Below the pieces are notes generated by a model, which was not told the origin of the DNA, made no database searches, and saw only the letters and a program-made list of their open reading frames with translations. Source: a virus. Taken from it: a DNA stretch of 56,306 nucleotides. The translations under genes and the position numbers were made by a program. Positions 1 through 56,306 of the stretch are shown here, piece after piece (position 1 is the first letter of the stretch; every line of letters starts with the position of its first letter). The stretch is taken from positions 1 through 56,306 of IMG/VR virus record IMGVR_UViG_3300027985_000330. One strand, written 5' to 3'.

Positions 1-152
1 ATATCTTCAACGGTCGTAGATGATTTTACCATAAACTCAACAACTCCAACTGATAAATCTATCGGTAATTCTGTTTCTTGATCTATCAGCGTTATATGAT
101 ATTTATAATCATCTCCGCGTCGTATTTCTAAAGGCTTATTTAGTGTTCGCAT
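1..152 (-). CDS. partial tail-region protein (N-terminus only)
   Basis: An open frame starts at the ATG whose complement is at 150-152 and runs off the left edge of the window, giving about 50 residues (start MRTLNKPLEIRRGDDY). A short N-terminal strand followed by a charged R-G-D-D turn and 'ITLID' resembles the N-terminus of small baseplate/tail proteins of the BppU type that lie next to tail-tip genes. That is a resemblance by eye only. It follows the J-like tip gene in the same orientation, so it probably belongs to the tail or fibre module. The upstream sequence has only a weak purine stretch as ribosome site. Confidence 0.5.
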   Translation of the reverse strand, partial: MRTLNKPLEIRRGDDYKYHITLIDQETELPIDLSVGVVEFMVKSSTTVED

Positions 153-211
153 GTTCAGTAGTTTTTAAGCATATTGAGTTTTAAGTTTTTTGCAACTTTT
201 GTAAATTTATA

Positions 212-226
212 GCGGCTCAAAGCCGC
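212..226. other. small inverted repeat in the gap after the J-like gene
   Basis: A perfect 6-bp stem GCGGCT/AGCCGC with a three-base loop lies in the 118-base gap between the J-like gene and the next partial gene. No T-run follows on the minus strand, so a factor-independent terminator is not supported. It could be an RNA processing site or chance. Confidence 0.3.
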
Positions 227-270
227 AACCAGCGAAAGGAAACAAAACTGGTCAAAATGGTTATTCATAG

Positions 271-3200
271 TTAGTTTAGATCGGGTTGATACCCACTTGG
301 AAACGATGGTGGATCAATAGGTTGAGATTCTGGAACCGGATATACCTTGACTCCGGCTGTTTCGCCATAAACACTTGTATCAATAACGCCTGTGGCTGGA
401 TTGATCTTCACTAACTGCGGAGAGAAGAAATTTCTAAATTTCCAATAACTATCACCGCTTGTCCACCCTCCGACCTGCTGGGCTACCGGATAACCCTCAA
501 TCATCCTATATAGATTTGTTCCGAGTTGATAATATACAGTATTTGCGAAGAACTTGAGAATGCTTAATGGCGGAGAATCTGGATCATTCTTTGCAATTGC
601 TTCCATGCCAGAAATTACGCCACCCGCATCAACCTTTAATCTATATCCAGCTGATGCATATACATTCCCGAATATATCTACCTTAATGAAGCTATCGAAT
701 AAAGCTTGAGATTTAGCGTATGCATCGTCCCCCCATCTTGTCTCAACGGATTGCAATCTTGTGTTTTGTGCTTCAAGCCTATCGCTTATTCCAGATACTG
801 GGGCTGTTATTTTTTGATCAACAATATCAATCGCTTGATTAACAGTAATCGTTGTTGAATAGTTATTTCTAAGTTCAGTTGTTAAAGAATTCAACTGAGT
901 TCCAGTTACTTGTATATTATTATCAATTCTTCCGATTTCTGAGCGATTATAGTTTATAGCTTCAGAATGACCACTCAACGAACCAAATATATTTGTGAAA
1001 TTCGTTGTAATGATTTGATATTGTTCAGCCCTAGCTAATTCTTCATTCGTCAATGCTGTTGATACTTGCAAAACAGCTGCCTCGTTTTCTGCCGCCTTAC
1101 TTGCGATTCCTTCAATTTGAAGTGCTAATAATCCATTTACTGTTTCAACGACTTGTCTGATTTCTGCAAATGTCGCACCATATCCGGCATCATTGAGTTG
1201 TATTGTAGCTATCAAATCATCAACCTCAGCGTTAAGCCTGTCGCTTATTTGATCGGCATAAGCAGTTAATTCATCTGTTCTTTGATTTGCATATTGCTCG
1301 AAATCATCTAATGCCTGAATTTCTTGTCGAACAACATCCGGACTATATAGATATGGAAAATCTGTTGCACCTTGCCCCAATTTACCATACCACGAAGACC
1401 AAAGCCCTTGACCAACATTGACACCCGCTACACGTATATATTGATAACCGCTTGTATATTTGAACTTTATAGAATTGGTGTATGTGATACCAAGTTGCTG
1501 CCAAGATAAACCATCTAATGATTTCTGGACAATAAAGTATTGAGCACCTAAAGAGCTGCTCCATGTCGCTTGTGCTGTTTGCAGCTCACCAACAACCTCT
1601 ATCACGGATATGGCATAAACATATGGTAAATCCGGTATGTAATCAGATGCGTTCCCGCCTGTTCCATTCGTTCCACCCGAAAAAATACCATCCGGCAATC
1701 CAGATTCTGTCGTATCATCTGCATCATATACGGTTTCGTCGTATTCAACCACACGCATCGTTACATTTTCGCCATCGCTTGGAGTAATAGATACGACCTT
1801 GCATATACCCGCAAAATTATCAGTTGGACCCAAAAACCAGTGAGCATTATTAGATTCAGCATCCAGCTTTAAACTGCTAACATCTATCGATCCATTGACT
1901 ACAATTTGATTTGTTTTGCCATTTCCATAGCAATCATAAGGTCCAAGAGGTTCTCCATTCTTTTTTCGCAATCCTACTTGGTAGGATTTTCCGCTTTCAA
2001 ACTCGATGGTTTTATCTGTATAAATAACATTTCCTTCAATTGCCTGAATGGTTCCGGAATAACCTAAAGCGGCTGAATCATGCGATAGATATATCAAGTC
2101 ACCATAATTCGGTATATTGCCTTCAAGTCCAGTTTGAAACGTGAAATTTTTTCTCAACTTGCGCTGTTGTGATCGGATCCGCATCCCCCATCTATACGCA
2201 ATTGTAACATCGCTAACGCCATTGATTTGAATCGTTTGTGGGTGAACCCCTAGATCATCGTCGACTTTACATAGAATAGTTTCTTTCGCGAATGTAACAC
2301 CATCTATATATTCAATTTCAACAGAGTCATATTCGCTTTCATCATAGAGGCTGAATTCCTCTGAAAACGTGCCTTGAATGATGTTTTCTTTGCTGAAGAC
2401 TGCCGTTGGTATCTCAAGCTTCTTGTCGGCCGTCATCGATATAAGCGTTCCATTCATGATTGGAATAGCCATACCAGCGCGAGCTACCGTTGCGGCAGCC
2501 TCCCAAACTGTAGTTGAGTTATCAAACACCCAGTCAAATGTAACACCTATTTCAGAAAAATATCTATCAAGCTCTAATAGCGATGGTAAATCGAGATAAG
2601 TATCGGATAGATTTGCACCATAAACCGATCTGAATATATCGCAATATGCCCAAACAAGTGATCGAGTTGCAACGCCGGTTTGCCATTGAACTCCGTTCCA
2701 TATATCGAGCTTTCGCGTTGCGATCACATTAATCCGATTTGCGCTTGATGAATTAAGGTTATTTGTCGCCCTTGCCGCAACTGCCAACAACGTTACATTA
2801 CCATAGTTTTTAGTTGATGGAAGAAATGCTCTTAATGATTCCCAAAATAGCGAATCTTGTGCAGATATATTTGTATTTGCTTGATTAGTGCGTTTCCCCC
2901 TGACTTCGTATCTACCGACCGGAACATTTGTTCCAATTGTAAATCGCTGCGGATCTACTGTTTTTAATGTTCTCGCAAATGTAAATAGCGTTTGCCAAGA
3001 TCCTATGGGTGTATTTCCGTCATCGATTTCGCGATATTCGAATAATGCATTTACGCTCGCAAAATCTTCCTTATTTTCGCTATTAATTGTATATAGTCCT
3101 TGCGGCAGTATTAAGTCTACCTCTATATAATTCGTTGTTGTTCCGACATCATTTGTTACGACTCCACCAATAAACCCCGTATACTCGCTTTCATTGCTTC

Positions 3201-3891
3201 CAAACAACTCAACATTCGAAATTTCGCTTGATGTAACAACGTTATCCGGAAATAGTGTAACAGATTCTCCAGGTTTATATATTTGATATGTAACATCTGT
3301 AAAATTGGAGATAGGAGTATCTTCAATTTGTATCGATTCGATATTATAGATTCCTTGACCTAAACAAAATAGTGAATATAACCATTGATCATTATCAACA
3401 TATTTATTATAGGGCTTGGCTGCATATGAAGGCCATAGACGATTTCGTCCGTATGGAACCTCGATAACCTGCCCAAGTTTAAACGCATTATTATGCCCAT
3501 TAAGATTATAAACACTCGCGGCTTCCTGGCGGTTTGAGCTACCGATTTCAGGAATCGGCATTGTTAATGCAATTGCTATAGATGCAACCGCTAAAACTGC
3601 CGAAATGATAATCCCCCAAGTTACGGGATCGAATCCAGATGGGTGTTCGATTAATGCGAATTGATCGTTTTTGCGTATCTTGCGTTTTCCCCAATCCGAT
3701 TGTAATATGTATTCTTTCGTTTTTAAATCCTGCATCAACAGACAACATTCTTTATGTCTGTTTTCCATCCCATTTTCTTTTAAAAATCTACGGATTGAAA
3801 TAGGACGTTCAACGACAAATACATTAGTCGATTCGATAACTTCAGAAATGTTCTGGTTGTATATATCGGTTATGTGTGCGATTTTACCCAT
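271..3891 (-). CDS. tail tip / host specificity protein (lambda gpJ-like)
   Basis: This 1206-residue protein is the largest in the window and sits at the end of the tail operon, after tape measure, L-like and NlpC/P60-like genes, the usual position of lambda gpJ. Near residues 85-115 there is an Ala/Ile-rich hydrophobic segment (SAVLAVASIAIAL) seen in the N-terminal part of many J proteins. The middle (about 450-700) has the beta-rich tail-hub region with 'GMAIPIMNG' and 'GDLIYLSHD'. The region around 780-860 looks like a fibronectin-type III module. A long coiled coil (about 880-1080) follows, then a short beta-rich C-terminus of about 110 residues. The protein should form the distal hub and contact the cell surface. 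It overlaps the next upstream gene by 8 bases. Confidence 0.85.
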   Translation of the reverse strand: MGKIAHITDIYNQNISEVIESTNVFVVERPISIRRFLKENGMENRHKECCLLMQDLKTKEYILQSDWGKRKIRKNDQFALIEHPSGFDPVTWGIIISAVLAVASIAIALTMPIPEIGSSNRQEAASVYNLNGHNNAFKLGQVIEVPYGRNRLWPSYAAKPYNKYVDNDQWLYSLFCLGQGIYNIESIQIEDTPISNFTDVTYQIYKPGESVTLFPDNVVTSSEISNVELFGSNESEYTGFIGGVVTNDVGTTTNYIEVDLILPQGLYTINSENKEDFASVNALFEYREIDDGNTPIGSWQTLFTFARTLKTVDPQRFTIGTNVPVGRYEVRGKRTNQANTNISAQDSLFWESLRAFLPSTKNYGNVTLLAVAARATNNLNSSSANRINVIATRKLDIWNGVQWQTGVATRSLVWAYCDIFRSVYGANLSDTYLDLPSLLELDRYFSEIGVTFDWVFDNSTTVWEAAATVARAGMAIPIMNGTLISMTADKKLEIPTAVFSKENIIQGTFSEEFSLYDESEYDSVEIEYIDGVTFAKETILCKVDDDLGVHPQTIQINGVSDVTIAYRWGMRIRSQQRKLRKNFTFQTGLEGNIPNYGDLIYLSHDSAALGYSGTIQAIEGNVIYTDKTIEFESGKSYQVGLRKKNGEPLGPYDCYGNGKTNQIVVNGSIDVSSLKLDAESNNAHWFLGPTDNFAGICKVVSITPSDGENVTMRVVEYDETVYDADDTTESGLPDGIFSGGTNGTGGNASDYIPDLPYVYAISVIEVVGELQTAQATWSSSLGAQYFIVQKSLDGLSWQQLGITYTNSIKFKYTSGYQYIRVAGVNVGQGLWSSWYGKLGQGATDFPYLYSPDVVRQEIQALDDFEQYANQRTDELTAYADQISDRLNAEVDDLIATIQLNDAGYGATFAEIRQVVETVNGLLALQIEGIASKAAENEAAVLQVSTALTNEELARAEQYQIITTNFTNIFGSLSGHSEAINYNRSEIGRIDNNIQVTGTQLNSLTTELRNNYSTTITVNQAIDIVDQKITAPVSGISDRLEAQNTRLQSVETRWGDDAYAKSQALFDSFIKVDIFGNVYASAGYRLKVDAGGVISGMEAIAKNDPDSPPLSILKFFANTVYYQLGTNLYRMIEGYPVAQQVGGWTSGDSYWKFRNFFSPQLVKINPATGVIDTSVYGETAGVKVYPVPESQPIDPPSFPSGYQPDLN

Positions 3892-4297
3892 TATAATGAT
3901 AAAATTTAATCGTTCTAAGTCCTAGATTTCTGAGTTGCTGCATATTATTAGCAACCACATTTCCGAAATCATAAGCATGTAATATAATGCCGCCATCTAT
4001 GTCGAAATAGCATCCAACATGATGAATTGCATTCTTTCTTGACATTGCGACCAAATCGAAATCAACAGGACTATCTGTTTGTATCCACTTTGGATTCTGT
4101 AGTCCCTTTGTCATCGCAAAAGATTTCTCAAAATTAGAATATACATTAACTTCGAGTTCTTGCGGAAATTCGCGTCCGTTGTATGTCTTATTCAGATACC
4201 AATATAATCCCCAGCAATCGAATACATTTGGTCCCCTACCAAGCGGTTCCCACTTGTTTCCTAAATGATTCAATATAATTTGTTTTGTAGGTATCAT
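3884..4297 (-). CDS. NlpC/P60-type tail assembly protein (gpK-like)
   Basis: The 137-residue protein has the NlpC/P60 pattern: Cys in 'NVFDCWGLYWY' (about residue 28), His in 'AIHHVGCYFDIDGG' and a later polar residue in 'IILHAYDF'. The family comprises cysteine peptidases that cut peptide cross-bridges of peptidoglycan. In lambda-like tails the protein is joined to tail-tip assembly and may open the wall at infection. Position between the L-like gene and the J-like gene is conserved for gpK. Its start ATG overlaps the last base of the upstream gene. No signal peptide is seen. Confidence 0.8.
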   Translation of the reverse strand: MIPTKQIILNHLGNKWEPLGRGPNVFDCWGLYWYLNKTYNGREFPQELEVNVYSNFEKSFAMTKGLQNPKWIQTDSPVDFDLVAMSRKNAIHHVGCYFDIDGGIILHAYDFGNVVANNMQQLRNLGLRTIKFYHYNG

Positions 4298-4791
4298 TAA
4301 TTTCCTAATGATGGAAAACGAAGTCTTGTATATCGTTGATTCGGATATGCTTTATTTCGGATGTTTGCAAACGTTGCTCTAGCCACTACTTCAAATGCCG
4401 TAACTTTTATATCTTTAACCGTCAAAACTAATGGTTGCGATGATGGACTTACTAGATTCGTTGTCAGATATTCCCGCAAAACAATAAATAGCGGTTTCTG
4501 CGATTTCGAAATAGATCGAACGAAGTTCCCAGGTGCTTGATTTACGTTATCAATAGATATGCTTAAGTCTGGGAATCCCTGATCGTCCTTCTTTGGTCGA
4601 GTATATCTAAAAGTTGTAGGTATGAATTCAGCTTGATTTCCGTCCTCTAGTTGCGCTATTATCGAGTCCCGTTGATTTACGATATAATACTGTGATCCGA
4701 TGTCATCATGTCTAAGCTCAAGCGTCTGCAGAATGACTCCATTCTCAAGGCTCGCCATTGCTTCTTTTAATGCTTCGTCGAATTGTGCCAT
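4297..4791 (-). CDS. DUF1833 / minor tail protein L-like
   Basis: 164 residues. The N-terminal helix and strands (FDEALKEAMAS, then VILQTLELRHDD) and the pattern 'FRYTRPKKDDQGFPDLSISIDN' fit the DUF1833 family, which replaces lambda gpL in many siphovirus tail tips. It sits between the 131-residue tail protein and the NlpC/P60 gene, as expected. It probably forms part of the tail tip ring. Assigned from sequence pattern plus gene order. Confidence 0.7.
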   Translation of the reverse strand: MAQFDEALKEAMASLENGVILQTLELRHDDIGSQYYIVNQRDSIIAQLEDGNQAEFIPTTFRYTRPKKDDQGFPDLSISIDNVNQAPGNFVRSISKSQKPLFIVLREYLTTNLVSPSSQPLVLTVKDIKVTAFEVVARATFANIRNKAYPNQRYTRLRFPSLGN

Positions 4792-4792
4792 A

Positions 4793-5188
4793 TTATGATA
4801 ATTCCGAATCTAAATCCGCTTCCGTCATTGGTGTAGGATTGAAGCATTCCAGCGTTGTTGAAACGTCCCAGAAGCCATTATTGAAGGTTGGCTGATAGAT
4901 TCCACCTTGCATCTGAACAATATGCCTTGCGCGTCCGTTCAGACCATCTATAGTTATGTAAAATTGATCAGTTCCATCGTTGATCTTATGCTTATGCCAT
5001 GATGCGAAAATCGCATATTGCTGACGCGTAAATCTCCATGTAAGCGAGAAATTGAAGTGCGTTGAGGTATCACTTCTGCGTTGCCGAATCCTACCGCTCT
5101 CCATCGTTGATCTAACGATATTTGAGATAGGTGTAATCTTATACGAATCCCACAACGGATCTGGTAAAACTGATGGGTATTCTTCCAT
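4793..5188 (-). CDS. minor tail protein (gpM-like position)
   Basis: 131 residues, beta-rich, with 'FNFSLTWRFTRQQYAIFASWHKHKIN' and 'FYITIDGLNGRARHIVQM', a pattern met in distal tail or tail-tip proteins that follow the tape measure gene. Its stop codon is two bases from the next gene and its start overlaps the tape measure stop, so all are translated from one message. Function is inferred from synteny with lambda gpM. Confidence 0.55.
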   Translation of the reverse strand: MEEYPSVLPDPLWDSYKITPISNIVRSTMESGRIRQRRSDTSTHFNFSLTWRFTRQQYAIFASWHKHKINDGTDQFYITIDGLNGRARHIVQMQGGIYQPTFNNGFWDVSTTLECFNPTPMTEADLDSELS

Positions 5189-7692
5189 TATGCGCCTAGT
5201 GGTTGTATGGTTGTTGTTTCACGAAGCGATTTCCAAAAATCACCTGTTTTATTTCTGACATCTCCAGCAAGTGACTTCTTTATTTCGTTAATAAGTAATG
5301 ACCAATTTCCAGATTCGTCTTGTTCTGCTGTAACTTGGACTGGTGCATTGTTTGTGATATAAACATTGCCTCCTGTTTTTCCTCCGGCTTTTGGGTCAAT
5401 AATTTTTTCCGATGGGTGAACTACCGCCCATTTTCCACCCATTCCATCGACTCCACCAACCCGAGGTCCATCCGCAATTTGACCACCGCCCAAGAAAGAT
5501 GCAGCATCCCCCATTCGAACCGATTTAATGCTAGATACGATGTTGGCTGTTTCTGCTATGATTATACCAACAGCGGCCAGCTTTTCATATATCGTTGTTC
5601 CCTGAGCCCATCCGTCGGAAATCGCTTTCGATATATTAACGGTTGCCATCGCAATCGAGAACGCTTTATTTAGCGCAAACATCGCTTTATATGCACTCGA
5701 ATTCTTCGATACGAGTTGATCGGTTAGCGACATCATTGCACTGCTAAAGCTTGCACCAACCCTTAATCTAATATCGGCTGTCCGTTTTTCTTGCTCTTGT
5801 AGAAATGTGAAATAATCCTGCCATTTTGATTTGGCATCTTCTGTATTCGGAACGAGTGGATTCGTCGATGTAGAAGATTCTCCATCTTGTTGATTTTGAG
5901 ATTGGCTTAATGCCTCTAAAACCTTAGCCTGAATCTCAGCTACTTTTTCTCGAATTTTTTCACTTGGCAATGCACTATTTAACATATTTCCAAGTGCTTC
6001 TTTCATCGCTTCAAGTGATTCTGTCCCTTGAAAATTTGCTAACTGATTAGATATAAAATCAAGTCCAGATACATCTCTAGTTCCGCTTGCTATCGATGCA
6101 ATTTCTGAGTTTAGTTTTGATATGGATTCAATAGCTCCAGTTACATCATTTTCAATTCTAGCAATTGGAGAAACTTTTATAATGCTGAACTTATTTGAAA
6201 AATTGATATATGCATTCCATCCATCAATCAAAGCATTAATTCCATCGATTGCTTTCTGAATTCCATATTGTCTAAATTCTATAAATGCAATTTGAGCCCC
6301 TTTTGATCCGATCTTTATCATCTTCCAAAGATCGGAAAAAAACATTTTGGCGCGTTCAATTACTTCTGTTACTTGCAATGTTCTAAACTTAACTTCATCC
6401 GACCATTCAACCCAATTAACTTTGATTGAAAGAATAGTTCTACGCATAATTTCAATTGCATTTGCACCAGCGGAAACAGCGGTCATCAATGATGTCAAAA
6501 TAACATCAGATATAAGTTGTATTTGTTCTTTAAATCCATTTGTTGAATTGTATGCGGCATCAAATTTATCTAATATATTTTCAATAATTGGAGCCAGATT
6601 TTCTCCAATAGAAATAAACGCATCTTTTATTCTATTAATCTGAACTGTAAATCTGGATGATAATGTTTCATAGCGTTTTCTTGCTTCTTCTGTCAATGCA
6701 GTGTTTTCGTTCCACGCTGTATTGCCCATTGCAATCGCTTTTGATAGCACGTTGCTAGCTCCCGACATACGCATCATTACATCCGTCAATCTTGCACCAT
6801 CTAATCCAAGATTCTCAATTATTGAGAAAACATCGCCACCATCTTTTTTTACCCGATTCAGACCGACGAGAAATTGCTGTAATGCGCCGACTGCATCTTT
6901 TTCGAATGCTTGCTTGAAACCAGAGCTTGTTAATCCGGCAATACTTGCAAAAACTTCAAGGCTTTCGTTTCCAGTTTTTGAAGCCTTCGACATTTCAATC
7001 ATCAAGCGACTGACTGCCGTCCCACCCATTTCGGATTCGACACCAACGCTCGACAATGCGGTAGACAGTGCAATTACCTGAGATTCTGTCATTCCCACCG
7101 TTTTAGCGGCACCAGCTAATCGCATAGCCATATCAACGATTTCCGCCTCCGTTGTGGCAAAGTTATTTCCGAGTGCAACAATCGTCGAACCAAGCTTATC
7201 AAAACTATCTTGCGGCATTTGCATAATGTTTGCAAATCTCGCTAATTCTGTAGCGGCTTGTTCGGCTGATAGATTCGTTGAATTACCCAAATCTATCATT
7301 GTTTTCGCAAACGCTGCTATGTTCTCTTTTTGGATTCCCAATTGTCCGGCAGCTTCAGCAACTTGGTTAATCTGATTAACATTAATCGGAATTTGCGTTG
7401 CCATTGCTCGAAATGTTTCTTGCAATTTCGCGTATTCTGATTCAGTAGCTTCAACCGTTTTTCGAACGCCTGCAAATGATGACTCGAATTCAGCAAATTG
7501 TTTTACTCCAATTACAGATACCGCAGCGACGGCGGCAGAAATAGCACCAGCAGCTCGCGTTGCCGTTCGAGTCACGTTATCCATGCTCGATTTCATTCGC
7601 GATTCCATGCGGCTCATGTTCGCCTCAAAGCGAGAAATATCCGCATTCAACCGAACTACCAATGAACCTAAATCTACCGCTCCGAATGACAT
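5188..7692 (-). CDS. tail tape measure protein (TP901 family)
   Basis: 834 residues. The N-terminus (SFGAVDLGSLVVRLNADISRFEANMSRM) and the region of about 60-330 with 'TQIPINVNQINQVAEAAGQLGIQ', 'STNLSAEQAATELARFANIM' and 'SQVIALSTALSSVGVESEMGGTAVSRLM' match the TP901 core of phage tape measure proteins. Long amphipathic helices follow, with a low-complexity SQSNQQDGESSTSTN linker near residue 600, then a hydrophobic Ala-rich stretch near 655-730 that may insert in the membrane on DNA ejection. Its length sets tail length; by the family rule of about 1.5 angstrom per residue the tail would be roughly 120 nm. Confidence 0.9.
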   Translation of the reverse strand: MSFGAVDLGSLVVRLNADISRFEANMSRMESRMKSSMDNVTRTATRAAGAISAAVAAVSVIGVKQFAEFESSFAGVRKTVEATESEYAKLQETFRAMATQIPINVNQINQVAEAAGQLGIQKENIAAFAKTMIDLGNSTNLSAEQAATELARFANIMQMPQDSFDKLGSTIVALGNNFATTEAEIVDMAMRLAGAAKTVGMTESQVIALSTALSSVGVESEMGGTAVSRLMIEMSKASKTGNESLEVFASIAGLTSSGFKQAFEKDAVGALQQFLVGLNRVKKDGGDVFSIIENLGLDGARLTDVMMRMSGASNVLSKAIAMGNTAWNENTALTEEARKRYETLSSRFTVQINRIKDAFISIGENLAPIIENILDKFDAAYNSTNGFKEQIQLISDVILTSLMTAVSAGANAIEIMRRTILSIKVNWVEWSDEVKFRTLQVTEVIERAKMFFSDLWKMIKIGSKGAQIAFIEFRQYGIQKAIDGINALIDGWNAYINFSNKFSIIKVSPIARIENDVTGAIESISKLNSEIASIASGTRDVSGLDFISNQLANFQGTESLEAMKEALGNMLNSALPSEKIREKVAEIQAKVLEALSQSQNQQDGESSTSTNPLVPNTEDAKSKWQDYFTFLQEQEKRTADIRLRVGASFSSAMMSLTDQLVSKNSSAYKAMFALNKAFSIAMATVNISKAISDGWAQGTTIYEKLAAVGIIIAETANIVSSIKSVRMGDAASFLGGGQIADGPRVGGVDGMGGKWAVVHPSEKIIDPKAGGKTGGNVYITNNAPVQVTAEQDESGNWSLLINEIKKSLAGDVRNKTGDFWKSLRETTTIQPLGA

Positions 7693-8058
7693 TTACTTTT
7701 TACGAATTTGCTTGCCTTCCATCAGCTTTCCAATCACAACAAAATTGACTAATTCCGCTTTTATCTTTTTCTTCCTTGCTTCTTTGTCTTCTTTTGCACT
7801 GGTTACTTTTACTTTTTTCGGGAAAAACGATTCTAACTTAGGATCGCCTTTTATCATTTTCTGTGTCGATATAAAATATAGAATCTGAGCTAGTAACCAT
7901 TCGATTTTACTATGTTCTTTATCTTTTTCCTCAAAATATAATGGCCATTTTTCATATTCTGATTTTGGCATTATAGATTTAACCATACATACCGGCATTC
8001 TCAAATGCGAAGCGATCTCAAACCAAGACCACTCCGCATATGTTAATCTATCAATTAT
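7693..8058 (-). CDS. tail assembly chaperone T domain, made by -1 frameshift (GT fusion)
   Basis: An open frame runs from the slippery site at 8058-8064 to 7693. It has no good ATG of its own before the conserved start (IIDRLTYAEWSWFEIASHLRMP). The 'YAEWSWFEIA' motif is the mark of the T part of lambda gpGT-type chaperones, and the rest is Lys/Glu-rich and helical. It is in frame -1 to the upstream G gene, so the expected product is a fusion of about 239 residues made in minor amount. In lambda the fusion binds the tape measure protein and recruits tail tube subunits. Translation could also begin at TTG 8004, giving 103 residues, but the motif would then be cut. Confidence 0.8.
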   Translation of the reverse strand: MIDRLTYAEWSWFEIASHLRMPVCMVKSIMPKSEYEKWPLYFEEKDKEHSKIEWLLAQILYFISTQKMIKGDPKLESFFPKKVKVTSAKEDKEARKKKIKAELVNFVVIGKLMEGKQIRKK

Positions 8059-8411
8059 TTTTTTTTATATTTTCCCAAGCAATTGATTTCTTGACACTTA
8101 TCAAAAAGTGCATCTTGTGCAGTATGAACCCATGAACCGATTAAATCTTGCGGAACGTTTTCGAATCCAGATTCTGTCTTTTTAAAAAGACACATAGAAA
8201 TAAGAAGAGATGAATTTCCGACAGTTGGATTTAGTTTTCTTGGTTTGTATCCAGTTGTTTTATCTTCATTTACATAAAAATCAAACTCCATAAAACCTTT
8301 TTCAACGTCATCCCAACGTTCTGCATCGACTCCGTTTAGTTCCCTGATTTCATAATCAACTCCGTCAATCTGAACGGGTTCGTATTTATAACCAGTTTTT
8401 ACTTTCAGCAT
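8055..8411 (-). CDS. tail assembly chaperone G
   Basis: 118 residues, between the major tail protein and the tape measure gene, the usual place for lambda gpG. It contains the start 'MLKVKTGYKYEPVQIDGVDYEIRELNG' and a C-terminus of three Lys codons that form the frameshift signal. A ribosome site AAAAGGAAAC lies before the ATG. In known phages G is needed at high level with a few percent GT to assemble the tail shaft around the tape measure. Confidence 0.75.
   Translation of the reverse strand: MLKVKTGYKYEPVQIDGVDYEIRELNGVDAERWDDVEKGFMEFDFYVNEDKTTGYKPRKLNPTVGNSSLLISMCLFKKTESGFENVPQDLIGSWVHTAQDALFDKCQEINCLGKYKKK
8058..8064 (-). promoter_or_regulatory. -1 ribosomal frameshift heptamer A_AAA_AAA
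   Basis: On the minus strand the G frame reads TAT AAA AAA AAA TAA. The last two Lys codons with the preceding A make the heptamer A AAA AAA, followed directly by the G stop codon. A -1 slip puts the ribosome in the T frame (ATA ATT GAT AGA), which is open for 121 codons. Frameshifting at this place is the conserved rule for long-tailed phages. Confidence 0.85.
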
Positions 8412-8436
8412 TGTGTTTCCTTTTGTTTATTGTTTA

Positions 8437-8856
8437 TTACGCAAAAGCTGGAGCAGTTTCAGTTCCGCTACTCAACATGGTAGGCATAATTTCCATTGTC
8501 AAAGTAGGTCTTCCTTCGCTAGTCAATTCACTGCGAGTCATTGAACTTACAAATGCGTTTACAGCTTCAGTCCCATTATCAGGCATGGTTACAGTAACCA
8601 ATTGACTTGTGTTTTGAAATGCAAGAATCTTTGCAATATCATCAGTCGAATATGCAAATACAGCGGTAGCCGGAGTGACATCAATCAGCGGGCTTGCAGA
8701 TTTAGTCTTGTATTTAGCGTTCGACATTGTAGTCTGTTCAATTGTCGCAACCGTAAATCCCCATGGTGTAAATGAGATGAGATCGCATTCGATTCCAGGC
8801 GAACTATCGCTTGCGAAAGTGATTGATGTATCGTGACCATTAAGTAAGAGTGCCAT
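8437..8856 (-). CDS. major tail (tube) protein
   Basis: 139 residues, beta-rich and low in charge, with 'GHDTSITFASDSSPG' at the N-terminus and 'SEGRPTLTMEIMPTMLSSG' near the end. Position just upstream of the G/GT chaperones fits lambda gpV/phage tail tube. The spacing from the next gene upstream (74 bases) and a promoter-like sequence there suggest that it may be made at a higher level than its neighbours. Confidence 0.75.
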   Translation of the reverse strand: MALLLNGHDTSITFASDSSPGIECDLISFTPWGFTVATIEQTTMSNAKYKTKSASPLIDVTPATAVFAYSTDDIAKILAFQNTSQLVTVTMPDNGTEAVNAFVSSMTRSELTSEGRPTLTMEIMPTMLSSGTETAPAFA

Positions 8857-8887
8857 AATTTATTTTCCTTGGTTAACCTTGTTGTTT

Positions 8888-8915
8888 AAAATAGTGAACA
8901 TATGTTTAATTGCAA
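8888..8915 (-). promoter_or_regulatory. possible promoter for major tail protein gene
   Basis: Minus strand TTGCAA, a 16-base spacer, then TATTTT, ending about 30 bases before the major tail gene start. The -10 box matches the consensus in four of six places. The call is weak but the gap is one of the few in this operon. Confidence 0.35.
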
Positions 8916-8930
8916 TTTTTTGAGAACGAT

Positions 8931-10391
8931 TTATTGTGGCCATGTAAACCAATATATAGGCGTTCTTGCCCGTTTTCCTTCGGATTCAGCATTAGCTACA
9001 GTCGCCAATATAAAGCCATATTTTTCTCCAGATTTTGGTTGCCATGGATACTCAAGTGGAGTTCCTTTTAACAAATTCGTGTGATCGAAATTCAGATTCC
9101 CCCAAGCGTGCAAACCATTTTCGCTCCATTTTCCAAACCATTCAAAAAATGCGCATATCCATCTACCATCGCGTTCGACGAGAATGTATTGTCTACCATC
9201 AAGTATTTTCCCATCACCAAAAACATCATATCCTATCCAATCTTCAAGACCATCATAACTGATGTTACAATACCAGCTTTCGTCCCCCCAATAGTTGCCA
9301 CGATGGATATTAAGTCCTGAGATTTCACCGCGTTCTGGATAGCTTGAAATATTAGATAAGCCAAAGCTATTACCGACTACATCTACTTTATCCCACGAAA
9401 AACTAGTATTAATATCCTGAACGGTGCAATACATATCAACACCTTTAAATAGTTCTGGATATTTTAATCCGATAGATATGAGCTCATCTCCATATTCTGG
9501 ATGTTCAAATCCATTAAATACTCCATTTACCGGATATTCTGCAAATTTAAAAAGCTTTCCATGTTCTACGCAAAATTCCATAATATCGCGATTATTATCT
9601 ATCATATCGCAGATATTATCACCACCGGATTGAATTCTTAAACCATCAATATACTGAAAAACGGATTCCAATACAATTGGATTAAAGGATTCATTATGCG
9701 TCCATAGCGTTTGCCCATCTATCATCTCATTTCGTATGACTTTCAGCATATTTATAACGCTATTGATGGATCGTTCTCCAACATCGTCAAATTCGCGCTT
9801 GAATATAATTTCTTTTACCAATGGACTGCCATCTTTATATTTCGTAGTTGCAACTTTCCGCATAATGCGAGTCCAATAATTGGCTAATATCTCATCTGTC
9901 CATACGGATTCATTATTAATATCATCTTTACCATCATTCGCATGATATGCCGCAATCGACATTCCTGCATCGCGAATCATTGTTAAAATTCTTACTGCTT
10001 CGGACTCTTCACCTTTCCCGATATGAACATCTTGCCTTGGTTCTCCATTCCAATAATCTGGCAACGATTCTTCTGACCAATTATTTGAACATAATAAATC
10101 TACAACAAAATGATTACATCCCATATTGCGATGCATGTTAATCATTTCAATTCGTTGCGCATCTGTCCAAACTTTACTCAAGATTGTGCATGTATTTTTC
10201 TTACCATATATAAAGCTTGCTATATCGAGATCAGCTATGGTTTCTATCTCTATCTCAGACTCATCTATGACTGGTTTTATTCGTTGTAACAGCGAATCCA
10301 GCTTGGATTCGATCCGGTCAAGCTGTGTTTGAAATACATCTACAATTGCAGATGCTTCGCTTATGATATCCTCTATCGATTCTTCGCTCAT
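8931..10391 (-). CDS. large unknown protein in tail module (possible receptor/glycan-acting protein)
   Basis: 486 residues. The first 45 residues form an acidic helix or short coiled coil (VFQTQLDRIESKLDSLLQRI). Residues of about 60-330 alternate strands and helices with acidic motifs at strand ends ('HFVVDLL', 'IIFKREFDD', 'TLWTHNES', 'GLRIQSGGDN', 'FKFAEYPV'), like a TIM-barrel fold. The last 130 residues are Trp/Gly-rich (NYWGDESWY, 'FFEWFGKW'), like a beta-sandwich. I do not recognise a named family. Its place between the fibre genes and the tail tube gene suggests a virion-bound glycosidase-like or receptor protein. Catalytic acids cannot be fixed from one sequence. Confidence 0.55.
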   Translation of the reverse strand: MSEESIEDIISEASAIVDVFQTQLDRIESKLDSLLQRIKPVIDESEIEIETIADLDIASFIYGKKNTCTILSKVWTDAQRIEMINMHRNMGCNHFVVDLLCSNNWSEESLPDYWNGEPRQDVHIGKGEESEAVRILTMIRDAGMSIAAYHANDGKDDINNESVWTDEILANYWTRIMRKVATTKYKDGSPLVKEIIFKREFDDVGERSINSVINMLKVIRNEMIDGQTLWTHNESFNPIVLESVFQYIDGLRIQSGGDNICDMIDNNRDIMEFCVEHGKLFKFAEYPVNGVFNGFEHPEYGDELISIGLKYPELFKGVDMYCTVQDINTSFSWDKVDVVGNSFGLSNISSYPERGEISGLNIHRGNYWGDESWYCNISYDGLEDWIGYDVFGDGKILDGRQYILVERDGRWICAFFEWFGKWSENGLHAWGNLNFDHTNLLKGTPLEYPWQPKSGEKYGFILATVANAESEGKRARTPIYWFTWPQ

Positions 10392-10402
10392 ATCGCTTCA
10401 CC

Positions 10403-10843
10403 TTATGCGTCGAACATTGTAAGAAATTCCTGTCTCAGCGGTTCCAGTTCAGTTGGCACAGTTGCCGCTTTAAGTGCTTCACTTGCTCCGGCTATATCGC
10501 CTAACTCAAGTGCTCCATTGATTGCCTGCCAGTCCTTCATGAAGGGTCCCCGTATCTCTGCCGGTAATTCCATCCAGCGTTTATACATTCGCGATTTTAG
10601 TGGGGGTTCCGGTATGATTGTAGCGGCAAGTTGCAGATAGGATTGCACAGCGTCCAATGGTTCGAGAATGATTGTTTCACCATCTGATGTGGCTGGTAGT
10701 TCCACTCTGGTAACCGTTACTGGAGACCCGAGTGGGTGGGTTCCGTCGCTCCAGCGAAAGCGGATTTCGGTAGGGGTTGCCTCTACCTCATCGATGTGGG
10801 TGATGCGTGGATTTTCGAAATGTGGATTTAATAGCCGTATCAT
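10403..10843 (-). CDS. small protein next to the variable tail-fibre gene
   Basis: 146 residues; N-terminal half beta-like ('TEIRFRWSDGTHPLG', 'VTVTRVELPA'), C-terminal half helical and acidic ('MYKRWMELPAEIRGPFMKDW', 'GASEALKAATVP'). It is noticeably richer in G+C than most of the window, like the 3' half of the next gene. It lies 17 bases after that gene's stop codon, so it may be a fibre assembly factor or a second fibre part. It does not look like the Avd protein of retroelements. Function unknown. Confidence 0.55.
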   Translation of the reverse strand: MIRLLNPHFENPRITHIDEVEATPTEIRFRWSDGTHPLGSPVTVTRVELPATSDGETIILEPLDAVQSYLQLAATIIPEPPLKSRMYKRWMELPAEIRGPFMKDWQAINGALELGDIAGASEALKAATVPTELEPLRQEFLTMFDA

Positions 10844-10860
10844 AACGTAATGTTTTCAGG

Positions 10861-13617
10861 TTACTCAACAAAAGCGGATCGCACCCCGACAATGCCGTAG
10901 CGAGCGCTGCGGGTGTAGCCGTTGTAGAGCGCAGCAACCCCAGCAGCGGAGCCGCTGATCCAAGTGCCGCCGCGAAGCGGTAGCCGTTCGCCATTGTTGC
11001 GGTCGTAAAATCTACCTCGCGTCGGGACTGCGGCAGTCATCGGAAAAAATCCTAATGCCTTGATGATGGATGGTGCTGTTACACCGGACGCTGTTATTGC
11101 GTTAAATTGAGTCTGTGCAAACGTCGACTCCGACGAATAGTAGGTGATAGCATCTTTCAGGATCAGATTCCCGCTGCCATCCGCTGCACTATGATCCCAT
11201 TTGAGTGTCAGTGCCGTTCCGGGTGTGACCTCCGAACCATCCTCCAATATAGCTTCCCAATCGGTAGATGATACTCCAAAATCAGTCGTTGAGAGTGCGG
11301 CATTATTGTCCGGTATGATCTGGATTTCGCCGTTATTTGTTCGAGATCCAGCGACCCATTCAAACACATTACCATTAAGACCCATCACTCCATAAGCGGT
11401 ATTATCGTGACTCCATGCGTTATAGGGAGCCCCTGTAAGTGTGCGGATGTCGGTAGCATCATATGAGCCTGCAACAAGTGTTCCTTTTTCGGATGACACT
11501 GAGTAATCTGCACCATTGTTGTTATTCCCTCTCGGTTCGTGGGACAGACTTAATGAGCGGAGATAGAGGTATGACCACTCTGCATTGGTGATATGGTGGT
11601 ATCCAGTGCCGTTTTGGCGACAAATCGTGATAGACTCATCAAAATTAATATCCGCGACAGGATCAACCATCTTGAGTGATGCTATCCGATAAGCTGTATT
11701 TACTTTTGTAGATGTGTTGGCCACGATAGCACCGGTCGATACGTTGATCAAGACTCCCTCATATTTCGCCACATAAAACGCTGATTTGAGCACACCGCCA
11801 ACCGTCCATACTGGATGTTCCGATGAGTCTGAGTATCCAAGTTCGGTGAGGATTGGAGCTGATAATGGGTCTTGCGTTGGTGTGATTTTTACGTAGATGC
11901 CAGGCACGCCTTCGGCGGTAAATTTTACAGTGTTTCGCCCCCCTGAAATCGCCTCAAAAAATGAGGTGATAGTTGATTGGACTCCTGTGTCTGTGATCTT
12001 GTAACCGAGACTAGCAGCATACAAGGTAAGGGTCTCTTCGCTCGTTACATAGCTAGGAGCCGGGTTATCGACAAACTCAATATCGACAGTGATCGTTCCG
12101 TAGTAACTCGACAGCGGAGTAAATACAATCCTCCCATCTGTCCAATTCCAAGTGATGTTTGTAAGTGCGACAGTCGTCGGCTTTGTTGTTGTAGTAGTAA
12201 CTGATGCTGCGTAATAGTCGAGCACCGATCTATTACCGATCTTGAATGATCCCGCAGCGGCGTTGCGTATCACCATCGATTTAATAACGCGACCAGACTG
12301 CATCAGGTCAGCATTATTGAGGTGTAACGATGTAGTGGTTCCAGCCCATGATAGCGTGTAAGATCTGCGGTCGATAACCGCATCTATAGATGATTCAATT
12401 TCGCTATCTCTAGCAATAGTGCTTGCAATCCTCGCATCAGCAATCGTTCCTGTAGTAACATTATCTCCGTTGATTCCAGTTCCCACCTTCGATCCGCTCA
12501 AAGACCCATCAGCAAGATCGTCCAGATCAGCGTCATACGCTTGCACCGTTACCCCTATTGTCGATGATTGCAGAGCACTATCAGCCAAATCCAGCGATGC
12601 ATTTACGCTTGTATCTAGCTTTGTCTCATCAATAGATCCTGAAATTAATGATGCTGTCAAATCCTGTCCTGTTAACGCTAGATCAATCTCGCTCGAATCC
12701 GTCACTGTTACCGCAACGTGCCTTGCGCTTGTGTTGGCTGCAACGTCTGTGTTGTTGCTTACCTCAGTATCAAAGTCACTCACTTGCGATGCCGCGATAC
12801 TTAATGCGCTTGATCCTGCCCACGTTGTTGGATTGATTGCCGCCCATGCGGTCAAATCTGCATCTAATGGTTGATATACTGTGGATAAAGCGTTGATTGC
12901 GCTTGTGATTTCGCTGTCACGCGCAATTGTGCTAGCTATTCTTGCGTCTGCAAGCGTTCCGGTTGTGATATTGCTAGCGTTTGTGAAATAAGTTATAGGT
13001 TGGCCGCCTAGAGTCAATGCGTTTTTGTCCTGTAGCGACAACTCAATCTCACCAGAGCTGGAATGAACATATGTAACGCGACCAATCAATAATGGAATTG
13101 CAGGTGCGGTGCTAGTCCATGCCCCGGCAACAGATGATGATAGATATAATCTATCTCCAAGTGTATACATGCTAGTATTCAGATCGTGCAGCTTTCCCAA
13201 TTTCGTTATAATACCGTAGCTATTATTCGGTATAGTCATAGTTGTAACACCGATAACATCTGATATGTTATCAAGTGAGTCTGCAATCGCGGGAGAAACT
13301 GTATTTCTACCACCAATCGAACCAGTTACTTTTACAATCGTTCCATTTGGAATTGTCGATCCTGTATTATTTCGAACAACCTCTGTAAACTCCTGACCAA
13401 TCGTTTGAATAACTCCATCGTATCCTGTTATTACCTCGAATGCAGCGTCATTTGAATTCCACGAAACTCGGTCAACAAATTCTGCCATCACAGCAGAGTT
13501 TCCAACTCGATACGCTTCTTCATGTTGTGCAAATGTATAATCGCTCGCTTTATAGGTTACGGCGTTTAATGAAACACTAAAAAGCAATGATGATAAAATG
13601 TATTTTAATTTATTCAT
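10861..13617 (-). CDS. secreted-type tail fibre with C-terminal C-type-lectin/FGE fold and DGR-like variable end
   Basis: 918 residues. The start MNKLKYILSSLLFSVSLNA is a Sec signal peptide with a likely signal peptidase cut after LNA. Residues of about 70-200 are beta-rich; 200-420 hold diverged repeats with 'TGTIADARIASTIARDSEI' twice and 'YQPLDADLTAWAAI', typical of long phage fibres. The C-terminal 250 residues match the formylglycine-generating-enzyme type C-type-lectin fold used by retroelement target proteins ('GLNGNVFEWVAGS', 'LPLRGGTWISGSAAGVAALY', 'GVRSAFVE'). The last segment fits the diversity-generating retroelement variable region. It should be the receptor-binding fibre. No reverse transcriptase gene is seen in this window. 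A signal peptide on a fibre is odd because virion proteins are assembled in the cytoplasm. Confidence 0.8.
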   Translation of the reverse strand: MNKLKYILSSLLFSVSLNAVTYKASDYTFAQHEEAYRVGNSAVMAEFVDRVSWNSNDAAFEVITGYDGVIQTIGQEFTEVVRNNTGSTIPNGTIVKVTGSIGGRNTVSPAIADSLDNISDVIGVTTMTIPNNSYGIITKLGKLHDLNTSMYTLGDRLYLSSSVAGAWTSTAPAIPLLIGRVTYVHSSSGEIELSLQDKNALTLGGQPITYFTNASNITTGTLADARIASTIARDSEITSAINALSTVYQPLDADLTAWAAINPTTWAGSSALSIAASQVSDFDTEVSNNTDVAANTSARHVAVTVTDSSEIDLALTGQDLTASLISGSIDETKLDTSVNASLDLADSALQSSTIGVTVQAYDADLDDLADGSLSGSKVGTGINGDNVTTGTIADARIASTIARDSEIESSIDAVIDRRSYTLSWAGTTTSLHLNNADLMQSGRVIKSMVIRNAAAGSFKIGNRSVLDYYAASVTTTTTKPTTVALTNITWNWTDGRIVFTPLSSYYGTITVDIEFVDNPAPSYVTSEETLTLYAASLGYKITDTGVQSTITSFFEAISGGRNTVKFTAEGVPGIYVKITPTQDPLSAPILTELGYSDSSEHPVWTVGGVLKSAFYVAKYEGVLINVSTGAIVANTSTKVNTAYRIASLKMVDPVADINFDESITICRQNGTGYHHITNAEWSYLYLRSLSLSHEPRGNNNNGADYSVSSEKGTLVAGSYDATDIRTLTGAPYNAWSHDNTAYGVMGLNGNVFEWVAGSRTNNGEIQIIPDNNAALSTTDFGVSSTDWEAILEDGSEVTPGTALTLKWDHSAADGSGNLILKDAITYYSSESTFAQTQFNAITASGVTAPSIIKALGFFPMTAAVPTRGRFYDRNNGERLPLRGGTWISGSAAGVAALYNGYTRSARYGIVGVRSAFVE
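10879..10962 (-). other. DGR-like variable region (VR)
   Basis: This covers codons from the Trp of 'RGGTW' to the Arg of 'GVRSAF' at the end of the fibre gene. Compared with the usual template reading (RGG.W.NGS.AGV.AL with Asn codons at variable sites, ending NIGFR), the expected Asn sites here read Ile, Ser, Ala, Tyr, Gly, Tyr and Ala, several with codons ATC, AGC, TAC and GGC that can each be reached from AAC by change at A only. That is the pattern left by adenine-directed mutation. I found no second copy (template repeat) in the window. Confidence 0.6.
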
Positions 13618-13618
13618 A

Positions 13619-14122
13619 TTAGCTTAAAAATATAGGAATTGAACCATCTGATGTAATTGTTATATAGTCATCGCTTGTTACATCGATATAACATTCAAGA
13701 TTCGGAATAACCATTGCGTAATTGCATGAAAACAACCAATTTCCGTGGCTGTCGTCTTGTTTACCGAGTGAAATAATATCGCTCTGTTGATTAATTGTCT
13801 GAATAATATAATTATCTGATCCGAGTGTAACGGCCTGCCATGCAATTTGAGATATGACTACGTTTGTAGCGTGTGCTTTTGAATAAACAGTCGAATAGTT
13901 TAGTCCACGAAATAAGATTTGAATGCCCTTGTAGAATAACGTATCTCCGGAATGCGTGCGTTGAAACTGAATTCCAGCAGTGTCATAAATCGACATTGTA
14001 TCATTTTGAGAGTATTCATCGGGTAAATAATTCAACCAACAATACCACGTCGCTGACTGTGATGAATCTGCAACGCTATCGTCAACTAATGCTTGTCTAA
14101 GTATGTGTGATGCCGGATACAT
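13619..14122 (-). CDS. tail terminator / minor capsid-type protein
   Basis: 167 residues, between the HK97 gp10-like gene and the fibre gene. The start 'MYPASHILRQALVDDSVAD' and 'VVISQIAWQAVTLGSDNYIIQTI' fit small tail-completion proteins (minor capsid/tail terminator group) which follow gp10 in siphoviruses. Assigned mainly by order (stopper, gp10, terminator). The start codon overlaps the preceding stop. Confidence 0.5.
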   Translation of the reverse strand: MYPASHILRQALVDDSVADSSQSATWYCWLNYLPDEYSQNDTMSIYDTAGIQFQRTHSGDTLFYKGIQILFRGLNYSTVYSKAHATNVVISQIAWQAVTLGSDNYIIQTINQQSDIISLGKQDDSHGNWLFSCNYAMVIPNLECYIDVTSDDYITITSDGSIPIFLS

Positions 14123-14607
14123 TATTTATATAACTCCTGTTTGCCTTCATCCCCAAGACTAACAGATTGAACGATTGAGTCCTTTATGATTTGATTCATT
14201 TTTGCCCTGTTTTGAGCATCTTTCATAGGATCTTCCAAAAATTTGTTCTTTCCGCGTGGTTGAGGATCCCAATATCTACCTTTTTTACGAATACCATCTA
14301 CATAATAACCTTGTCTCGGTTCTCCCTTATGCTTCATTGGCATTTCGTGGACTGCTGCCGCATATTCAGCGGTATAACCAACGTAAATTGATGAATTTAA
14401 AAGGTTTCCTTCTCTTCTAGTAAATGCGCTTGCTCTGAGGTGTCCTAAATCAACAGGAACTTGCTTCATAGATTCCCGTTGCAGAAAAAGCCCAGATCGC
14501 TTTAGCCCCACAGAAACACCGCGTTGGATATCGCGTCTAGAACGATCTATTCCAGCCATTACTTGCTTGAACCCGTCGAATTCAAATGTTTTTGTTTTGT
14601 CAGCCAT
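14122..14607 (-). CDS. HK97 gp10-like tail completion protein
   Basis: 161 residues with the HK97 gp10 pattern: 'GVSVGLKRSGLFLQRESMKQ' then 'VPVDLGHLRASAF' and 'YAAAVHEMPMKHKG', ending in helices ('KNKFLEDPMKDAQNRAKMNQII'). This family (lambda gpZ type) closes the tail and helps it join the head. Overlaps the neighbouring genes by one base. Confidence 0.75.
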   Translation of the reverse strand: MADKTKTFEFDGFKQVMAGIDRSRRDIQRGVSVGLKRSGLFLQRESMKQVPVDLGHLRASAFTRREGNLLNSSIYVGYTAEYAAAVHEMPMKHKGEPRQGYYVDGIRKKGRYWDPQPRGKNKFLEDPMKDAQNRAKMNQIIKDSIVQSVSLGDEGKQELYK

Positions 14608-14951
14608 TACAAATAAGCAGTTCTTAGATATTCATTATATCGAAGCGTTGGAACCTTTTCGAATTTCTTAACTTGGAATGCACCGCTATTTGATTGCGGA
14701 ATACTTTCGCTTGTCAAATCTTGAATAGTCCCGTCAAATAACCAATCACCCGTTGACATATCGCGATCAACATAAACCGTCGAGTTGCTCATCCATTTTT
14801 CACCTTTATCAGATTGATGCAATGATTCTATCCATTCCCATCGAACGCTAATTTGAACGGGAGACGCAAAAGTCCATTGACCATAAGCATCTCTAGTGCT
14901 TCTAGCCCAATAAACCGCTGTTCCCTTGCGCATTCGTGTAATTAAGCTCAT
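14607..14951 (-). CDS. head closure / head-tail stopper protein
   Basis: 114 residues, short beta-barrel pattern typical of SPP1 gp16/lambda FII-like proteins: 'KGTAVYWARSTRDAYGQW', 'VQISVRWEW', 'STVYVDRDMSTGDWLFDGT' and an end 'VRRF-like' segment 'QVKKFEKVPTLRYNEYL'. It lies between the adaptor and gp10-like genes, which is its normal place. Confidence 0.65.
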   Translation of the reverse strand: MSLITRMRKGTAVYWARSTRDAYGQWTFASPVQISVRWEWIESLHQSDKGEKWMSNSTVYVDRDMSTGDWLFDGTIQDLTSESIPQSNSGAFQVKKFEKVPTLRYNEYLRTAYL

Positions 14952-15364
14952 TACGTTAAATCTAAAAGCGATTCTTGTTCGTCTGTGAGTGTCCCTAAAA
15001 ATATAAAGGCTGGAGTTCCTGCATTCCCATCAACAACCGCTTTGTCATGAGATGCTAAACTTCCCGCTGTATCTAATCGCATTGCGGTTTGACCGTAAAA
15101 CGAACTGTTTAAACCTAAATCCGTTGCATCTTGTTTTGTCTCGCTAACGGTTGCAGCTTTTTCAGCTTTTGCGCGTGGTTTGTAATTCGTATAAAAATGA
15201 GCAGATAACCAGCGTTCTATTAATTCAAGTCTCGTATCGCTATAACCGCTATTTGTGCATAATTCTGTAACCATTTCATTTGCTACAGAAATAAACGCTG
15301 TTAAATCATCACCATCATCTATTTCTATAATCAATGCAACGTTAGCTTGTGATGTTCTAGCCAT
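14951..15364 (-). CDS. head-tail adaptor (gp6/connector-like)
   Basis: 137 residues; 'ARTSQANVALIIEIDDGDDLTAFISVANEMVTE' followed by 'LELIERWLSAHFYTNY' and 'ETKQDATDLGLNSSFYGQTAM' is a pattern of connector proteins that bind below the portal (helical bundle with a long tail). Place and size agree. It ends with an acidic 'DEQESLLDLT'. Confidence 0.6.
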   Translation of the reverse strand: MARTSQANVALIIEIDDGDDLTAFISVANEMVTELCTNSGYSDTRLELIERWLSAHFYTNYKPRAKAEKAATVSETKQDATDLGLNSSFYGQTAMRLDTAGSLASHDKAVVDGNAGTPAFIFLGTLTDEQESLLDLT

Positions 15365-15591
15365 TAGAGATTCCCCTTGCTTAATCTTTTATCGTGATCT
15401 CTTATATCAATCTTTGTTTCATTTATACTGTTTGCAAATGCAATCTGATTATTTTCAACAACGGCTAATCTCGTTTCATGATCTACCAACCTAAGCATTC
15501 CCCATGCTAAAATTCCTGTCATTATTGGTAGTGTTACAATAATGACTATGCTAGATAGTAATCTTATCATTTCTTTGTCTTGCAGGCTCAT
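15364..15591 (-). CDS. small membrane protein with one TM helix and coiled coil
   Basis: 75 residues: cytoplasmic start, one TM helix (about 10-33, 'LLSSIVIIVTLPIMTGILAWGM'-like, hydrophobic throughout) and a polar helical tail with heptads ('LVDHETRLAVVENNQIA', 'IDIRDHDKRLSKG'). The layout resembles holin-associated or XhlA-like proteins but with the membrane part first. It could take part in lysis. Its start and stop overlap the neighbouring genes. Confidence 0.5.
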   Translation of the reverse strand: MSLQDKEMIRLLSSIVIIVTLPIMTGILAWGMLRLVDHETRLAVVENNQIAFANSINETKIDIRDHDKRLSKGNL

Positions 15592-16214
15592 AAATAATCT
15601 TCAGGTAATGCTTTTGGAAATATATCCAATGCGGATTCAGGATTTAAGTTTATAATTTCAGCATCATGAAAAACAATGTTTAATGTTCGTTTAATGTGAC
15701 AAAATCCCTCAGTGAATTGAGAGAATACCTGCTGCCGTTCTTTTAGATCGTTATCCACATACCAATCGACGGATTTCCCATCTGGTGCATTACAATCAAT
15801 CCCTAGCAGAAATATGCGGCTCGCCCCAAGAATCAGAGCCATATTTATAGCACTTGCCCCGCTGCTCCAATTGTATCCAATCGCGTCCCTATAGAGCCCT
15901 GAAAGCTTTCGCGGATACCAATTAAGCCAAGATTCAGGTCTACACTTTAATGCGCTATTATGCGTCAATATTAGACCTCCGTGAGCCGCTAATCCATCGT
16001 AGTGCGTAGTGAAAAAATCATGCGCTTTAGCTGGATTGTAATCGCTGAAAAATACGCAATTACAAATATCTTTACCGAGCTTATATGCGTAATTTGTTCC
16101 GATTGTATTCTTTCCACGTAACCGCTCAAAATCGAATCCAGACAATGAAGTGCCACCGCCTATAATATAAACGTCTTGTCCTTCATATCGTTTATCTGGA
16201 TTCCAAAGCGGCAT
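15588..16214 (-). CDS. Rossmann-like phage protein (DUF115-like family)
   Basis: 208 residues. The start 'MPLWNPDKRYEGQDVYIIGGGTSLSGFDFERLRGKNTIGTNYA' is split here as N-terminal dinucleotide-binding-like turn 'IIGGGTSLSGFD' then 'GKNTIGTNYA', as in phage proteins sometimes named norphogenetic and in DUF115. A second conserved block is 'SSGASAINMALILGASRIFL' with 'GIDCN' at the strand end. The family looks like nucleotide-sugar or pterin-binding enzymes, but no reaction is established. It sits among head genes. Confidence 0.55.
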   Translation of the reverse strand: MPLWNPDKRYEGQDVYIIGGGTSLSGFDFERLRGKNTIGTNYAYKLGKDICNCVFFSDYNPAKAHDFFTTHYDGLAAHGGLILTHNSALKCRPESWLNWYPRKLSGLYRDAIGYNWSSGASAINMALILGASRIFLLGIDCNAPDGKSVDWYVDNDLKERQQVFSQFTEGFCHIKRTLNIVFHDAEIINLNPESALDIFPKALPEDYL

Positions 16215-16216
16215 AA

Positions 16217-16645
16217 TTACTCAACTCCGTTTACGTAGTTATTTATAAATTGCTCAAGCTCGCTTTCTCGTAGCTTTTTTGAGTTTACTACTTTGTCACC
16301 GTCATCAGGATCGATAACGTTAAACCATCCGCGACCAAGATCGACAATTGATAAACCCGCCTCATCGGCAAATGGATATTTCTTCACCTCAGTATCTACA
16401 GTTACCGCAACTTCTTCTTTAGTTTCTTCTGCTTTTACGTTTGCGGTTGTTTCGTTATTTATAACAACTTGCAATACGGTTTTTACTTCATTGCGAGCTA
16501 AAAATTCAGCTTCTAGTTCAAATTTCGCGGGATATACTTTGTCTAGCTCGATAACGGTTTCAATTACATCACCGCTAACGAATTTTTTACCGAACATATA
16601 ATGCTCAGCGCAATTCGGTTTTAATTTATATTTTTGTGTGTTCAT
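16217..16645 (-). CDS. hypothetical head-region protein
   Basis: 142 residues, acidic and Val-rich, with a low-complexity middle (KAEETKEEVAVTVDTEV) between an N-terminal domain and a C-terminal 'ADEAGLSIVDLGRGWFNVID' segment. The gene follows the capsid gene across a strong terminator, with ribosome site AAAAGGAAAC. I do not recognise it; it may be a minor head or Ig-like part. Confidence 0.5.
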   Translation of the reverse strand: MNTQKYKLKPNCAEHYMFGKKFVSGDVIETVIELDKVYPAKFELEAEFLARNEVKTVLQVVINNETTANVKAEETKEEVAVTVDTEVKKYPFADEAGLSIVDLGRGWFNVIDPDDGDKVVNSKKLRESELEQFINNYVNGVE

Positions 16646-16660
16646 GTTTCCTTTTAATAC

Positions 16661-16702
16661 AAAAAAAATAAAAATGAGCCGGAAAGATCGTCAATCCGGC
16701 TC
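16661..16702 (-). terminator. rho-independent terminator after major capsid gene
   Basis: On the minus strand, a 7-bp perfect GC-rich stem GAGCCGG/CCGGCTC with a 13-base loop is followed by ATTTTTATTTTTTTT. It lies 14 bases after the capsid stop codon and would make a capsid-rich short message while some transcription continues into connector genes. Confidence 0.85.
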
Positions 16703-16715
16703 AAAATATAAGCAA

Positions 16716-17750
16716 TTAGGAGATTGATCCGTAAATTGCACCAGTTTTACCCGCATAATCTGCACGGAACTGTGGAACCTTGATGCCCATTACCTTGAAG
16801 TGTGCATCCATTCCGCCCTGCTCAAACCATTGCAATGTAGTGATTGCCATACCGTTTACAGTGCGGTTGAAATCTTCATTCGGAGCAAGAATGATAACAT
16901 CAAACTTAGCGTCAGAAAGAAGCGGAATTTCTTCAATACTTCCAATATCGGAATGCTCCTTCAAACGCATCAATAGAGTCTTGTTTGCGTAATTAGAGCT
17001 GTAATCAAGATTCATATACTTTGACCATGCAGCTGCCATATAAACCTTAAATGGACCACGTTGCAGATGCGTAGTTTTCAGAATATCAATCATTGTATTG
17101 ATTTCCTGATAGGTAGTAGCAGGAGTCCATGCAATAGCAGTCGGAGCTGTCAAGTCGTTCTTGGTAGCCGTTGAACCAGCAACCTTTACACCAGCAACAT
17201 CATAGCCATTAAACTTCTGAGCAGCAATATTACCCAAGTGACTGTTTTCTATCAATTCTGCAACGGCATAAGTTGCGTCCTTGATGCGACGGGTTTCCAA
17301 CGGAATACCAAAACGACGTGCCATTCTCAATTCACGATATGGAAATGAGAAATCGCTCGATGTAATAACTAACGGAACTGAATCGTCTTCGTAGACGGTG
17401 CGATCGCCATTTGATTTTTGCAAACCGCTCATACTTTGGACTGCTTCTCCGCTAGAACTTGCCTTTTGAGATAGCAAGATTCCAATATCGAAACCGTTCG
17501 GAATGTTTTTAACCAATCCAGCATTCTGCATTGATGTAACAAACGGAAGTTCTTTGCGAACCAATTCAGCAACCGTATCGTCGATCATCTTCCATTCTTC
17601 ATGGAGAAGGGTTGCATCGGCATTCCATGCGAGAGTTTTCCCGTTGTTTGCCGTGTAATAAGATTTATTGTCTGAGTGAACAAATGGGCGAAGAATGTTC
17701 ATGTCTCCGTCATTATTCAACAGCATATTCAAAATGTTTTGATAGCTCAT
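16716..17750 (-). CDS. major capsid protein (HK97 fold, encapsulin/DUF2184-like)
   Basis: 344 residues, after protease/scaffold and decoration genes and before connectors. Helpful features: 'LPFVTSMQNAGLVKNIPNGF', the spine-like 'SSDFSFPYRELRMARRFGIPLETRR' (about 120-145), and the P-domain-like 'RGPFKVYMAAAWSKYM' and 'VIILAPNEDFNRTVNGMAIT'. It ends 'GKTGAIYGSIS'. This pattern fits capsid proteins related to the linocin/encapsulin group. No N-terminal scaffold segment is present, in line with a separate scaffold in the protease gene. Confidence 0.85.
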   Translation of the reverse strand: MSYQNILNMLLNNDGDMNILRPFVHSDNKSYYTANNGKTLAWNADATLLHEEWKMIDDTVAELVRKELPFVTSMQNAGLVKNIPNGFDIGILLSQKASSSGEAVQSMSGLQKSNGDRTVYEDDSVPLVITSSDFSFPYRELRMARRFGIPLETRRIKDATYAVAELIENSHLGNIAAQKFNGYDVAGVKVAGSTATKNDLTAPTAIAWTPATTYQEINTMIDILKTTHLQRGPFKVYMAAAWSKYMNLDYSSNYANKTLLMRLKEHSDIGSIEEIPLLSDAKFDVIILAPNEDFNRTVNGMAITTLQWFEQGGMDAHFKVMGIKVPQFRADYAGKTGAIYGSIS

Positions 17751-17759
17751 AAATTTTCC

Positions 17760-18209
17760 TTACTTAATACGAACTGGAGTGCGAGTTGCAACCGCTCCAG
17801 ATGCAGTCAAATCAACTGCCTCGGTAGCTACTGCAATAACATCTTTAACGACTCCGCCTGACGTCGCATCCGCAACACCCTTGAGAGTTCCGTCACCTGC
17901 TGAAATCAGCTTTTCACCAACAACAACACCAACGCCAGCTTTGATATACATGTATGCAACATCTCCACTACGAAGTGCTTTTACGACAACTTCGTCATTT
18001 GCGGCATATGCGTCATCAATCGATTTCCCGCTATAAACAAGCTCAGATGCAACAAACCGTTCAGCATATCCGCCTTCGGTTGAATGTTTCTGCACTTTTC
18101 CAGCGGATGTCACCTCAACGAGATGTCCAGGGGTGATTGCAGCAGCGGCAATCTTTGTGAACTCTAATTCATCCCTCTTTAGAAGGATCATTTTTTTGGT
18201 CGTAGCCAT
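17760..18209 (-). CDS. head decoration protein (DUF2190-like)
   Basis: 149 residues, Ala/Val/Gly-rich and beta-rich, with 'ITPGHLVEVTSAGKVQKHS' and 'AANDEVVVKALRSGDVAYMYIKAG', as in DUF2190 capsid-associated proteins. Next to the capsid gene and in the same transcript; likely trims or stabilises the shell. Confidence 0.7.
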   Translation of the reverse strand: MATTKKMILLKRDELEFTKIAAAAITPGHLVEVTSAGKVQKHSTEGGYAERFVASELVYSGKSIDDAYAANDEVVVKALRSGDVAYMYIKAGVGVVVGEKLISAGDGTLKGVADATSGGVVKDVIAVATEAVDLTASGAVATRTPVRIK

Positions 18210-18222
18210 TTTTATTTAGTTG

Positions 18223-19614
18223 TTAATTTTTTGGAAGATCTAGTTTCGGCAATGTAGGTTCTGACTCATTTTCGACAGGATCCACACTTCCGGCAAAGTT
18301 TTGATTTTTCGCCTTGACTACAAGCGAAACCATTTTGTTTAATCTTTCCAAAGATTCAGCATTAAGCTCATCTTCAGAAAAAAGGTTGTTTTCAGCGGAA
18401 AGAATCTTCTTGACAACGGCCTGTTTTTCTTCGTCTAGTTTCTTCAGTCCATTTTCGACAAGCGATTTCAGGGCATCGTCTGCAATAGCTTCAATCAGAT
18501 CCTCGCGGGTATTGATCGCCTGTTTCACCTCAACCGTTTTCTCCACCGTGACCTCTTTAATCTGAGGTTCAGCGTTCAACGCATTGAGGATATATTCATC
18601 TGCCTTCATCAATGATTCGCGCTTGTCTTCCGACCATCCGCGATTCTTAATGAGAGCATTTACAATTTCGGATTTCTCCATGTTTGTTTTCTCCTCTATG
18701 TTGTTTTTGGCTGAGTTGCCGACAAAAGCACCGTCAACCGTTCGATATTCTGTTATGCGAATGACCTTTTCGGGTTCGCCTTCAAAAATTACATTGTCCG
18801 CTTCAAGCCTATATTTACGCTTTCCGCATCCGTTTTTATCTTCGTAAATAAAAAATTGAGATTGCGAATAAACAGCTTCAATCCACACCCATTCGTCTGG
18901 TTTGTTTGCGTATTCCTCTCTAATCGCTCTGGTTAGCAAGTCACGCAAATGCGAATCCGACATTTCATTACATGCCGAACTGAAATAAATATGTTCGCTC
19001 ATTGTTTTATCGTCTTCCGTTTTTTCGTTGCGAACAAGCCCAGCCCCGTCAGCAATACTACTAGCTCCGATTGAATCTGGTAATATAGCGAGGTGATCAG
19101 GCACAATATCACGCGCAATTCCATTATATTTAACTCCATTGAATTCCCCTTCCTTTCCCTCGAACTTGAACCAGAGTCCAGTCGATACTTCAACCATCTG
19201 GCGATTCTTGATTGCTTCTAAAATACGAGAATCAATCTTCTGAACACGCGATTCTTTGAGCCATGTTTCGGACACAAGCCGCGTAAGTCCATTCGGCCCC
19301 TTATTATCGGAACCTGTATTCATCAACTGCCCGATTCCGTTGCTATCACGGTATGCTTTTGTTGTTGCAGTTTCTCCCGCTGGATGATTTACTACCACAG
19401 GTTTGGAATTCCATGCACTCGGAAGTGATGCTATTTCATCTTTGACATAGAGTATCGGCCCAGCTGATCCACTTAGGACTCCCTCGACTATCATCACAAC
19501 CGGCACAACTAGATATTGTTCATCCTCAAGTGTTTCATATCGGACAAGATCAAATCGAGCGTTACCCGTTAATTGCGCAAATTGTGTTTCGTTCTGCAAC
19601 GATTGTTTACCCAT
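18223..19614 (-). CDS. prohead protease with C-terminal scaffold (DUF2213-type)
   Basis: 463 residues. N-terminal half looks like a prohead serine protease: His77 in 'VVVNHPAG', Ser144 in 'MVEVSTGLWFKFEG' and 'PDHLAILPDSIGA' near 172. The C-terminal half (about 300-450) is charged and helical (VEKTVEVKQAINTREDL, 'LVENGLKKLDEEKQAVVKK'), suited to scaffolding. So one gene would serve both as scaffold and protease, cleaving itself on maturation. It is the first gene after a strong promoter. Confidence 0.75.
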   Translation of the reverse strand: MGKQSLQNETQFAQLTGNARFDLVRYETLEDEQYLVVPVVMIVEGVLSGSAGPILYVKDEIASLPSAWNSKPVVVNHPAGETATTKAYRDSNGIGQLMNTGSDNKGPNGLTRLVSETWLKESRVQKIDSRILEAIKNRQMVEVSTGLWFKFEGKEGEFNGVKYNGIARDIVPDHLAILPDSIGASSIADGAGLVRNEKTEDDKTMSEHIYFSSACNEMSDSHLRDLLTRAIREEYANKPDEWVWIEAVYSQSQFFIYEDKNGCGKRKYRLEADNVIFEGEPEKVIRITEYRTVDGAFVGNSAKNNIEEKTNMEKSEIVNALIKNRGWSEDKRESLMKADEYILNALNAEPQIKEVTVEKTVEVKQAINTREDLIEAIADDALKSLVENGLKKLDEEKQAVVKKILSAENNLFSEDELNAESLERLNKMVSLVVKAKNQNFAGSVDPVENESEPTLPKLDLPKN

Positions 19615-19635
19615 TATAATTAGCTAATGTCGACT

Positions 19636-19663
19636 AGTATATAAATGTTCACTCATTTGTCAA
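19636..19663 (-). promoter_or_regulatory. strong sigma70-type promoter for late structural operon
   Basis: Minus strand TTGACA, 16-base spacer, TATACT, about 20 bases before the protease/scaffold start. It follows a terminator, so it is well placed to begin a separate late transcript. Confidence 0.7.
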
Positions 19664-19691
19664 ATGCATTAAATCTTTTTATGTAAATACG

Positions 19692-19717
19692 AAAAAACCG
19701 CTACCTTTCGATAGCGG
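19692..19717 (-). terminator. terminator before late operon
   Basis: Minus strand CCGCTA, 8-base loop, TAGCGG, then TTTTTT. It lies just after the 63-residue gene and isolates the small early genes from the capsid operon. Confidence 0.8.
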
Positions 19718-19746
19718 CTATCTTTATTTTTTGTATTTAATACTAT

Positions 19747-19938
19747 TTAACGATTATTCGAAATGCGAATCTTTTGATCGCCATAAATTTTCTTTGCCTC
19801 AACGATGGCTTTTCTCTGAGATTCTGCTTTTACGCTCTGTCCGCATAGCCAAATTCCAGATTGATTGCTACGCATTACATTCAGTTCGTCTGGGGTTAAG
19901 CCTTCGGTTTTGTAGTAGTCGATTTCGTAGGTTTTCAT
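19747..19938 (-). CDS. small hypothetical protein
   Basis: 63 residues from the ATG after AAAGAAAGAAAACT. Start 'MKTYEIDYYKTEGLTPDELN' and a basic C-terminal helix (QRKAIVEAKKIYGDQKIRI). It has its own promoter and is closed by terminators on both sides, so it is a single-gene unit. An upstream in-frame extension exists but passes through the terminator hairpin, so I reject it. Function unknown. Confidence 0.6.
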   Translation of the reverse strand: MKTYEIDYYKTEGLTPDELNVMRSNQSGIWLCGQSVKAESQRKAIVEAKKIYGDQKIRISNNR

Positions 19939-19971
19939 AGTTTTCTTTCTTTTATGATTTTCAATAATTGT

Positions 19972-20017
19972 ATAATCATTCAACAAAACAACTAAGTCAA
20001 CACTTTTTTTAAAAAAA
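19972..20017 (-). promoter_or_regulatory. promoter with T7A7 tract (early family, copy 1)
   Basis: Minus strand T7A7, GTG, TTGACT, 17-base spacer, GATTAT (or TATACA at 20). The same A-tract plus TTGAC layout recurs near 29.05, 34.79 and 52.14 kb. Confidence 0.5.
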
Positions 20018-20020
20018 TAC

Positions 20021-20047
20021 AAAAAAAGACCGTCCATTTCTGAACGG
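20021..20047 (-). terminator. terminator upstream of the 63-residue gene
   Basis: Minus strand CCGTTC, 6-base loop, GGACGG (one G-U pair), then TTTTTTT. Confidence 0.75.
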
Positions 20048-20177
20048 CCTACTCCTTTAAATTCAAACAAAATTCATTTTATACTTTTATAATCGTTCTT
20101 AACTCGTTTTTTACTCTCTTTCTATTTTAAGTTATTGTTTATGTTTATGTGTTTTTCAACGTTTTTGTTGAAAGTGT

Positions 20178-20276
20178 TGGCAATCGGCAGGACTTGAACC
20201 TGCATAGTCTCCAGACAATTACGGAATCGAACCGTATTACCCGTCGGTAGCGTCTTCCAATTCCGCCACGATTACC
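20178..20276 (-). tRNA. unusual type II tRNA-like gene (Leu/Ser-like, anticodon uncertain)
   Basis: The ends pair over 7-8 bp (GGTAATCG with CGATTGCC, one G-U pair). The D arm 'GGCGGAATTGGAAGACGC' is like that of tRNA-Leu and the T arm 'GCAGGTTCAAGTCCTGC' is perfect. Between them are two hairpins, TACC/GGTA with a GACG loop, and TACGG/CCGTA with the 7-base loop TTCGATT, then a short variable arm. If the second hairpin is the anticodon arm the anticodon is CGA (Ser), and about 13 extra bases lie between D and anticodon arms. No CCA is encoded. A perfect 7-bp hairpin (20154-20173) follows the 3' end. It may be a modified, decoy or degraded tRNA. Confidence 0.6.
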
Positions 20277-20378
20277 GTAAAATCGATTAATCTTCTAGGA
20301 GAAATGAAGAAATTCCAAGAAAATTAATAATTCAAAGAACAATCCGGTATTGCCTGACCGGACACAGGTTTCCTGCTT

Positions 20379-20564
20379 TTATATGCTTACGGAAACTTGC
20401 GATGAAAATAACAAGGATACAAAACCCGACATATTACAAGCTATGCTTTGACGCACGTTAGAACCCCATACTAACGCTAAAGCTAAAAATCCAATGATAA
20501 AAAAGATTGCACTCAATCTTAAAAGATCAATCTGGGATTCTTTTCTGTGGTCTTTCATTTTCAT
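20379..20564 (-). CDS. small membrane protein
   Basis: 61 residues from MKMKDHRKESQ: basic start, one TM helix (about 15-36, 'LSAIFFIIGFLALALVW'), and a hydrophobic second half (SGFVSLLFSSQVSV). Purine-rich ribosome site is not clear. It lies 4 bases after the signal-peptidase gene, with which it may be co-translated. Between it and the tRNA a 6-bp GC stem (TCCGGT/ACCGGA, 20342-20361) lacks a T-run. Function unknown; could be a lysis or membrane helper. Confidence 0.5.
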   Translation of the reverse strand: MKMKDHRKESQIDLLRLSAIFFIIGFLALALVWGSNVRQSIACNMSGFVSLLFSSQVSVSI

Positions 20565-20568
20565 TTTT

Positions 20569-20973
20569 CTACAATGTAATAATCTTTCCAGAAAAATCAA
20601 TCTTATTTTTCACAATTCCGATAAAATTATTGCGCGTAACTGCATAGTAATCAAGCGATTGATTGTTGTCGCCCTTTGTTCGAATGACTCCATCACCTAC
20701 GCTGATAATACGATGCACGATTAATTCATATGGTTGTCCTATGGTGCGATTTGTTTTGAAAACAATCACATCTCCGACAGAAGCCGAATTAAAATCAGAT
20801 GTCAAATCAATCGTAACATGCTCACCGCTTTTTATCGTCGGATACATTGAATTGCCATCGACTTGCAGCGTTATAGATTCTCGTCCGTCAAGCATGTCAT
20901 CAACGCTTCCGCTTTCGCACGACACAAACCAAAAGCAGGCTGCCATTAAAATAACTGTGATTAGTCGTTCCAT
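20569..20973 (-). CDS. lipoprotein with S26/ER-type signal peptidase domain
   Basis: 134 residues. The N-terminus is a lipoprotein signal (hydrophobic run, then FVSC with Cys19). The rest follows the S26 order: 'GNSMYPTIKSGEHV' with Ser42, 'VGDVIVFK' near 67-73, 'IVHRIISV' with His87, and 'TKGDNNQSLD' near 99-108, then a 'GIV' end. Ser with His instead of Lys is the ER/SipW type. Such enzymes cut signal peptides outside the membrane; here lipid anchoring replaces the usual TM helix. LexA-like self-cleaving proteins also share the fold, but they lack this signal and the His-Arg motif. Two phage proteins in the window have signal peptides that could be substrates. Confidence 0.75.
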   Translation of the reverse strand: MERLITVILMAACFWFVSCESGSVDDMLDGRESITLQVDGNSMYPTIKSGEHVTIDLTSDFNSASVGDVIVFKTNRTIGQPYELIVHRIISVGDGVIRTKGDNNQSLDYYAVTRNNFIGIVKNKIDFSGKIITL

Positions 20974-21251
20974 TTGTTTTTAAGATGGTCGAAATATCCA
21001 ACCTCAATCATTACCAATAGTCGTTTTTCGATTGCATCAAATAATGATTCGGTTTCTGCATTGCGCTTCAAATAACCTGTTGCACAAAAGACTTTGTTGA
21101 TTTGCAATCTGTGACTTGTAGGAGGCTCCCATGTATCGGGATGACCATGTAGATTTGCTGGCTCACCGAAACTAAAACTAAATTCAACAAGCTGCGATGG
21201 ACGATAATCCAGAAATTCGACAGATGTCAATATGTCGTTGTGCTCGAACAT
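20961..21251 (-). CDS. hypothetical protein
   Basis: 96 residues; starts 'MFEHNDILTSVEFLDYRP', has a Gly/Pro/His-rich loop (FGEPANLHGHPDTWEPP) and a helical end. It overlaps the signal-peptidase gene by 13 bases, so the two are translated together. No family recognised. Confidence 0.5.
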   Translation of the reverse strand: MFEHNDILTSVEFLDYRPSQLVEFSFSFGEPANLHGHPDTWEPPTSHRLQINKVFCATGYLKRNAETESLFDAIEKRLLVMIEVGYFDHLKNKWND

Positions 21252-21254
21252 GAT

Positions 21255-21482
21255 TCAATCTTTATTTTGTTCATATTTTGGTCGCGAGAACATTCCTTTT
21301 AAAAATGTTGTAAATGCTAACATGTGCCAAAATGATACGTTTCCAAGTTCTGTAAATCCTGTCAATTCTGACAATTTATCATCAAACGCATACCAAACCC
21401 AACACTCAATGCATGAAGAAATGAAAAGCAATGATATAATTGAGATAAACAAGCTGAATTGTTTTAGTGTAAATTTTTCCAT
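21255..21482 (-). CDS. small membrane protein (two hydrophobic segments)
   Basis: 75 residues from MEKFTLKQFS. TM helix about 9-32 with two Cys (SSCIEC), a polar loop, and a second weaker segment near 52-63 (HMLAFTTFLKGMF). Ends in a charged tail. Function unknown. Confidence 0.5.
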   Translation of the reverse strand: MEKFTLKQFSLFISIISLLFISSCIECWVWYAFDDKLSELTGFTELGNVSFWHMLAFTTFLKGMFSRPKYEQNKD

Positions 21483-21495
21483 AATAATGCTTTTG

Positions 21496-21753
21496 TTAAT
21501 GCTTACACCCACATTCGCAGGTTTCGAGTTCAGTCTTTCGGATTACCACGAACTTGTCAATCAAATTTTCCGCGAAATCAACGCAACTTGGCCATTGATC
21601 TTCAAAAAAATTATTTGCAATAAGTGCTATCTCTATTTCGAAGACTTCATCATCGCCGTTCACAATGCGTTCTATTTCATCCAGGAGCTCGTTTGCGTAT
21701 CCATCCGACACATAACACCTAAGTTCATTTATCGTCTCTTGTAGCTCATTCAT
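21496..21753 (-). CDS. small acidic protein with Cys-rich end
   Basis: 85 residues, helical and acidic (ELLDEIERIVNGDDEVFEI), ending 'CECGCKH', which could bind a metal. Overlaps the upstream gene by 4 bases (ATGA type). Confidence 0.5.
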   Translation of the reverse strand: MNELQETINELRCYVSDGYANELLDEIERIVNGDDEVFEIEIALIANNFFEDQWPSCVDFAENLIDKFVVIRKTELETCECGCKH

Positions 21754-22058
21754 AATCTTGCGTCTCCCATTTTCCGCCTCATGTTCGTTGCAACCAAAGT
21801 CGCAAACTCATTTCGAGCCACAATTGCAGTGCTAAAGGATTGCGAAAATTGTGACCATCCTGTTACGATGAATAAATTATTCTCCAGCTCTTCCCAGCAA
21901 TATGGATTGTGCGGAAACACGCGTGCATATTCATATTTTGGCATTGGTGCAAAACCGCCGACAAATAGCGATTTAAACCGCTCGCGATGCTCTACCATTT
22001 CGCGCTCGAGGTCGTTCATCTCCGGTAATGCACGTTCTGTATTTTGTTCGTCGCTCAT
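21750..22058 (-). CDS. hypothetical protein
   Basis: 102 residues from MSDEQNTERALPE, preceded by AAAGGATAAT. Contains 'PHNPYCWEELENNLFIVTGW' and a basic end (NMRRKMGDARL). No family recognised. Part of a tight set of small early genes. Confidence 0.5.
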   Translation of the reverse strand: MSDEQNTERALPEMNDLEREMVEHRERFKSLFVGGFAPMPKYEYARVFPHNPYCWEELENNLFIVTGWSQFSQSFSTAIVARNEFATLVATNMRRKMGDARL

Positions 22059-22059
22059 A

Positions 22060-22263
22060 TTATCCTTTCTTTTCGAGTTCTTTAATTCGTGATTCAAGCT
22101 GGAGTATCCTGATCATCTGATCGCCTGATAAATCCTTCCACGCGATCAGATCATGCTCAAGTCTCATTGCAACGTCAAGCGGAATTACCTCGCATCCCAT
22201 ACCGCATTCGAGTGTAATCCTCATCAGATTTTCCTTGCATATTGGTGTTTTTGATATGTCCAT
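22060..22263 (-). CDS. hypothetical protein
   Basis: 67 residues from MDISKTPIC; start overlaps the previous stop as TAATG. Has 'ECGMGCEVIPLDVAMRLEHD' and ends in a short coiled coil (ILQLESRIKELEKKG). Function unknown. Confidence 0.45.
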   Translation of the reverse strand: MDISKTPICKENLMRITLECGMGCEVIPLDVAMRLEHDLIAWKDLSGDQMIRILQLESRIKELEKKG

Positions 22264-22625
22264 TATTCCCACATGTTTATTGTTTTTAACAAAGCCTCAC
22301 AACGTTGACGTGCGGTCATGTGTAAGTGAATAAACCAACCATCTTCCTGTGTAGACATATGGTTTTTCTCATAATCTCTAATTGCAACCATCCAAGACTT
22401 ATCTGCATATCGTCTGCGTTGCTCAAAATCAAGCTTTTCTTCTAAGCTATAACAGGCATTAAGATCATTTAGGTAGCTTGGAATAGCCTCAAGGCGACTT
22501 CCATTATTCTGACCAATAAGGATTTCATGCAATTCTCCAAAATCATCTCGAACAAAATCAGTGGTTATGTTTGTCCACCCATCCCACTCAGCCAACTTAA
22601 TTCTTATTTGTTCGTCTGTCATCAC
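22263..22625 (-). CDS. phage ABA-sandwich-type protein
   Basis: 120 residues. The order 'AIPSYLNDLNACYSLEEKL' then 'KSWMVAIRDYE' and 'MTARQRCEALLKTINMW' matches the small family called phage ABA sandwich, common in early regions of temperate and lytic phages. Role unknown. Start overlaps the previous stop (ATGA). Confidence 0.6.
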   Translation of the reverse strand: MMTDEQIRIKLAEWDGWTNITTDFVRDDFGELHEILIGQNNGSRLEAIPSYLNDLNACYSLEEKLDFEQRRRYADKSWMVAIRDYEKNHMSTQEDGWFIHLHMTARQRCEALLKTINMWE

Positions 22626-22858
22626 TCACTCTCCGCGCTTAGTTCTTTCTCCGGTTCGGGTTGAACCTGCCTGTTCAGATTCAGAATCAGATTCGCAATT
22701 GCAAGTATTTCAGCACTTGTCAATAAGATTCTTTGATCAAAATTATTCATAATCTCGTAATCTTCGCCGTCTTCACGAGGCAGCGACAACGTAACGGTGG
22801 AATCATCCGAACGAAACTCGAACGATACCGGCTTGATCTCAAATTGTTTCTCTTTCAT
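22622..22858 (-). CDS. hypothetical protein
   Basis: 78 residues; N-terminal beta part ('FEIKPVSFEFRSDDSTVTLSL'), helix 'SAEILAIANLILNLN', and a Pro/Glu/Ser-rich tail. No family recognised. Confidence 0.45.
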   Translation of the reverse strand: MKEKQFEIKPVSFEFRSDDSTVTLSLPREDGEDYEIMNNFDQRILLTSAEILAIANLILNLNRQVQPEPEKELSAESE

Positions 22859-23192
22859 ATGCGTCTACGTAGAATTCTTCCCACACTCCATTTTTTACGT
22901 TTTGTTCTATCATCTCGATTGTCCATGCTGGTGATAATAGTTGACTTCCATTATCATCAATACAAACAAGATCATTTCCATGAACCTCAATAACCCAATC
23001 TAAGTTATTGTCAACTTCCATGTTGTATGCAAAGCACCGAATGCGCTCAACGGGTTCGTCGTCAAGCTTATTCTGTAGCGTCTGGATCTTATTTTCCATA
23101 GCTGCGAATACAGCATCAACCGTATTCAGGTAATCACCCGTTGGCTTGTCGTAGATTAGACAACATTGCTTATAATCAAATCGTGTATTCAT
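22839..23192 (-). CDS. hypothetical protein
   Basis: 117 residues with a central coiled-coil-like helix (AAMENKIQTLQNKLDDEP) and acidic C-terminus. Overlaps both neighbours by 17-20 bases. Function unknown. Confidence 0.5.
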   Translation of the reverse strand: MNTRFDYKQCCLIYDKPTGDYLNTVDAVFAAMENKIQTLQNKLDDEPVERIRCFAYNMEVDNNLDWVIEVHGNDLVCIDDNGSQLLSPAWTIEMIEQNVKNGVWEEFYVDAYERETI

Positions 23193-23442
23193 AATGTTTC
23201 TTTTTTATAATACTTCCATAATTCTGTCCGACGGATACGCAAACCGTTTCATCTGCGTGATGCGCTTCAATAACTAATCCAACATTTCCATAACAACGTT
23301 CACCTCTAGCGTATAAAGTTTCATGTTTGCCGCAACACCCAACTCTTGATATTGCTTCCGAGAGGTTCTTTCCGAATTCAGGATCGTCTTTAATCATATC
23401 AAGACAATCGTTATAAATTACAACCGTTGTATTATATCCCAC
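23176..23442 (-). CDS. hypothetical protein of a common phage family
   Basis: 88 residues starting 'MGYNTTVVIYNDCLDMIKDD'; this start with a following 'EFGKNLSEAI' helix is widespread in phages, with a later 'HHADETVCVSVGQNYG'. The GCCGKH and two more Cys might bind metal. Ribosome site AAAAGGAAAC before the ATG. Function not known. Confidence 0.55.
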   Translation of the reverse strand: MGYNTTVVIYNDCLDMIKDDPEFGKNLSEAISRVGCCGKHETLYARGERCYGNVGLVIEAHHADETVCVSVGQNYGSIIKKKHYEYTI

Positions 23443-23471
23443 AATGTTTCCTTTTGTTTAAAAATGCGTGT

Positions 23472-23678
23472 TTACTTGCTGATTGCAAGCTTTTTATTTG
23501 CTATATGCGCATTTTCATAAAAATTGAGTTTTTCTATTTCGTCCTTATTTCTCGCTGCAAATTTATTAAGGAGAAAAACCGCCGTATATACACAAACTTC
23601 CCTGTTTAGCTCATTGTCCATAATATATGGAGCATACTTTCCACGCTTAACGGTATATCTGTTGTTTTCTGTCTTCAC
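23472..23678 (-). CDS. small hypothetical protein (GTG start)
   Basis: 68 residues from the GTG that overlaps the previous stop (GTGTGA): 'MKTENNRYTVKRGKYAPYIMD'. Basic. An alternative GTG lies 9 bases further up. Function unknown. Confidence 0.45.
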   Translation of the reverse strand: MKTENNRYTVKRGKYAPYIMDNELNREVCVYTAVFLLNKFAARNKDEIEKLNFYENAHIANKKLAISK

Positions 23679-24079
23679 ACTTCCCACCTTTCTACAATTT
23701 CAACAATTGTTGCGGCCGCTTCTTTGCGCCGTTTGCTGTTTGAGTGAAATGCCCATTTTTCATATGCGTTTTCACCAGCATCTTGGCATTTATGCCCAGC
23801 TTCCGCAAGCGGACAACTCTCACAACCAGGATTAATCAATTCTTCACTTTCAAGGAAAAGTTCACACAATGGACACTCATTTCTTAGATTTTCGATCTTT
23901 GAAAAGAGCTTCGATGGTAAAAAAACCTTAGAATCTATTTCCGGATGATCTCTCAAATATCTCCACACCTCAAGCGTGATTGCTTTTGCTTCTTTCTCAG
24001 TTAGCTTTTCAACGACACTAATAGGTTTACTGTCTTCTGTAAACGTTATTGTCATATCGCCTTTTATGATATTTGCCAT
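23675..24079 (-). CDS. Cys-rich (zinc-binding-like) protein
   Basis: 134 residues. 'NECPLCELFL', 'GCESCPLAEAGHKCQ' give two CxxC pairs and further Cys/His about 20 residues apart, as in a family of small phage proteins annotated only as Cys-rich. Helical C-terminus rich in Ala/Glu. First gene after a terminator with TTGACA downstream of it, so it begins a small early transcript. Confidence 0.55.
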   Translation of the reverse strand: MANIIKGDMTITFTEDSKPISVVEKLTEKEAKAITLEVWRYLRDHPEIDSKVFLPSKLFSKIENLRNECPLCELFLESEELINPGCESCPLAEAGHKCQDAGENAYEKWAFHSNSKRRKEAAATIVEIVERWEV

Positions 24080-24136
24080 AATGTTATCCTTTCGTTGTTT
24101 TCCTCAATCCTTCGATGATTCTTATGGATTGTCAAC

Positions 24137-24165
24137 AAAAAAAGAGCCAGAAGTTAATCTGGCTC
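24137..24165 (-). terminator. terminator after Band-7 lipoprotein gene
   Basis: Minus strand GAGCCAG, 8-base loop, CTGGCTC, then TTTTTTT. Directly after the T-run comes TTGACA, a -35-like box for the next gene, but no good -10 at the right place. Confidence 0.9.
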
Positions 24166-24175
24166 ATATTATTTA

Positions 24176-25153
24176 TTATTCAGATGGTTTTAATTGATAA
24201 AGTAAGTTTGTAGCTTCACCTCCAAGAATAAGTGTTTCTGGAGTCTTACCATCCCACTTACTAACCGCAACACCAAAGGCCTCAACCATCTTCATTTGAA
24301 CTTCAGTCTGAACCATTTTCTTTCTTGCTTCTGCCGCTTGTGCAAAAATATCAGCCTGCTTGCGTTCGTTTTCTGCAATTGAAAGAAGTCGTTCATTTTC
24401 AAACTTCTGAGCATCTTTTTCTTGCTCTTTTTGCTTGATCTTCATTTCCGCAACATATGCAGCATTGATTGAATCTTGGATTTCCTTGTCCTCAAACCAA
24501 AGACCCCCAGCAAGACCCAAAGAAGTAATAGTAATTCCGTATTGTTTATACTTTTCGACAATTTCAGCCTTAACAACATCAAAGGCCTCGTTCTTTTGAG
24601 TCTTACAATCCTCAAGATCACGTTTCCCGAATTCGCGAGAAAGTCCCGCTTGAACATCTGCCTTGATATTTGAATCAATGATTTGATGTAATTCTTTACT
24701 TGGATAGTAATACAAAAATGTTGCGGTATCTGGTTCTTCTATCTGTGCAGTGATATTGATTCCAACGGCAAAACCGATTGAGTCCCTCGATTCAACACCA
24801 ACTCCACCAACAAGCTTTCCATTTTCTTGTTTTGGTTGCCATTCCCTGGTCATTGGAGTCCGATTTACGGTAATAACTTTCAACGTGGGAATATATTCAC
24901 CAGAGAAATACATTCGTCCCTTTTGAAACCAACGTTTCGGAACCATGATGCGCTTGGTTGCTACTTTAGCATCCTCTAAGAATTCAACTGAATCAAATGA
25001 TTTTTGACCAGATTTGCTAGTTCCCTCAAGCGGGATCAAGAATGCCGTTTCATTATTCTGAATCTCGATAACGTCAGGTCGATTGTATGGCTTGCACGCA
25101 GTAAAAGAAAGCATTACAGAGAATGCAATCAAGATGATAAGTTTATTTTTCAT
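24176..25153 (-). CDS. Band-7/SPFH-domain lipoprotein
   Basis: 325 residues from MKNKLIILIAF; the signal ends in SFTAC, a lipobox with Cys about residue 20. Residues of about 30-240 fit the SPFH/prohibitin fold ('NNETAFLIPLEG', 'VGINITAQIEEPDTATF', 'QIIDSNIKADVQAGLS', 'EKYKQYGITITSLGL'). A long charged coiled coil of about 70 residues follows (MKIKQKEQEKDAQKFENERL). SPFH proteins form ring-shaped membrane scaffolds and often regulate proteases. Being a lipoprotein puts it in the periplasm, the reverse side of most family members. The role in the phage is not known; protection of membrane or lysis control are possible. Confidence 0.8.
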   Translation of the reverse strand: MKNKLIILIAFSVMLSFTACKPYNRPDVIEIQNNETAFLIPLEGTSKSGQKSFDSVEFLEDAKVATKRIMVPKRWFQKGRMYFSGEYIPTLKVITVNRTPMTREWQPKQENGKLVGGVGVESRDSIGFAVGINITAQIEEPDTATFLYYYPSKELHQIIDSNIKADVQAGLSREFGKRDLEDCKTQKNEAFDVVKAEIVEKYKQYGITITSLGLAGGLWFEDKEIQDSINAAYVAEMKIKQKEQEKDAQKFENERLLSIAENERKQADIFAQAAEARKKMVQTEVQMKMVEAFGVAVSKWDGKTPETLILGGEATNLLYQLKPSE

Positions 25154-25388
25154 TAATTGTTTCCTTTTTTTTGAATAATTGAATTGATACAAAAGTTGCA
25201 AAACAAAACCATGCTACAAAAACAAATGGTTTAGATTTTTGATAGATTTCCACGAATGCGTTTGATTCAATTGAATCGTTTACTTGATTTGTTGCTACTT
25301 CCGATGAAATAACAGGATCAAATGATTGAAATATAACCCATGCATACAACATGAGAAATATGATTAGTATTTTTAATATAGTTTTCAT
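25143..25388 (-). CDS. membrane protein with two TM helices
   Basis: 81 residues from MKTILKIL: TM about 4-22 ('LKILIIFLMLYAWVIF'), extracellular polar loop of about 30 residues, TM about 55-72 ('PFVFVAWFCFATFVSIQL'), Lys-rich tail. It overlaps the Band-7 gene by 11 bases, so the two products likely act together at the membrane. No family recognised. Confidence 0.6.
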   Translation of the reverse strand: MKTILKILIIFLMLYAWVIFQSFDPVISSEVATNQVNDSIESNAFVEIYQKSKPFVFVAWFCFATFVSIQLFKKKETINEK

Positions 25389-25392
25389 AATT

Positions 25393-25809
25393 TTACCAAG
25401 GTATATCGTCTTCTTCATCATTGTTAGAAGATTTGTTTTCTGTCAAGACTTCTTTTTCTTTATTACGCTTTTTTTTTACCTTTGGTCTTCCACCCTTTTG
25501 ACCATTATTCCACCTAGCAATCAATGATCGATTAGCATCTTCGAAATATAACCCCTTTAAAAGTCCATCTTCGGTTTCTTCGATAAATCCAGCCTCAATA
25601 AAAGCATCAAATAACGCTTGCGGTTCAACATCATCACCGGCTCTGCAAAGATGATGAAACTCATCAACGGATTCAATCGAAAATAAAACAGATTGAGTTC
25701 TCTGAAGATAGAATCCTAGTGCCAATAAATAATGATCGCACTTATCGCCAATCTTTTTCGAGAAACGAAGATAGTGATACTCTTCAAATAATGTAGGATG
25801 TAAGTTCAT
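25393..25809 (-). CDS. replication-type protein with SSB-like acidic tip
   Basis: 138 residues. N-terminal half has helices as in DnaD/replisome-organiser-like winged-helix proteins ('LRFSKKIGDKCDHYLLALGF', 'FDAFIEAGFIEE'); a basic linker 'RWNNGQKGGRPKVKKKRNK' is typical of phage replication initiators or helicase loaders. The last residues, DEEDDIPW, resemble the acidic tip of SSB proteins that binds partner proteins. It lies next to the repeat-rich non-coding region, so it is a candidate origin-binding or loader protein. Assigned with moderate confidence from these traits. Confidence 0.5.
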   Translation of the reverse strand: MNLHPTLFEEYHYLRFSKKIGDKCDHYLLALGFYLQRTQSVLFSIESVDEFHHLCRAGDDVEPQALFDAFIEAGFIEETEDGLLKGLYFEDANRSLIARWNNGQKGGRPKVKKKRNKEKEVLTENKSSNNDEEDDIPW

Positions 25810-25836
25810 ACCAATTTTTAATTTTACGCATTTTAT

Positions 25837-25893
25837 AAAAAGAAGGCCCGCCCCGAATTTGTGCGTAAATGGTATGAACCAACGGAGCGAGCC
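25837..25893 (-). terminator. strong GC-rich hairpin terminator
   Basis: Minus strand 11-bp stem GGCTCGCTCCG/CGGGGCGGGCC (two G-U pairs), 27-base loop, then TTCTTTTT. It stands out in this AT-rich DNA and ends transcripts coming from the right, leaving the replication-type gene with its own start. Confidence 0.7.
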
Positions 25894-25980
25894 AACTTAA
25901 AAAAACTATGTTTATGATTCAACCTTATTTTACGCACAATACAAGCATAATCACTTTCAATAAAATTGCAAGCATACTGA

Positions 25981-26070
25981 ACAAAATTATATCGAATTAA
26001 ACCGAATTGAATCATACCAAACCGAATTGAACAGAACTACATTGAATTAAACTAAATTATATTAAATTAA
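25981..26070. repeat. nine consecutive 10-base phased repeats (A..RAATTRA)
   Basis: Read in steps of ten from 25981, the decamers follow A-N-N-R-A-A-T-T-R-A with few changes: AATT falls at the same position in seven of nine units. A 10-base period equals about one helical turn, so the AT cores line up on one face, giving either bent DNA or an array of binding sites. Confidence 0.75.
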
Positions 26071-26075
26071 ATAAG

Positions 26076-26132
26076 ACTGGTTAGCTGCTGGTTTTCACAA
26101 AGAAACCAGTAGGTTTCCGTAGGTTAACCAGT
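26076..26132. repeat. nested inverted repeat
   Basis: Outer arms ACTGGTTA (26076-26083) and TAACCAGT (26125-26132); inner arms CTGGTTTTC (26088-26096) and GAAACCAG (26102-26109) with a 5-base loop. May form a cruciform or an RNA structure. Confidence 0.6.
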
Positions 26133-26322
26133 AGGTTTTTACATCCCATCAAAATCGCTTAATGTTCGCTTAATCTCAATTGTGTCTCAATTGCCATTGA
26201 TTACGACGTAAGATTTCAAACCATTTACCAATCTTTACGCAAAACACCTCGTAATTAATATCCGATCCATGACAATTATAAAGATCCGATACAATCTCAT
26301 AACGTTTAGCCCTAATCCAGCT

Positions 26323-26493
26323 TCAGTGGAATTTTTTCAATTCAGGGAATCCACATAGCGTTTCGAAGCGTCCAGGATGCTCGTTAATCTCTTCTTCGAG
26401 TGTGAGCTCCTCTTCTGTAGGTGTAAGCGTCAAAGTCTTATCATCGTTGACTGTAAGCGTGTATTGTTGTCCGTTGAGTTCACATGTATTCAT
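26323..26493 (-). CDS. small acidic protein (56 residues)
   Basis: A short open frame starting at ATG overlapping the previous stop codon (ATGA): 'MNTCELNGQQYTLTVNDD', then 'TLTLTPTEEELTLEEEINEH' and 'GFPELKKFH'. The beta-then-helix pattern, codon use and coupled start make it likely to be real. Function unknown. Confidence 0.55.
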   Translation of the reverse strand: MNTCELNGQQYTLTVNDDKTLTLTPTEEELTLEEEINEHPGRFETLCGFPELKKFH

Positions 26494-26723
26494 GGTTGTG
26501 TTGAGTTGGTTGTTTGTTCGATTTGCGTTGATGATGCTCGTTCGCTATCTGCTTTATCTTTTCTGAGCATAAAACATCCGATTCCAATGCACAAGCATAA
26601 AATAGCACCTGCAATGAAGGAAATTCCTGCGTCTCCGTTGGTTCCATCATTTTTCTTTATACCGTAGCACTCGACAATTGTGGCAAGTGACATGATAATG
26701 GATACAATGATAATGTAATTCAT
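26490..26723 (-). CDS. small membrane protein with two TM helices
   Basis: 77 residues: TM about 3-20 ('IIIVSIIMSLATIVECYG'), Gly-rich loop, TM about 33-53 ('ISFIAGAILCLCIGIGCFML'), polar Ser/Thr/Gln-rich tail. Looks like a holin-size protein (class II) but no lysin gene lies beside it. Confidence 0.5.
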   Translation of the reverse strand: MNYIIIVSIIMSLATIVECYGIKKNDGTNGDAGISFIAGAILCLCIGIGCFMLRKDKADSERASSTQIEQTTNSTQP

Positions 26724-27040
26724 GATTTTGATTTTCCATCAAATAAGTTGTGCACCCATAATTTAAATCGCTCAAATGAGGTTGGTGGTTTGTGTGTACA
26801 TTCTGGATATGCAAGTCTTAATAGATCATTTGTGGGATCGGTAAATAAGCCATTGGATATAGCCACTTCTTCGTTTTTGATTATATCGATTGATCCATCT
26901 GGTCTTTGATAAAGTAATGTTCCAGGTTTTATGTCCGACAATGTTTTTCCATAAAATCGCATTTTTAGCGAATCAGCTTTTTCGCACCATTTGCGATATT
27001 CCTCATCGAGTTCAATTGCGTATTCGTGATAGTGGCTCAT
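26720..27040 (-). CDS. hypothetical protein
   Basis: 106 residues, 'YAIELDEEYRKWCEKADSL', then 'KPGTLLYQRPDGSIDIIKN', and a basic end. Start and stop overlap neighbours (ATGA). Function unknown. Confidence 0.45.
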   Translation of the reverse strand: MSHYHEYAIELDEEYRKWCEKADSLKMRFYGKTLSDIKPGTLLYQRPDGSIDIIKNEEVAISNGLFTDPTNDLLRLAYPECTHKPPTSFERFKLWVHNLFDGKSKS

Positions 27041-27846
27041 TATATGTATTCTTTCGGATTAAAGTCATTGAAGTCACAAATATATTCTTCGGTTCCATCA
27101 ATGTGAAAGTCGCCAAGATAAGCAGTATCACAATCAAGAATAGATACACATTGAAGCGAACCATTTGTGCGTTGCAATAATAGGTAATAATTATCACGAT
27201 ATTTCCAGATTTGTCCTGACTTTGGAATTCGTTTTTTTGGTTCGATGTAGAGCTCAAGATTGCTATCGTCTTGACTCCAACCATTAAAACTATCTTCTGG
27301 ATATTCAGCATAAAGCCATTTTCCACCCCACCAATAAATATAATTTATTGTATAAGGCTTTGGTGTTGCATGGCTTTTTGAAATGACCCTATCACCAACC
27401 TTAAATTTTTGTTGAGGACGTTTTTCAAAATCGGACTCCATCAATCCTGAAGTATGTAAAATTCCACTTACAACATTGTATGCAACACGATCGCAATTAT
27501 CAATACTTCTACTCGCGATAGTGGCAAAATTGCCGTGGTGATTACTCCACACCTCTTCACCGACCTCATATTTAGCAATCTTATTCAGAATTTCTTCTTT
27601 GGTTGCTTTTCTGAAAGCATATATACTCCAACCTGAACAATATCTAAGACTGCCAAGTGGTTCAAGCGTAGAAAATCTATCTCCAGAAATAGATGCGATC
27701 CTTCCTGTAAACTCCGAACGATATGTAGTCGAATCCAGCGTAACCCAATCTCCAACCTTGAAAACAGGTTCATTCTTGTTCAATTCTTCACGAATCGCTT
27801 TTACTTCGTCTTCAATCTTCTCTAACCGTGTGTTAATTGTATTCAT
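27040..27846 (-). CDS. hypothetical protein with repeated SH3-like modules
   Basis: 268 residues. N-terminal coiled coil (TRLEKIEDEVKAIREELN), then three short modules that begin 'FKVGDWVTLDS', 'YEVGEEVWSNHHG' and 'FKVGDRVISKS', each followed by beta strands and 'W' motifs: repeated small beta-barrels of KOW/SH3 type, as in nucleic-acid or protein-binding proteins. A last beta module ends the chain. Not recognised as a named family. Confidence 0.5.
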   Translation of the reverse strand: MNTINTRLEKIEDEVKAIREELNKNEPVFKVGDWVTLDSTTYRSEFTGRIASISGDRFSTLEPLGSLRYCSGWSIYAFRKATKEEILNKIAKYEVGEEVWSNHHGNFATIASRSIDNCDRVAYNVVSGILHTSGLMESDFEKRPQQKFKVGDRVISKSHATPKPYTINYIYWWGGKWLYAEYPEDSFNGWSQDDSNLELYIEPKKRIPKSGQIWKYRDNYYLLLQRTNGSLQCVSILDCDTAYLGDFHIDGTEEYICDFNDFNPKEYI

Positions 27847-27849
27847 ATT

Positions 27850-28077
27850 TTACCAATTTCCGATATAATTTGTTTTATTCTTCAATGTGCTTATTTTCAG
27901 CTCTAATGCTTCAATTTGCGATTGATACGATCCAACGCTTTGATTTGCATTATGCAACGCTTTTGTCAGCCGGATATTCTCTTGTTCGAGATTGCGGGCA
28001 AATGATGATAAGACCACCTTGTGTCCTTCAAGTGTCACCTCTGCTTCGTCGGTCAGTGGTGTATTTGTGTTGCTCAT
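27850..28077 (-). CDS. small coiled-coil protein
   Basis: 75 residues from MSNTNTPLTDEAEV, a start seen in many small phage early proteins. The C-terminal half is a heptad helix (YQSQIEALELKISTLKN). May dimerise. Function unknown. Confidence 0.5.
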   Translation of the reverse strand: MSNTNTPLTDEAEVTLEGHKVVLSSFARNLEQENIRLTKALHNANQSVGSYQSQIEALELKISTLKNKTNYIGNW

Positions 28078-28238
28078 TTGCGTGCCTCCCATTCGCTTAT
28101 TGCATCTCTAAGCTCTGCCATGATGATTTCCGATCCCTGTGATGGTTTGCTGAATTTTGATAGCTTTGCTTCAAGTCGCGCAAGTTGATCTTTTGCGATC
28201 TGATATTCAGATTCGTTTGTAATGCGTTTTTTTGCCAT
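28074..28238 (-). CDS. small helical protein
   Basis: 54 residues from MAKKRITNESEYQ, basic start and amphipathic helix (YQIAKDQLARLEAKLSKF) then 'IIMAELRDAISEWEARK'. This resembles the N-terminal helical hairpin of HigA-like phage proteins, without the HTH. Start overlap with next gene is ATGA. Confidence 0.45.
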   Translation of the reverse strand: MAKKRITNESEYQIAKDQLARLEAKLSKFSKPSQGSEIIMAELRDAISEWEARK

Positions 28239-28245
28239 AGTTTTT

Positions 28246-28494
28246 TTAAATGTGTTCGATTGTGAATTCAACGTTTTCCGATTGCAGAAAAGCATCTATA
28301 AAGTCAACGGATTCCTCGACGTCAAGATGCTTGCAATAATCGATCATAGATGCATCAAATGCTTCGATGGATATGCAACCAATTGAGCTACTGATTGCAA
28401 AGCGGATTACGTTATGATCTTCGAAGTCATCCGAGAAAACGATGGGTGTTTTCAGCGTGTAAATTGAATTCAGGTGAATAGGTTTTTCTTTCAT
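28246..28494 (-). CDS. hypothetical protein
   Basis: 82 residues, mixed alpha/beta, acidic. No family recognised; 2 bases from the upstream gene. Confidence 0.45.
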   Translation of the reverse strand: MKEKPIHLNSIYTLKTPIVFSDDFEDHNVIRFAISSSIGCISIEAFDASMIDYCKHLDVEESVDFIDAFLQSENVEFTIEHI

Positions 28495-28496
28495 GA

Positions 28497-28745
28497 TTAT
28501 GCATTTTTAAGAATGACACAAGCCCAATCGAATAAAGACAAATTCCAGTTTGATTGTGAAATCCAAGTTTCGCGTAAATCAATCATATACTCTGGATCTA
28601 ATGAGTAAAAGAATCCATCTACTGCTTTTAGCTTCTCAATTTCGTCGGATTCGTCAATGCCTAGAAATCTATCTTCCCATGCATATTTTACTGCATTGAT
28701 AAGCGATTTCGAAACTTCTGTTGAATTAATTGTTTTACATTTCAT
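28497..28745 (-). CDS. hypothetical protein
   Basis: 82 residues, acidic, Trp-rich ('YAWEDRFL', 'ETWISQSNWNLSLFDWACV'). First gene after a terminator. No family recognised. Confidence 0.45.
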   Translation of the reverse strand: MKCKTINSTEVSKSLINAVKYAWEDRFLGIDESDEIEKLKAVDGFFYSLDPEYMIDLRETWISQSNWNLSLFDWACVILKNA

Positions 28746-28750
28746 GATTC

Positions 28751-28784
28751 AAATAAAAAAGCATCAACTTGCTTGAGTCAATGC
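28751..28784 (-). terminator. terminator with a 9-bp stem
   Basis: Minus strand GCATTGACT, 6-base loop, AGTTGATGC (two G-U pairs), then TTTTTTATTT. The upstream arm also contains TTGACT after A7, so the same bases could serve as a -35 box of the T7A7 promoter family. One reading does not exclude the other. Confidence 0.7.
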
Positions 28785-28805
28785 TTTTTTTAAAAAAGAT
28801 TTTTA

Positions 28806-29018
28806 TTATTGTTTAATGCTTGAAATATAGTTAATTGCTTTTGTCAATGATCCCCATGTCGGCGATTCATTATAAAAGCTAAGACACTTGAGGATTATTT
28901 CTTGTGCCTTTTCTTGGCTTCCTGCAAGATTGAAAAGAGATCCATAAACTCTTACAATATGCCCTTGGATGTTTACTCCGAATTCTTCTCTGCTGATTGC
29001 GTCTGTTTTATTTTTCAT
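28806..29018 (-). CDS. hypothetical protein
   Basis: 70 residues from MKNKTDAISREEFG, the ATG after the promoter near 29.03 kb. Contains 'YGSLFNLAGSQEKAQEIIL'. Single-gene unit between promoter and terminator. Function unknown. Confidence 0.5.
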   Translation of the reverse strand: MKNKTDAISREEFGVNIQGHIVRVYGSLFNLAGSQEKAQEIILKCLSFYNESPTWGSLTKAINYISSIKQ

Positions 29019-29022
29019 GTTT

Positions 29023-29066
29023 ATAATAGAACATGAATCAAAAACGATTTCAAGCACTTTTTTTAA
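29023..29066 (-). promoter_or_regulatory. promoter with A-tract (early family, copy 2)
   Basis: Minus strand A7, GTGC, TTGAAA, 19-base spacer, TATTAT. The start codon of the 70-residue gene follows within about 5 bases of the -10 box, so the message would be almost leaderless; that argues for some caution. Confidence 0.4.
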
Positions 29067-29081
29067 AAAAAATAAAAAAAA

Positions 29082-29276
29082 TTACAGCGGATATTTTTCC
29101 ATGCATTCGAGAACCGCGCTGCGAAAGGAATCTAAGTGATTCAAAACGCATTCCTTTGGTAGCGAAACTTGCGCGTAATTCTGATTCGGATCAGCTAGGT
29201 AATCGATAATTTTCTGATCGTCCAACAATGCAAGATATTCGTCTAGTTCGATTACAACTTTTTCGGTAAAATCCAT
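29082..29276 (-). CDS. small acidic protein
   Basis: 64 residues, helical, 'VVIELDEYLALLDDQKIIDYL'. Stops two bases from the next gene's start. Function unknown. Confidence 0.5.
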   Translation of the reverse strand: MDFTEKVVIELDEYLALLDDQKIIDYLADPNQNYAQVSLPKECVLNHLDSFRSAVLECMEKYPL

Positions 29277-29277
29277 G

Positions 29278-29559
29278 TCAGAATTCCCCCTTTACGATCA
29301 GCTTCGGCAGAAAATAAATCGCACAAGCCTGCAAAAAGGTAACATGCGGAATCCACGTTGAAAGCGGATCTAACGCATTAAGTAGCAGCATCACTGCAAG
29401 CGACTTTGCAAGTCCATAGACGATTCCGTATGCATCGATGAGCATCTTATTATTTTGCTGACGTGAAGGGTTCTCAAATTGCTCAAGACGATCCATTAAA
29501 TCGATATAGCTTTGAGCGTGACTATATTCGTCATGTTCGTTATTATTGTTTTCGTTCAT
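29278..29559 (-). CDS. membrane-associated protein
   Basis: 93 residues. Asn/Asp/Gln-rich start, then two hydrophobic segments (about 46-62 'YGLAKSLAVMLLLNAL' and 70-85 'VTFLQACAIYFLP'). Possibly a two-TM protein. Function unknown. Confidence 0.5.
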   Translation of the reverse strand: MNENNNNEHDEYSHAQSYIDLMDRLEQFENPSRQQNNKMLIDAYGIVYGLAKSLAVMLLLNALDPLSTWIPHVTFLQACAIYFLPKLIVKGEF

Positions 29560-29599
29560 TCGTATTAATAAGATTGTTTGTTATTTGCAAAAGTAAACA

Positions 29600-30202
29600 T
29601 TATTCGCAGATATATAATTTTGTCCAATTATGCCTGAAGACAACAACATCATTGAATTTTTTTTCGTGCAGGATTTCGCGTAAAAACGTCTCTGAATACT
29701 CACCATGCGGATTGTAGTCTTCATCCTTAGGATTACCTTCTGGTGTGCTCAGGAAGAGCTTACCGCCTTGTTTTAGCGTCGTTCTGATGTGCTCAAAGAA
29801 TTTATCAAGAACGTGACGATCAACATGTTCGATTACCTCAATACAAAATACAAAATCATATTTGTCTTTTCCGGTCATTACTTCGATAAAATCATCATTC
29901 ATTACTTTATGATTCTCATCCTTCAAAATGCTACGATGATGATAAGCCGAATCCGCATCGAGTTCAATCCCAAGATAATTCTCAATTCGCAAATGCTGAA
30001 TCATGGATTGATATCCGAACCCGCAACCGCTACCAATATCAAGAATGGAAATAGGCGGCTTAATCGCAACGTCTTGCGTTGGTAAGATCAATTGAATCGG
30101 CCCGTCATAACAGCGGATATGTCCATATGAATAATCCGGTTTTCCGGTGTTTTGGATGCGTTGTTGCATTAATGCGAATTCTGATGGTGTTGGTTGTGCC
30201 AT
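29600..30202 (-). CDS. SAM-dependent class I methyltransferase
   Basis: 200 residues. Motif I 'ISILDIGSGCGFGY' near 52-64, motif II acidic 'YLGIELD', 'FVFCIEVIEHVDRHV' (motif IV), and 'LKQGGKLFLSTPEG' (motif post-IV). This is the UbiG/Methyltransf_11-23 pattern for small molecules, lipids or sugars, not a DNA enzyme. Substrate not known; may modify a cell-surface sugar or a tail glycan. Confidence 0.8.
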   Translation of the reverse strand: MAQPTPSEFALMQQRIQNTGKPDYSYGHIRCYDGPIQLILPTQDVAIKPPISILDIGSGCGFGYQSMIQHLRIENYLGIELDADSAYHHRSILKDENHKVMNDDFIEVMTGKDKYDFVFCIEVIEHVDRHVLDKFFEHIRTTLKQGGKLFLSTPEGNPKDEDYNPHGEYSETFLREILHEKKFNDVVVFRHNWTKLYICE

Positions 30203-30205
30203 GTG

Positions 30206-30433
30206 TTATTCTGATTCCTTTTCTTTCTTGTTCATATCTTCAATAATCGTCGCTATTAGCGCATTGATTCCGTTTTGTCTATTGTGTTCAACGCTTCCTT
30301 TTTTGAGATTATGATTTTCCACATCATAAAATTCATATGTATATTTGCACAATCCCATTCCTATGTTTCCTTCGTTATGTCCATATATGTGGTTAATCAA
30401 CATTCCGTTAATACGTGTTTCTACTGTAAACAT
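30206..30433 (-). CDS. hypothetical protein
   Basis: 75 residues; 'MFTVETRINGMLINHIYGHN', Lys/Glu-rich end. Function unknown. Confidence 0.45.
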   Translation of the reverse strand: MFTVETRINGMLINHIYGHNEGNIGMGLCKYTYEFYDVENHNLKKGSVEHNRQNGINALIATIIEDMNKKEKESE

Positions 30434-30438
30434 AATTA

Positions 30439-30996
30439 TTAGTATTTAAATCCTGTTATTGATTCGATGTTTGTTGGATAAATTGATTGCTCTACGCATA
30501 CATTTATGTATCTAGGATCGTAAATGCATGAATCGGTAGAACCGGGATCTGCATTCTTTTCCAGTATTGGAATCCTGATTTTACGTTGATGCGTGTGTCC
30601 ATGAACATTAGCGATACACCAATGCGGAATTGACGCGCTATGAATCGGATAATGTGAGAGCAATAAATTTCCAATCTTCCAACCCGCTCGAATATCTTCG
30701 AAATATTTTAGATATTCTTTAGCCCCGTAATGATCATGGTTTCCACCAATTAGAATCTTGCGTCCATTGAGTTTAGAACATTTCTCAAGTGCTTTTCGTG
30801 GAATTGCAATATCTCCCAATATATAACATGTATCTGCATTTTTGACAATGGAATTATAGGCTTCTATCATGATTTCGTCACCTTCATCAGAATTCAAAGC
30901 CCATGGACGAATCGAAATTCCGTTTTCATCCTTAAACTTACTATATACGGATTCGTGTCCGAAGTGAAAATCACTTATGACAAATCTACGTTTCAT
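30439..30996 (-). CDS. calcineurin-like metallophosphoesterase
   Basis: 185 residues with all metal motifs: SDFHFGH (8-14), GD in 'ILGDIAIP' (about 61), GNHDH (about 84-88), 'LLLSHYPIH' and 'NVHGHTH'. Closest in layout to small phage phosphoesterases of the YfcE/PrpE kind. It may act on nucleic acid ends or cyclic nucleotides. Neighbouring P-loop kinase and the RNA ligase elsewhere suggest RNA end repair. Its start overlaps the next gene by one base. Confidence 0.85.
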   Translation of the reverse strand: MKRRFVISDFHFGHESVYSKFKDENGISIRPWALNSDEGDEIMIEAYNSIVKNADTCYILGDIAIPRKALEKCSKLNGRKILIGGNHDHYGAKEYLKYFEDIRAGWKIGNLLLSHYPIHSASIPHWCIANVHGHTHQRKIRIPILEKNADPGSTDSCIYDPRYINVCVEQSIYPTNIESITGFKY

Positions 30997-31247
30997 TATG
31001 ACAACATAAAGCGTTGCTGTGGCTTTGATCGATATAGCATAATCCCCATTACCCCGTCTTCGTCCACACCTTGAATCTGTATATATTCAATTGATGGATC
31101 ACGGTCAAGCTGACGCATTGCGTTTTTTAAGTATGTTGCATCTTCTGGAAATAAGTCTGAATTATATGACTTTGTAATGCGTTCCCATTCGCGCGTTTTG
31201 AATTCTTCATGTTCAATTGTATAGACCCTATTTTTATCGATATTCAT
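30996..31247 (-). CDS. hypothetical protein
   Basis: 83 residues, alpha/beta, 'NAMRQLDRDPSIEYIQIQG' and 'GVMGIMLYRSK'. Function unknown. Between kinase and phosphoesterase genes. Confidence 0.45.
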   Translation of the reverse strand: MNIDKNRVYTIEHEEFKTREWERITKSYNSDLFPEDATYLKNAMRQLDRDPSIEYIQIQGVDEDGVMGIMLYRSKPQQRFMLS

Positions 31248-31261
31248 ATTATATATAATGA

Positions 31262-31666
31262 TTAAATATACTCAAAGCGTTGCTTTTGTTGTGCAACGAT
31301 ATTATCAGGAACGTTATGCGTATTCTGAAAATTTCCGTCCATTTCTTTTACGTAAACCGTATATCCATATTTATTAGCAAGCTTAATATATGGTTCATAT
31401 TCCCATTTTCGCGTAAATGTATTTGAAACGATGACACTATCTCAATCGTTTAACATCGCAGCTTCTGCTGTGTGTTGGCAGAGTTCATGGCAATGCTTAA
31501 GTTTTGCTGGTTCGAACTTATATTGTTTATTTTCATCGATCATGAACATATCAGATTCAACATGCAAAGCAAGCAATCCGCTTAATACAGATTCTTGCCA
31601 AAGCTTATTTGCAAATGTGGTTTTACCGCTTCCGCTCCATCCTCGAATAATCCAAAGTTCTTTCAT
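31262..31666 (-). pseudogene. P-loop kinase (polynucleotide/zeta-type) with an in-frame TGA
   Basis: The frame opens 'MKELWIIRGWSGSGKTTFAN' with Walker A at 9-17, then 'HVESDMFMID'. It stops at TGA (31442-31444) after 74 codons, but the same frame then continues with a typical second half of this kinase family ('DSVIVSNTFTRKWEYEPYI', 'NTHNVPDNIVAQQKQRFEYI') to TAA at 31262, total 134 residues. TGA is otherwise used as a normal stop in this genome and TGG as Trp, so code change is unlikely. A single C-to-T change (CGA to TGA), a read-through signal, or a sequence error explain it. The family phosphorylates nucleic acid 5' ends or similar substrates. Confidence 0.7.
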
Positions 31667-31720
31667 TTTTCAAAACGAAAGCATATTTTTGATTGATTTG
31701 CAAGCATAAAATGAAGCAAG

Positions 31721-31803
31721 CAATAAAAAAGCCGTCGAAAGACGGCTAATCTAACACTGAGTTGGATTGCACCTCGTTACCTCGGGCAATCAACATTCTT
31801 GTT
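31721..31803 (-). repeat. 83-base direct repeat, copy 1 (last attC plus terminator)
   Basis: Nearly the same as 42645-42726, with one substitution and one base insertion. It holds the last site of cassette array 1 and the following terminator. Confidence 0.9.
31724..31747 (-). terminator. terminator closing cassette array 1
   Basis: Minus strand AGCCGTC, TTTC loop, GACGGCT, then TTTTTATTG: a perfect 7-bp stem with the T-run. Confidence 0.9.
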
Positions 31804-31807
31804 CTGA
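31749..31807 (-). other. attC-like site 1.8 (last of array 1)
   Basis: R'' TCAGAAC, arms GTTGATTGC and GCAATCCAAC, R' GTTAGAT; 59 bases. R'' fits its own cassette start GTTCTGG in six of seven places. Confidence 0.75.
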
Positions 31808-32064
31808 GAAATAGTTATGGTTATACTTTCGCCCCTCTCTATTTGATTTTTTTCAACAAATGTTTCCAGTAGCTTTATAAATCCTGACAGTCCTCCAACA
31901 ATTGAAACCATTTCAGTGTCTTTGATTTTTCCCTTTGTTTCAGTGTCGTGACCAGCACCCCAAGATGTAAATCCGTATGTGCTGACAATGAATTTGCCAG
32001 AACAAGGCGTTTGAATTGAATTGCGAGAATCTCTCGCGTTTTGTTTGTCTGTTTCGTTGTTCAT
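31777..32064 (-). CDS. cassette protein with attC-encoded leader
   Basis: 95 residues from MNNETDKQNARDSRN. The first 21 residues up to 'QTPC' are encoded by attC-like site 1.7; the Cys codon TG|T spans the exchange point. The cassette part starts SGKFIVSTYGFTSWG and has 'MVSIVGGLSGFIKLLE' and 'ITITISQNK'. The last residues VDCPR are encoded inside site 1.8. No known family. Confidence 0.6.
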   Translation of the reverse strand: MNNETDKQNARDSRNSIQTPCSGKFIVSTYGFTSWGAGHDTETKGKIKDTEMVSIVGGLSGFIKLLETFVEKNQIERGESITITISQNKNVDCPR

Positions 32065-32111
32065 ATCTTTATTAGTTCGTGTTCTCGCAATCATTCAACT
32101 TGTGGTTCTAC
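31997..32111 (-). other. attC-like site 1.7, carries a start codon
   Basis: R'' GTAGAAC, very long arms (TTGAATGATTGCGAGAA against TTCTCGCAATTCAATTCAA), R' GTTCTGG; 115 bases. ATG of the next gene lies between the arms. R'' is identical in complement to its own cassette start GTTCTAC. Confidence 0.85.
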
Positions 32112-32356
32112 AGATATTTGTTTGCGTCTTTCACGGCAGATCTATCCTGCTTGGTTGCAGACGGATAAACCATGTCAGCAAGTGGACACATCCGAAAATC
32201 TAGCACCATTTGAAATCTCCGAATGGTGAAATACCAGAGCCGACCACCCCAATACCGGTCAAATACAAACCACTTTTTCCAGCAGTTCTTATTCTTTTTG
32301 TGTTTTCGAAAGCTTACTTTTGGGAGCTTCCATCTATTTGCTTTTAACATATTCAT
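32108..32356 (-). CDS. cassette protein, basic and aromatic
   Basis: 82 residues from MNMLKANRWKLPKVSF; rich in Lys, Arg, Trp ('KNKNCWKKWFVFDRYWGGRL'), ending in an acidic-polar tail. Its stop TAG lies in the R'' box of site 1.7. It begins after the site 1.6 boundary with its own ATG. Basic and aromatic character suggests nucleic acid or protein binding; no family recognised. Confidence 0.5.
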   Translation of the reverse strand: MNMLKANRWKLPKVSFRKHKKNKNCWKKWFVFDRYWGGRLWYFTIRRFQMVLDFRMCPLADMVYPSATKQDRSAVKDANKYL

Positions 32357-32368
32357 AATAAAATTTTA

Positions 32369-32436
32369 GTAGAACAAATCAGTTCGTCGGAATTGCTTAC
32401 CGTTCCTGCTCGCAATCCACGACTTCGCGGTTCGGC
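32369..32436 (-). other. attC-like site 1.6
   Basis: R'' GCCGAAC, arms GTCGTGGATTGC and GCAATTCCGACGAAC, R' GTTCTAC; 68 bases. R'' complements its own cassette start GTTCGGC exactly but not the adjacent R'. Confidence 0.85.
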
Positions 32437-32771
32437 AAATAAGGAAGCGGTATCCAGTGAGTTGGTTCATTCGCACCATCAAGCTTGTGCTGTGACACAG
32501 AATTTTTAACGTAACTCCACCATCCTTCTGCCTCTTGTTGTGAATCATAACCTTGATCCTTCCATAGCTCAACCTCAGTTCCATCTGTAGCGATTATAAC
32601 CCCAGTATCATAAAAGGCATTATGAACAATCCAAACAGATGCGAAATCGTATCCAACTATAATTTCAGTTCCATCTTTTGGTGCCGTCTCAATAGACATC
32701 CAAGCCGAACAAGGCGTTTTAAGAAACTCGCTACCGCTCGTTTCGTTTTGATTATGTATATCTTTTGTCAT
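32397..32771 (-). CDS. cassette protein, DUF551-like, with attC-encoded leader
   Basis: 124 residues. Leader MTKDIHNQNETSGSEFLKTPC comes from site 1.5, then 'SAWMSIETAPKDGTEIIVGY' and 'WWSYVKNSV', 'PTHWIPLPYLPN', the pattern of DUF551 proteins common in phages (two Trp-Pro motifs). Thus the array carries phage-type genes. The C-terminus NREVVDCEQER is encoded within the arm of site 1.6. Function of DUF551 is not known. Confidence 0.65.
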   Translation of the reverse strand: MTKDIHNQNETSGSEFLKTPCSAWMSIETAPKDGTEIIVGYDFASVWIVHNAFYDTGVIIATDGTEVELWKDQGYDSQQEAEGWWSYVKNSVSQHKLDGANEPTHWIPLPYLPNREVVDCEQER

Positions 32772-32798
32772 AGCTCGTTCTTAAACTTAGCGTTAGCT
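32704..32798 (-). other. attC-like site 1.5, carries a start codon
   Basis: R'' AGCTAAC, arms AAGTTTAAGAACGAGC and GCGAGTTTCTTAAAACGCCTT, R' GTTCGGC; 95 bases. R'' complements its own cassette start GTTAGCT exactly. The loop encodes MTKDIHN and the leader. Confidence 0.85.
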
Positions 32799-32987
32799 AG
32801 ATTCTTCATTGATTTCTTCTAATGTCATTTTGATTTTCGTTTCACCAATTCCGTGTTTATACCACAATAATGTAAACTCGTGTTTTGCCATATCGGTCAT
32901 ACCAGCGTTTAGAATCTTGGTGTATTCCGGCATAGCCCATTCTCCAGTCATTTCAATACATTCTTCAAATAATTCTCCAGCTTTCAT
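32793..32987 (-). CDS. cassette protein (own start)
   Basis: 64 residues; own ribosome site AGGAAACGCT before ATG. Helical: 'MKAGELFEECIEMTGEWAMP', 'LNAGMTDMAKHEFTLLWYKH'. Stop TAA lies in R'' of site 1.5. No family recognised. Confidence 0.55.
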   Translation of the reverse strand: MKAGELFEECIEMTGEWAMPEYTKILNAGMTDMAKHEFTLLWYKHGIGETKIKMTLEEINEESS

Positions 32988-33008
32988 AGCGTTTCCTTTC
33001 TAATTTGG

Positions 33009-33076
33009 AGCTAACAATACATTCTATGTAATCCTGAACCGCTCCGATCTCAGGATACATAAATTAAGCGTTCGGA
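33009..33076 (-). other. attC-like site 1.4
   Basis: R'' TCCGAAC, arms ATGTATCCTGA and TCAGGATTACAT, R' GTTAGCT; 68 bases. R'' fits own cassette start GTTCGGT in six of seven places. Confidence 0.85.
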
Positions 33077-33318
33077 GAAATAAATTTCACCCACTCCCAA
33101 TGCCCAAACGTGCAAATAGAATCTCGATAACCGTATCCATGGCATCCAAGATTTCGACTTTCGTTGCTATGCTTGCGTGCCGTCGTTGCGCTTATTTTTG
33201 TCCAAAGCACTCCAAATTCATTTTGGAATCGGTCGCCTTCGATCAAATCTCCAAAGGTCACCGAACAAGGCGCTGTATCCAATTCGGACACGTCCGCGTT
33301 TTGGTTGTCGTTACTCAT
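33064..33318 (-). CDS. cassette protein with attC-encoded leader
   Basis: 84 residues from MSNDNQNADVSELDTAPC (leader from site 1.3, ribosome site GAGGAC eight bases up). Then 'SVTFGDLIEGDRFQNEFGVL' and 'WTKISATTARKHSNESRNLG', ending 'WVKFISPNA' inside R'' of site 1.4. 'FGDL..GD.F' with a Trp and 'KI' is a short beta-barrel pattern seen in small integron and phage proteins. Role unknown. Confidence 0.6.
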   Translation of the reverse strand: MSNDNQNADVSELDTAPCSVTFGDLIEGDRFQNEFGVLWTKISATTARKHSNESRNLGCHGYGYRDSICTFGHWEWVKFISPNA

Positions 33319-33353
33319 AATTTTTGTCCTCATGGATAAGCTTTGCGTTGGAC
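33260..33353 (-). other. attC-like site 1.3, carries ribosome site and start codon
   Basis: R'' GTCCAAC, arms GCAAAGCTTATCC and GGATACAGCGCCTTG (with GGAC/GTCC inside), R' GTTCGGT; 94 bases. R'' matches own start in four of seven places only. Confidence 0.8.
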
Positions 33354-33357
33354 ACAT

Positions 33358-33618
33358 TTACTTAGATTGTGGAAACCCTGACGCCATTGCGTTGACTGCA
33401 ATAGCCCACATTAAAAGGATTATCCCAGTTGCTATTACTTCAATGTCGGTTTCAAAGTGATAGTTCCAGCCAACATACATGGTTGTTTCAAGCCAGTATG
33501 GAATTGTTGATACGATGGTAATAATTCCGGCATATATTTTTGTCCAACAAATCTGTGGAGAGGAACACTCTACCTGCTCCTCGGTTTTCGTAGTATCTGT
33601 TTTCATTTTAGCTTTCAT
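33358..33618 (-). CDS. cassette membrane protein with attC-encoded leader
   Basis: 86 residues. Leader MKAKMKTDTTKTEEQVEC from site 1.2 with ribosome site GAGGGA; then 'SSPQICWTKIYAGI' and two TM helices (about 27-45 and 60-80, 'IEVIATGIILLMWAIAVNAM'). Ends just after R'' of site 1.3. Integral membrane protein of unknown role. Confidence 0.6.
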   Translation of the reverse strand: MKAKMKTDTTKTEEQVECSSPQICWTKIYAGIITIVSTIPYWLETTMYVGWNYHFETDIEVIATGIILLMWAIAVNAMASGFPQSK

Positions 33619-33647
33619 TTTTCGTGTCCCTCACATCGGCGTTATGC
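33560..33647 (-). other. attC-like site 1.2, carries ribosome site and start codon
   Basis: R'' GCATAAC, R' GTTCCTC, 88 bases. The left arm GCCGATGTGAGGGACAC is almost the same as in site 2.6 of the other array; the right arm pairs less well. Confidence 0.65.
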
Positions 33648-34055
33648 ATTTAATGGTTGTTTCGTTTTTGCATCAATCCAACCTTGCTTTATTCCGAAAT
33701 CTTCATCGAAATCGTAAGTTTCAAATTTATGCGAATCACTTCTGTTTACACAATGGCAAAAGACCATTTCGCAACTTCTCTTTGTTAACGGTCCAATCTG
33801 ACGGTCAACTTTTCTGGTTTCTTTGTTTACGAGTTGTATATAATAGTTCATATCGAGGTTAGCCAATGAAGAATCCCGTTTTAGCCCCCGCCTGCCCATT
33901 TCGTCGCAATACACGACTAAACCAGCAAAGCACGATGCCTGCCAGTCCGAACCAGCCTCGGCTTCCAGCAGATCGGCGTGGGCCTGCTCTGCACGTTGCA
34001 TTAGTTCGGAATCCGCGAGGGATGCGGTATATTTTTTGATGTCTCCGTAAGTCAT
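33642..34055 (-). CDS. cassette protein (own start)
   Basis: 137 residues from MTYGDIKKYTASLADSE. The first half is richer in G+C than the rest (Ala/Glu-rich helices, 'LLEAEAGSDWQASCFAGL'), the second half is AT-rich ('SCEMVFCHCVNRSDSHKFE', four Cys). The break suggests mosaic origin. Ends in R'' of site 1.2. Function unknown. Confidence 0.55.
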   Translation of the reverse strand: MTYGDIKKYTASLADSELMQRAEQAHADLLEAEAGSDWQASCFAGLVVYCDEMGRRGLKRDSSLANLDMNYYIQLVNKETRKVDRQIGPLTKRSCEMVFCHCVNRSDSHKFETYDFDEDFGIKQGWIDAKTKQPLNA

Positions 34056-34068
34056 AGTAAAAAAGAGA

Positions 34069-34120
34069 GGCTAACAAAGCGATCTAGCCAATTCAGACCC
34101 CGCTCGCTTTGTGGTTGTTC
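34069..34120 (-). other. attC-like site 1.1
   Basis: R'' GAACAAC, perfect 8-bp arms CAAAGCGA and TCGCTTTG, R' GTTAGCC; 52 bases. A textbook compact site. Confidence 0.85.
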
Positions 34121-34134
34121 GTATGTTTTCTGAT

Positions 34135-34251
34135 TTAGTCTTCATGGCTAATCTTATGGTTCTCAGATAAAACAGGCAAGCGCAAAAGCGCAGCAACCTT
34201 TGCTTTGCTACCGCGTTTCTTCCGTTCGCGCTTGTAGTCGGGTGGGGTCAT
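34135..34251 (-). CDS. small basic protein in cassette (38 residues)
   Basis: ATG overlaps the preceding stop (ATGA). Reads MTPPDYKRERKKRGSKAKV, then 'AALLRLPVLSENH', strongly basic N-terminus. Short but translationally coupled and without other use for the DNA. Could bind nucleic acid. Confidence 0.45.
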   Translation of the reverse strand: MTPPDYKRERKKRGSKAKVAALLRLPVLSENHKISHED

Positions 34252-34427
34252 GCAATCCAAGATTTTACCTGTTCTTTGGTTGCAAAAGTCACATGGCCAT
34301 TGTCGGTTGTGACTTCAAATTTTCCTGCTACCGCATCGACGCGACGAGCGCGAAATCCGTTTTCCATCATTGGGCGAACTGGGGTGTTTTTTAGTGCTTT
34401 GTTGATTTTGTTTTGAAGTGTTTTCAT
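34248..34427 (-). CDS. cassette protein (own promoter)
   Basis: 59 residues from MKTLQNKINKALKNT. The rest, 'FRARRVDAVAGKFEVTTDNG' and 'VTFATKEQVKSWI', looks like a small beta module. A longer start at 34454 is possible but its ribosome site would be too close. A promoter lies about 45 bases upstream within the same cassette. Confidence 0.5.
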   Translation of the reverse strand: MKTLQNKINKALKNTPVRPMMENGFRARRVDAVAGKFEVTTDNGHVTFATKEQVKSWIA

Positions 34428-34470
34428 ATTTTTATGGTTTTCCGTTGGGCTCATTCCCTTCGATGTTTTT

Positions 34471-34499
34471 AATATCGCACAATCTGCGATTTATTGCAA
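34471..34499 (-). promoter_or_regulatory. promoter inside first cassette of array 1
   Basis: Minus strand TTGCAA, 17-base spacer, GATATT. It would drive the whole of array 1. Confidence 0.55.
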
Positions 34500-34548
34500 G
34501 CATTATTTTCGCATTTTGTGCGATTTTTTTTAACCAAACAAAATGGAA

Positions 34549-34611
34549 TGAGAACAAACTGCTGGAGTGAATGCCGAGAAAGCTCGTCATCCACTCAGCT
34601 CACGGTTATAT
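34549..34611 (-). other. attC-like site 1.0 (first of array 1)
   Basis: R'' ATATAAC, arms GCTGAGTGGATG and CATTCACTCCAGC, R' GTTCTCA; 63 bases. It follows the stop codon of the 48-residue gene. Confidence 0.8.
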
Positions 34612-34752
34612 AAATAAACAATCACATTCACGCCATGATTCACGTTTTTTATTGACGATAATCTCAACGTATTTCCCACCGTTTAGTTCGTATTTTTCAA
34701 CGAATGTTGCAACTAGTTTTAGTTTCTTGTGCATTACTTGTTTTGTTTTCAT
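34606..34752 (-). CDS. small basic protein after large terminase
   Basis: 48 residues from MKTKQVMHKKLKLVATF. Lys-rich beta-helix ('GGKYVEIIVNKKRE'), end with two Cys. Own promoter. It is the last backbone gene, or the first cassette, before array 1. Function unknown. Confidence 0.5.
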   Translation of the reverse strand: MKTKQVMHKKLKLVATFVEKYELNGGKYVEIIVNKKRESWRECDCLFI

Positions 34753-34758
34753 GGTTGT

Positions 34759-34805
34759 ATAGTAGCGCAAACGTATTACGCACGTCAATACTTTTTTTAA
34801 AAAAA
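34759..34805 (-). promoter_or_regulatory. promoter with T7A7 tract (copy 3)
   Basis: Minus strand T7A7, GTA, TTGACG, 18-base spacer, TACTAT. Lies directly after the large terminase stop codon and about 7 bases before the start of the 48-residue gene. Confidence 0.6.
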
Positions 34806-36215
34806 TTACAGCACGCCGTAAAATTTACCGTCATCGACTAAATGCGCGAACCCTTGAGAGAGTGCATCTACTTGGTCTTTGTATTTGCTTGCCGGAAAGT
34901 ATTGCAATTCATCAATCAAAGCACGATTCCACGCACCCCTAACCATTTTTACATTTCCGTTATTGACTTGAGATGCTAACGGTCCAGCCCGATCCGCTTT
35001 ATTACCTGTAGGCAAATCTATGATAACTTCCCAACCCATTAGCATTCTGGCCGTAGCTTCCGCAACCTCGAGTCCGCTCGATCCGCCTTGCCTTTCTATT
35101 ATAATCGGAATATTTTTACCATCTGCAGTTGCTGTCTGTTTTATGATTGGTTCACGTTCCGAAAAATCCCATTGGCCCCTAACCATGTCTAAAAACCAAA
35201 TAACGCCGCGAGTATCAATGCCAATCTCACATCCAGCAGTATAACATCCCCTATCCTTTAAACCGGCCGTATCCCAAGATCGAATGGATCTAACTAGATT
35301 ATATGGACGTTCATCTTCTATCTGTATCCGAGCTGTTTTAAACATGCCACCTTCTCGCGGAATCGGTGTTTGCATGTATTGGCATGCATATCCGAACGAA
35401 CCAAGAATAGCTTTTTTTTCATCTAAAACCGAACGCGACAACCGAACAGGATCGAGCAATCCATCTTTATAAAATCTTTTGTATTTTGCAGGCTTTACAT
35501 TATCGCTTAATTCGGCCGGAAAGCACAAATGTTTTATTTTTCCGCCTAGTTCTAATTTTGATCCGGTTGGATCGTCTTGCGCAATTCGCTGCATAATTAA
35601 TGCCTCAACAGAAACTGCAGAATCTACTTTTCTTGATGGCAAAACTTCATTTTGGAAAAGATTAGCTTTGTATTTTTCGGCATCAGAATCACCGTCTAAT
35701 ACTTTTAGCGGATCATCTGGAATAATAAAATGCGCATGACTTCCGGTTGGATTTCCACCTGTAGAAAATGTTAATCTTTCGCCCCCAAGCGTGTTTCCAA
35801 ATGTTTGAACTCCATCATTGTCACGCCTTATTTCAATTTCTGAAAAAAGCTTTTTATATTTATCACTCTTGATAATATCTCGACATTTCCTTGAAAGACG
35901 TTCAGCCAATCTCGATTCGCAACTTGTGCAAATAATAACCGCATGCGGCATTCTTGTCCATATCCATGCAGGAAAGGCAATCGAGCAAATACTGCTCTTT
36001 GATGTAGATGGTGGAACATTAATAATTAAATCATATAGCTTCTCCTTCCCATCAAATACGCGCTCTGCAACCTTTTGAAGCTCATTACATAATACCTCAT
36101 GATGGAAATTAATAACAAGCTTTTCATGGTTATTTACTTCCCAAAATTCTTTGAAGAAAATCAGAAAAGAACTCCTACACGCTTCAGCAAGAAATATGTC
36201 TTCGTTAATCTGCAT
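34806..36215 (-). CDS. terminase large subunit
   Basis: 469 residues from MQINEDIFLAEACRS (the GTG 24 bases further up is possible). Walker A-like 'INVPPSTSKSSICSIAF' (66-82), arginine-rich 'RLAERLSRKCRDI', Walker B region, and the RNase H-type nuclease part beginning 'RSIRSWDTAGLKDRGCYTA' with Asp, then 'IIIERQGGSSGLEVAEATA' and 'KDQVDALSQGFAHL'. This is the ATPase that pumps DNA into proheads and cuts the concatemer. The small subunit is about 8 kb away, upstream in transcription, which is unusual. Confidence 0.9.
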   Translation of the reverse strand: MQINEDIFLAEACRSSFLIFFKEFWEVNNHEKLVINFHHEVLCNELQKVAERVFDGKEKLYDLIINVPPSTSKSSICSIAFPAWIWTRMPHAVIICTSCESRLAERLSRKCRDIIKSDKYKKLFSEIEIRRDNDGVQTFGNTLGGERLTFSTGGNPTGSHAHFIIPDDPLKVLDGDSDAEKYKANLFQNEVLPSRKVDSAVSVEALIMQRIAQDDPTGSKLELGGKIKHLCFPAELSDNVKPAKYKRFYKDGLLDPVRLSRSVLDEKKAILGSFGYACQYMQTPIPREGGMFKTARIQIEDERPYNLVRSIRSWDTAGLKDRGCYTAGCEIGIDTRGVIWFLDMVRGQWDFSEREPIIKQTATADGKNIPIIIERQGGSSGLEVAEATARMLMGWEVIIDLPTGNKADRAGPLASQVNNGNVKMVRGAWNRALIDELQYFPASKYKDQVDALSQGFAHLVDDGKFYGVL

Positions 36216-36672
36216 TAATTCCGTAGTCTTTCGGATCACAACCGCGTTGCTTAATCATATATATATTATACGCCATGAAATCTTGATCGTCTTTATCGTT
36301 TTCCCAATGCATAAAACCGAAGCAACGCAACGTCCAATACATAATTTCAGATTGTGTCATGTTATGTCCGTCCTCACGCAATATATCCAGAAAATACTGA
36401 TCACATTGCGCTTGTGTATATTGATGCGTGTGGTATCCCCAATCGTGAGCGAATGCAGCCCGAATGATACGCGGATCAAATGGAGAACCAACCAATGCCC
36501 AAGCGAATGAAGGGATGCTAGCACCATCAGATTCGAATCCATCCGGAATGAATACTTCACCGAATCGAGTATCAACCAACAAATCGCGCTTGAGTTTTAC
36601 ACATTCGCGAATTTTTGCATAATGCGGATATAAGCATGGTTCATAAAGTGGAATATATATGTCTGTATTCAT
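36205..36672 (-). CDS. DUF1353 family phage protein
   Basis: 155 residues. 'FIPDGFESDGASIPSFAWALVG' and 'IRAAFAHDWGYHTHQ' are the hallmark of DUF1353: His and Asp in 'HDWGYH' suggest a metal centre. Its role is not established; found near lysis or packaging genes. Overlaps the terminase start. Confidence 0.75.
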   Translation of the reverse strand: MNTDIYIPLYEPCLYPHYAKIRECVKLKRDLLVDTRFGEVFIPDGFESDGASIPSFAWALVGSPFDPRIIRAAFAHDWGYHTHQYTQAQCDQYFLDILREDGHNMTQSEIMYWTLRCFGFMHWENDKDDQDFMAYNIYMIKQRGCDPKDYGINAD

Positions 36673-36690
36673 ATATTCTAAATATATATG

Positions 36691-36855
36691 CTAAAATTCA
36701 GATAATGCAATTTCTCGCTTTTTGTGCTTATGCAATCGGTTGTTACGACACAAATCACACGATCTATGATTGCGGCATGTCCGATCAAATGATTTCGATC
36801 CTCTATAATGATGACGATGTTCTTTTCCGCTTATGATTGCCTTTAGTAAACTCAT
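36691..36855 (-). CDS. small zinc-finger-like phage protein (54 residues)
   Basis: ATG overlaps the preceding stop (ATGA). Reads 'MSLLKAIISGKEHRHHYRGS', then 'CRNHRSCDLCRNNRLHKHKK'. This start and the CX6CX2C/H pattern is typical of a small, widespread phage family located next to packaging or head genes. Metal binding is likely; role unknown. Confidence 0.7.
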   Translation of the reverse strand: MSLLKAIISGKEHRHHYRGSKSFDRTCRNHRSCDLCRNNRLHKHKKREIALSEF

Positions 36856-37715
36856 GTTCTAAATCGTTTTCCTTCAATCACAGGTTTCCACGCGCAACGG
36901 CAACTGACGTGCTTAGGTATTTCTTCGTATGCATATTTCACTTCGAAAATCACACCCTCTAATGCAGCACATTGCGAACATACACGATCGTCTCCTGCTG
37001 TAGAAAATTCAACCATAGCCTCTACTTCATCTATGCCTAATCGTTCTAATGATGACAACTGCCCATATGCGTGCGAACGTATCGTCTCTGTTCGTGCTAT
37101 CGCAAATGCTCGCTTATTCGTCAATACGTCAATGCGCTCCAGCATTTGTTTAGCCGCTTCTGCTGGCCCTTGTCCATTCGCAATTGCGATTGCGAGTATT
37201 CGCCCCATCTCGTTAGACATTGCATCTGTAACGCCTTCCAGTGCATCATACGCTCGCGTATAGAGTAGCCCTAGCTTATCTACCGTCTCTTTTGATGAAA
37301 ATGCTTCAGACATCCATTGCGCTTTTTTTCCGGCAAAGAAATTATCATCATCGAGCAATCCCGCTTTATTTACATCGTAATAACTGCGTTCGTATCCTTT
37401 ACGATATGCGCTTTCTATATACGTATTCTGCCACGGATTTCCGGTGCTGTCGGTCGTTAAAATACCTGCGTCAATTTGTTCCTGAAGCCATTCTTTGAAC
37501 TTCGCAATTTTTTCGGTTGATGATAAAAATGCGAATTCACGATAACGGTTAAATATATTTGGACGCACTTCTTCTTTTAGCCCGAATGCATCATCTTTGC
37601 CTACGAGTTGATTTATCTGGCGTTTCATCCATGAAAAGCGTTGCTTCATGTCATTAAGATAACGCCGTCTAAGCGTGAGCGTTTTTGATGGATCTACTTG
37701 GTATGTGGTTGCCAT
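36852..37715 (-). CDS. minor head protein, SPP1 gp7/Mu F-like
   Basis: 287 residues. C-terminal MuF signature: 'KRAFAIARTETIRSHAYGQL', 'AMVEFSTAGDDRVCSQCAAL' and 'IPKHVSCRCAWKPV' with Cys and His residues in place. N-terminus helical ('KQRFSWMKRQINQLVG'). The family sits in the head with the portal and may go with the DNA into the cell. Confidence 0.85.
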   Translation of the reverse strand: MATTYQVDPSKTLTLRRRYLNDMKQRFSWMKRQINQLVGKDDAFGLKEEVRPNIFNRYREFAFLSSTEKIAKFKEWLQEQIDAGILTTDSTGNPWQNTYIESAYRKGYERSYYDVNKAGLLDDDNFFAGKKAQWMSEAFSSKETVDKLGLLYTRAYDALEGVTDAMSNEMGRILAIAIANGQGPAEAAKQMLERIDVLTNKRAFAIARTETIRSHAYGQLSSLERLGIDEVEAMVEFSTAGDDRVCSQCAALEGVIFEVKYAYEEIPKHVSCRCAWKPVIEGKRFRT

Positions 37716-37795
37716 GATTGAAATAAAACATAGCGCACTTGCTAATCATCCATTCACAAATGCGCCATGTAATCTACATAATATATATTGAAAAA

Positions 37796-37993
37796 TTAAT
37801 CTTTTAGTTCATTTAACTGCGAAATTAGAAAATCAACCGAACCTCTACCTCTTGAAATAGAAACGCTTTTTGAATAAATCAGCGAATCTTCGCTTGCGTC
37901 TCCATCATATGCATTTTCAATGATAATGATTTGATTACCATCATCACTTAGTTTTACTTGAACTGTTTTTGTATCGTATGTTACTTTATTCAT
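37796..37993 (-). CDS. small hypothetical protein
   Basis: 65 residues, beta-rich ('TVQVKLSDDGNQIIIIENAY'), ending in an amphipathic helix. Three bases from the phosphoesterase gene. Function unknown. Confidence 0.5.
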   Translation of the reverse strand: MNKVTYDTKTVQVKLSDDGNQIIIIENAYDGDASEDSLIYSKSVSISRGRGSVDFLISQLNELKD

Positions 37994-37996
37994 AGC

Positions 37997-39211
37997 TTAT
38001 TCCTTTTTCTTGTAATCTAAAAAATAATCTGTATGCGCAATCTCGTTTGTCCACTTCGGAACAATCTGAATTGAATATCCGCTATAGCTATCTCCAAAGT
38101 TATGCTGAACCCACGCGCTAGGCGGTGCGAAACTCATAAAGTTTCTATAATCAAACCGCTTCGTCCGCTCGTATCCAACTTGATGCAAATCACCTTTATG
38201 AACATGCACGAATTTTGAATCAATTCCATAATGTTCAATATAATCCCATATGAAATTCTTTGCCGCATCAGTAAGCTTAAACGGTAATCCACGATTCTGA
38301 AACTTGGCATCCTTTCCATGTGTCAATACAAAGCAATGATTTCCGTAAACGCGATGCTCTACAAAACGTTTAATTGTATCTATCTCAACAATAGATGAAT
38401 CATAAAGCATGTTTATAATCTTCTGAACGGCACTATTCACAATCAATGCAAATTGATGAGAATGATTTGCATTAGTAACCGTCCGAAGCATAATCTTATT
38501 TGCAATTCTCGCGTCAACGCACGAGCGCACAAGCTTTACCTTATTATCTACACAACACTCAAACATTTCAAGCTCTGTCATATTTTGTTCAAGCGAATGA
38601 TTTCCGCGAGTTGTAAGTCCATTCCATCCGTCTTGTGTATCGCCCAAATCATCCAGCAAAAGCAAATCAAATGTTCCATATTGTCGATGCTCTTTTTCGA
38701 TTGATCCGAATACCTTTTGCATGGATTCTCCGTAGACTTGTGCATTATATTCATACGCGAAAATTGAATCTATTGGCAACGGATCAAGCCCAACGTGCTC
38801 ATCGCTTGTTACCGCAACGCAAGCCATTGGATCACTAATCTTTATCGGCTCAAATAAGATAGGATCATCTACTGGATATTTTCGAATGATCTTTTCAAAT
38901 GCATCAAGGTAATCAATAGCGTTTGTTTTATCAAGCTTCGTATAGACGGACATCTCTTTTGATTTCGTCCAATAGCTTGATACCTCTGAAATGTTGATTC
39001 CTTTTTCTTTACAAAACGCCCTTAACACCTCATGATTAACTCCTTCAAGAACCTGATTGCTATTTTCAATTCGCTTTCCCTCTATAAATGCTTTCACCCA
39101 CATTCTACAGGTCATTTCGCTTATATTGAATCTTTCTGAAATTTGCCTTCTACCTAATCCGCTTTCCATTGCGGCGTAAATCTCATCAGGTATTTCTACG
39201 GTTACTTGCAT
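37997..39211 (-). CDS. HTH plus metallophosphoesterase-like protein
   Basis: 404 residues. N-terminal helix-turn-helix ('MESGLGRRQISERFNISEMTCRMWV', here cut as GLGRRQISERFNIS and MTCRMWVKAF). The rest follows calcineurin-like order with changes: 'VAVTSDEHVGLDP', 'LLLLDDLGDTQDG', 'TVTNANHSH', 'CFVLTHGKD', 'FVHVHKGDLHQ'. Usual GNHD is NANH, and GHxH is KGDLHQ. Found next to head genes in several phages. DNA end processing in packaging is possible. Confidence 0.65.
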   Translation of the reverse strand: MQVTVEIPDEIYAAMESGLGRRQISERFNISEMTCRMWVKAFIEGKRIENSNQVLEGVNHEVLRAFCKEKGINISEVSSYWTKSKEMSVYTKLDKTNAIDYLDAFEKIIRKYPVDDPILFEPIKISDPMACVAVTSDEHVGLDPLPIDSIFAYEYNAQVYGESMQKVFGSIEKEHRQYGTFDLLLLDDLGDTQDGWNGLTTRGNHSLEQNMTELEMFECCVDNKVKLVRSCVDARIANKIMLRTVTNANHSHQFALIVNSAVQKIINMLYDSSIVEIDTIKRFVEHRVYGNHCFVLTHGKDAKFQNRGLPFKLTDAAKNFIWDYIEHYGIDSKFVHVHKGDLHQVGYERTKRFDYRNFMSFAPPSAWVQHNFGDSYSGYSIQIVPKWTNEIAHTDYFLDYKKKE

Positions 39212-39390
39212 CGTTTTTGCTGTTTGTGTTGACGTTGAAAACCATACTCGCGATTTTCATATTCTTCTACCAAATTCATCAGGTATTCCCGATATTGCGC
39301 ATCTTCACTTGTAGATTCGAACTCATCTAAGTCGTAAATGATCTCCAATGCAATAGCGCAATCGTGATCGTTTCTAATTCTAGTAATCAT
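39202..39390 (-). CDS. small protein resembling the N-terminus of HigA-like antitoxins
   Basis: 62 residues, 'ITRIRNDHDCAIALEIIYDL', then 'YREYLMNLVEEYENREY'. This fits the helical N-terminal part of HigA-type antitoxins, which precedes the HTH; here the HTH is absent and a basic tail (KQQKRCK) follows. Has its own promoter. No toxin gene beside it. Confidence 0.45.
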   Translation of the reverse strand: MITRIRNDHDCAIALEIIYDLDEFESTSEDAQYREYLMNLVEEYENREYGFQRQHKQQKRCK

Positions 39391-39400
39391 TTAATTTCAA

Positions 39401-39428
39401 AGTTTAACAAATGATATTCTTTTGTCAA
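39401..39428 (-). promoter_or_regulatory. promoter upstream of HigA-like gene and packaging/head genes
   Basis: Minus strand TTGACA, 16-base spacer, TAAACT. Confidence 0.5.
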
Positions 39429-39474
39429 TAATATGAAACTAAAATGAATCTCAATGCAAGCTTTTTATTTTAAA

Positions 39475-40320
39475 TCAGCGATATTCCCTTGTATTTTTCA
39501 CAAGAATTATATCAAATCCAGCAAAAACATCAATATCATTTGTAGATGCTGTAGAAACATGAATCCATATGTCTGTTTTTTCAGGAATCCTAATCGGTAT
39601 CATTCCGCCAGATGGAACGGAAATGAATTCCGCAATCTTATCATTTGAAATGCCTCTTACCGTTAAGGTTCTAACGCCTTCATTTGGTGAATGGATTTTC
39701 AGCTCGGATACGATTGCTATATTTAAAACCCGACCCGAATCACAATAAGCTCTAGTCACAAATCCGGTATAGCCATTAGGTATTGTGTATATTGCCTGTA
39801 GTGTTTGTCCATATCCGGCTAAAATCTGAGCACAAACCGCACCACCGCCAGCGACTCTTATGTTTATATTGCCCTGATTTATATCGGTAGATCCACATTG
39901 CGTATTGTATGCCCTATATATTCGGATATATGTTTTAGACAATGCAACAGCATTCGTCCCGTCCATCTCAATATCTTCTTGCGACAAATCCCAATTTGAA
40001 TCCAATCCAAAGACCCTGATTTTTTGTGCTCCAGTTCCAACCAAATCATCTAATGCCGAGCTGGATACTACTTCCAAAGATTGAGCAGTATCGAAAAATC
40101 CAGTATAATTTCCGCCATTTGACCAAACATCCTCATTTCCAGAATTATCAATATCGAAATTTGCACCAAATTTCGAAACGTATTTTACATCATCTCCAAA
40201 GGCTCCTCCAGAAATAGCGATACCTAAATCTGAATTTATATCATATCCATTTTTGATATAGTTAGGATCTGCAAATAAATTCATAGAGAAAAATATGATC
40301 AATATACAGGAATTTTTCAT
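39475..40320 (-). CDS. secreted-type virion protein (marine-phage decoration/fibre family)
   Basis: 281 residues. Signal peptide MKNSCILIIFFSMNLFA with likely cut before DPNY. Mature part: 'VSKFGANFDIDNSGNEDVWSN', 'LEVVSSSALDDLVGTGAQKI', 'AVALSKTYIRIYRAYN', 'YGQTLQAIYTIPNGYTGFV'. The string of motifs matches structural proteins of many aquatic phages (quoted in parts). The signal peptide is not usual for that family and, with the tail-fibre protein, makes two secreted virion-type proteins. Confidence 0.65.
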   Translation of the reverse strand: MKNSCILIIFFSMNLFADPNYIKNGYDINSDLGIAISGGAFGDDVKYVSKFGANFDIDNSGNEDVWSNGGNYTGFFDTAQSLEVVSSSALDDLVGTGAQKIRVFGLDSNWDLSQEDIEMDGTNAVALSKTYIRIYRAYNTQCGSTDINQGNINIRVAGGGAVCAQILAGYGQTLQAIYTIPNGYTGFVTRAYCDSGRVLNIAIVSELKIHSPNEGVRTLTVRGISNDKIAEFISVPSGGMIPIRIPEKTDIWIHVSTASTNDIDVFAGFDIILVKNTREYR

Positions 40321-40324
40321 AGCT

Positions 40325-40537
40325 TTAAGATTTCACGGTTATCCAAGATAGTTGACGATTAACAATGCGTTGAGCTGCGTCCCTCGCTTCTTTCTCGCGT
40401 TCCGGCATTGCACAATCAATCATCGTTCGCAAGTCATTATTGTTATCGGATATATCATCCATAGCTGATCCAATGTCAGCACCTATCCGAACGCGCAAAT
40501 CCTCATTGCGCTGATTGATCAACTGAACCAGTATCAT
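40325..40537 (-). CDS. small hypothetical protein next to portal
   Basis: 70 residues, helical, overlapping the end of the portal gene by 35 bases; a later start is possible. 'RVRIGADIGSAMDDISDN' and 'EREKEARDAAQRIVNRQL'. May be part of the head. Function unknown. Confidence 0.45.
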   Translation of the reverse strand: MILVQLINQRNEDLRVRIGADIGSAMDDISDNNNDLRTMIDCAMPEREKEARDAAQRIVNRQLSWITVKS

Positions 40538-42011
40538 TTCCGTCTTGTGTTAAAGCTTGTTCGTCTCCAGAATAAGCTTTTTGGTTTTTATCAGCATTTT
40601 CAATAATTTGCTGTATTAATTCGTCGTCGAATCCCCAAATTATAGAATAATAATCCTCACGCGTCATTATTGATTCAAGGTTGCTCTGTGTATACAGTGC
40701 AAGTGCTTTTGTTTTCTTTTCAGCACTTTCCGCCAGTTCTTCGGGTGTGAGTTTATTAAGATCTGGAAACTCAACAGAGAACTTCTCAACGCGCGGCAAT
40801 ACACCATAATCCATCAATCTATTGATTACCGGACGAATAATTTTTGGAATAATGTATTTCGTTTGACGGCGCATCAATCGCTTGTTCCATGCTTTTTTAT
40901 CTTCCGCACTCGCATATTTCGCTTCTTCGCTACCCAAGAAAATTCTCCACGGAACTTCTAACGCTATACATATTGCCTGTAATTGTATTGCAATGTGTGG
41001 AGTTGGATCGTTGATTGTTCCTGCTACCGTTTTAACGCTTCCGGTTCCGACCATGTATTTTTGCAATGATTCCGACAAACGTTCGAGTTGTTCCTTGATT
41101 GCTCCCTTCAGCGTTTCACTTGCGTTAATCTTTGCTGCCGCTTCCGGAGACATTTCGAAAATCAGCGATGGAAATGCATTCTTCCAATATCCTTCAGCCG
41201 ATGCACCATAGATTTTTCTCAGATTATACACATTGTTATAAACAGGCTTTAACTCTGGAGTTCCTTTTGTGTCGCTATCCAAGCAATTATCCGCTAAATG
41301 ATGGCAACGCGTCCAGTGAAACTTCATCGTCTTTGTTTCGAGTGGATTCGTTGTTGTAGCTTCAGATAAGTAATCTTTATATGTAACAGAATAAATGACA
41401 GGCTTTCCAAATCGTGGGCTATTCGTTCTTGTCTCCCATCGGTCAATCGTGATTGACGGTTCAGAATATGCACGGATATATAGCAATGAATGCGATAGAT
41501 TCTCGTTCCACTTCTCAGATGCTTCATCATATCCTTCAACCGGTAAAGAAGTATCTATATTGTTTGCATCATTCAATCCGAAAACGATTATTCCATAATG
41601 TCCAATCTTCGACAGAATATCAGCACGAAGCATCATTTCATAAAGCGAATGCTCATCATTGAGTATTTCTATGCCTCTTTCAAATTCTGTTTGCTGGCTT
41701 ACGTCTTCTGTTTCGTAAATCCATGGATCATCAGCCCAGCTTTCCTCCGGTAATAGCGATACAATTCGCGCTCCAATAGCCTCACGATCAAAAATTTCTT
41801 TATATTGTGATAGTGTTATTTGAGATGGATAATTACACTCGTTATTAATATCCTTTTTTCCATCAACTGAACCCGTAAAACGATCAAACAATGTTCGAAT
41901 CGCATTAGATACAGAATGATAATGATTCATCGCAAACATTTCAACATTCGAAATAGCATTCGATACATGCGCTAAAACCGTTTTTTCTTCTGCTTTATTA
42001 TCTCCCGACAT
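40503..42011 (-). CDS. portal protein (DUF1073-like)
   Basis: 502 residues. 'SQITLSQYKEIFDREAIGAR' and 'VSLLPEESWADDPWIYE' (about 66-105), 'LRADILSKIGHYGIIVFGLN', 'RCHHLADNCLDSDTKG' and 'ALEVPWRIFLGSEEAKYASA' form the DUF1073 portal pattern. The 12-mer ring gives DNA entry and the base for the tail. Long helix near 270-330 and Asp/Gln-rich C-terminus. Unlike common order it is separated from the capsid genes by over 20 kb. Confidence 0.85.
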   Translation of the reverse strand: MSGDNKAEEKTVLAHVSNAISNVEMFAMNHYHSVSNAIRTLFDRFTGSVDGKKDINNECNYPSQITLSQYKEIFDREAIGARIVSLLPEESWADDPWIYETEDVSQQTEFERGIEILNDEHSLYEMMLRADILSKIGHYGIIVFGLNDANNIDTSLPVEGYDEASEKWNENLSHSLLYIRAYSEPSITIDRWETRTNSPRFGKPVIYSVTYKDYLSEATTTNPLETKTMKFHWTRCHHLADNCLDSDTKGTPELKPVYNNVYNLRKIYGASAEGYWKNAFPSLIFEMSPEAAAKINASETLKGAIKEQLERLSESLQKYMVGTGSVKTVAGTINDPTPHIAIQLQAICIALEVPWRIFLGSEEAKYASAEDKKAWNKRLMRRQTKYIIPKIIRPVINRLMDYGVLPRVEKFSVEFPDLNKLTPEELAESAEKKTKALALYTQSNLESIMTREDYYSIIWGFDDELIQQIIENADKNQKAYSGDEQALTQDGNDTGSVDQSAQ

Positions 42012-42012
42012 G

Positions 42013-42339
42013 TTATTTTAAAGATTCCTGTTTAATTCGTTCGCGCTCAATGTCATTAATTTTACCATAAACCGAAGTCGCAATTTCATCTAGCGTTATA
42101 ACATTTTCATCGATTAAAATGTTTTTTGATAGGTCTTCGATTCCGTTTAAATATGCGAACATTGCATATTCAGAAAAGCTTTTTTGAATATCTTCGAGTC
42201 TGTCCTTATCAACAACAAGTCGATACGTTCCAATTTGAGTATCGCTATCCAAATAGAGCACACCTGAATAGACAGGTGCACTCTTGTAAGAACAGGATGA
42301 TAATAACAATAGACAGACTATGAAAAAAGCTTGTCGCAT
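42013..42339 (-). CDS. small lipoprotein (possible spanin-like)
   Basis: 108 residues; signal ending LLSSC (Cys about 16). Mature part beta then helical ('LVVDKDRLEDIQKSFSEYA'), ending basic. Outer-membrane lipoprotein is likely. As the upstream gene encodes a membrane-associated protein, an outer/inner spanin pair is possible but not shown. Confidence 0.6.
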   Translation of the reverse strand: MRQAFFIVCLLLLSSCSYKSAPVYSGVLYLDSDTQIGTYRLVVDKDRLEDIQKSFSEYAMFAYLNGIEDLSKNILIDENVITLDEIATSVYGKINDIERERIKQESLK

Positions 42340-42566
42340 TACTCCTTGACTTTTGAAAACGCTTTCTGAATTTCTTCGAATGTTTCCTTCGCAGACGATT
42401 CGCCTTCTTTTAGTTTATTCAGCAATTCTGCGGTTGTTGGAGTTTCCATGTCGTCATCGTTTTTGATAACGTTGTAAATGGCTTTCCCAATTGAGAATAA
42501 ATCGGGAACGTATTTTAAAATCGCAAGTGCTTTGACGGCGATTTGATAAATGAGTGTTAATGACAT
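42339..42566 (-). CDS. small membrane-associated protein
   Basis: 75 residues from MSLTLIYQIAVKALAI; one hydrophobic helix (about 3-32) and an acidic/Lys-rich amphipathic tail (ELLNKLKEGESSAKETFEEI). Starts after the terminator of array 2. Holin or inner spanin are options. Confidence 0.5.
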   Translation of the reverse strand: MSLTLIYQIAVKALAILKYVPDLFSIGKAIYNVIKNDDDMETPTTAELLNKLKEGESSAKETFEEIQKAFSKVKE

Positions 42567-42644
42567 AATAGCTATTTGTTCAAAAAATAGCATAGTCAAA
42601 AACGAATTAAAAGCAAATATGAACAAACGTTTACATATTTTAAT

Positions 42645-42726
42645 CAATAAAAAAGCCGTCGAAAGACGGCTAATCTAACACTGAGTTGGATTGCACCTCG
42701 TTACCCCGGCAATCAACATTCTTGTT
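42645..42726 (-). repeat. 83-base direct repeat, copy 2
   Basis: Partner of 31721-31803, with one base fewer and one substitution. The copies end two unrelated genes in different reading frames. Confidence 0.9.
42647..42671 (-). terminator. terminator closing cassette array 2
   Basis: Same hairpin and T-run as the terminator of array 1 (AGCCGTC/GACGGCT, TTTC loop). Confidence 0.9.
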
Positions 42727-42730
42727 GGCA
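42673..42730 (-). other. attC-like site 2.1 (last of array 2)
   Basis: R'' TGCCAAC, arms GTTGATTGC and GCAATCCAAC, R' GTTAGAT; 58 bases, nearly the same as site 1.8. Confidence 0.8.
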
Positions 42731-43060
42731 AGAGTATTTTTCTTTAAGTCTGCGAAGTTGCTCGCGTTCATTCGCTTCAATTTGCTCCCGTTTTTTATGT
42801 TCAGACTCTAATCTAAACTGATATTCTTCATCTGTTTCAAGTCTATCATATTTTACCTCAATGGTTGCAGTCGCGCTATCATAGAACTCGTATGCATCAG
42901 TTCTGAAGATAGTATGCTCTATATGTTCCTCCGGAATGTATTCAACCAAGTCATTAATCCACTTTTGAAAGTCTAAAATGTTATTATTCCAATCGGAAAT
43001 ATCCAAATCAGACCAATCTTGATCGTTGTATATATATACTGTTTTAGTTCGTTTTTCCAT
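42713..43060 (-). CDS. cassette protein (own start)
   Basis: 115 residues from MEKRTKTVYIYNDQDW. Acidic, Trp-rich first half ('DLDISDWNNNILDFQKWIND'), coiled-coil end (RLESEHKKREQIEANEREQL), last residues CQQEC encoded in the attC arm. No family recognised. Confidence 0.5.
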   Translation of the reverse strand: MEKRTKTVYIYNDQDWSDLDISDWNNNILDFQKWINDLVEYIPEEHIEHTIFRTDAYEFYDSATATIEVKYDRLETDEEYQFRLESEHKKREQIEANEREQLRRLKEKYSCQQEC

Positions 43061-43078
43061 TTTCGTAAGTTTATTTAA

Positions 43079-43136
43079 TGATAACAAAGCAGTTCGATTA
43101 ACTCGCTACCGCTCGCAATCGACTTTTGGGTTAGCA
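43079..43136 (-). other. attC-like site 2.2
   Basis: R'' TGCTAAC, arms AAAGTCGATT and AATCGAACTGCTTT, R' GTTATCA; 58 bases. R'' fits own start GTTCGCA in six of seven places. Confidence 0.85.
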
Positions 43137-43340
43137 AAGTAATTGCTCTATTGCTATAAGCATACCAGAAGCTTCGAGCATTTGCCCGCCAATGACAGCT
43201 TTAAATGTCTTTGAGTTTTCTGGTGATCGTTCATACTCCTTTTCTAGCGTATCAATTCTGCCATTGATATAGCTAACAAGTCGTTCGAGGTCGGAATTGC
43301 GAACACGCCGCAATTCCGAAGTATCATTATTTGTTGTCAT
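43131..43340 (-). CDS. cassette protein, start inside attC
   Basis: 69 residues. MTTNNDTSELRRV is encoded by site 2.3, in a frame different from the Cys-Ser type (codon GTT at the junction). Then 'RNSDLERLVSYINGRIDTLE' helical; stop in R'' of site 2.2. Function unknown. Confidence 0.5.
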   Translation of the reverse strand: MTTNNDTSELRRVRNSDLERLVSYINGRIDTLEKEYERSPENSKTFKAVIGGQMLEASGMLIAIEQLLC

Positions 43341-43395
43341 ATCTTTTCGGTTTTAAAGTTTTAGTTACTCGCAATCCCTCAACTTATGGTTATGC
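43298..43395 (-). other. attC-like site 2.3, degenerate, carries a start codon
   Basis: R'' GCATAAC, R' GTTCGCA, 98 bases; the arms pair poorly. R'' complements its own cassette start GTTATGC exactly. Confidence 0.6.
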
Positions 43396-43581
43396 ATATG
43401 ATATTGCTTCAATCAGTTCCTTATATTGTGGATTCTGTTTTATTGCGCGTTCTGCACCATCCCAATACAGATCATCCACAACCCTTTTTGGCATCATTGC
43501 CTTTGCGACTTCGATTTGTGATCTTAGTCTCGCTTTTGCCATTTTAATTTGGCGTATTTGTTCTTCAATTTCTGCATTCAT
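43390..43581 (-). CDS. cassette protein (own start)
   Basis: 63 residues: ATG one base after the R' box of site 2.4. Charged helix 'MNAEIEEQIRQIKMAKARLR' then 'MMPKRVVDDLYWDG'. Stop in R'' of site 2.3. Function unknown. Confidence 0.5.
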   Translation of the reverse strand: MNAEIEEQIRQIKMAKARLRSQIEVAKAMMPKRVVDDLYWDGAERAIKQNPQYKELIEAISYA

Positions 43582-43582
43582 G

Positions 43583-43675
43583 GCATAACAAGGCGTTTTA
43601 AAAAATTCCGCAATTCTCCATCTCTTTTAGTTCGATCATTCATCATGCGCTCCATTCTTAAACTTTTGGTTCGCT
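43583..43675 (-). other. attC-like site 2.4
   Basis: R'' AGCGAAC, arms CAAAAGTTTAAG and TTTTTTAAAACGCCTTG, R' GTTATGC; 93 bases. R'' fits own start GTTCGCA in six of seven places. Confidence 0.75.
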
Positions 43676-43926
43676 AAAATAAAATTTGCATACTCCAACG
43701 CCCTTGAGCTTCTGAATACTCCCCAAAACTCTGCCCAAGTTCCATCTCCACAATCTACGTTCCACGTTTCCACGCTTGTGTCGAATGTAACAAGCGGATG
43801 ATTTGTTTTTCGTATCCAACTATCTTCGACTTCGTAATCTAATAGAATTAATTGCGAACAAAACGGTGGAAGCAATTCGCTACCGTTCATCTTCTGATTT
43901 TCATTAGTTTGTGTTTTATCGCTCAT
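43636..43926 (-). CDS. cassette protein with attC-encoded leader
   Basis: 96 residues. Leader MSDKTQTNENQKMNGSELL...FC from site 2.5 (Cys codon at the junction), then 'SQLILLDYEVEDSWIRKT', 'VETWNVDCGDGTWAEFWGVF' and a helical end. Ends inside site 2.4. No family recognised. Confidence 0.6.
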   Translation of the reverse strand: MSDKTQTNENQKMNGSELLPPFCSQLILLDYEVEDSWIRKTNHPLVTFDTSVETWNVDCGDGTWAEFWGVFRSSRALEYANFILANQKFKNGAHDE

Positions 43927-43946
43927 GCTTCGCCTTTGGGTTTCCA
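43853..43946 (-). other. attC-like site 2.5, carries ribosome site and start codon
   Basis: R'' TGGAAAC, arms CCAAAGGCGAAGCA and GCAATTCGCTACC-type complement (GAATTGCTTCCACCGTTTTG), R' GTTCGCA; 94 bases. R'' fits own start in four of seven places. Confidence 0.7.
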
Positions 43947-44170
43947 AAATATCGATCAACGTCTATATTCCATTGAATCAACTCATCGATCTTTCGCCTA
44001 ACATCTGCTACAGTCTTGCACCCATCTGCCGTTCCAATACAAGCTACGATCATCATTTCATCCAGTGCCTTGTAGTATATGTTGCCCTCGGTGTCGGTTT
44101 CCGAGAATCCATCAGAACAATCCGCGTAAGAGGAACGCTCTATTGCACTAGTTTTGTTTTCGTTGCTCAT
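43916..44170 (-). CDS. first cassette protein of array 2, with attC-encoded leader
   Basis: 84 residues. Leader MSNENKTSAIERSSYADC from site 2.6 then 'SDGFSETDTEGNIYYKAL' and 'TVADVRRKIDELIQWNIDVD'. Overlaps the next gene by 11 bases. Function unknown. Confidence 0.55.
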   Translation of the reverse strand: MSNENKTSAIERSSYADCSDGFSETDTEGNIYYKALDEMMIVACIGTADGCKTVADVRRKIDELIQWNIDVDRYFGNPKAKHER

Positions 44171-44200
44171 GGGTTCGAGTCCCTCACATCTGCGTTAGAG
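44112..44200 (-). other. attC-like site 2.6 (first of array 2), carries ribosome site and start codon
   Basis: R'' CTCTAAC, arms CGCAGATGTGAGGGACTC and GAGCGTTCCTCTTACGCGG, R' GTTCTGA; 89 bases. It starts 10 bases after the small terminase stop, so it acts as the entry site of the array. Confidence 0.75.
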
Positions 44201-44209
44201 AATACATAG

Positions 44210-44659
44210 TTAATTTAATCGTTTCGCTTTATATGCTGCATAAGCTTCATGTATACGCTCCATTAGCTCTTTATCGCAAAACTCTGATAGATTCATTAAC
44301 GACGGTCCATTTGTTACATTTGCATCAATCTCGATTTGCTGTGTTGGCTTTCCGATCACATACTCAACAATTTCTTTTACTCTATTAAAGTCTCCTGAAT
44401 TTGCAGCATTTAAACATGCCCTTGCAACAATCGTGACAATTATTGGTTTTGATCGATCAGATGCATATTCCTCTATTGTTTCGATTTTCTCAAAAACAAG
44501 CTCCTTAAATGCATTTCTCAAATCTATTGCAGAATACCCAAGTTCTTTAATCTGTGTATATATCTTAGGTTTTCCTCCAGATCTATTTATATTTTCAGGA
44601 CGATCTTTGAAATTATTCTTCATCCAGTTTTTTTGTTTATGTATTGGAGTTGTTGGCAT
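44210..44659 (-). CDS. terminase small subunit-like protein
   Basis: 149 residues. Basic N-terminus 'NWMKNNFKDRPENINRSGGK' (Arg/Asn-Pro-Gly-like 'GGKPK' motif), then a helical core 'IIVTIVARACLNAANSGDFN' and 'RVKEIVEYVIGKPTQQIEI', as in small terminases of the DUF5681-like group. It would bind the packaging site and stimulate the large subunit. Confidence 0.6.
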   Translation of the reverse strand: MPTTPIHKQKNWMKNNFKDRPENINRSGGKPKIYTQIKELGYSAIDLRNAFKELVFEKIETIEEYASDRSKPIIVTIVARACLNAANSGDFNRVKEIVEYVIGKPTQQIEIDANVTNGPSLMNLSEFCDKELMERIHEAYAAYKAKRLN

Positions 44660-44667
44660 TTTAAAAA

Positions 44668-45030
44668 TTAAGTATTTATATTTTTATTACTATCATACCC
44701 ATATGATTGTAGATGTTTTTTTCCTTTAAAAAACTCAAGTATTTCTTTTATCCATTGATTGTGAAAATCATATAATTCTTTATCGTTGTCTATAATATAT
44801 TGCTCGATTCTCGAATTAAAAGAAAGATTTCCAGAACCTTCTATTGTATAATAATTCCCATCATATGTTTCGATTGAAATTATTTTAGCATGGGATGATG
44901 CAAAAATCAACTCAACTCTATTGTTATTCATAAATAAATCCCTAGTCAACGCTTCTTTTTTAGAACATGCTTTATTTCGAAGGTTTGAAATCAAGATTGT
45001 TGCATCTTCTATAAGCCCTTCGTTTATCAT
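44668..45030 (-). pseudogene. C-terminal part of a phospholipase-D-like protein
   Basis: 120 residues from MINEGLIEDATILIS. Shows the second half of a PLD-like domain: 'SSHAKIISIET' (HxK) and 'IEGSGNLSFNSRIEQY' (GSGN), then 'LYDFHNQWIKEI'. Family members have a longer N-terminal part, which is missing, and the gene runs into the frame of the truncated nucleotidyltransferase at 44972-45121. It may still make a protein. Confidence 0.6.
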
Positions 45031-45121
45031 ATGAAACAAGATAATCTACGTCGTCTGTATGACGACTTGAACCAAGCGATCTCAATGCTTGTCCTCCGAT
45101 TAATATCTTTTTACTTTCCAT
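44972..45121 (-). pseudogene. N-terminal fragment of nucleotidyltransferase-like protein
   Basis: 49 residues from MESKKILIGGQALRSLGSSR, then 'HTDDVDYLVSYDK', the start and GS/DxD motif of a nucleotidyltransferase, after which a foreign frame (RRAYRRCNNLDFKPSK) ends the chain. It joins the PLD-like remnant within some 40 bases, as a deletion between two genes would leave. Confidence 0.6.
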
Positions 45122-45133
45122 GATTAAAGTATC

Positions 45134-45171
45134 AAAAAAAATGATCACAATTTCAATAAAAAAGTGATCAT
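45134..45171. terminator. bidirectional hairpin terminator
   Basis: Perfect 8-bp stem ATGATCAC/GTGATCAT with a 15-base loop and A-runs/T-runs on both sides. It separates the remnant genes from the MazG region. Confidence 0.7.
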
Positions 45172-45197
45172 TTTTATATTTTTTTAAAAAAATGTTT

Positions 45198-45308
45198 TTA
45201 TTCGTCGCTAATATCAACATTTTTTGAATTTAGCACCGCCATAAACATAACAATAGTAATAGCGATTATTGGTGTTAATATAATTATAGTCTGAAATGTA
45301 TTATTCAT
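45198..45308 (-). CDS. small membrane peptide (36 residues)
   Basis: ATG overlaps the end of the MazG gene (CATGAATAA). 'MNNTFQTIIILTPIIAITIV' then 'MFMAVLNSKNVDISDE': one TM helix and a short acidic tail. Overlap and hydrophobic profile make it likely to be expressed. Function unknown. Confidence 0.5.
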   Translation of the reverse strand: MNNTFQTIIILTPIIAITIVMFMAVLNSKNVDISDE

Positions 45309-45795
45309 GCTTTTTAAATACTCCATTTTCGGTTGTTCCTGTTCGATTCTTAATTACGTTATATGCCGACTCAAGGCAATCAACGACATCAAGATCATTC
45401 TTCGATGCGATAACATTCAACCAGCAAATTGCCTTTGTCAATAACATTTTTGATGTATTTTCATAAATTGCGTAAATTGCTAGTAATAGATTAAACATCG
45501 CATCAGCTTCGGATTGATCCATGAACTGAAACGATCGTTCTTTCCCGAGTGCCATCACATCAACATCAACCGGAATACCAAAGATTTTTCCGAATAAAAT
45601 TAATGTAACCAAAACATCCCCGATTGCATCTTTGATTTCCTCGTGATTATTTTTGCAAATCCCATCAGCGAGTTCACCGCATTCCGAAGCGCACTTAAGC
45701 AATTGCTTAATTTGATTGCCTTTTACGACAATTCCTTTTTCACGTCCCCATTCAACAACGAGATCATGCAATTCTGTGTATGTATATTCGCTCAT
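45301..45795 (-). CDS. MazG-like nucleotide pyrophosphohydrolase
   Basis: 164 residues. 'ASECGELADGICKN' (E..E) and 'EIKDAIGDVLVTLILF' (D..D) form the metal-binding helices of MazG-type NTPases. Family members hydrolyse (d)NTPs to NMPs, and phage forms may tune alarmone or nucleotide levels. C-terminal half is helical and not typical. Confidence 0.75.
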   Translation of the reverse strand: MSEYTYTELHDLVVEWGREKGIVVKGNQIKQLLKCASECGELADGICKNNHEEIKDAIGDVLVTLILFGKIFGIPVDVDVMALGKERSFQFMDQSEADAMFNLLLAIYAIYENTSKMLLTKAICWLNVIASKNDLDVVDCLESAYNVIKNRTGTTENGVFKKHE

Positions 45796-45797
45796 AA

Positions 45798-46694
45798 TTA
45801 AAATACTTCTGTTAGTGTTTCTTTGATTTTTCGGATTAAAAGTGTATTTAGAGTCTTAAAATCTACTTTTGGCATCTTATATTTTTTAACTATATTCCAA
45901 GATTCTTCAATAATGAATTCATTAAAACAGCGTGACAGTAATTCTGGTATATATTTCGAACTCCAACCATCGTGTAATTCTTTCACTTTTTCGAATTCTT
46001 TTTCGATAAATGCAGTTGTCGCCAAATCATTAATGATCTCTTCTTCAATCATCTTAGATCCTTTCGATTCTGGAGCACCCATTTCTTTTCGATGCTTTTC
46101 TTTGAATTCGCTCGTTACTATTTTTGCCCATGTTTTGCGACCATATTTATTTTCGTAATTATAGTTTTTGCAAACTACACCTTCTCCAGTTCCTTCACCA
46201 TCCTTTATTAGATAGTTATTTTCGTCTAAACATTTTAGCAAATTCTCATATGTAGGATTATTAATAATGCGCAATGGTGGAATATATTGGATACCATATT
46301 CTTCCAAGATTTCGCTGTATTGTTCATAGGTTAAATAATCTCCGCATGAATCAATAACATCAAATACGTAGAAATTGCGCCATGCCGATTCTCTATATGT
46401 TTTTAATGAATGCGGAACGAGCCATTCTCCAGCTAAACGAAGTTTTGGAAATTCTTTGAAAAACTCTTCAAATTGTTTCTGAGTTACCGCCCAATTCATA
46501 AACCCAGCATTATCATTTTCAATACTTAATTGGCGATTGCGTGATCCAGCGCAAAGTTCACCATCTGAATCGAGCCAGAGCTGAGCATTTGTTCCGTCTA
46601 TTTTCGGAAACACATAAACGCGACCGATAAGAATTCCGTCTGTTTCATCAGTTCCCAATCGTTCAACGTGCTGATATTTTTGATATTCACTCAT
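45798..46694 (-). CDS. RNA ligase (Rnl2-like)
   Basis: 298 residues. Motif I 'VFPKIDGTNAQLW' with Lys31 for AMP, motif III 'RNFYVFDVI', motif IV 'TGEGVVCKNYNY', motif V region 'GRKTWAKIVTSEF'. Short helical C-terminal domain (about 220-298). Seals RNA nicks, for example after host tRNA cutting. Partner enzymes could be the interrupted kinase and the phosphoesterase. Confidence 0.85.
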   Translation of the reverse strand: MSEYQKYQHVERLGTDETDGILIGRVYVFPKIDGTNAQLWLDSDGELCAGSRNRQLSIENDNAGFMNWAVTQKQFEEFFKEFPKLRLAGEWLVPHSLKTYRESAWRNFYVFDVIDSCGDYLTYEQYSEILEEYGIQYIPPLRIINNPTYENLLKCLDENNYLIKDGEGTGEGVVCKNYNYENKYGRKTWAKIVTSEFKEKHRKEMGAPESKGSKMIEEEIINDLATTAFIEKEFEKVKELHDGWSSKYIPELLSRCFNEFIIEESWNIVKKYKMPKVDFKTLNTLLIRKIKETLTEVF

Positions 46695-47179
46695 TTTATA
46701 TCCTTTGTTTCAAAATCATTAAGTATTGTAACCGCATCATTTGGCTTCGTTATGTCAGTGTTATCAAGCTTTTTCGGATAACCTGGACGTTCGATCCAAA
46801 ATACATGGCAATCATATCGCTCGCGGATTAAATCAAGCTCACATTGACGGCGAATTCCATCAACAACGCTACAACCGCGATTGATAAGCTCACCAGCTAA
46901 ACACGCCGGATCATCATCGCACATCCTGTTTCCATACCATACAAGCCACGGTCTCCACGCTTCTTTATTTGACTTGATTTTCTCGTATATGGCATACCAC
47001 GAAGTAGCACCCATAAAACCACCGAATAAATGATAAAGCTCTTGAGCGAATGTCTCAATAATGATGTCACTCGTGGTTCCATGTTTCAATCCGTGAGATT
47101 CTGCAAATTGCTTGCCTAAAGTTGACTTTCCAACTTCCGGTCCAGATCCAAGAAAAAGATATACTACTTGTTTTTCCAT
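46691..47179 (-). CDS. deoxynucleoside monophosphate kinase-like (P-loop)
   Basis: 162 residues. Walker A 'GSGPEVGKST' (11-20), then 'HGLKHGTTSDIIIETFAQEL' and a lid-like 'VVDGIRRQCELDLIRERY', ending 'FWIERPGY'. Like phage dNMP kinases of the T4 gp1/AAA type. Overlaps the ligase start (ATGA). Confidence 0.7.
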   Translation of the reverse strand: MEKQVVYLFLGSGPEVGKSTLGKQFAESHGLKHGTTSDIIIETFAQELYHLFGGFMGATSWYAIYEKIKSNKEAWRPWLVWYGNRMCDDDPACLAGELINRGCSVVDGIRRQCELDLIRERYDCHVFWIERPGYPKKLDNTDITKPNDAVTILNDFETKDIK

Positions 47180-47430
47180 AGTGCCTCAATGATAGGATCA
47201 TTTAAATGTAGCGTTGCTTTATGTTGCATGAAAAATGAATCTTTTTGCATTTCTCGTAATTTTCTAATAACTTCTTTTGCTGATTCTCGCTCTCTTAATG
47301 CTATATATTTTTGATATTTGAACATTAAAGATCCAATTACGCAAAAAGAACGGTTAATTTCTTCACAGAATTCATTAACTCGCTTTCTTAAAGAATCAAT
47401 GAATTCATCTGATATTACATTGTTGTTCAT
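47164..47430 (-). CDS. hypothetical helical protein
   Basis: 88 residues, helical, basic ('FIDSLRKRVNEFCEEINRSF', 'KYIALRERESAKEVIRKLRE'). Overlaps both neighbours. Function unknown. Confidence 0.45.
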   Translation of the reverse strand: MNNNVISDEFIDSLRKRVNEFCEEINRSFCVIGSLMFKYQKYIALRERESAKEVIRKLREMQKDSFFMQHKATLHLNDPIIEALWKNK

Positions 47431-47816
47431 AATTCGTAAACCTCCAATCCTAATTCAATAGCCTTTGCAAGCTCGATATTCGCACCTTTTGAGTTGCGCC
47501 AATCTCCAAACAATAAAATCGCATCACACGCAACGAGTTCGCCCAAGTCGCGTTCAAGCAATTCATCATATGTTGTATTCGGCGGTTGTTTATTCCAATC
47601 CCATCCAAGCGGGAGTCTAAACGGATTAATACCATGTTCAGCGTCAATTCTTGCCGGATTCACGACGTCCCATCCTTCACACGTCATTTGTGTTTCTACC
47701 GCGTAAAATGCTGGAAAATTATAGAATTCCAATCCAGTCATGCGTGAGCTGATATACAGCTTGCGTTTTCGTCCTTCAACCTTCGAGTCAAATATCGTTG
47801 GTAAGTTATACTTCAT
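47427..47816 (-). CDS. DUF4406 (deoxyribosyltransferase-like) protein
   Basis: 129 residues. 'KRKLYISSRMTGLEFYNFPAF', 'GWDVVNPARID' and 'LLERDLGELVACDAILLFGDW' with 'SKGANIELAKAIELGLEV' are the DUF4406 pattern, related to nucleoside 2-deoxyribosyltransferases. May act on modified nucleotides. Confidence 0.75.
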   Translation of the reverse strand: MKYNLPTIFDSKVEGRKRKLYISSRMTGLEFYNFPAFYAVETQMTCEGWDVVNPARIDAEHGINPFRLPLGWDWNKQPPNTTYDELLERDLGELVACDAILLFGDWRNSKGANIELAKAIELGLEVYEL

Positions 47817-47967
47817 CTTTGAATTGCTCGCTGATAATTTTGTTTATATACGCATTCTCTTCGATTGTGAATACAAGTTCATTTGGCTTGCATATCATTT
47901 GACTTACCATCATGATAATTAGCTTTTCGCATAGATCACGATAAAAGTTTCTGTCTAGTTCGTTCAT
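47806..47967 (-). CDS. small hypothetical protein (53 residues)
   Basis: ATG at 47967 overlaps the next gene; 'MNELDRNFYRDLCEKLIIMM' and 'EENAYINKIISEQFKDEV'. Stop overlaps the DUF4406 start. Coupling suggests it is real. Function unknown. Confidence 0.5.
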   Translation of the reverse strand: MNELDRNFYRDLCEKLIIMMVSQMICKPNELVFTIEENAYINKIISEQFKDEV

Positions 47968-48356
47968 TGTTCTAGCAATTCTGGATTATCATGAATGTTT
48001 CCAATTATTTCTATATTAAATGCCCTATGCAATAGCGAAGGTAGTTTATGTGGCTTCGTGCTTATGAATTTCCAATATCCACCATTATCAGACCATTCCA
48101 CTTTTCCGTTTCCATTCATTTTTTCCATCCCAAAATCAGCTTTGACAATATCACCCTCATAAATATCTATCCAGTCATTGTCTTTGATTCCGACGCGTTG
48201 ACCTAATGTTTTTGAATCAATTTCTAAGTTTACTATAGTTTCTGGTCTTTCATCGCATATGAAATAATTATCTTTACTTTTACAAAAACCTCCATAAATC
48301 CATTGCCCGTTGTCTTTTCGTTTTCCTCTAAACTTGATTTCTCGTTTCATATTCAT
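47964..48356 (-). CDS. YopX-family protein
   Basis: 130 residues: 'REIKFRGKRKDNGQWIYGG', 'DSKTLGQRVGIKDNDWIDIYEGDIVKAD' (given in two parts here: GIKDNDW and YEGDIVKAD), 'GNIHDNPELL'. This is the standard YopX phage family; role unknown. Confidence 0.85.
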   Translation of the reverse strand: MNMKREIKFRGKRKDNGQWIYGGFCKSKDNYFICDERPETIVNLEIDSKTLGQRVGIKDNDWIDIYEGDIVKADFGMEKMNGNGKVEWSDNGGYWKFISTKPHKLPSLLHRAFNIEIIGNIHDNPELLEQ

Positions 48357-48357
48357 T

Positions 48358-48798
48358 TCAGCTTTCTATTAACATTTTACGATATTGCTTCATTCTCAGC
48401 TTTGCATTATTCGCAGGCTCAACGCCATTGTCAAGCAAAATTTTACGCTGTTCCTTCGATGACAATCTACCAAAACGACGCACGATGATAGGCAATCCTT
48501 TTGGATGCATAATGTCTGTTTGTTTCGTTGACCATATAGCGCATCGTTTCAGGATTGTCTCAAGATCGAGTTCGTATCTCTGAACAAGCGCATTCATTCG
48601 CGTTTTCCATGCGTTTTCGATTTTACCTAGCAACACATTCGATTCACGATGCACGACTCCACGAACAAAACCGCTGCAATGGTCGTGATCTACAACTGCG
48701 CAATCATCATTAAGCGGAATATCAAGAATAGGGCATCTCTCTGGTTTGTTTGCAATGCGCCACTCTCGAAGTTCGTCTGTGTTACGTATGATTTTCAC
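48358..48798 (-). CDS. recombination endonuclease VII-like (HNH)
   Basis: 146 residues. 'CAVVDHDHCSGFVRGVVHRE' with the catalytic DHDH (37-40) and 'SNVLLGKIENAW' match T4 gp49-type endonuclease VII. Three of the four usual zinc Cys are missing, as in other phage forms with His-Arg at that place. It resolves branched DNA before packaging. C-terminal basic helix. Confidence 0.75.
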   Translation of the reverse strand: MKIIRNTDELREWRIANKPERCPILDIPLNDDCAVVDHDHCSGFVRGVVHRESNVLLGKIENAWKTRMNALVQRYELDLETILKRCAIWSTKQTDIMHPKGLPIIVRRFGRLSSKEQRKILLDNGVEPANNAKLRMKQYRKMLIES

Positions 48799-49763
48799 AA
48801 TTCACCAAATAATTCTTGTTGGTCTTGTTTCCCTGAATTAACAGCTTCATCGCAGTTAAGAACAGCTTGCTTATAATATGTAGATTTTAACTCTGCTCCG
48901 ATTGCTTTTCTTCCATTTATTAATGCCCCGTATGCTTCACTTCCAACACCCAAAAATGGAGTTAATACTACTTCATCTGGATTGCTTCTTAATACAATAG
49001 TCCTCTCAATGACATCCAGTTGCAAAGGATGCACATGGCGTTCATCGTCTGGATCTTTACATTCCTTATATGGCAACACACGATCAATTCGAATGTCATC
49101 CCAGAATGCGCTCGCATATTGTCGCCATATCCAATGAGAATAACGATTTTCAGTTTGCTTCCCTGTATGCCCTTTCCATTGTAACAATTCATGTGGAATC
49201 TGTCTTTCGCCAGCATATGAATGTAATCCGGTTGGATGAATAACAGGAACTTTATTTTCTCCTTTTTTTCTAAACAAAAGCAAATAGTCCGCGCTTGCAA
49301 CGTCACATAAAATTGAATCATCAACAATCTGTTTGTGAGCTAAACCTTTTGCCATTGTTCTGTTTCTAACTCCAAGAGGTTCTTTCCAAATATGGTAACG
49401 CGCAATATATTTAAAACCAAGCCTTTCATGCATTCGGATAATATCACCAGGAAAGTCAATCAATGATCCACCAGTATTTGCTCCATGAGTTGGAATATCC
49501 ATGCAATGAACAGCACTACAACGACCCGATTTTGTAGTTCGAACAATTTGGTTAACTAAGTATTCATAGTGCTTAAAAAACTCATCATATGATTTGCAAT
49601 TACTCATATCACGTTCATCTGAACTGTAATTATATAGTCCGCAAAACGGAGGAGAATAAATAGACAAATCAACAGAATCATCTGGCAATGCGCTTACGAC
49701 ATCAACGCAATCTCCATTATAAAGAGCATATCTATCTGTTATTTTTTGTGCAATTACATCCAT
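48795..49763 (-). CDS. DNA N4-cytosine/N6-adenine methyltransferase (beta class)
   Basis: 322 residues. Motif IV 'DLSIYSPPF' (32-40) comes first and motif I 'VVLTPFLGVGSEAYGALI' near 267 comes last, so the beta order. Target domain in the middle. May guard phage DNA against restriction or mark DNA. Overlaps the nuclease and helicase genes. Confidence 0.85.
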   Translation of the reverse strand: MDVIAQKITDRYALYNGDCVDVVSALPDDSVDLSIYSPPFCGLYNYSSDERDMSNCKSYDEFFKHYEYLVNQIVRTTKSGRCSAVHCMDIPTHGANTGGSLIDFPGDIIRMHERLGFKYIARYHIWKEPLGVRNRTMAKGLAHKQIVDDSILCDVASADYLLLFRKKGENKVPVIHPTGLHSYAGERQIPHELLQWKGHTGKQTENRYSHWIWRQYASAFWDDIRIDRVLPYKECKDPDDERHVHPLQLDVIERTIVLRSNPDEVVLTPFLGVGSEAYGALINGRKAIGAELKSTYYKQAVLNCDEAVNSGKQDQQELFGEL

Positions 49764-51145
49764 GTCGGTAAGTTTCCTTTTGATTTTTGTTTATTATTTT
49801 TTTGCAATTTCAATTCATTATTCATAAGCGAAACTAAATTGTCAAACATTTCCATTGCTGCAATTTCTTTTCGTTTTAAGTTTTGTAAAACGTCTGATTC
49901 TCCTTCTGTTGCAATAACATCAATTGTAACTGGATTCTTTTGACCGAAACGCCAAGACCGCCTAATACATTGATACCATTGTTCGAATGAATGAGATGGG
50001 AAAAATGTTTGATGATTGCAATGTTGCCAATTAAACCCAAATCCAGCTACTTGAGGTTTTGTAACTAATACTCTAAGTTGTTTTGACTGAAAAGCCTTAA
50101 ATAATTCCTCTTTTCTTTCGTCTGAATCGCTTCCGCTAATTTGCTTTGCATCTGGTATTAACTTCTCAATCAAATCTCCCTCGCGGTTTAAATGACACCA
50201 AGAAACAACAGGATCTTTTGTTGAACATGCGATCATTGCAGCGTGTTCGCATCGCTCATCAACCGTTCTTGATCTTTCTTCCCGCTGTTCTTGTAATCCT
50301 CTCGCCGGAAGTGGTAATAAATAACCATCTTTTAACGATCTAGCTTTTACAATATGTTGATTTGTAATTAATTCAGGAAGTATGAAATTTCCATCGTCAA
50401 ATCCCATATCTGAAGGTTTTCTTAATGCCCTTGCCCATGAGCAAACCCATCTCCAGAAATCTCGTTCAGCATGACCCCTAAAGCGAAACTTACCCCCAAA
50501 ATCATGAGACCATCTTCTTGCTCCATTTCCGCTACCTCCTTGCGCATACGAATCATTGTTTGCCTTAAAAAACATTTTAAGCATATCAATATATCCAAGT
50601 TCTCCTAACGCTTCACTGGATGTTCCAAGCTCAATATAATCATTTGGCGCTGCCGTTGCAGTGCATAATAAACGATATGGCATTTTCTTCATGAATTCTG
50701 TCACCTGTAGCTTTGTAACACCATCGAAATTTTTCAAAATTGAGCTTTCATCGCATACACATCCTATAAAATCATTTCTATCAAAATAATGAAGTCTCTC
50801 ATAATTTGTAACAACGATTTTTGATGAAAATTTACCATCAGTGCAACGTTCTGCATTAACTCCTATTTTTTCAGCTTCCTGAATCATCTGAAATCCGACA
50901 GCAATCGGAGTTATTACTAATACTGGTTTATTTGTATGTCTAACAACATTCTCTGCAAACGTTAAAAGCATCCTTGATTTGCCCATCCCGCAATCTGCGA
51001 ATGTTGCCGATCTGCCCTTTCGAATGTTCCATGTAGATATTTCTGTTTGAAAATCAAAGTTATCATCTGGCATCCAAATTGGATCAAATCCATGCATTCC
51101 GCCTAAATGAGTTTTATTCTCAATAAATTTTTCGTAATCTGTCAT
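49754..51145 (-). CDS. SNF2-type DNA helicase
   Basis: 463 residues. Walker A 'DCGMGKSRMLL' (53-57 GMGKS), 'VLVITPIAVGFQM', motif II 'VCDESSILKNFDG' near 132, motif III 'LLCTATAAPND', motif V/VI 'GFGFNWQHCNHQTFF' and 'QCIRRSWRFGQKN'. Phage members act in replication or recombination. Next to the methyltransferase and nuclease, it could be part of DNA modification or repair. Confidence 0.85.
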   Translation of the reverse strand: MTDYEKFIENKTHLGGMHGFDPIWMPDDNFDFQTEISTWNIRKGRSATFADCGMGKSRMLLTFAENVVRHTNKPVLVITPIAVGFQMIQEAEKIGVNAERCTDGKFSSKIVVTNYERLHYFDRNDFIGCVCDESSILKNFDGVTKLQVTEFMKKMPYRLLCTATAAPNDYIELGTSSEALGELGYIDMLKMFFKANNDSYAQGGSGNGARRWSHDFGGKFRFRGHAERDFWRWVCSWARALRKPSDMGFDDGNFILPELITNQHIVKARSLKDGYLLPLPARGLQEQREERSRTVDERCEHAAMIACSTKDPVVSWCHLNREGDLIEKLIPDAKQISGSDSDERKEELFKAFQSKQLRVLVTKPQVAGFGFNWQHCNHQTFFPSHSFEQWYQCIRRSWRFGQKNPVTIDVIATEGESDVLQNLKRKEIAAMEMFDNLVSLMNNELKLQKNNKQKSKGNLPTWM

Positions 51146-51537
51146 TTCGTATCTTCAATTGCTTGTTCCTGTTTGTCAAAAATTCTCGCATATTGCAAGA
51201 CTAAATTTACTTGCGTTTGCTTTCCGGTTCGCCCCGTTACGCTTAAGCGATAATTCGGCACGTTGCCGACATCCGCAATCGGTTCAACCCGCGTGATGCA
51301 ACCAGCGTATCGATTTGTTATTCCGTTCACGTCCATTTCAAATGAGCACCATTTACCGATCCATGATTTCATGTAATAAGCGTCTCGCTCATTTCGCGGA
51401 TTCGATACCGGCTGTGTTTTCGCTTGCAGAATATGCGTTTTTGCATCGTTGCGCTTTATTCGACTCGGATCAAACGAGCGTGTTGACGCACCATCTTGCA
51501 GGATTTCACGCTTAATCTGTTCTGGTGTTTTCTTCAT
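51142..51537 (-). CDS. hypothetical protein
   Basis: 131 residues. Basic N-terminal part ('DPSRIKRNDAKTHILQ'), then a small beta barrel 'YAGCITRVEPIADVGNVPNY' and 'LSVTGRTGKQTQVN'. Not recognised; between helicase and small genes. Confidence 0.5.
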   Translation of the reverse strand: MKKTPEQIKREILQDGASTRSFDPSRIKRNDAKTHILQAKTQPVSNPRNERDAYYMKSWIGKWCSFEMDVNGITNRYAGCITRVEPIADVGNVPNYRLSVTGRTGKQTQVNLVLQYARIFDKQEQAIEDTK

Positions 51538-51788
51538 TAATCAATCCATCCGATTCCCCAATTTTTTCCATTTCCACAACTTGAAATGCACAATCTTGGC
51601 TTCTCAGAACAATTTTGCATTCCAATTCTAATAAATCCAAATGGAATATGAATTTCTATATTTGGTTTAGATATGCAAATATGAAATCCAAGGCTAATGC
51701 AATCCCATCCGACAAACCAAAAGAATGCAATAAATCTCCGCTCAAGTTCATATGAATTACACGCTTGTTTTGATTTTTTTATTTTCAT
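51537..51788 (-). CDS. hypothetical protein of a common phage family
   Basis: 83 residues with 'FFWFVGWDCISLGFHICISK' and 'PNIEIHIPFGFIRIGM': beta-rich and aromatic, typical for small uncharacterised phage proteins. Five Cys. Function unknown. Confidence 0.55.
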   Translation of the reverse strand: MKIKKSKQACNSYELERRFIAFFWFVGWDCISLGFHICISKPNIEIHIPFGFIRIGMQNCSEKPRLCISSCGNGKNWGIGWID

Positions 51789-51843
51789 AATTAATCTCTC
51801 TCATTTGGTGGAGTCCACCCAAGTTCTATCAATGATTCTCATG

Positions 51844-52101
51844 TTAAACTAGCTCAACATTGCTGTTACCTGATAGCCAAGCGATATTGCTAGCAACCTG
51901 ATTTTCGGGAATACCAATATCTCTCAATGTTTGCCTTCTCTTCATTTCTGCATCATGTAATGGCCCGCTTACTGTATCGTATCGAATCTGAAATTCGTTA
52001 AGCTTCTTTTTGTGAGAACGCTTCTGACGTGCGATATACACGTTTTCACTTTTTCCCGAGAAAATGAACTTTTGGTTAATTAATAAATCTCGTGCTTTCA
52101 T
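51844..52101 (-). CDS. hypothetical protein
   Basis: 85 residues from MKARDLLINQKFIF; basic middle ('ARQKRSHKKKLNEFQIRYD') then helical 'MKRRQTLRDIGIPENQVA'. Own promoter. Function unknown. Confidence 0.5.
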   Translation of the reverse strand: MKARDLLINQKFIFSGKSENVYIARQKRSHKKKLNEFQIRYDTVSGPLHDAEMKRRQTLRDIGIPENQVASNIAWLSGNSNVELV

Positions 52102-52105
52102 GATG

Positions 52106-52156
52106 ACAGTAGAACATGAATGAAAATGCGAGTCAATCACTTTTTTTTTAAAAAAA
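52106..52156 (-). promoter_or_regulatory. promoter with A-tract (copy 4)
   Basis: Minus strand A-tract of ten, GTGA, TTGACT, 19-base spacer, TACTGT, then the ATG of the 85-residue gene within about 5 bases. The tail of the spacer (ATTCATGTTC) is the same as in copy 2 at 29.03 kb. Confidence 0.45.
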
Positions 52157-52157
52157 A

Positions 52158-52406
52158 TTATTCACAACCGTTTTCTTTGAATGCCTTCAAAATTTCATCC
52201 AAGAAATACTCACGCGCAAAATGTAAATGCTTGCACCGTGTAGACGCATTAGATGCTCCATCGCGACGCTTAGGCCAGCAACGGCATTGGAACTGTTTGC
52301 AAGTGCAGACATCTTCGACTATATCAACGAGGTATTCGTCAATGTCTTTGTCCGATGATGACGTGATCCAGAATCGCGTTGGAGAATCAAAAGAGCGTAT
52401 TTTCAT
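52158..52406 (-). CDS. SWIM-type zinc finger protein
   Basis: 82 residues; 'VCTCKQFQCRCWPKR' then 'TRCKHLHFAREYFLDE' makes the SWIM CxC...CxH pattern. SWIM domains bind DNA or protein. Stop and start overlap with the methyltransferase (ATGA). Confidence 0.7.
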   Translation of the reverse strand: MKIRSFDSPTRFWITSSSDKDIDEYLVDIVEDVCTCKQFQCRCWPKRRDGASNASTRCKHLHFAREYFLDEILKAFKENGCE

Positions 52407-53440
52407 ATTTTACTCAACCATTCTGAATAGACACGATCTGCTATATTCGCCATCATCACTGGTGGAACGCTCATCCCGCACATATAATTAACATGACTTT
52501 TAGAATTAGAAATAAAATTATAATCAGACGGAAATGTCTGTATTTTTATTATTTCATCATTATTCAATTGTCTGCATATAGTTGGATGATAATTTTTATG
52601 ACTTGCACATGTTGTAAAGCATACATCGTTCATTGATTGCTTTCTACGTGCATCATATTTTCCAACACTTTCACATTGTTTCGCGTTAACCCAATAAGAT
52701 GTAGTTAATTCAGTTAGATCGCATGACAAATCATTATTGTCTGAAATTTCACTAAAGCATATTTCATCATAATCAAACTGCATATCAATGAATGATTCAC
52801 TTTGAAAAATATCAATAAACTCATTTTTATATAAGTCTTTTCTAATTGCAAAAAAGAAAACACGTTCACGTTTCTGCGGAACACCCATATATCTAGAATT
52901 CAAAAGACTATACGTAACGAAGTAACCAGCATTATAAAATGCATCTAAGATTGCATATAGATATTTCCTTGCATTGCCAATTAATAATCCTTTTACATTT
53001 TCAGCTATAATTATTTTTGGTTGCAATCTTTTGCCAAGATCAATGAAATCAAAAAATAAGGTATCTAAAACCTGCTTCTTCTGTCCTTCTCTAAATTTCT
53101 TTTCAACACCCCACGCTGCTTCTCTTAGTCCAGTGGTAGAAAAACTTGAGCAAGGCGGTGAACCATCAAGAATATCAAGATTGAATAATTCATCCGGTAA
53201 ATCTGTTCTATTTTTAAATTCTTGAATTGGCTCAATAAAGCAGTATTTTGGATTATGATTTACCTTATAACATTCTGCCATTCTTGGGTCAATTTCGTTG
53301 CAACCAAGAACATCAAACCCAGCAAGCTTATATCCCATAGTTGATCCACCGCCACAAGCAAAACATGAAAAAACATTTCCTTTATCTTTTGTAAACACCG
53401 CGTCTTTCAGCGTCCAATCATAGTTATATTTTGATTTCAT
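52403..53440 (-). CDS. C5-cytosine DNA methyltransferase
   Basis: 345 residues. Motif I 'FSCFACGGGSTMGYKLAGFD', motif IV 'DILDGSPPCSSFSTTG' with Cys97, motif VI 'IIIAENVKGLLIG', motif VIII 'GVPQKRERVFFFAI', and late motifs 'IKIQTFPSDY' region and 'YMCGMSVPPVMMANIA' near the end. All catalytic parts are present. Likely protects phage DNA from restriction. Confidence 0.9.
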   Translation of the reverse strand: MKSKYNYDWTLKDAVFTKDKGNVFSCFACGGGSTMGYKLAGFDVLGCNEIDPRMAECYKVNHNPKYCFIEPIQEFKNRTDLPDELFNLDILDGSPPCSSFSTTGLREAAWGVEKKFREGQKKQVLDTLFFDFIDLGKRLQPKIIIAENVKGLLIGNARKYLYAILDAFYNAGYFVTYSLLNSRYMGVPQKRERVFFFAIRKDLYKNEFIDIFQSESFIDMQFDYDEICFSEISDNNDLSCDLTELTTSYWVNAKQCESVGKYDARRKQSMNDVCFTTCASHKNYHPTICRQLNNDEIIKIQTFPSDYNFISNSKSHVNYMCGMSVPPVMMANIADRVYSEWLSKI

Positions 53441-53443
53441 AGT

Positions 53444-55318
53444 CTAAAAATCGTTTTCAATTGCAATTACTGGTGTCCATCTTGGCGTGAAATCCGTGTG
53501 AAACGTTCCGCTAATTTTATCGAACCATAAGTTTTCATCAAATAAATCACCAGTTGCGCGCTGTTTGCTTATCCGCATAATACCATCTGGGCCTTCTAGT
53601 AATCGTTTTATCTTCGGTCCGGTTCTATCTCCAGAATCGTAATCATCTGGATGATTTTTTATATTATTTCGCCAAACCGTTACAATGTTATCAAATGCCT
53701 TTGCCGGTCCTCCACTTCCCTCTAAATCAGACATGTTCGGAATTAATTCTTCGCTCAATTTCCTTGAGTGTGCAACGATAGCTGTGTGAACGTCGTTATC
53801 TCTATCAAAGTTGCAAAATCTATCGCTGAATTCGTCTTGTTCTTCATATTGCTCTTTTCTAACCAAAAAATGCATAGAATCAACGATAAATCTGCTTATC
53901 CCATATCGCTTTGTTCCATACTCAAAATCCTTGATAACTTCTTTCCACCCTTTTTTGTCTGGCTTATTATAAAACCAAACTTTTTCTTGTGCCCACTCCG
54001 CGCATAAATACATTTCCTCTTTGTTTTTAGGGTATCGACCGAGCATAATCCTAGCAAGTTCAATCCTCATTTTTTTCATCGGAATTTCTAATGAAGCGAT
54101 TAAAACGCGTTCACCCATTTTCATTTCGTGAACATGTGACTGATATAAAAATTGACTCTTACCATGACCTGGCGAGCCAACGATTGCCGTTGTTTCTCCA
54201 TTTCTATATTCGAACTTTGCGCTTGGAAACACAAATTTTGAAGGCTTTTCTTTATTCCATTCTTCAATAAGAATTATAGACTCTTCAAGATTGCGTCCAA
54301 ACTCTGTTATTTCCTCAAGATCAAACCTAGTTGCACTCTTATAAATATCATGCCATTCTAGTTCCTCCGGTTCACCATTAAGCAACAAATCGTTTGCATC
54401 TTTGTGTTTCGTCGTGATCGTGTAAACGCGATTCAATCCTAGCCGCTGTGCTACTTTTTTTGCTGCTATTTGACCGTGGTTTTGATCTTTGTCGGTATCA
54501 TTATCAAACCATAATGTAATCCGTTCAAAATGTTGCAATGTTGTCCAATCTCTGTCAATCCAATCCATATTGGCAACACCCATCGGCAAACTAAGCACCG
54601 GCAATCTATCATCTCCGACAATCTGAGAACATGCCATCGCATCTTCTTGCCCCTCTGTTATCACAATTTCGCGCGTATCGTCATTTACAAGCCACCAACC
54701 AAAAAGCGTTGACCACATTGGATCATCGTTTTCGATCTTATGAACTCCAGTTTCTTGCTTACCATCTGGTAATCGCCTGATGCCCTTATATTTTAGTAAT
54801 AGCTTTTCGCCATCTGGTGTTTCATGTTGATACGCAATAAAATGCTCATTGTATTCAGACTGTCTTCGATTGCACGCTGCAACCTTGTATTTTCGCTGTG
54901 TATCTGCGTTGATTCCACGATCTTCCAAATATTTTTGAACAGGAGACTTTTTTGAGCTTAGCAAATGTCTAAGATCAAACGGTGTGGGCTTACGAACCGG
55001 AAGCGGTCGCTGTATCTCTTCGACTATTCCGAGATATTGGTGGATTTGCGAAAGAGCCTCCTTGAATGAACATCCCTTGACTGCCATCCACATATCAAAA
55101 ATATCATGACCACTTCGACTGCCCCCACTTGCATTAAATTCATATCCAAGTCCTTTGTTTCGGTTATCTTTTATGCAGATTCCAAATGAGTTTCCTGCTG
55201 ATCCTTGAATATCTCCAATCCACCAATTGCCATTTCGTTCTTTTCCGTTCGGATACAGGTGAACGCATATTTGTTCAATCTTGTCAACGCATAGTTTTTT
55301 GAGTTCGGAAGAATCCAT
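53444..55318 (-). CDS. primase-helicase (TOPRIM plus DnaB-like)
   Basis: 624 residues. N-terminal part (1-130) with 'GNWWIGDIQGSAGNSFGICI' like phage primase start regions, but without the Cys4 zinc finger of T7 gp4. TOPRIM with 'IVITEGQEDAMACSQ' and 'LWFDNDTDKDQ'. RecA-type helicase: Walker A 'VGSPGHGKSQFLY', Walker B-like 'SRFIVDSMHFLV', and 'IVAHSRKLS' to 'NIVTVWRNN'. Unwinds DNA and probably makes primers. DNA polymerase is not in the window. Confidence 0.9.
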   Translation of the reverse strand: MDSSELKKLCVDKIEQICVHLYPNGKERNGNWWIGDIQGSAGNSFGICIKDNRNKGLGYEFNASGGSRSGHDIFDMWMAVKGCSFKEALSQIHQYLGIVEEIQRPLPVRKPTPFDLRHLLSSKKSPVQKYLEDRGINADTQRKYKVAACNRRQSEYNEHFIAYQHETPDGEKLLLKYKGIRRLPDGKQETGVHKIENDDPMWSTLFGWWLVNDDTREIVITEGQEDAMACSQIVGDDRLPVLSLPMGVANMDWIDRDWTTLQHFERITLWFDNDTDKDQNHGQIAAKKVAQRLGLNRVYTITTKHKDANDLLLNGEPEELEWHDIYKSATRFDLEEITEFGRNLEESIILIEEWNKEKPSKFVFPSAKFEYRNGETTAIVGSPGHGKSQFLYQSHVHEMKMGERVLIASLEIPMKKMRIELARIMLGRYPKNKEEMYLCAEWAQEKVWFYNKPDKKGWKEVIKDFEYGTKRYGISRFIVDSMHFLVRKEQYEEQDEFSDRFCNFDRDNDVHTAIVAHSRKLSEELIPNMSDLEGSGGPAKAFDNIVTVWRNNIKNHPDDYDSGDRTGPKIKRLLEGPDGIMRISKQRATGDLFDENLWFDKISGTFHTDFTPRWTPVIAIENDF

Positions 55319-55320
55319 AT

Positions 55321-56145
55321 TTACGCTGTTTTACGAGGATCATAGTTACGAAGGTATCTCCAAATATGCAACGCGCTTTCAAATAATCTCCATTCTGATT
55401 TTAATTCTTCCCAATCATACCAAAAGATTTTCACTTCTCCCGGTCTGTTTTTTCCGATATACAGATTAAAGCCACATGCACCATCTTTCTTCTTCGGAAA
55501 ATCTCCATATTTCGCCTTGTAATATGCTGCAATTTGCGTAGGATGGAATTGATACGGTTTCGTTGGTAGATTTCCGCATGTCTTAAAATCGCCTATACCT
55601 TGTTTCGTGAAATCAGTGCTTTTGAACGCACAATCGCATCTCCCTGCATATCCTTCTTTTACATTTACTAGCGTAATTTCAGAATCAGTAACTTCGATTC
55701 CTTCCGAGCGTAATAGTTCAAGTGTTGGTTCTACAAACTCGGAAATCTTGAACGTTCCAGCGTCAACAGTGACATCAATGTCATTGTATGACCCGTGATT
55801 GAAATACGCCTCAATTGCATCGTGAATGCTCGAACCAACATCAAGCGCATCGCGTGACGGTTTAAACGCTTCTGAGATTACGTATGAGTGATAGTCATCG
55901 TAAGAAACCAATAATCGTTTATCATGTGCATTTACTGATAAATCTAGATATTCATACGCGGCTTTCGTAATTTGATTTTGCTTCCAAATGTTGATTGCTG
56001 GATTCTCGAATATATCAAGCACTCCAGTAACCGATGGAAGTAATTCGAGCTTCTTCATGTCTCGAATTGTCGTTGGTCTAGTTCCACCGCCAGACTTATT
56101 TTCTACTTCGTGCTGTGGTTTTCCGTCAAGTGTGTAAGCATGCAT
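55321..56145 (-). CDS. PD-(D/E)XK exonuclease (RecB/Cas4-like)
   Basis: 274 residues. 'ALDVGSSIHDAIEAYF' (His), 'VNVKEGYAGRCDCAF' (Asp) and 'QGIGDFKTCGN' (D-x-K), 'YQFHPTQIAAYYKAKYG' are the PD-(D/E)XK nuclease motifs. Ribosome site CAGGTAATATA. First complete gene of the right block. Acts in recombination or replication. Confidence 0.8.
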   Translation of the reverse strand: MHAYTLDGKPQHEVENKSGGGTRPTTIRDMKKLELLPSVTGVLDIFENPAINIWKQNQITKAAYEYLDLSVNAHDKRLLVSYDDYHSYVISEAFKPSRDALDVGSSIHDAIEAYFNHGSYNDIDVTVDAGTFKISEFVEPTLELLRSEGIEVTDSEITLVNVKEGYAGRCDCAFKSTDFTKQGIGDFKTCGNLPTKPYQFHPTQIAAYYKAKYGDFPKKKDGACGFNLYIGKNRPGEVKIFWYDWEELKSEWRLFESALHIWRYLRNYDPRKTA

Positions 56146-56306
56146 TATATTACCTGTTTGTGTGTGTTAAGTATTCCAAATCGATCTTTTAATACTCTAA
56201 AAATCGGACGTTTCAAAAACAAACTTTTACCGCACAAGATTACAATTCAATATTTATATATTTCATTAATATTTAGTATATTAATATCGTGTAATTTTAT
56301 TTTCTT
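56146..56306 (-). other. AT-rich right edge
   Basis: 161 bases with no gene, very AT-rich toward the right. It may hold the promoter of the nuclease-primase operon, but I cannot fix boxes with confidence. Confidence 0.3.

Follow-up and report, generated by a model that had tools for sequence, protein, structure and literature searches.

We found that the window, the whole 56,306-bp stretch of DNA that was analysed (contig C244, 38.6% G+C, a member of a 2.74 Mb draft genome bin), belongs to a tailed phage and carries two arrays of integron-type gene cassettes, while a third array lies on a related contig. The sites and the units between them are attC-bounded integron cassettes, an identification that we regard as practically certain. 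In the whole window, there are 13 cassettes of 192-527 bp, each with a small gene or genes in one direction and a stop near an attC. The arrays are phage CALINs, a kind that is already known and of which they are a richer variant. We consider it quite probable that these are genuine CALINs in a tailed-phage backbone, made up of formerly circular cassettes that an integrase from the infected cell put in place, with long attC sites that also act as translation-initiation modules.

Sites and Cassettes of Array 1

Array 1 (34611-31749, minus strand, as are all of its features) comes directly after the gene for the terminase large subunit (terL, 34806-36239, minus strand) and has nine attC sites and eight cassettes. 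The sites are 59-115 nt long with NNNNAAC...GTTNNNN ends, and the units between them are 248-527 bp. The first-pass annotation had placed nine sites with such ends on the minus strand, and its outer coordinates were right; the inner bounds were revised, and with the right boxes, the lengths of sites C and H are 97 and 68 nt, respectively. Sites A, the first of the array (34549..34611, R' box GTTCTCA at 34555-34549), F (33009..33076) and H (32369..32436) were defined by their R boxes and the covariance model described below. In site C (34069..34165), an ORF runs in the loop from an ATG to a TAG stop within R' (GTTAGCC), whereas in sites D (33542..33647), E (33260..33353), G (32704..32798) and I (31997..32111), the frame from a loop start codon continues into the following cassette. 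Site J (31749..31807), which closes the array, has the R' box GTTAGAT, and an intrinsic terminator (31730..31747) lies right behind it.

The first cassette (34135..34454) holds two ORFs with an ATGA overlap near 34250, in agreement with the earlier description of small one-direction units, one of them with two coupled ORFs; the stop codons lie inside or beside the following R'', as had also been seen. Cassettes 2 (33642..34055, 137 aa, without known family), 5 (32793..32987, 64 aa) and 7 (32108..32356, 82 aa) have their own starts. The genes of cassettes 3 (33358..33618, hydrophobic and membrane-like by eye), 4 (33064..33318), 6 (32397..32771) and 8 (31777..32064) start within attC D, E, G and I, respectively. 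The cassette proteins (38-137 aa) are mostly without a recognisable family, that of cassette 6 being weakly DUF551-like, and they may plausibly serve accessory functions, for instance in counter-defence. A promoter-like sequence, TTGACG-18-TACTAT (34759..34788), is found ahead of the gene preceding attC A, with a match count not above that of shuffles.

R Box Pairing Follows the Cassette

Insertion of a circular cassette at G|TT means that the terminal R' bases of a standing attC derive from the next cassette. Hence, the expected pairing partner of R'' is the R' of its own cassette rather than that of the attC in which it now stands. Over the three arrays, 49 of the 60 variable bases were complementary between the R'' and R' of the same cassette, a value reached by none of 200,000 permutations, whereas the match inside the standing attCs was at the chance level (19/72). 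In array 1, the own-cassette match was 28/32, which no other among the 40,320 permutations equalled, compared to 10/36 within the standing sites; three boxes (R'' of C, R'' of H and R' of A) had been picked with the complementarity rule known, and the other six cassettes, free of these boxes, matched at 20/24. Array 2 by itself gave 13/20, which was reached by 9 of 120 permutations.

Further Arrays and Their Shared Ends

A covariance model built from the sites of array 1 alone (R1) was run over the window, the bin and other phage DNA. It scored its own training sites at 30-38 bits and found array 2, six sites at 44200-42673 on the same strand (18.0-32.8 bits, E 1e-6 to 0.03); in the remaining window, nothing outside arrays 1 and 2 scored above 15 bits. 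The first-pass annotation, which also missed the start codons in the long attCs, had described array 1 alone, although the window has at least two. Array 2 is flanked by a gene (44210-44659) that we read as the putative small terminase subunit and by the portal region. Its first site, K (44112..44200), as well as L (43853..43946) and N (43271..43395), have a loop start codon from which the frame continues, in N in a different phase; in M (43583..43675), the end of the loop ORF overlaps the cassette start as ATGA. Site O (43079..43136) was defined by the covariance model and its R boxes, and P (42673..42730), the last, has the R' box GTTAGAT. The five cassette genes (44170-43916, 43926-43636, 43581-43390, 43340-43131 and 43060-42713) are on the minus strand like the sites, as is the intrinsic terminator right behind the array (42654..42671), the sequence of which is identical to that behind array 1.

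R1 also found array 3, three sites on a co-binned contig (C129, corresponding to L095 1-9928). The end of this contig and window bases 1-570 are 94.2% identical, so the contig comes from a sister strain and extends the phage beyond the left end of the window. It contains tail genes, a DNA polymerase sliding clamp gene (DnaN) and array 3, which encodes a helix-turn-helix protein and adjoins a gene for a putative Rad52-like annealing protein, so read by eye.

The last attCs of the three arrays (J, P and L095 1667-1610) are near-identical and all close with GTTAGAT; the ends of arrays 1 and 2 share 86 bp at 96.5% identity, followed by the common terminator. The body of attC A recurs in array 3 (L095 2395-2333), within a 155-bp match of 93.5% that has different genes around it. 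In addition, the R'' box that opens array 1 and the one that opens array 2 agree with the GTTAGAT end box at 3/4 bases, which is expected if the cassettes entered one ancestral site. What is new is that one phage lineage has two to three arrays sharing one terminal attC, two of them with a common terminator, and that nine long attCs bear a start codon. If this is true, one phage can carry a number of gene-cassette arrays, each in a transcription unit apart from the others, and phages would be vehicles for integron cassettes, which they perhaps also shuffle, across bacterial groups. Behind attC A, the first cassette opens with a conserved segment (34463-34549, minus strand; L095 2249-2333, minus strand) containing an inverted repeat, ATCGCACAA...TTGTGCGAT, which spans a promoter-like sequence and is possibly a regulated cassette promoter.

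The arrays could also be explained in another way. The attCs might be genuine sites that are not active in the phage, in arrays that were acquired once and now change by homologous recombination between the A- and J-type ends, helped by the phage annealing protein. Such exchange would not create the own-box pairing, although it could spread it, and the R boxes form a matching pair in every single cassette, with many different boxes among the 13 window cassettes; we therefore consider this account rather unlikely, while acknowledging that the J-type ends common to three arrays, the A-type start common to two with different genes around, the putative annealing gene next to array 3 and the absence of an integrase from the window and the bin all agree with it. 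No relative carrying a different array at this locus was found, and the exchange of cassettes by integron recombination, which we prefer, is for this reason something that we infer. More tentatively, the lineage might keep several integron landing sites with a conserved terminal attC, served by a borrowed integrase, as a permanent means of exchanging small accessory genes, and the long attCs might be expression modules that give a start and an in-frame leader to cassettes lacking a start, so that any cassette in the right phase would be translated anywhere.

Source of the Integrase

The term CALIN denotes at least two attCs in the same direction with no intI near the cluster, while a complete integron includes intI. 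Our own covariance models gave nine and six such sites, and searches of the whole bin with PF00589 and TIGR02249 yielded no integron integrase in the window or the bin; the three tyrosine recombinase matches in the bin are outside C244 and C129, and all are below the integron-integrase cut-off. The arrays are therefore CALINs, and the proposal of an integrase-less phage array in the first-pass annotation stands. Its suggestion to look for intI in host genomes gave a divided answer: none was found in the bin, and the 150 genomes of the bin's family all stayed below the cut-off, whereas 105 of the 395 genomes of the phylum were above it, one of them in the bin's class.

Phage CALINs had been called uncommon, and they are, but they are not unprecedented: 17 were described by Qi et al. 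2023 (PMC9892861), and the virulent phages TJE1, PH101 (H101) and P12002L carry CALINs (PMC9892861). Recombination with IntI1 was demonstrated for attCs of TJE1 and PH101, with five of the six sites tested in that study being active (PMC9892861). We examined whether the phage could have its own integron integrase in a part outside the window, as the contig is not closed (a terminal repeat is absent) and C129 adds at least 9 kb to the lineage. This is very unlikely, since no IntI over the cut-off occurs anywhere in the bin, C129 included, and the published virulent phages with CALINs are likewise without an integrase (PMC9892861). Instead, the arrays were likely built by a cellular integrase acting in trans: each unit would be a former circular cassette, put in at G|TT of an attC by an integron integrase that came from a cell infected by the phage or its ancestors.

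Recognition of Known attC Sites

In 292 kb of other phage DNA, the top seven matches of R1 were two TJE1 sites (E-values 5e-5 and 5e-4) and five in the PH101 cluster, one of which looked false by eye. In the reverse test, a model from six near-identical TJE1 and PH101 sites (R2), which was too narrow, recovered neither the window sites nor integron loci. A widened model (R3) was run on the 395 genomes of the bin's phylum, and its matches were mostly in CsmA-bearing families, i.e., green sulfur bacteria; tandem canonical attCs were recovered in L162, L163 and L168, with own-box matches of 4/4 in L162 and L163. The attCs of these three genomes are usable as a reference set.

Like the phage sites, the green sulfur chromosomal arrays (families f18 and f16) have an AAC, a 7-nt spacer, a stem with an extra base, an 8-nt spacer and a GTT, and they also follow the own-box rule; in family f18, they are often accompanied by IntI. 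They differ in having short-looped attCs, mostly of 50-60 nt, and a comparison of the phage cassette proteins with the green sulfur attC loci gave no match. The phage sites thus have ordinary attC geometry, which does not imply that the phage infects green sulfur bacteria. In summary, the attC identity proposed in the first-pass annotation is supported by the R box complementarity, the covariance model and the recovery of known attCs.

Other approaches were less informative. The covariance check that had been proposed succeeded with R1, which scores the sites and finds array 2, whereas a simple score of R boxes and arm complementarity placed the sites no better than shuffles; the proposed folding of each site as a single strand failed to discriminate (bottom-strand DNA, z -2.4 to +1.2 compared to shuffles). 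An Rfam search returned nothing, and exact attC patterns found no relatives over the viral contigs. A pattern scan of genomes gave seven hits, of which R1 scored one (L099) weakly (E 0.12) and left the rest unscored; in the bin's class, there were scattered single weak matches and no arrays. We also considered whether the inverted repeats might be terminators of transcription or phage hairpins of another kind, a reading for which the folding values leave room and which the general use of intergenic hairpins by phages would allow; this reading is hardly credible and was rejected on the basis of the R box rule, the AAC and GTT ends, the canonical spacer geometry and the recovery of the published attCs of TJE1 and PH101.

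Start Codons Within Long attC Sites

The long sites (at least 89 nt) have an ATG in the loop; nine long attCs bear a start codon, and in seven of these the frame enters the next cassette gene. Many attCs thus seem to be the source of the start codon for the gene behind them. The loop frame is open up to R' in 9 of 10 long sites (mean of 5.8 for shuffled loops, P = 0.02), which is weak evidence by itself, so that the case for a leader rests on the cassette genes that lack a start: five of the seven attC-started genes have no in-frame ATG, GTG or TTG within 20 codons past the crossover. Relative to the crossover, seven of the main cassette ORFs have their start 53-71 nt upstream and the other six 7-100 nt downstream. 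Six of the seven attC-started ORFs have a common phase, with the crossover within a TGT codon. The cassette 6 protein has a free-standing homologue in phage CUB19, and the Met of this homologue falls on the crossover codon position; for the cassette 4 protein, the homologue from phage nickie has its own N-terminal extension, so the leader rule is not universal.

Transcription of the cassettes probably starts at upstream phage promoters, because the arrays lie between phage genes and two of them end at the same terminator. Ribosomes would start in the loop of a long attC and then either continue in frame into the gene of the next cassette or stop at the cassette start and restart there. If this is true, the recombination site also sets the reading frame, and an exchange of cassettes would lead to an exchange of protein N-termini.

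Short ORFs within attC are known to aid downstream translation (PMC8876359), and in the literature on such ORFs we found no description of a whole set of in-frame attC-cassette fusions. ORF-11 of attI1 in class 1 integrons is a small ORF over the recombination point that boosts the next cassette (PMC8876359), and its stop is a TAG at positions 3-5 of GTTRRRY (PMC8876359), as in attC C of the window. However, ORF-11 is a single ORF in attI, compared to nine attCs here, seven of them with a frame into the cassette gene.

Comparison with Other Phage-Borne Integron Parts

The CALINs of TJE1, PH101 and P12002L resemble those of the window in being integrase-less attC clusters in a phage backbone with small genes in one direction. 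They are single short arrays (three attCs in TJE1), in contrast to nine and six attCs in the window and three in the sister strain, and the common array ends and the start codons in long attCs set the window phage apart from them. Integron parts on phages are also seen in Vibrio anguillarum, the prophages of which contain integron fragments (Qi et al. 2023, PMC9892861); there, the pieces are of the host's own chromosomal integron, whereas no such host array was found in the bin's class here.

The Phage Carrying the Arrays

The tailed-phage assignment comes from the terminase and from the genes for the portal (40503-42011), tape measure (5188-7692), major head protein (16716-17750), primase/helicase (53444-55318) and a tail protein (271-3891), all on the minus strand, and the phage is probably virulent. 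Its nearest GenBank terminases, at about 37% identity, are those of Cellulophaga, Croceibacter and similar phages. Searches with the terminase and the portal led to distant phages alone, with attC-type sites in none of those tested, and the tail protein search found no relatives. Phage contigs are commonly mis-binned, so the bin that includes C244 may not be the host.

A single in-frame TGA near 31442 interrupts a small kinase-like gene at 31249-31666 (minus strand; MKELWIIRGWSGSGKTT...), and the frame then resumes with VIVSNTFTRKWEYEPY; this could be a sequence error or a broken gene. Two overlapping ORFs in different frames (44972-45123 and 44668-45039, minus strand) resemble one nucleotidyltransferase-like gene with a frameshift. 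A 63-bp direct repeat with 81% identity occurs far apart in the phage, at 29013-29073 and 52096-52158. An RNA ligase and two DNA methyltransferases are encoded at 45798-46694, 48795-49763 and 52403-53440 (minus strand), which are usual anti-restriction or repair genes of phages.
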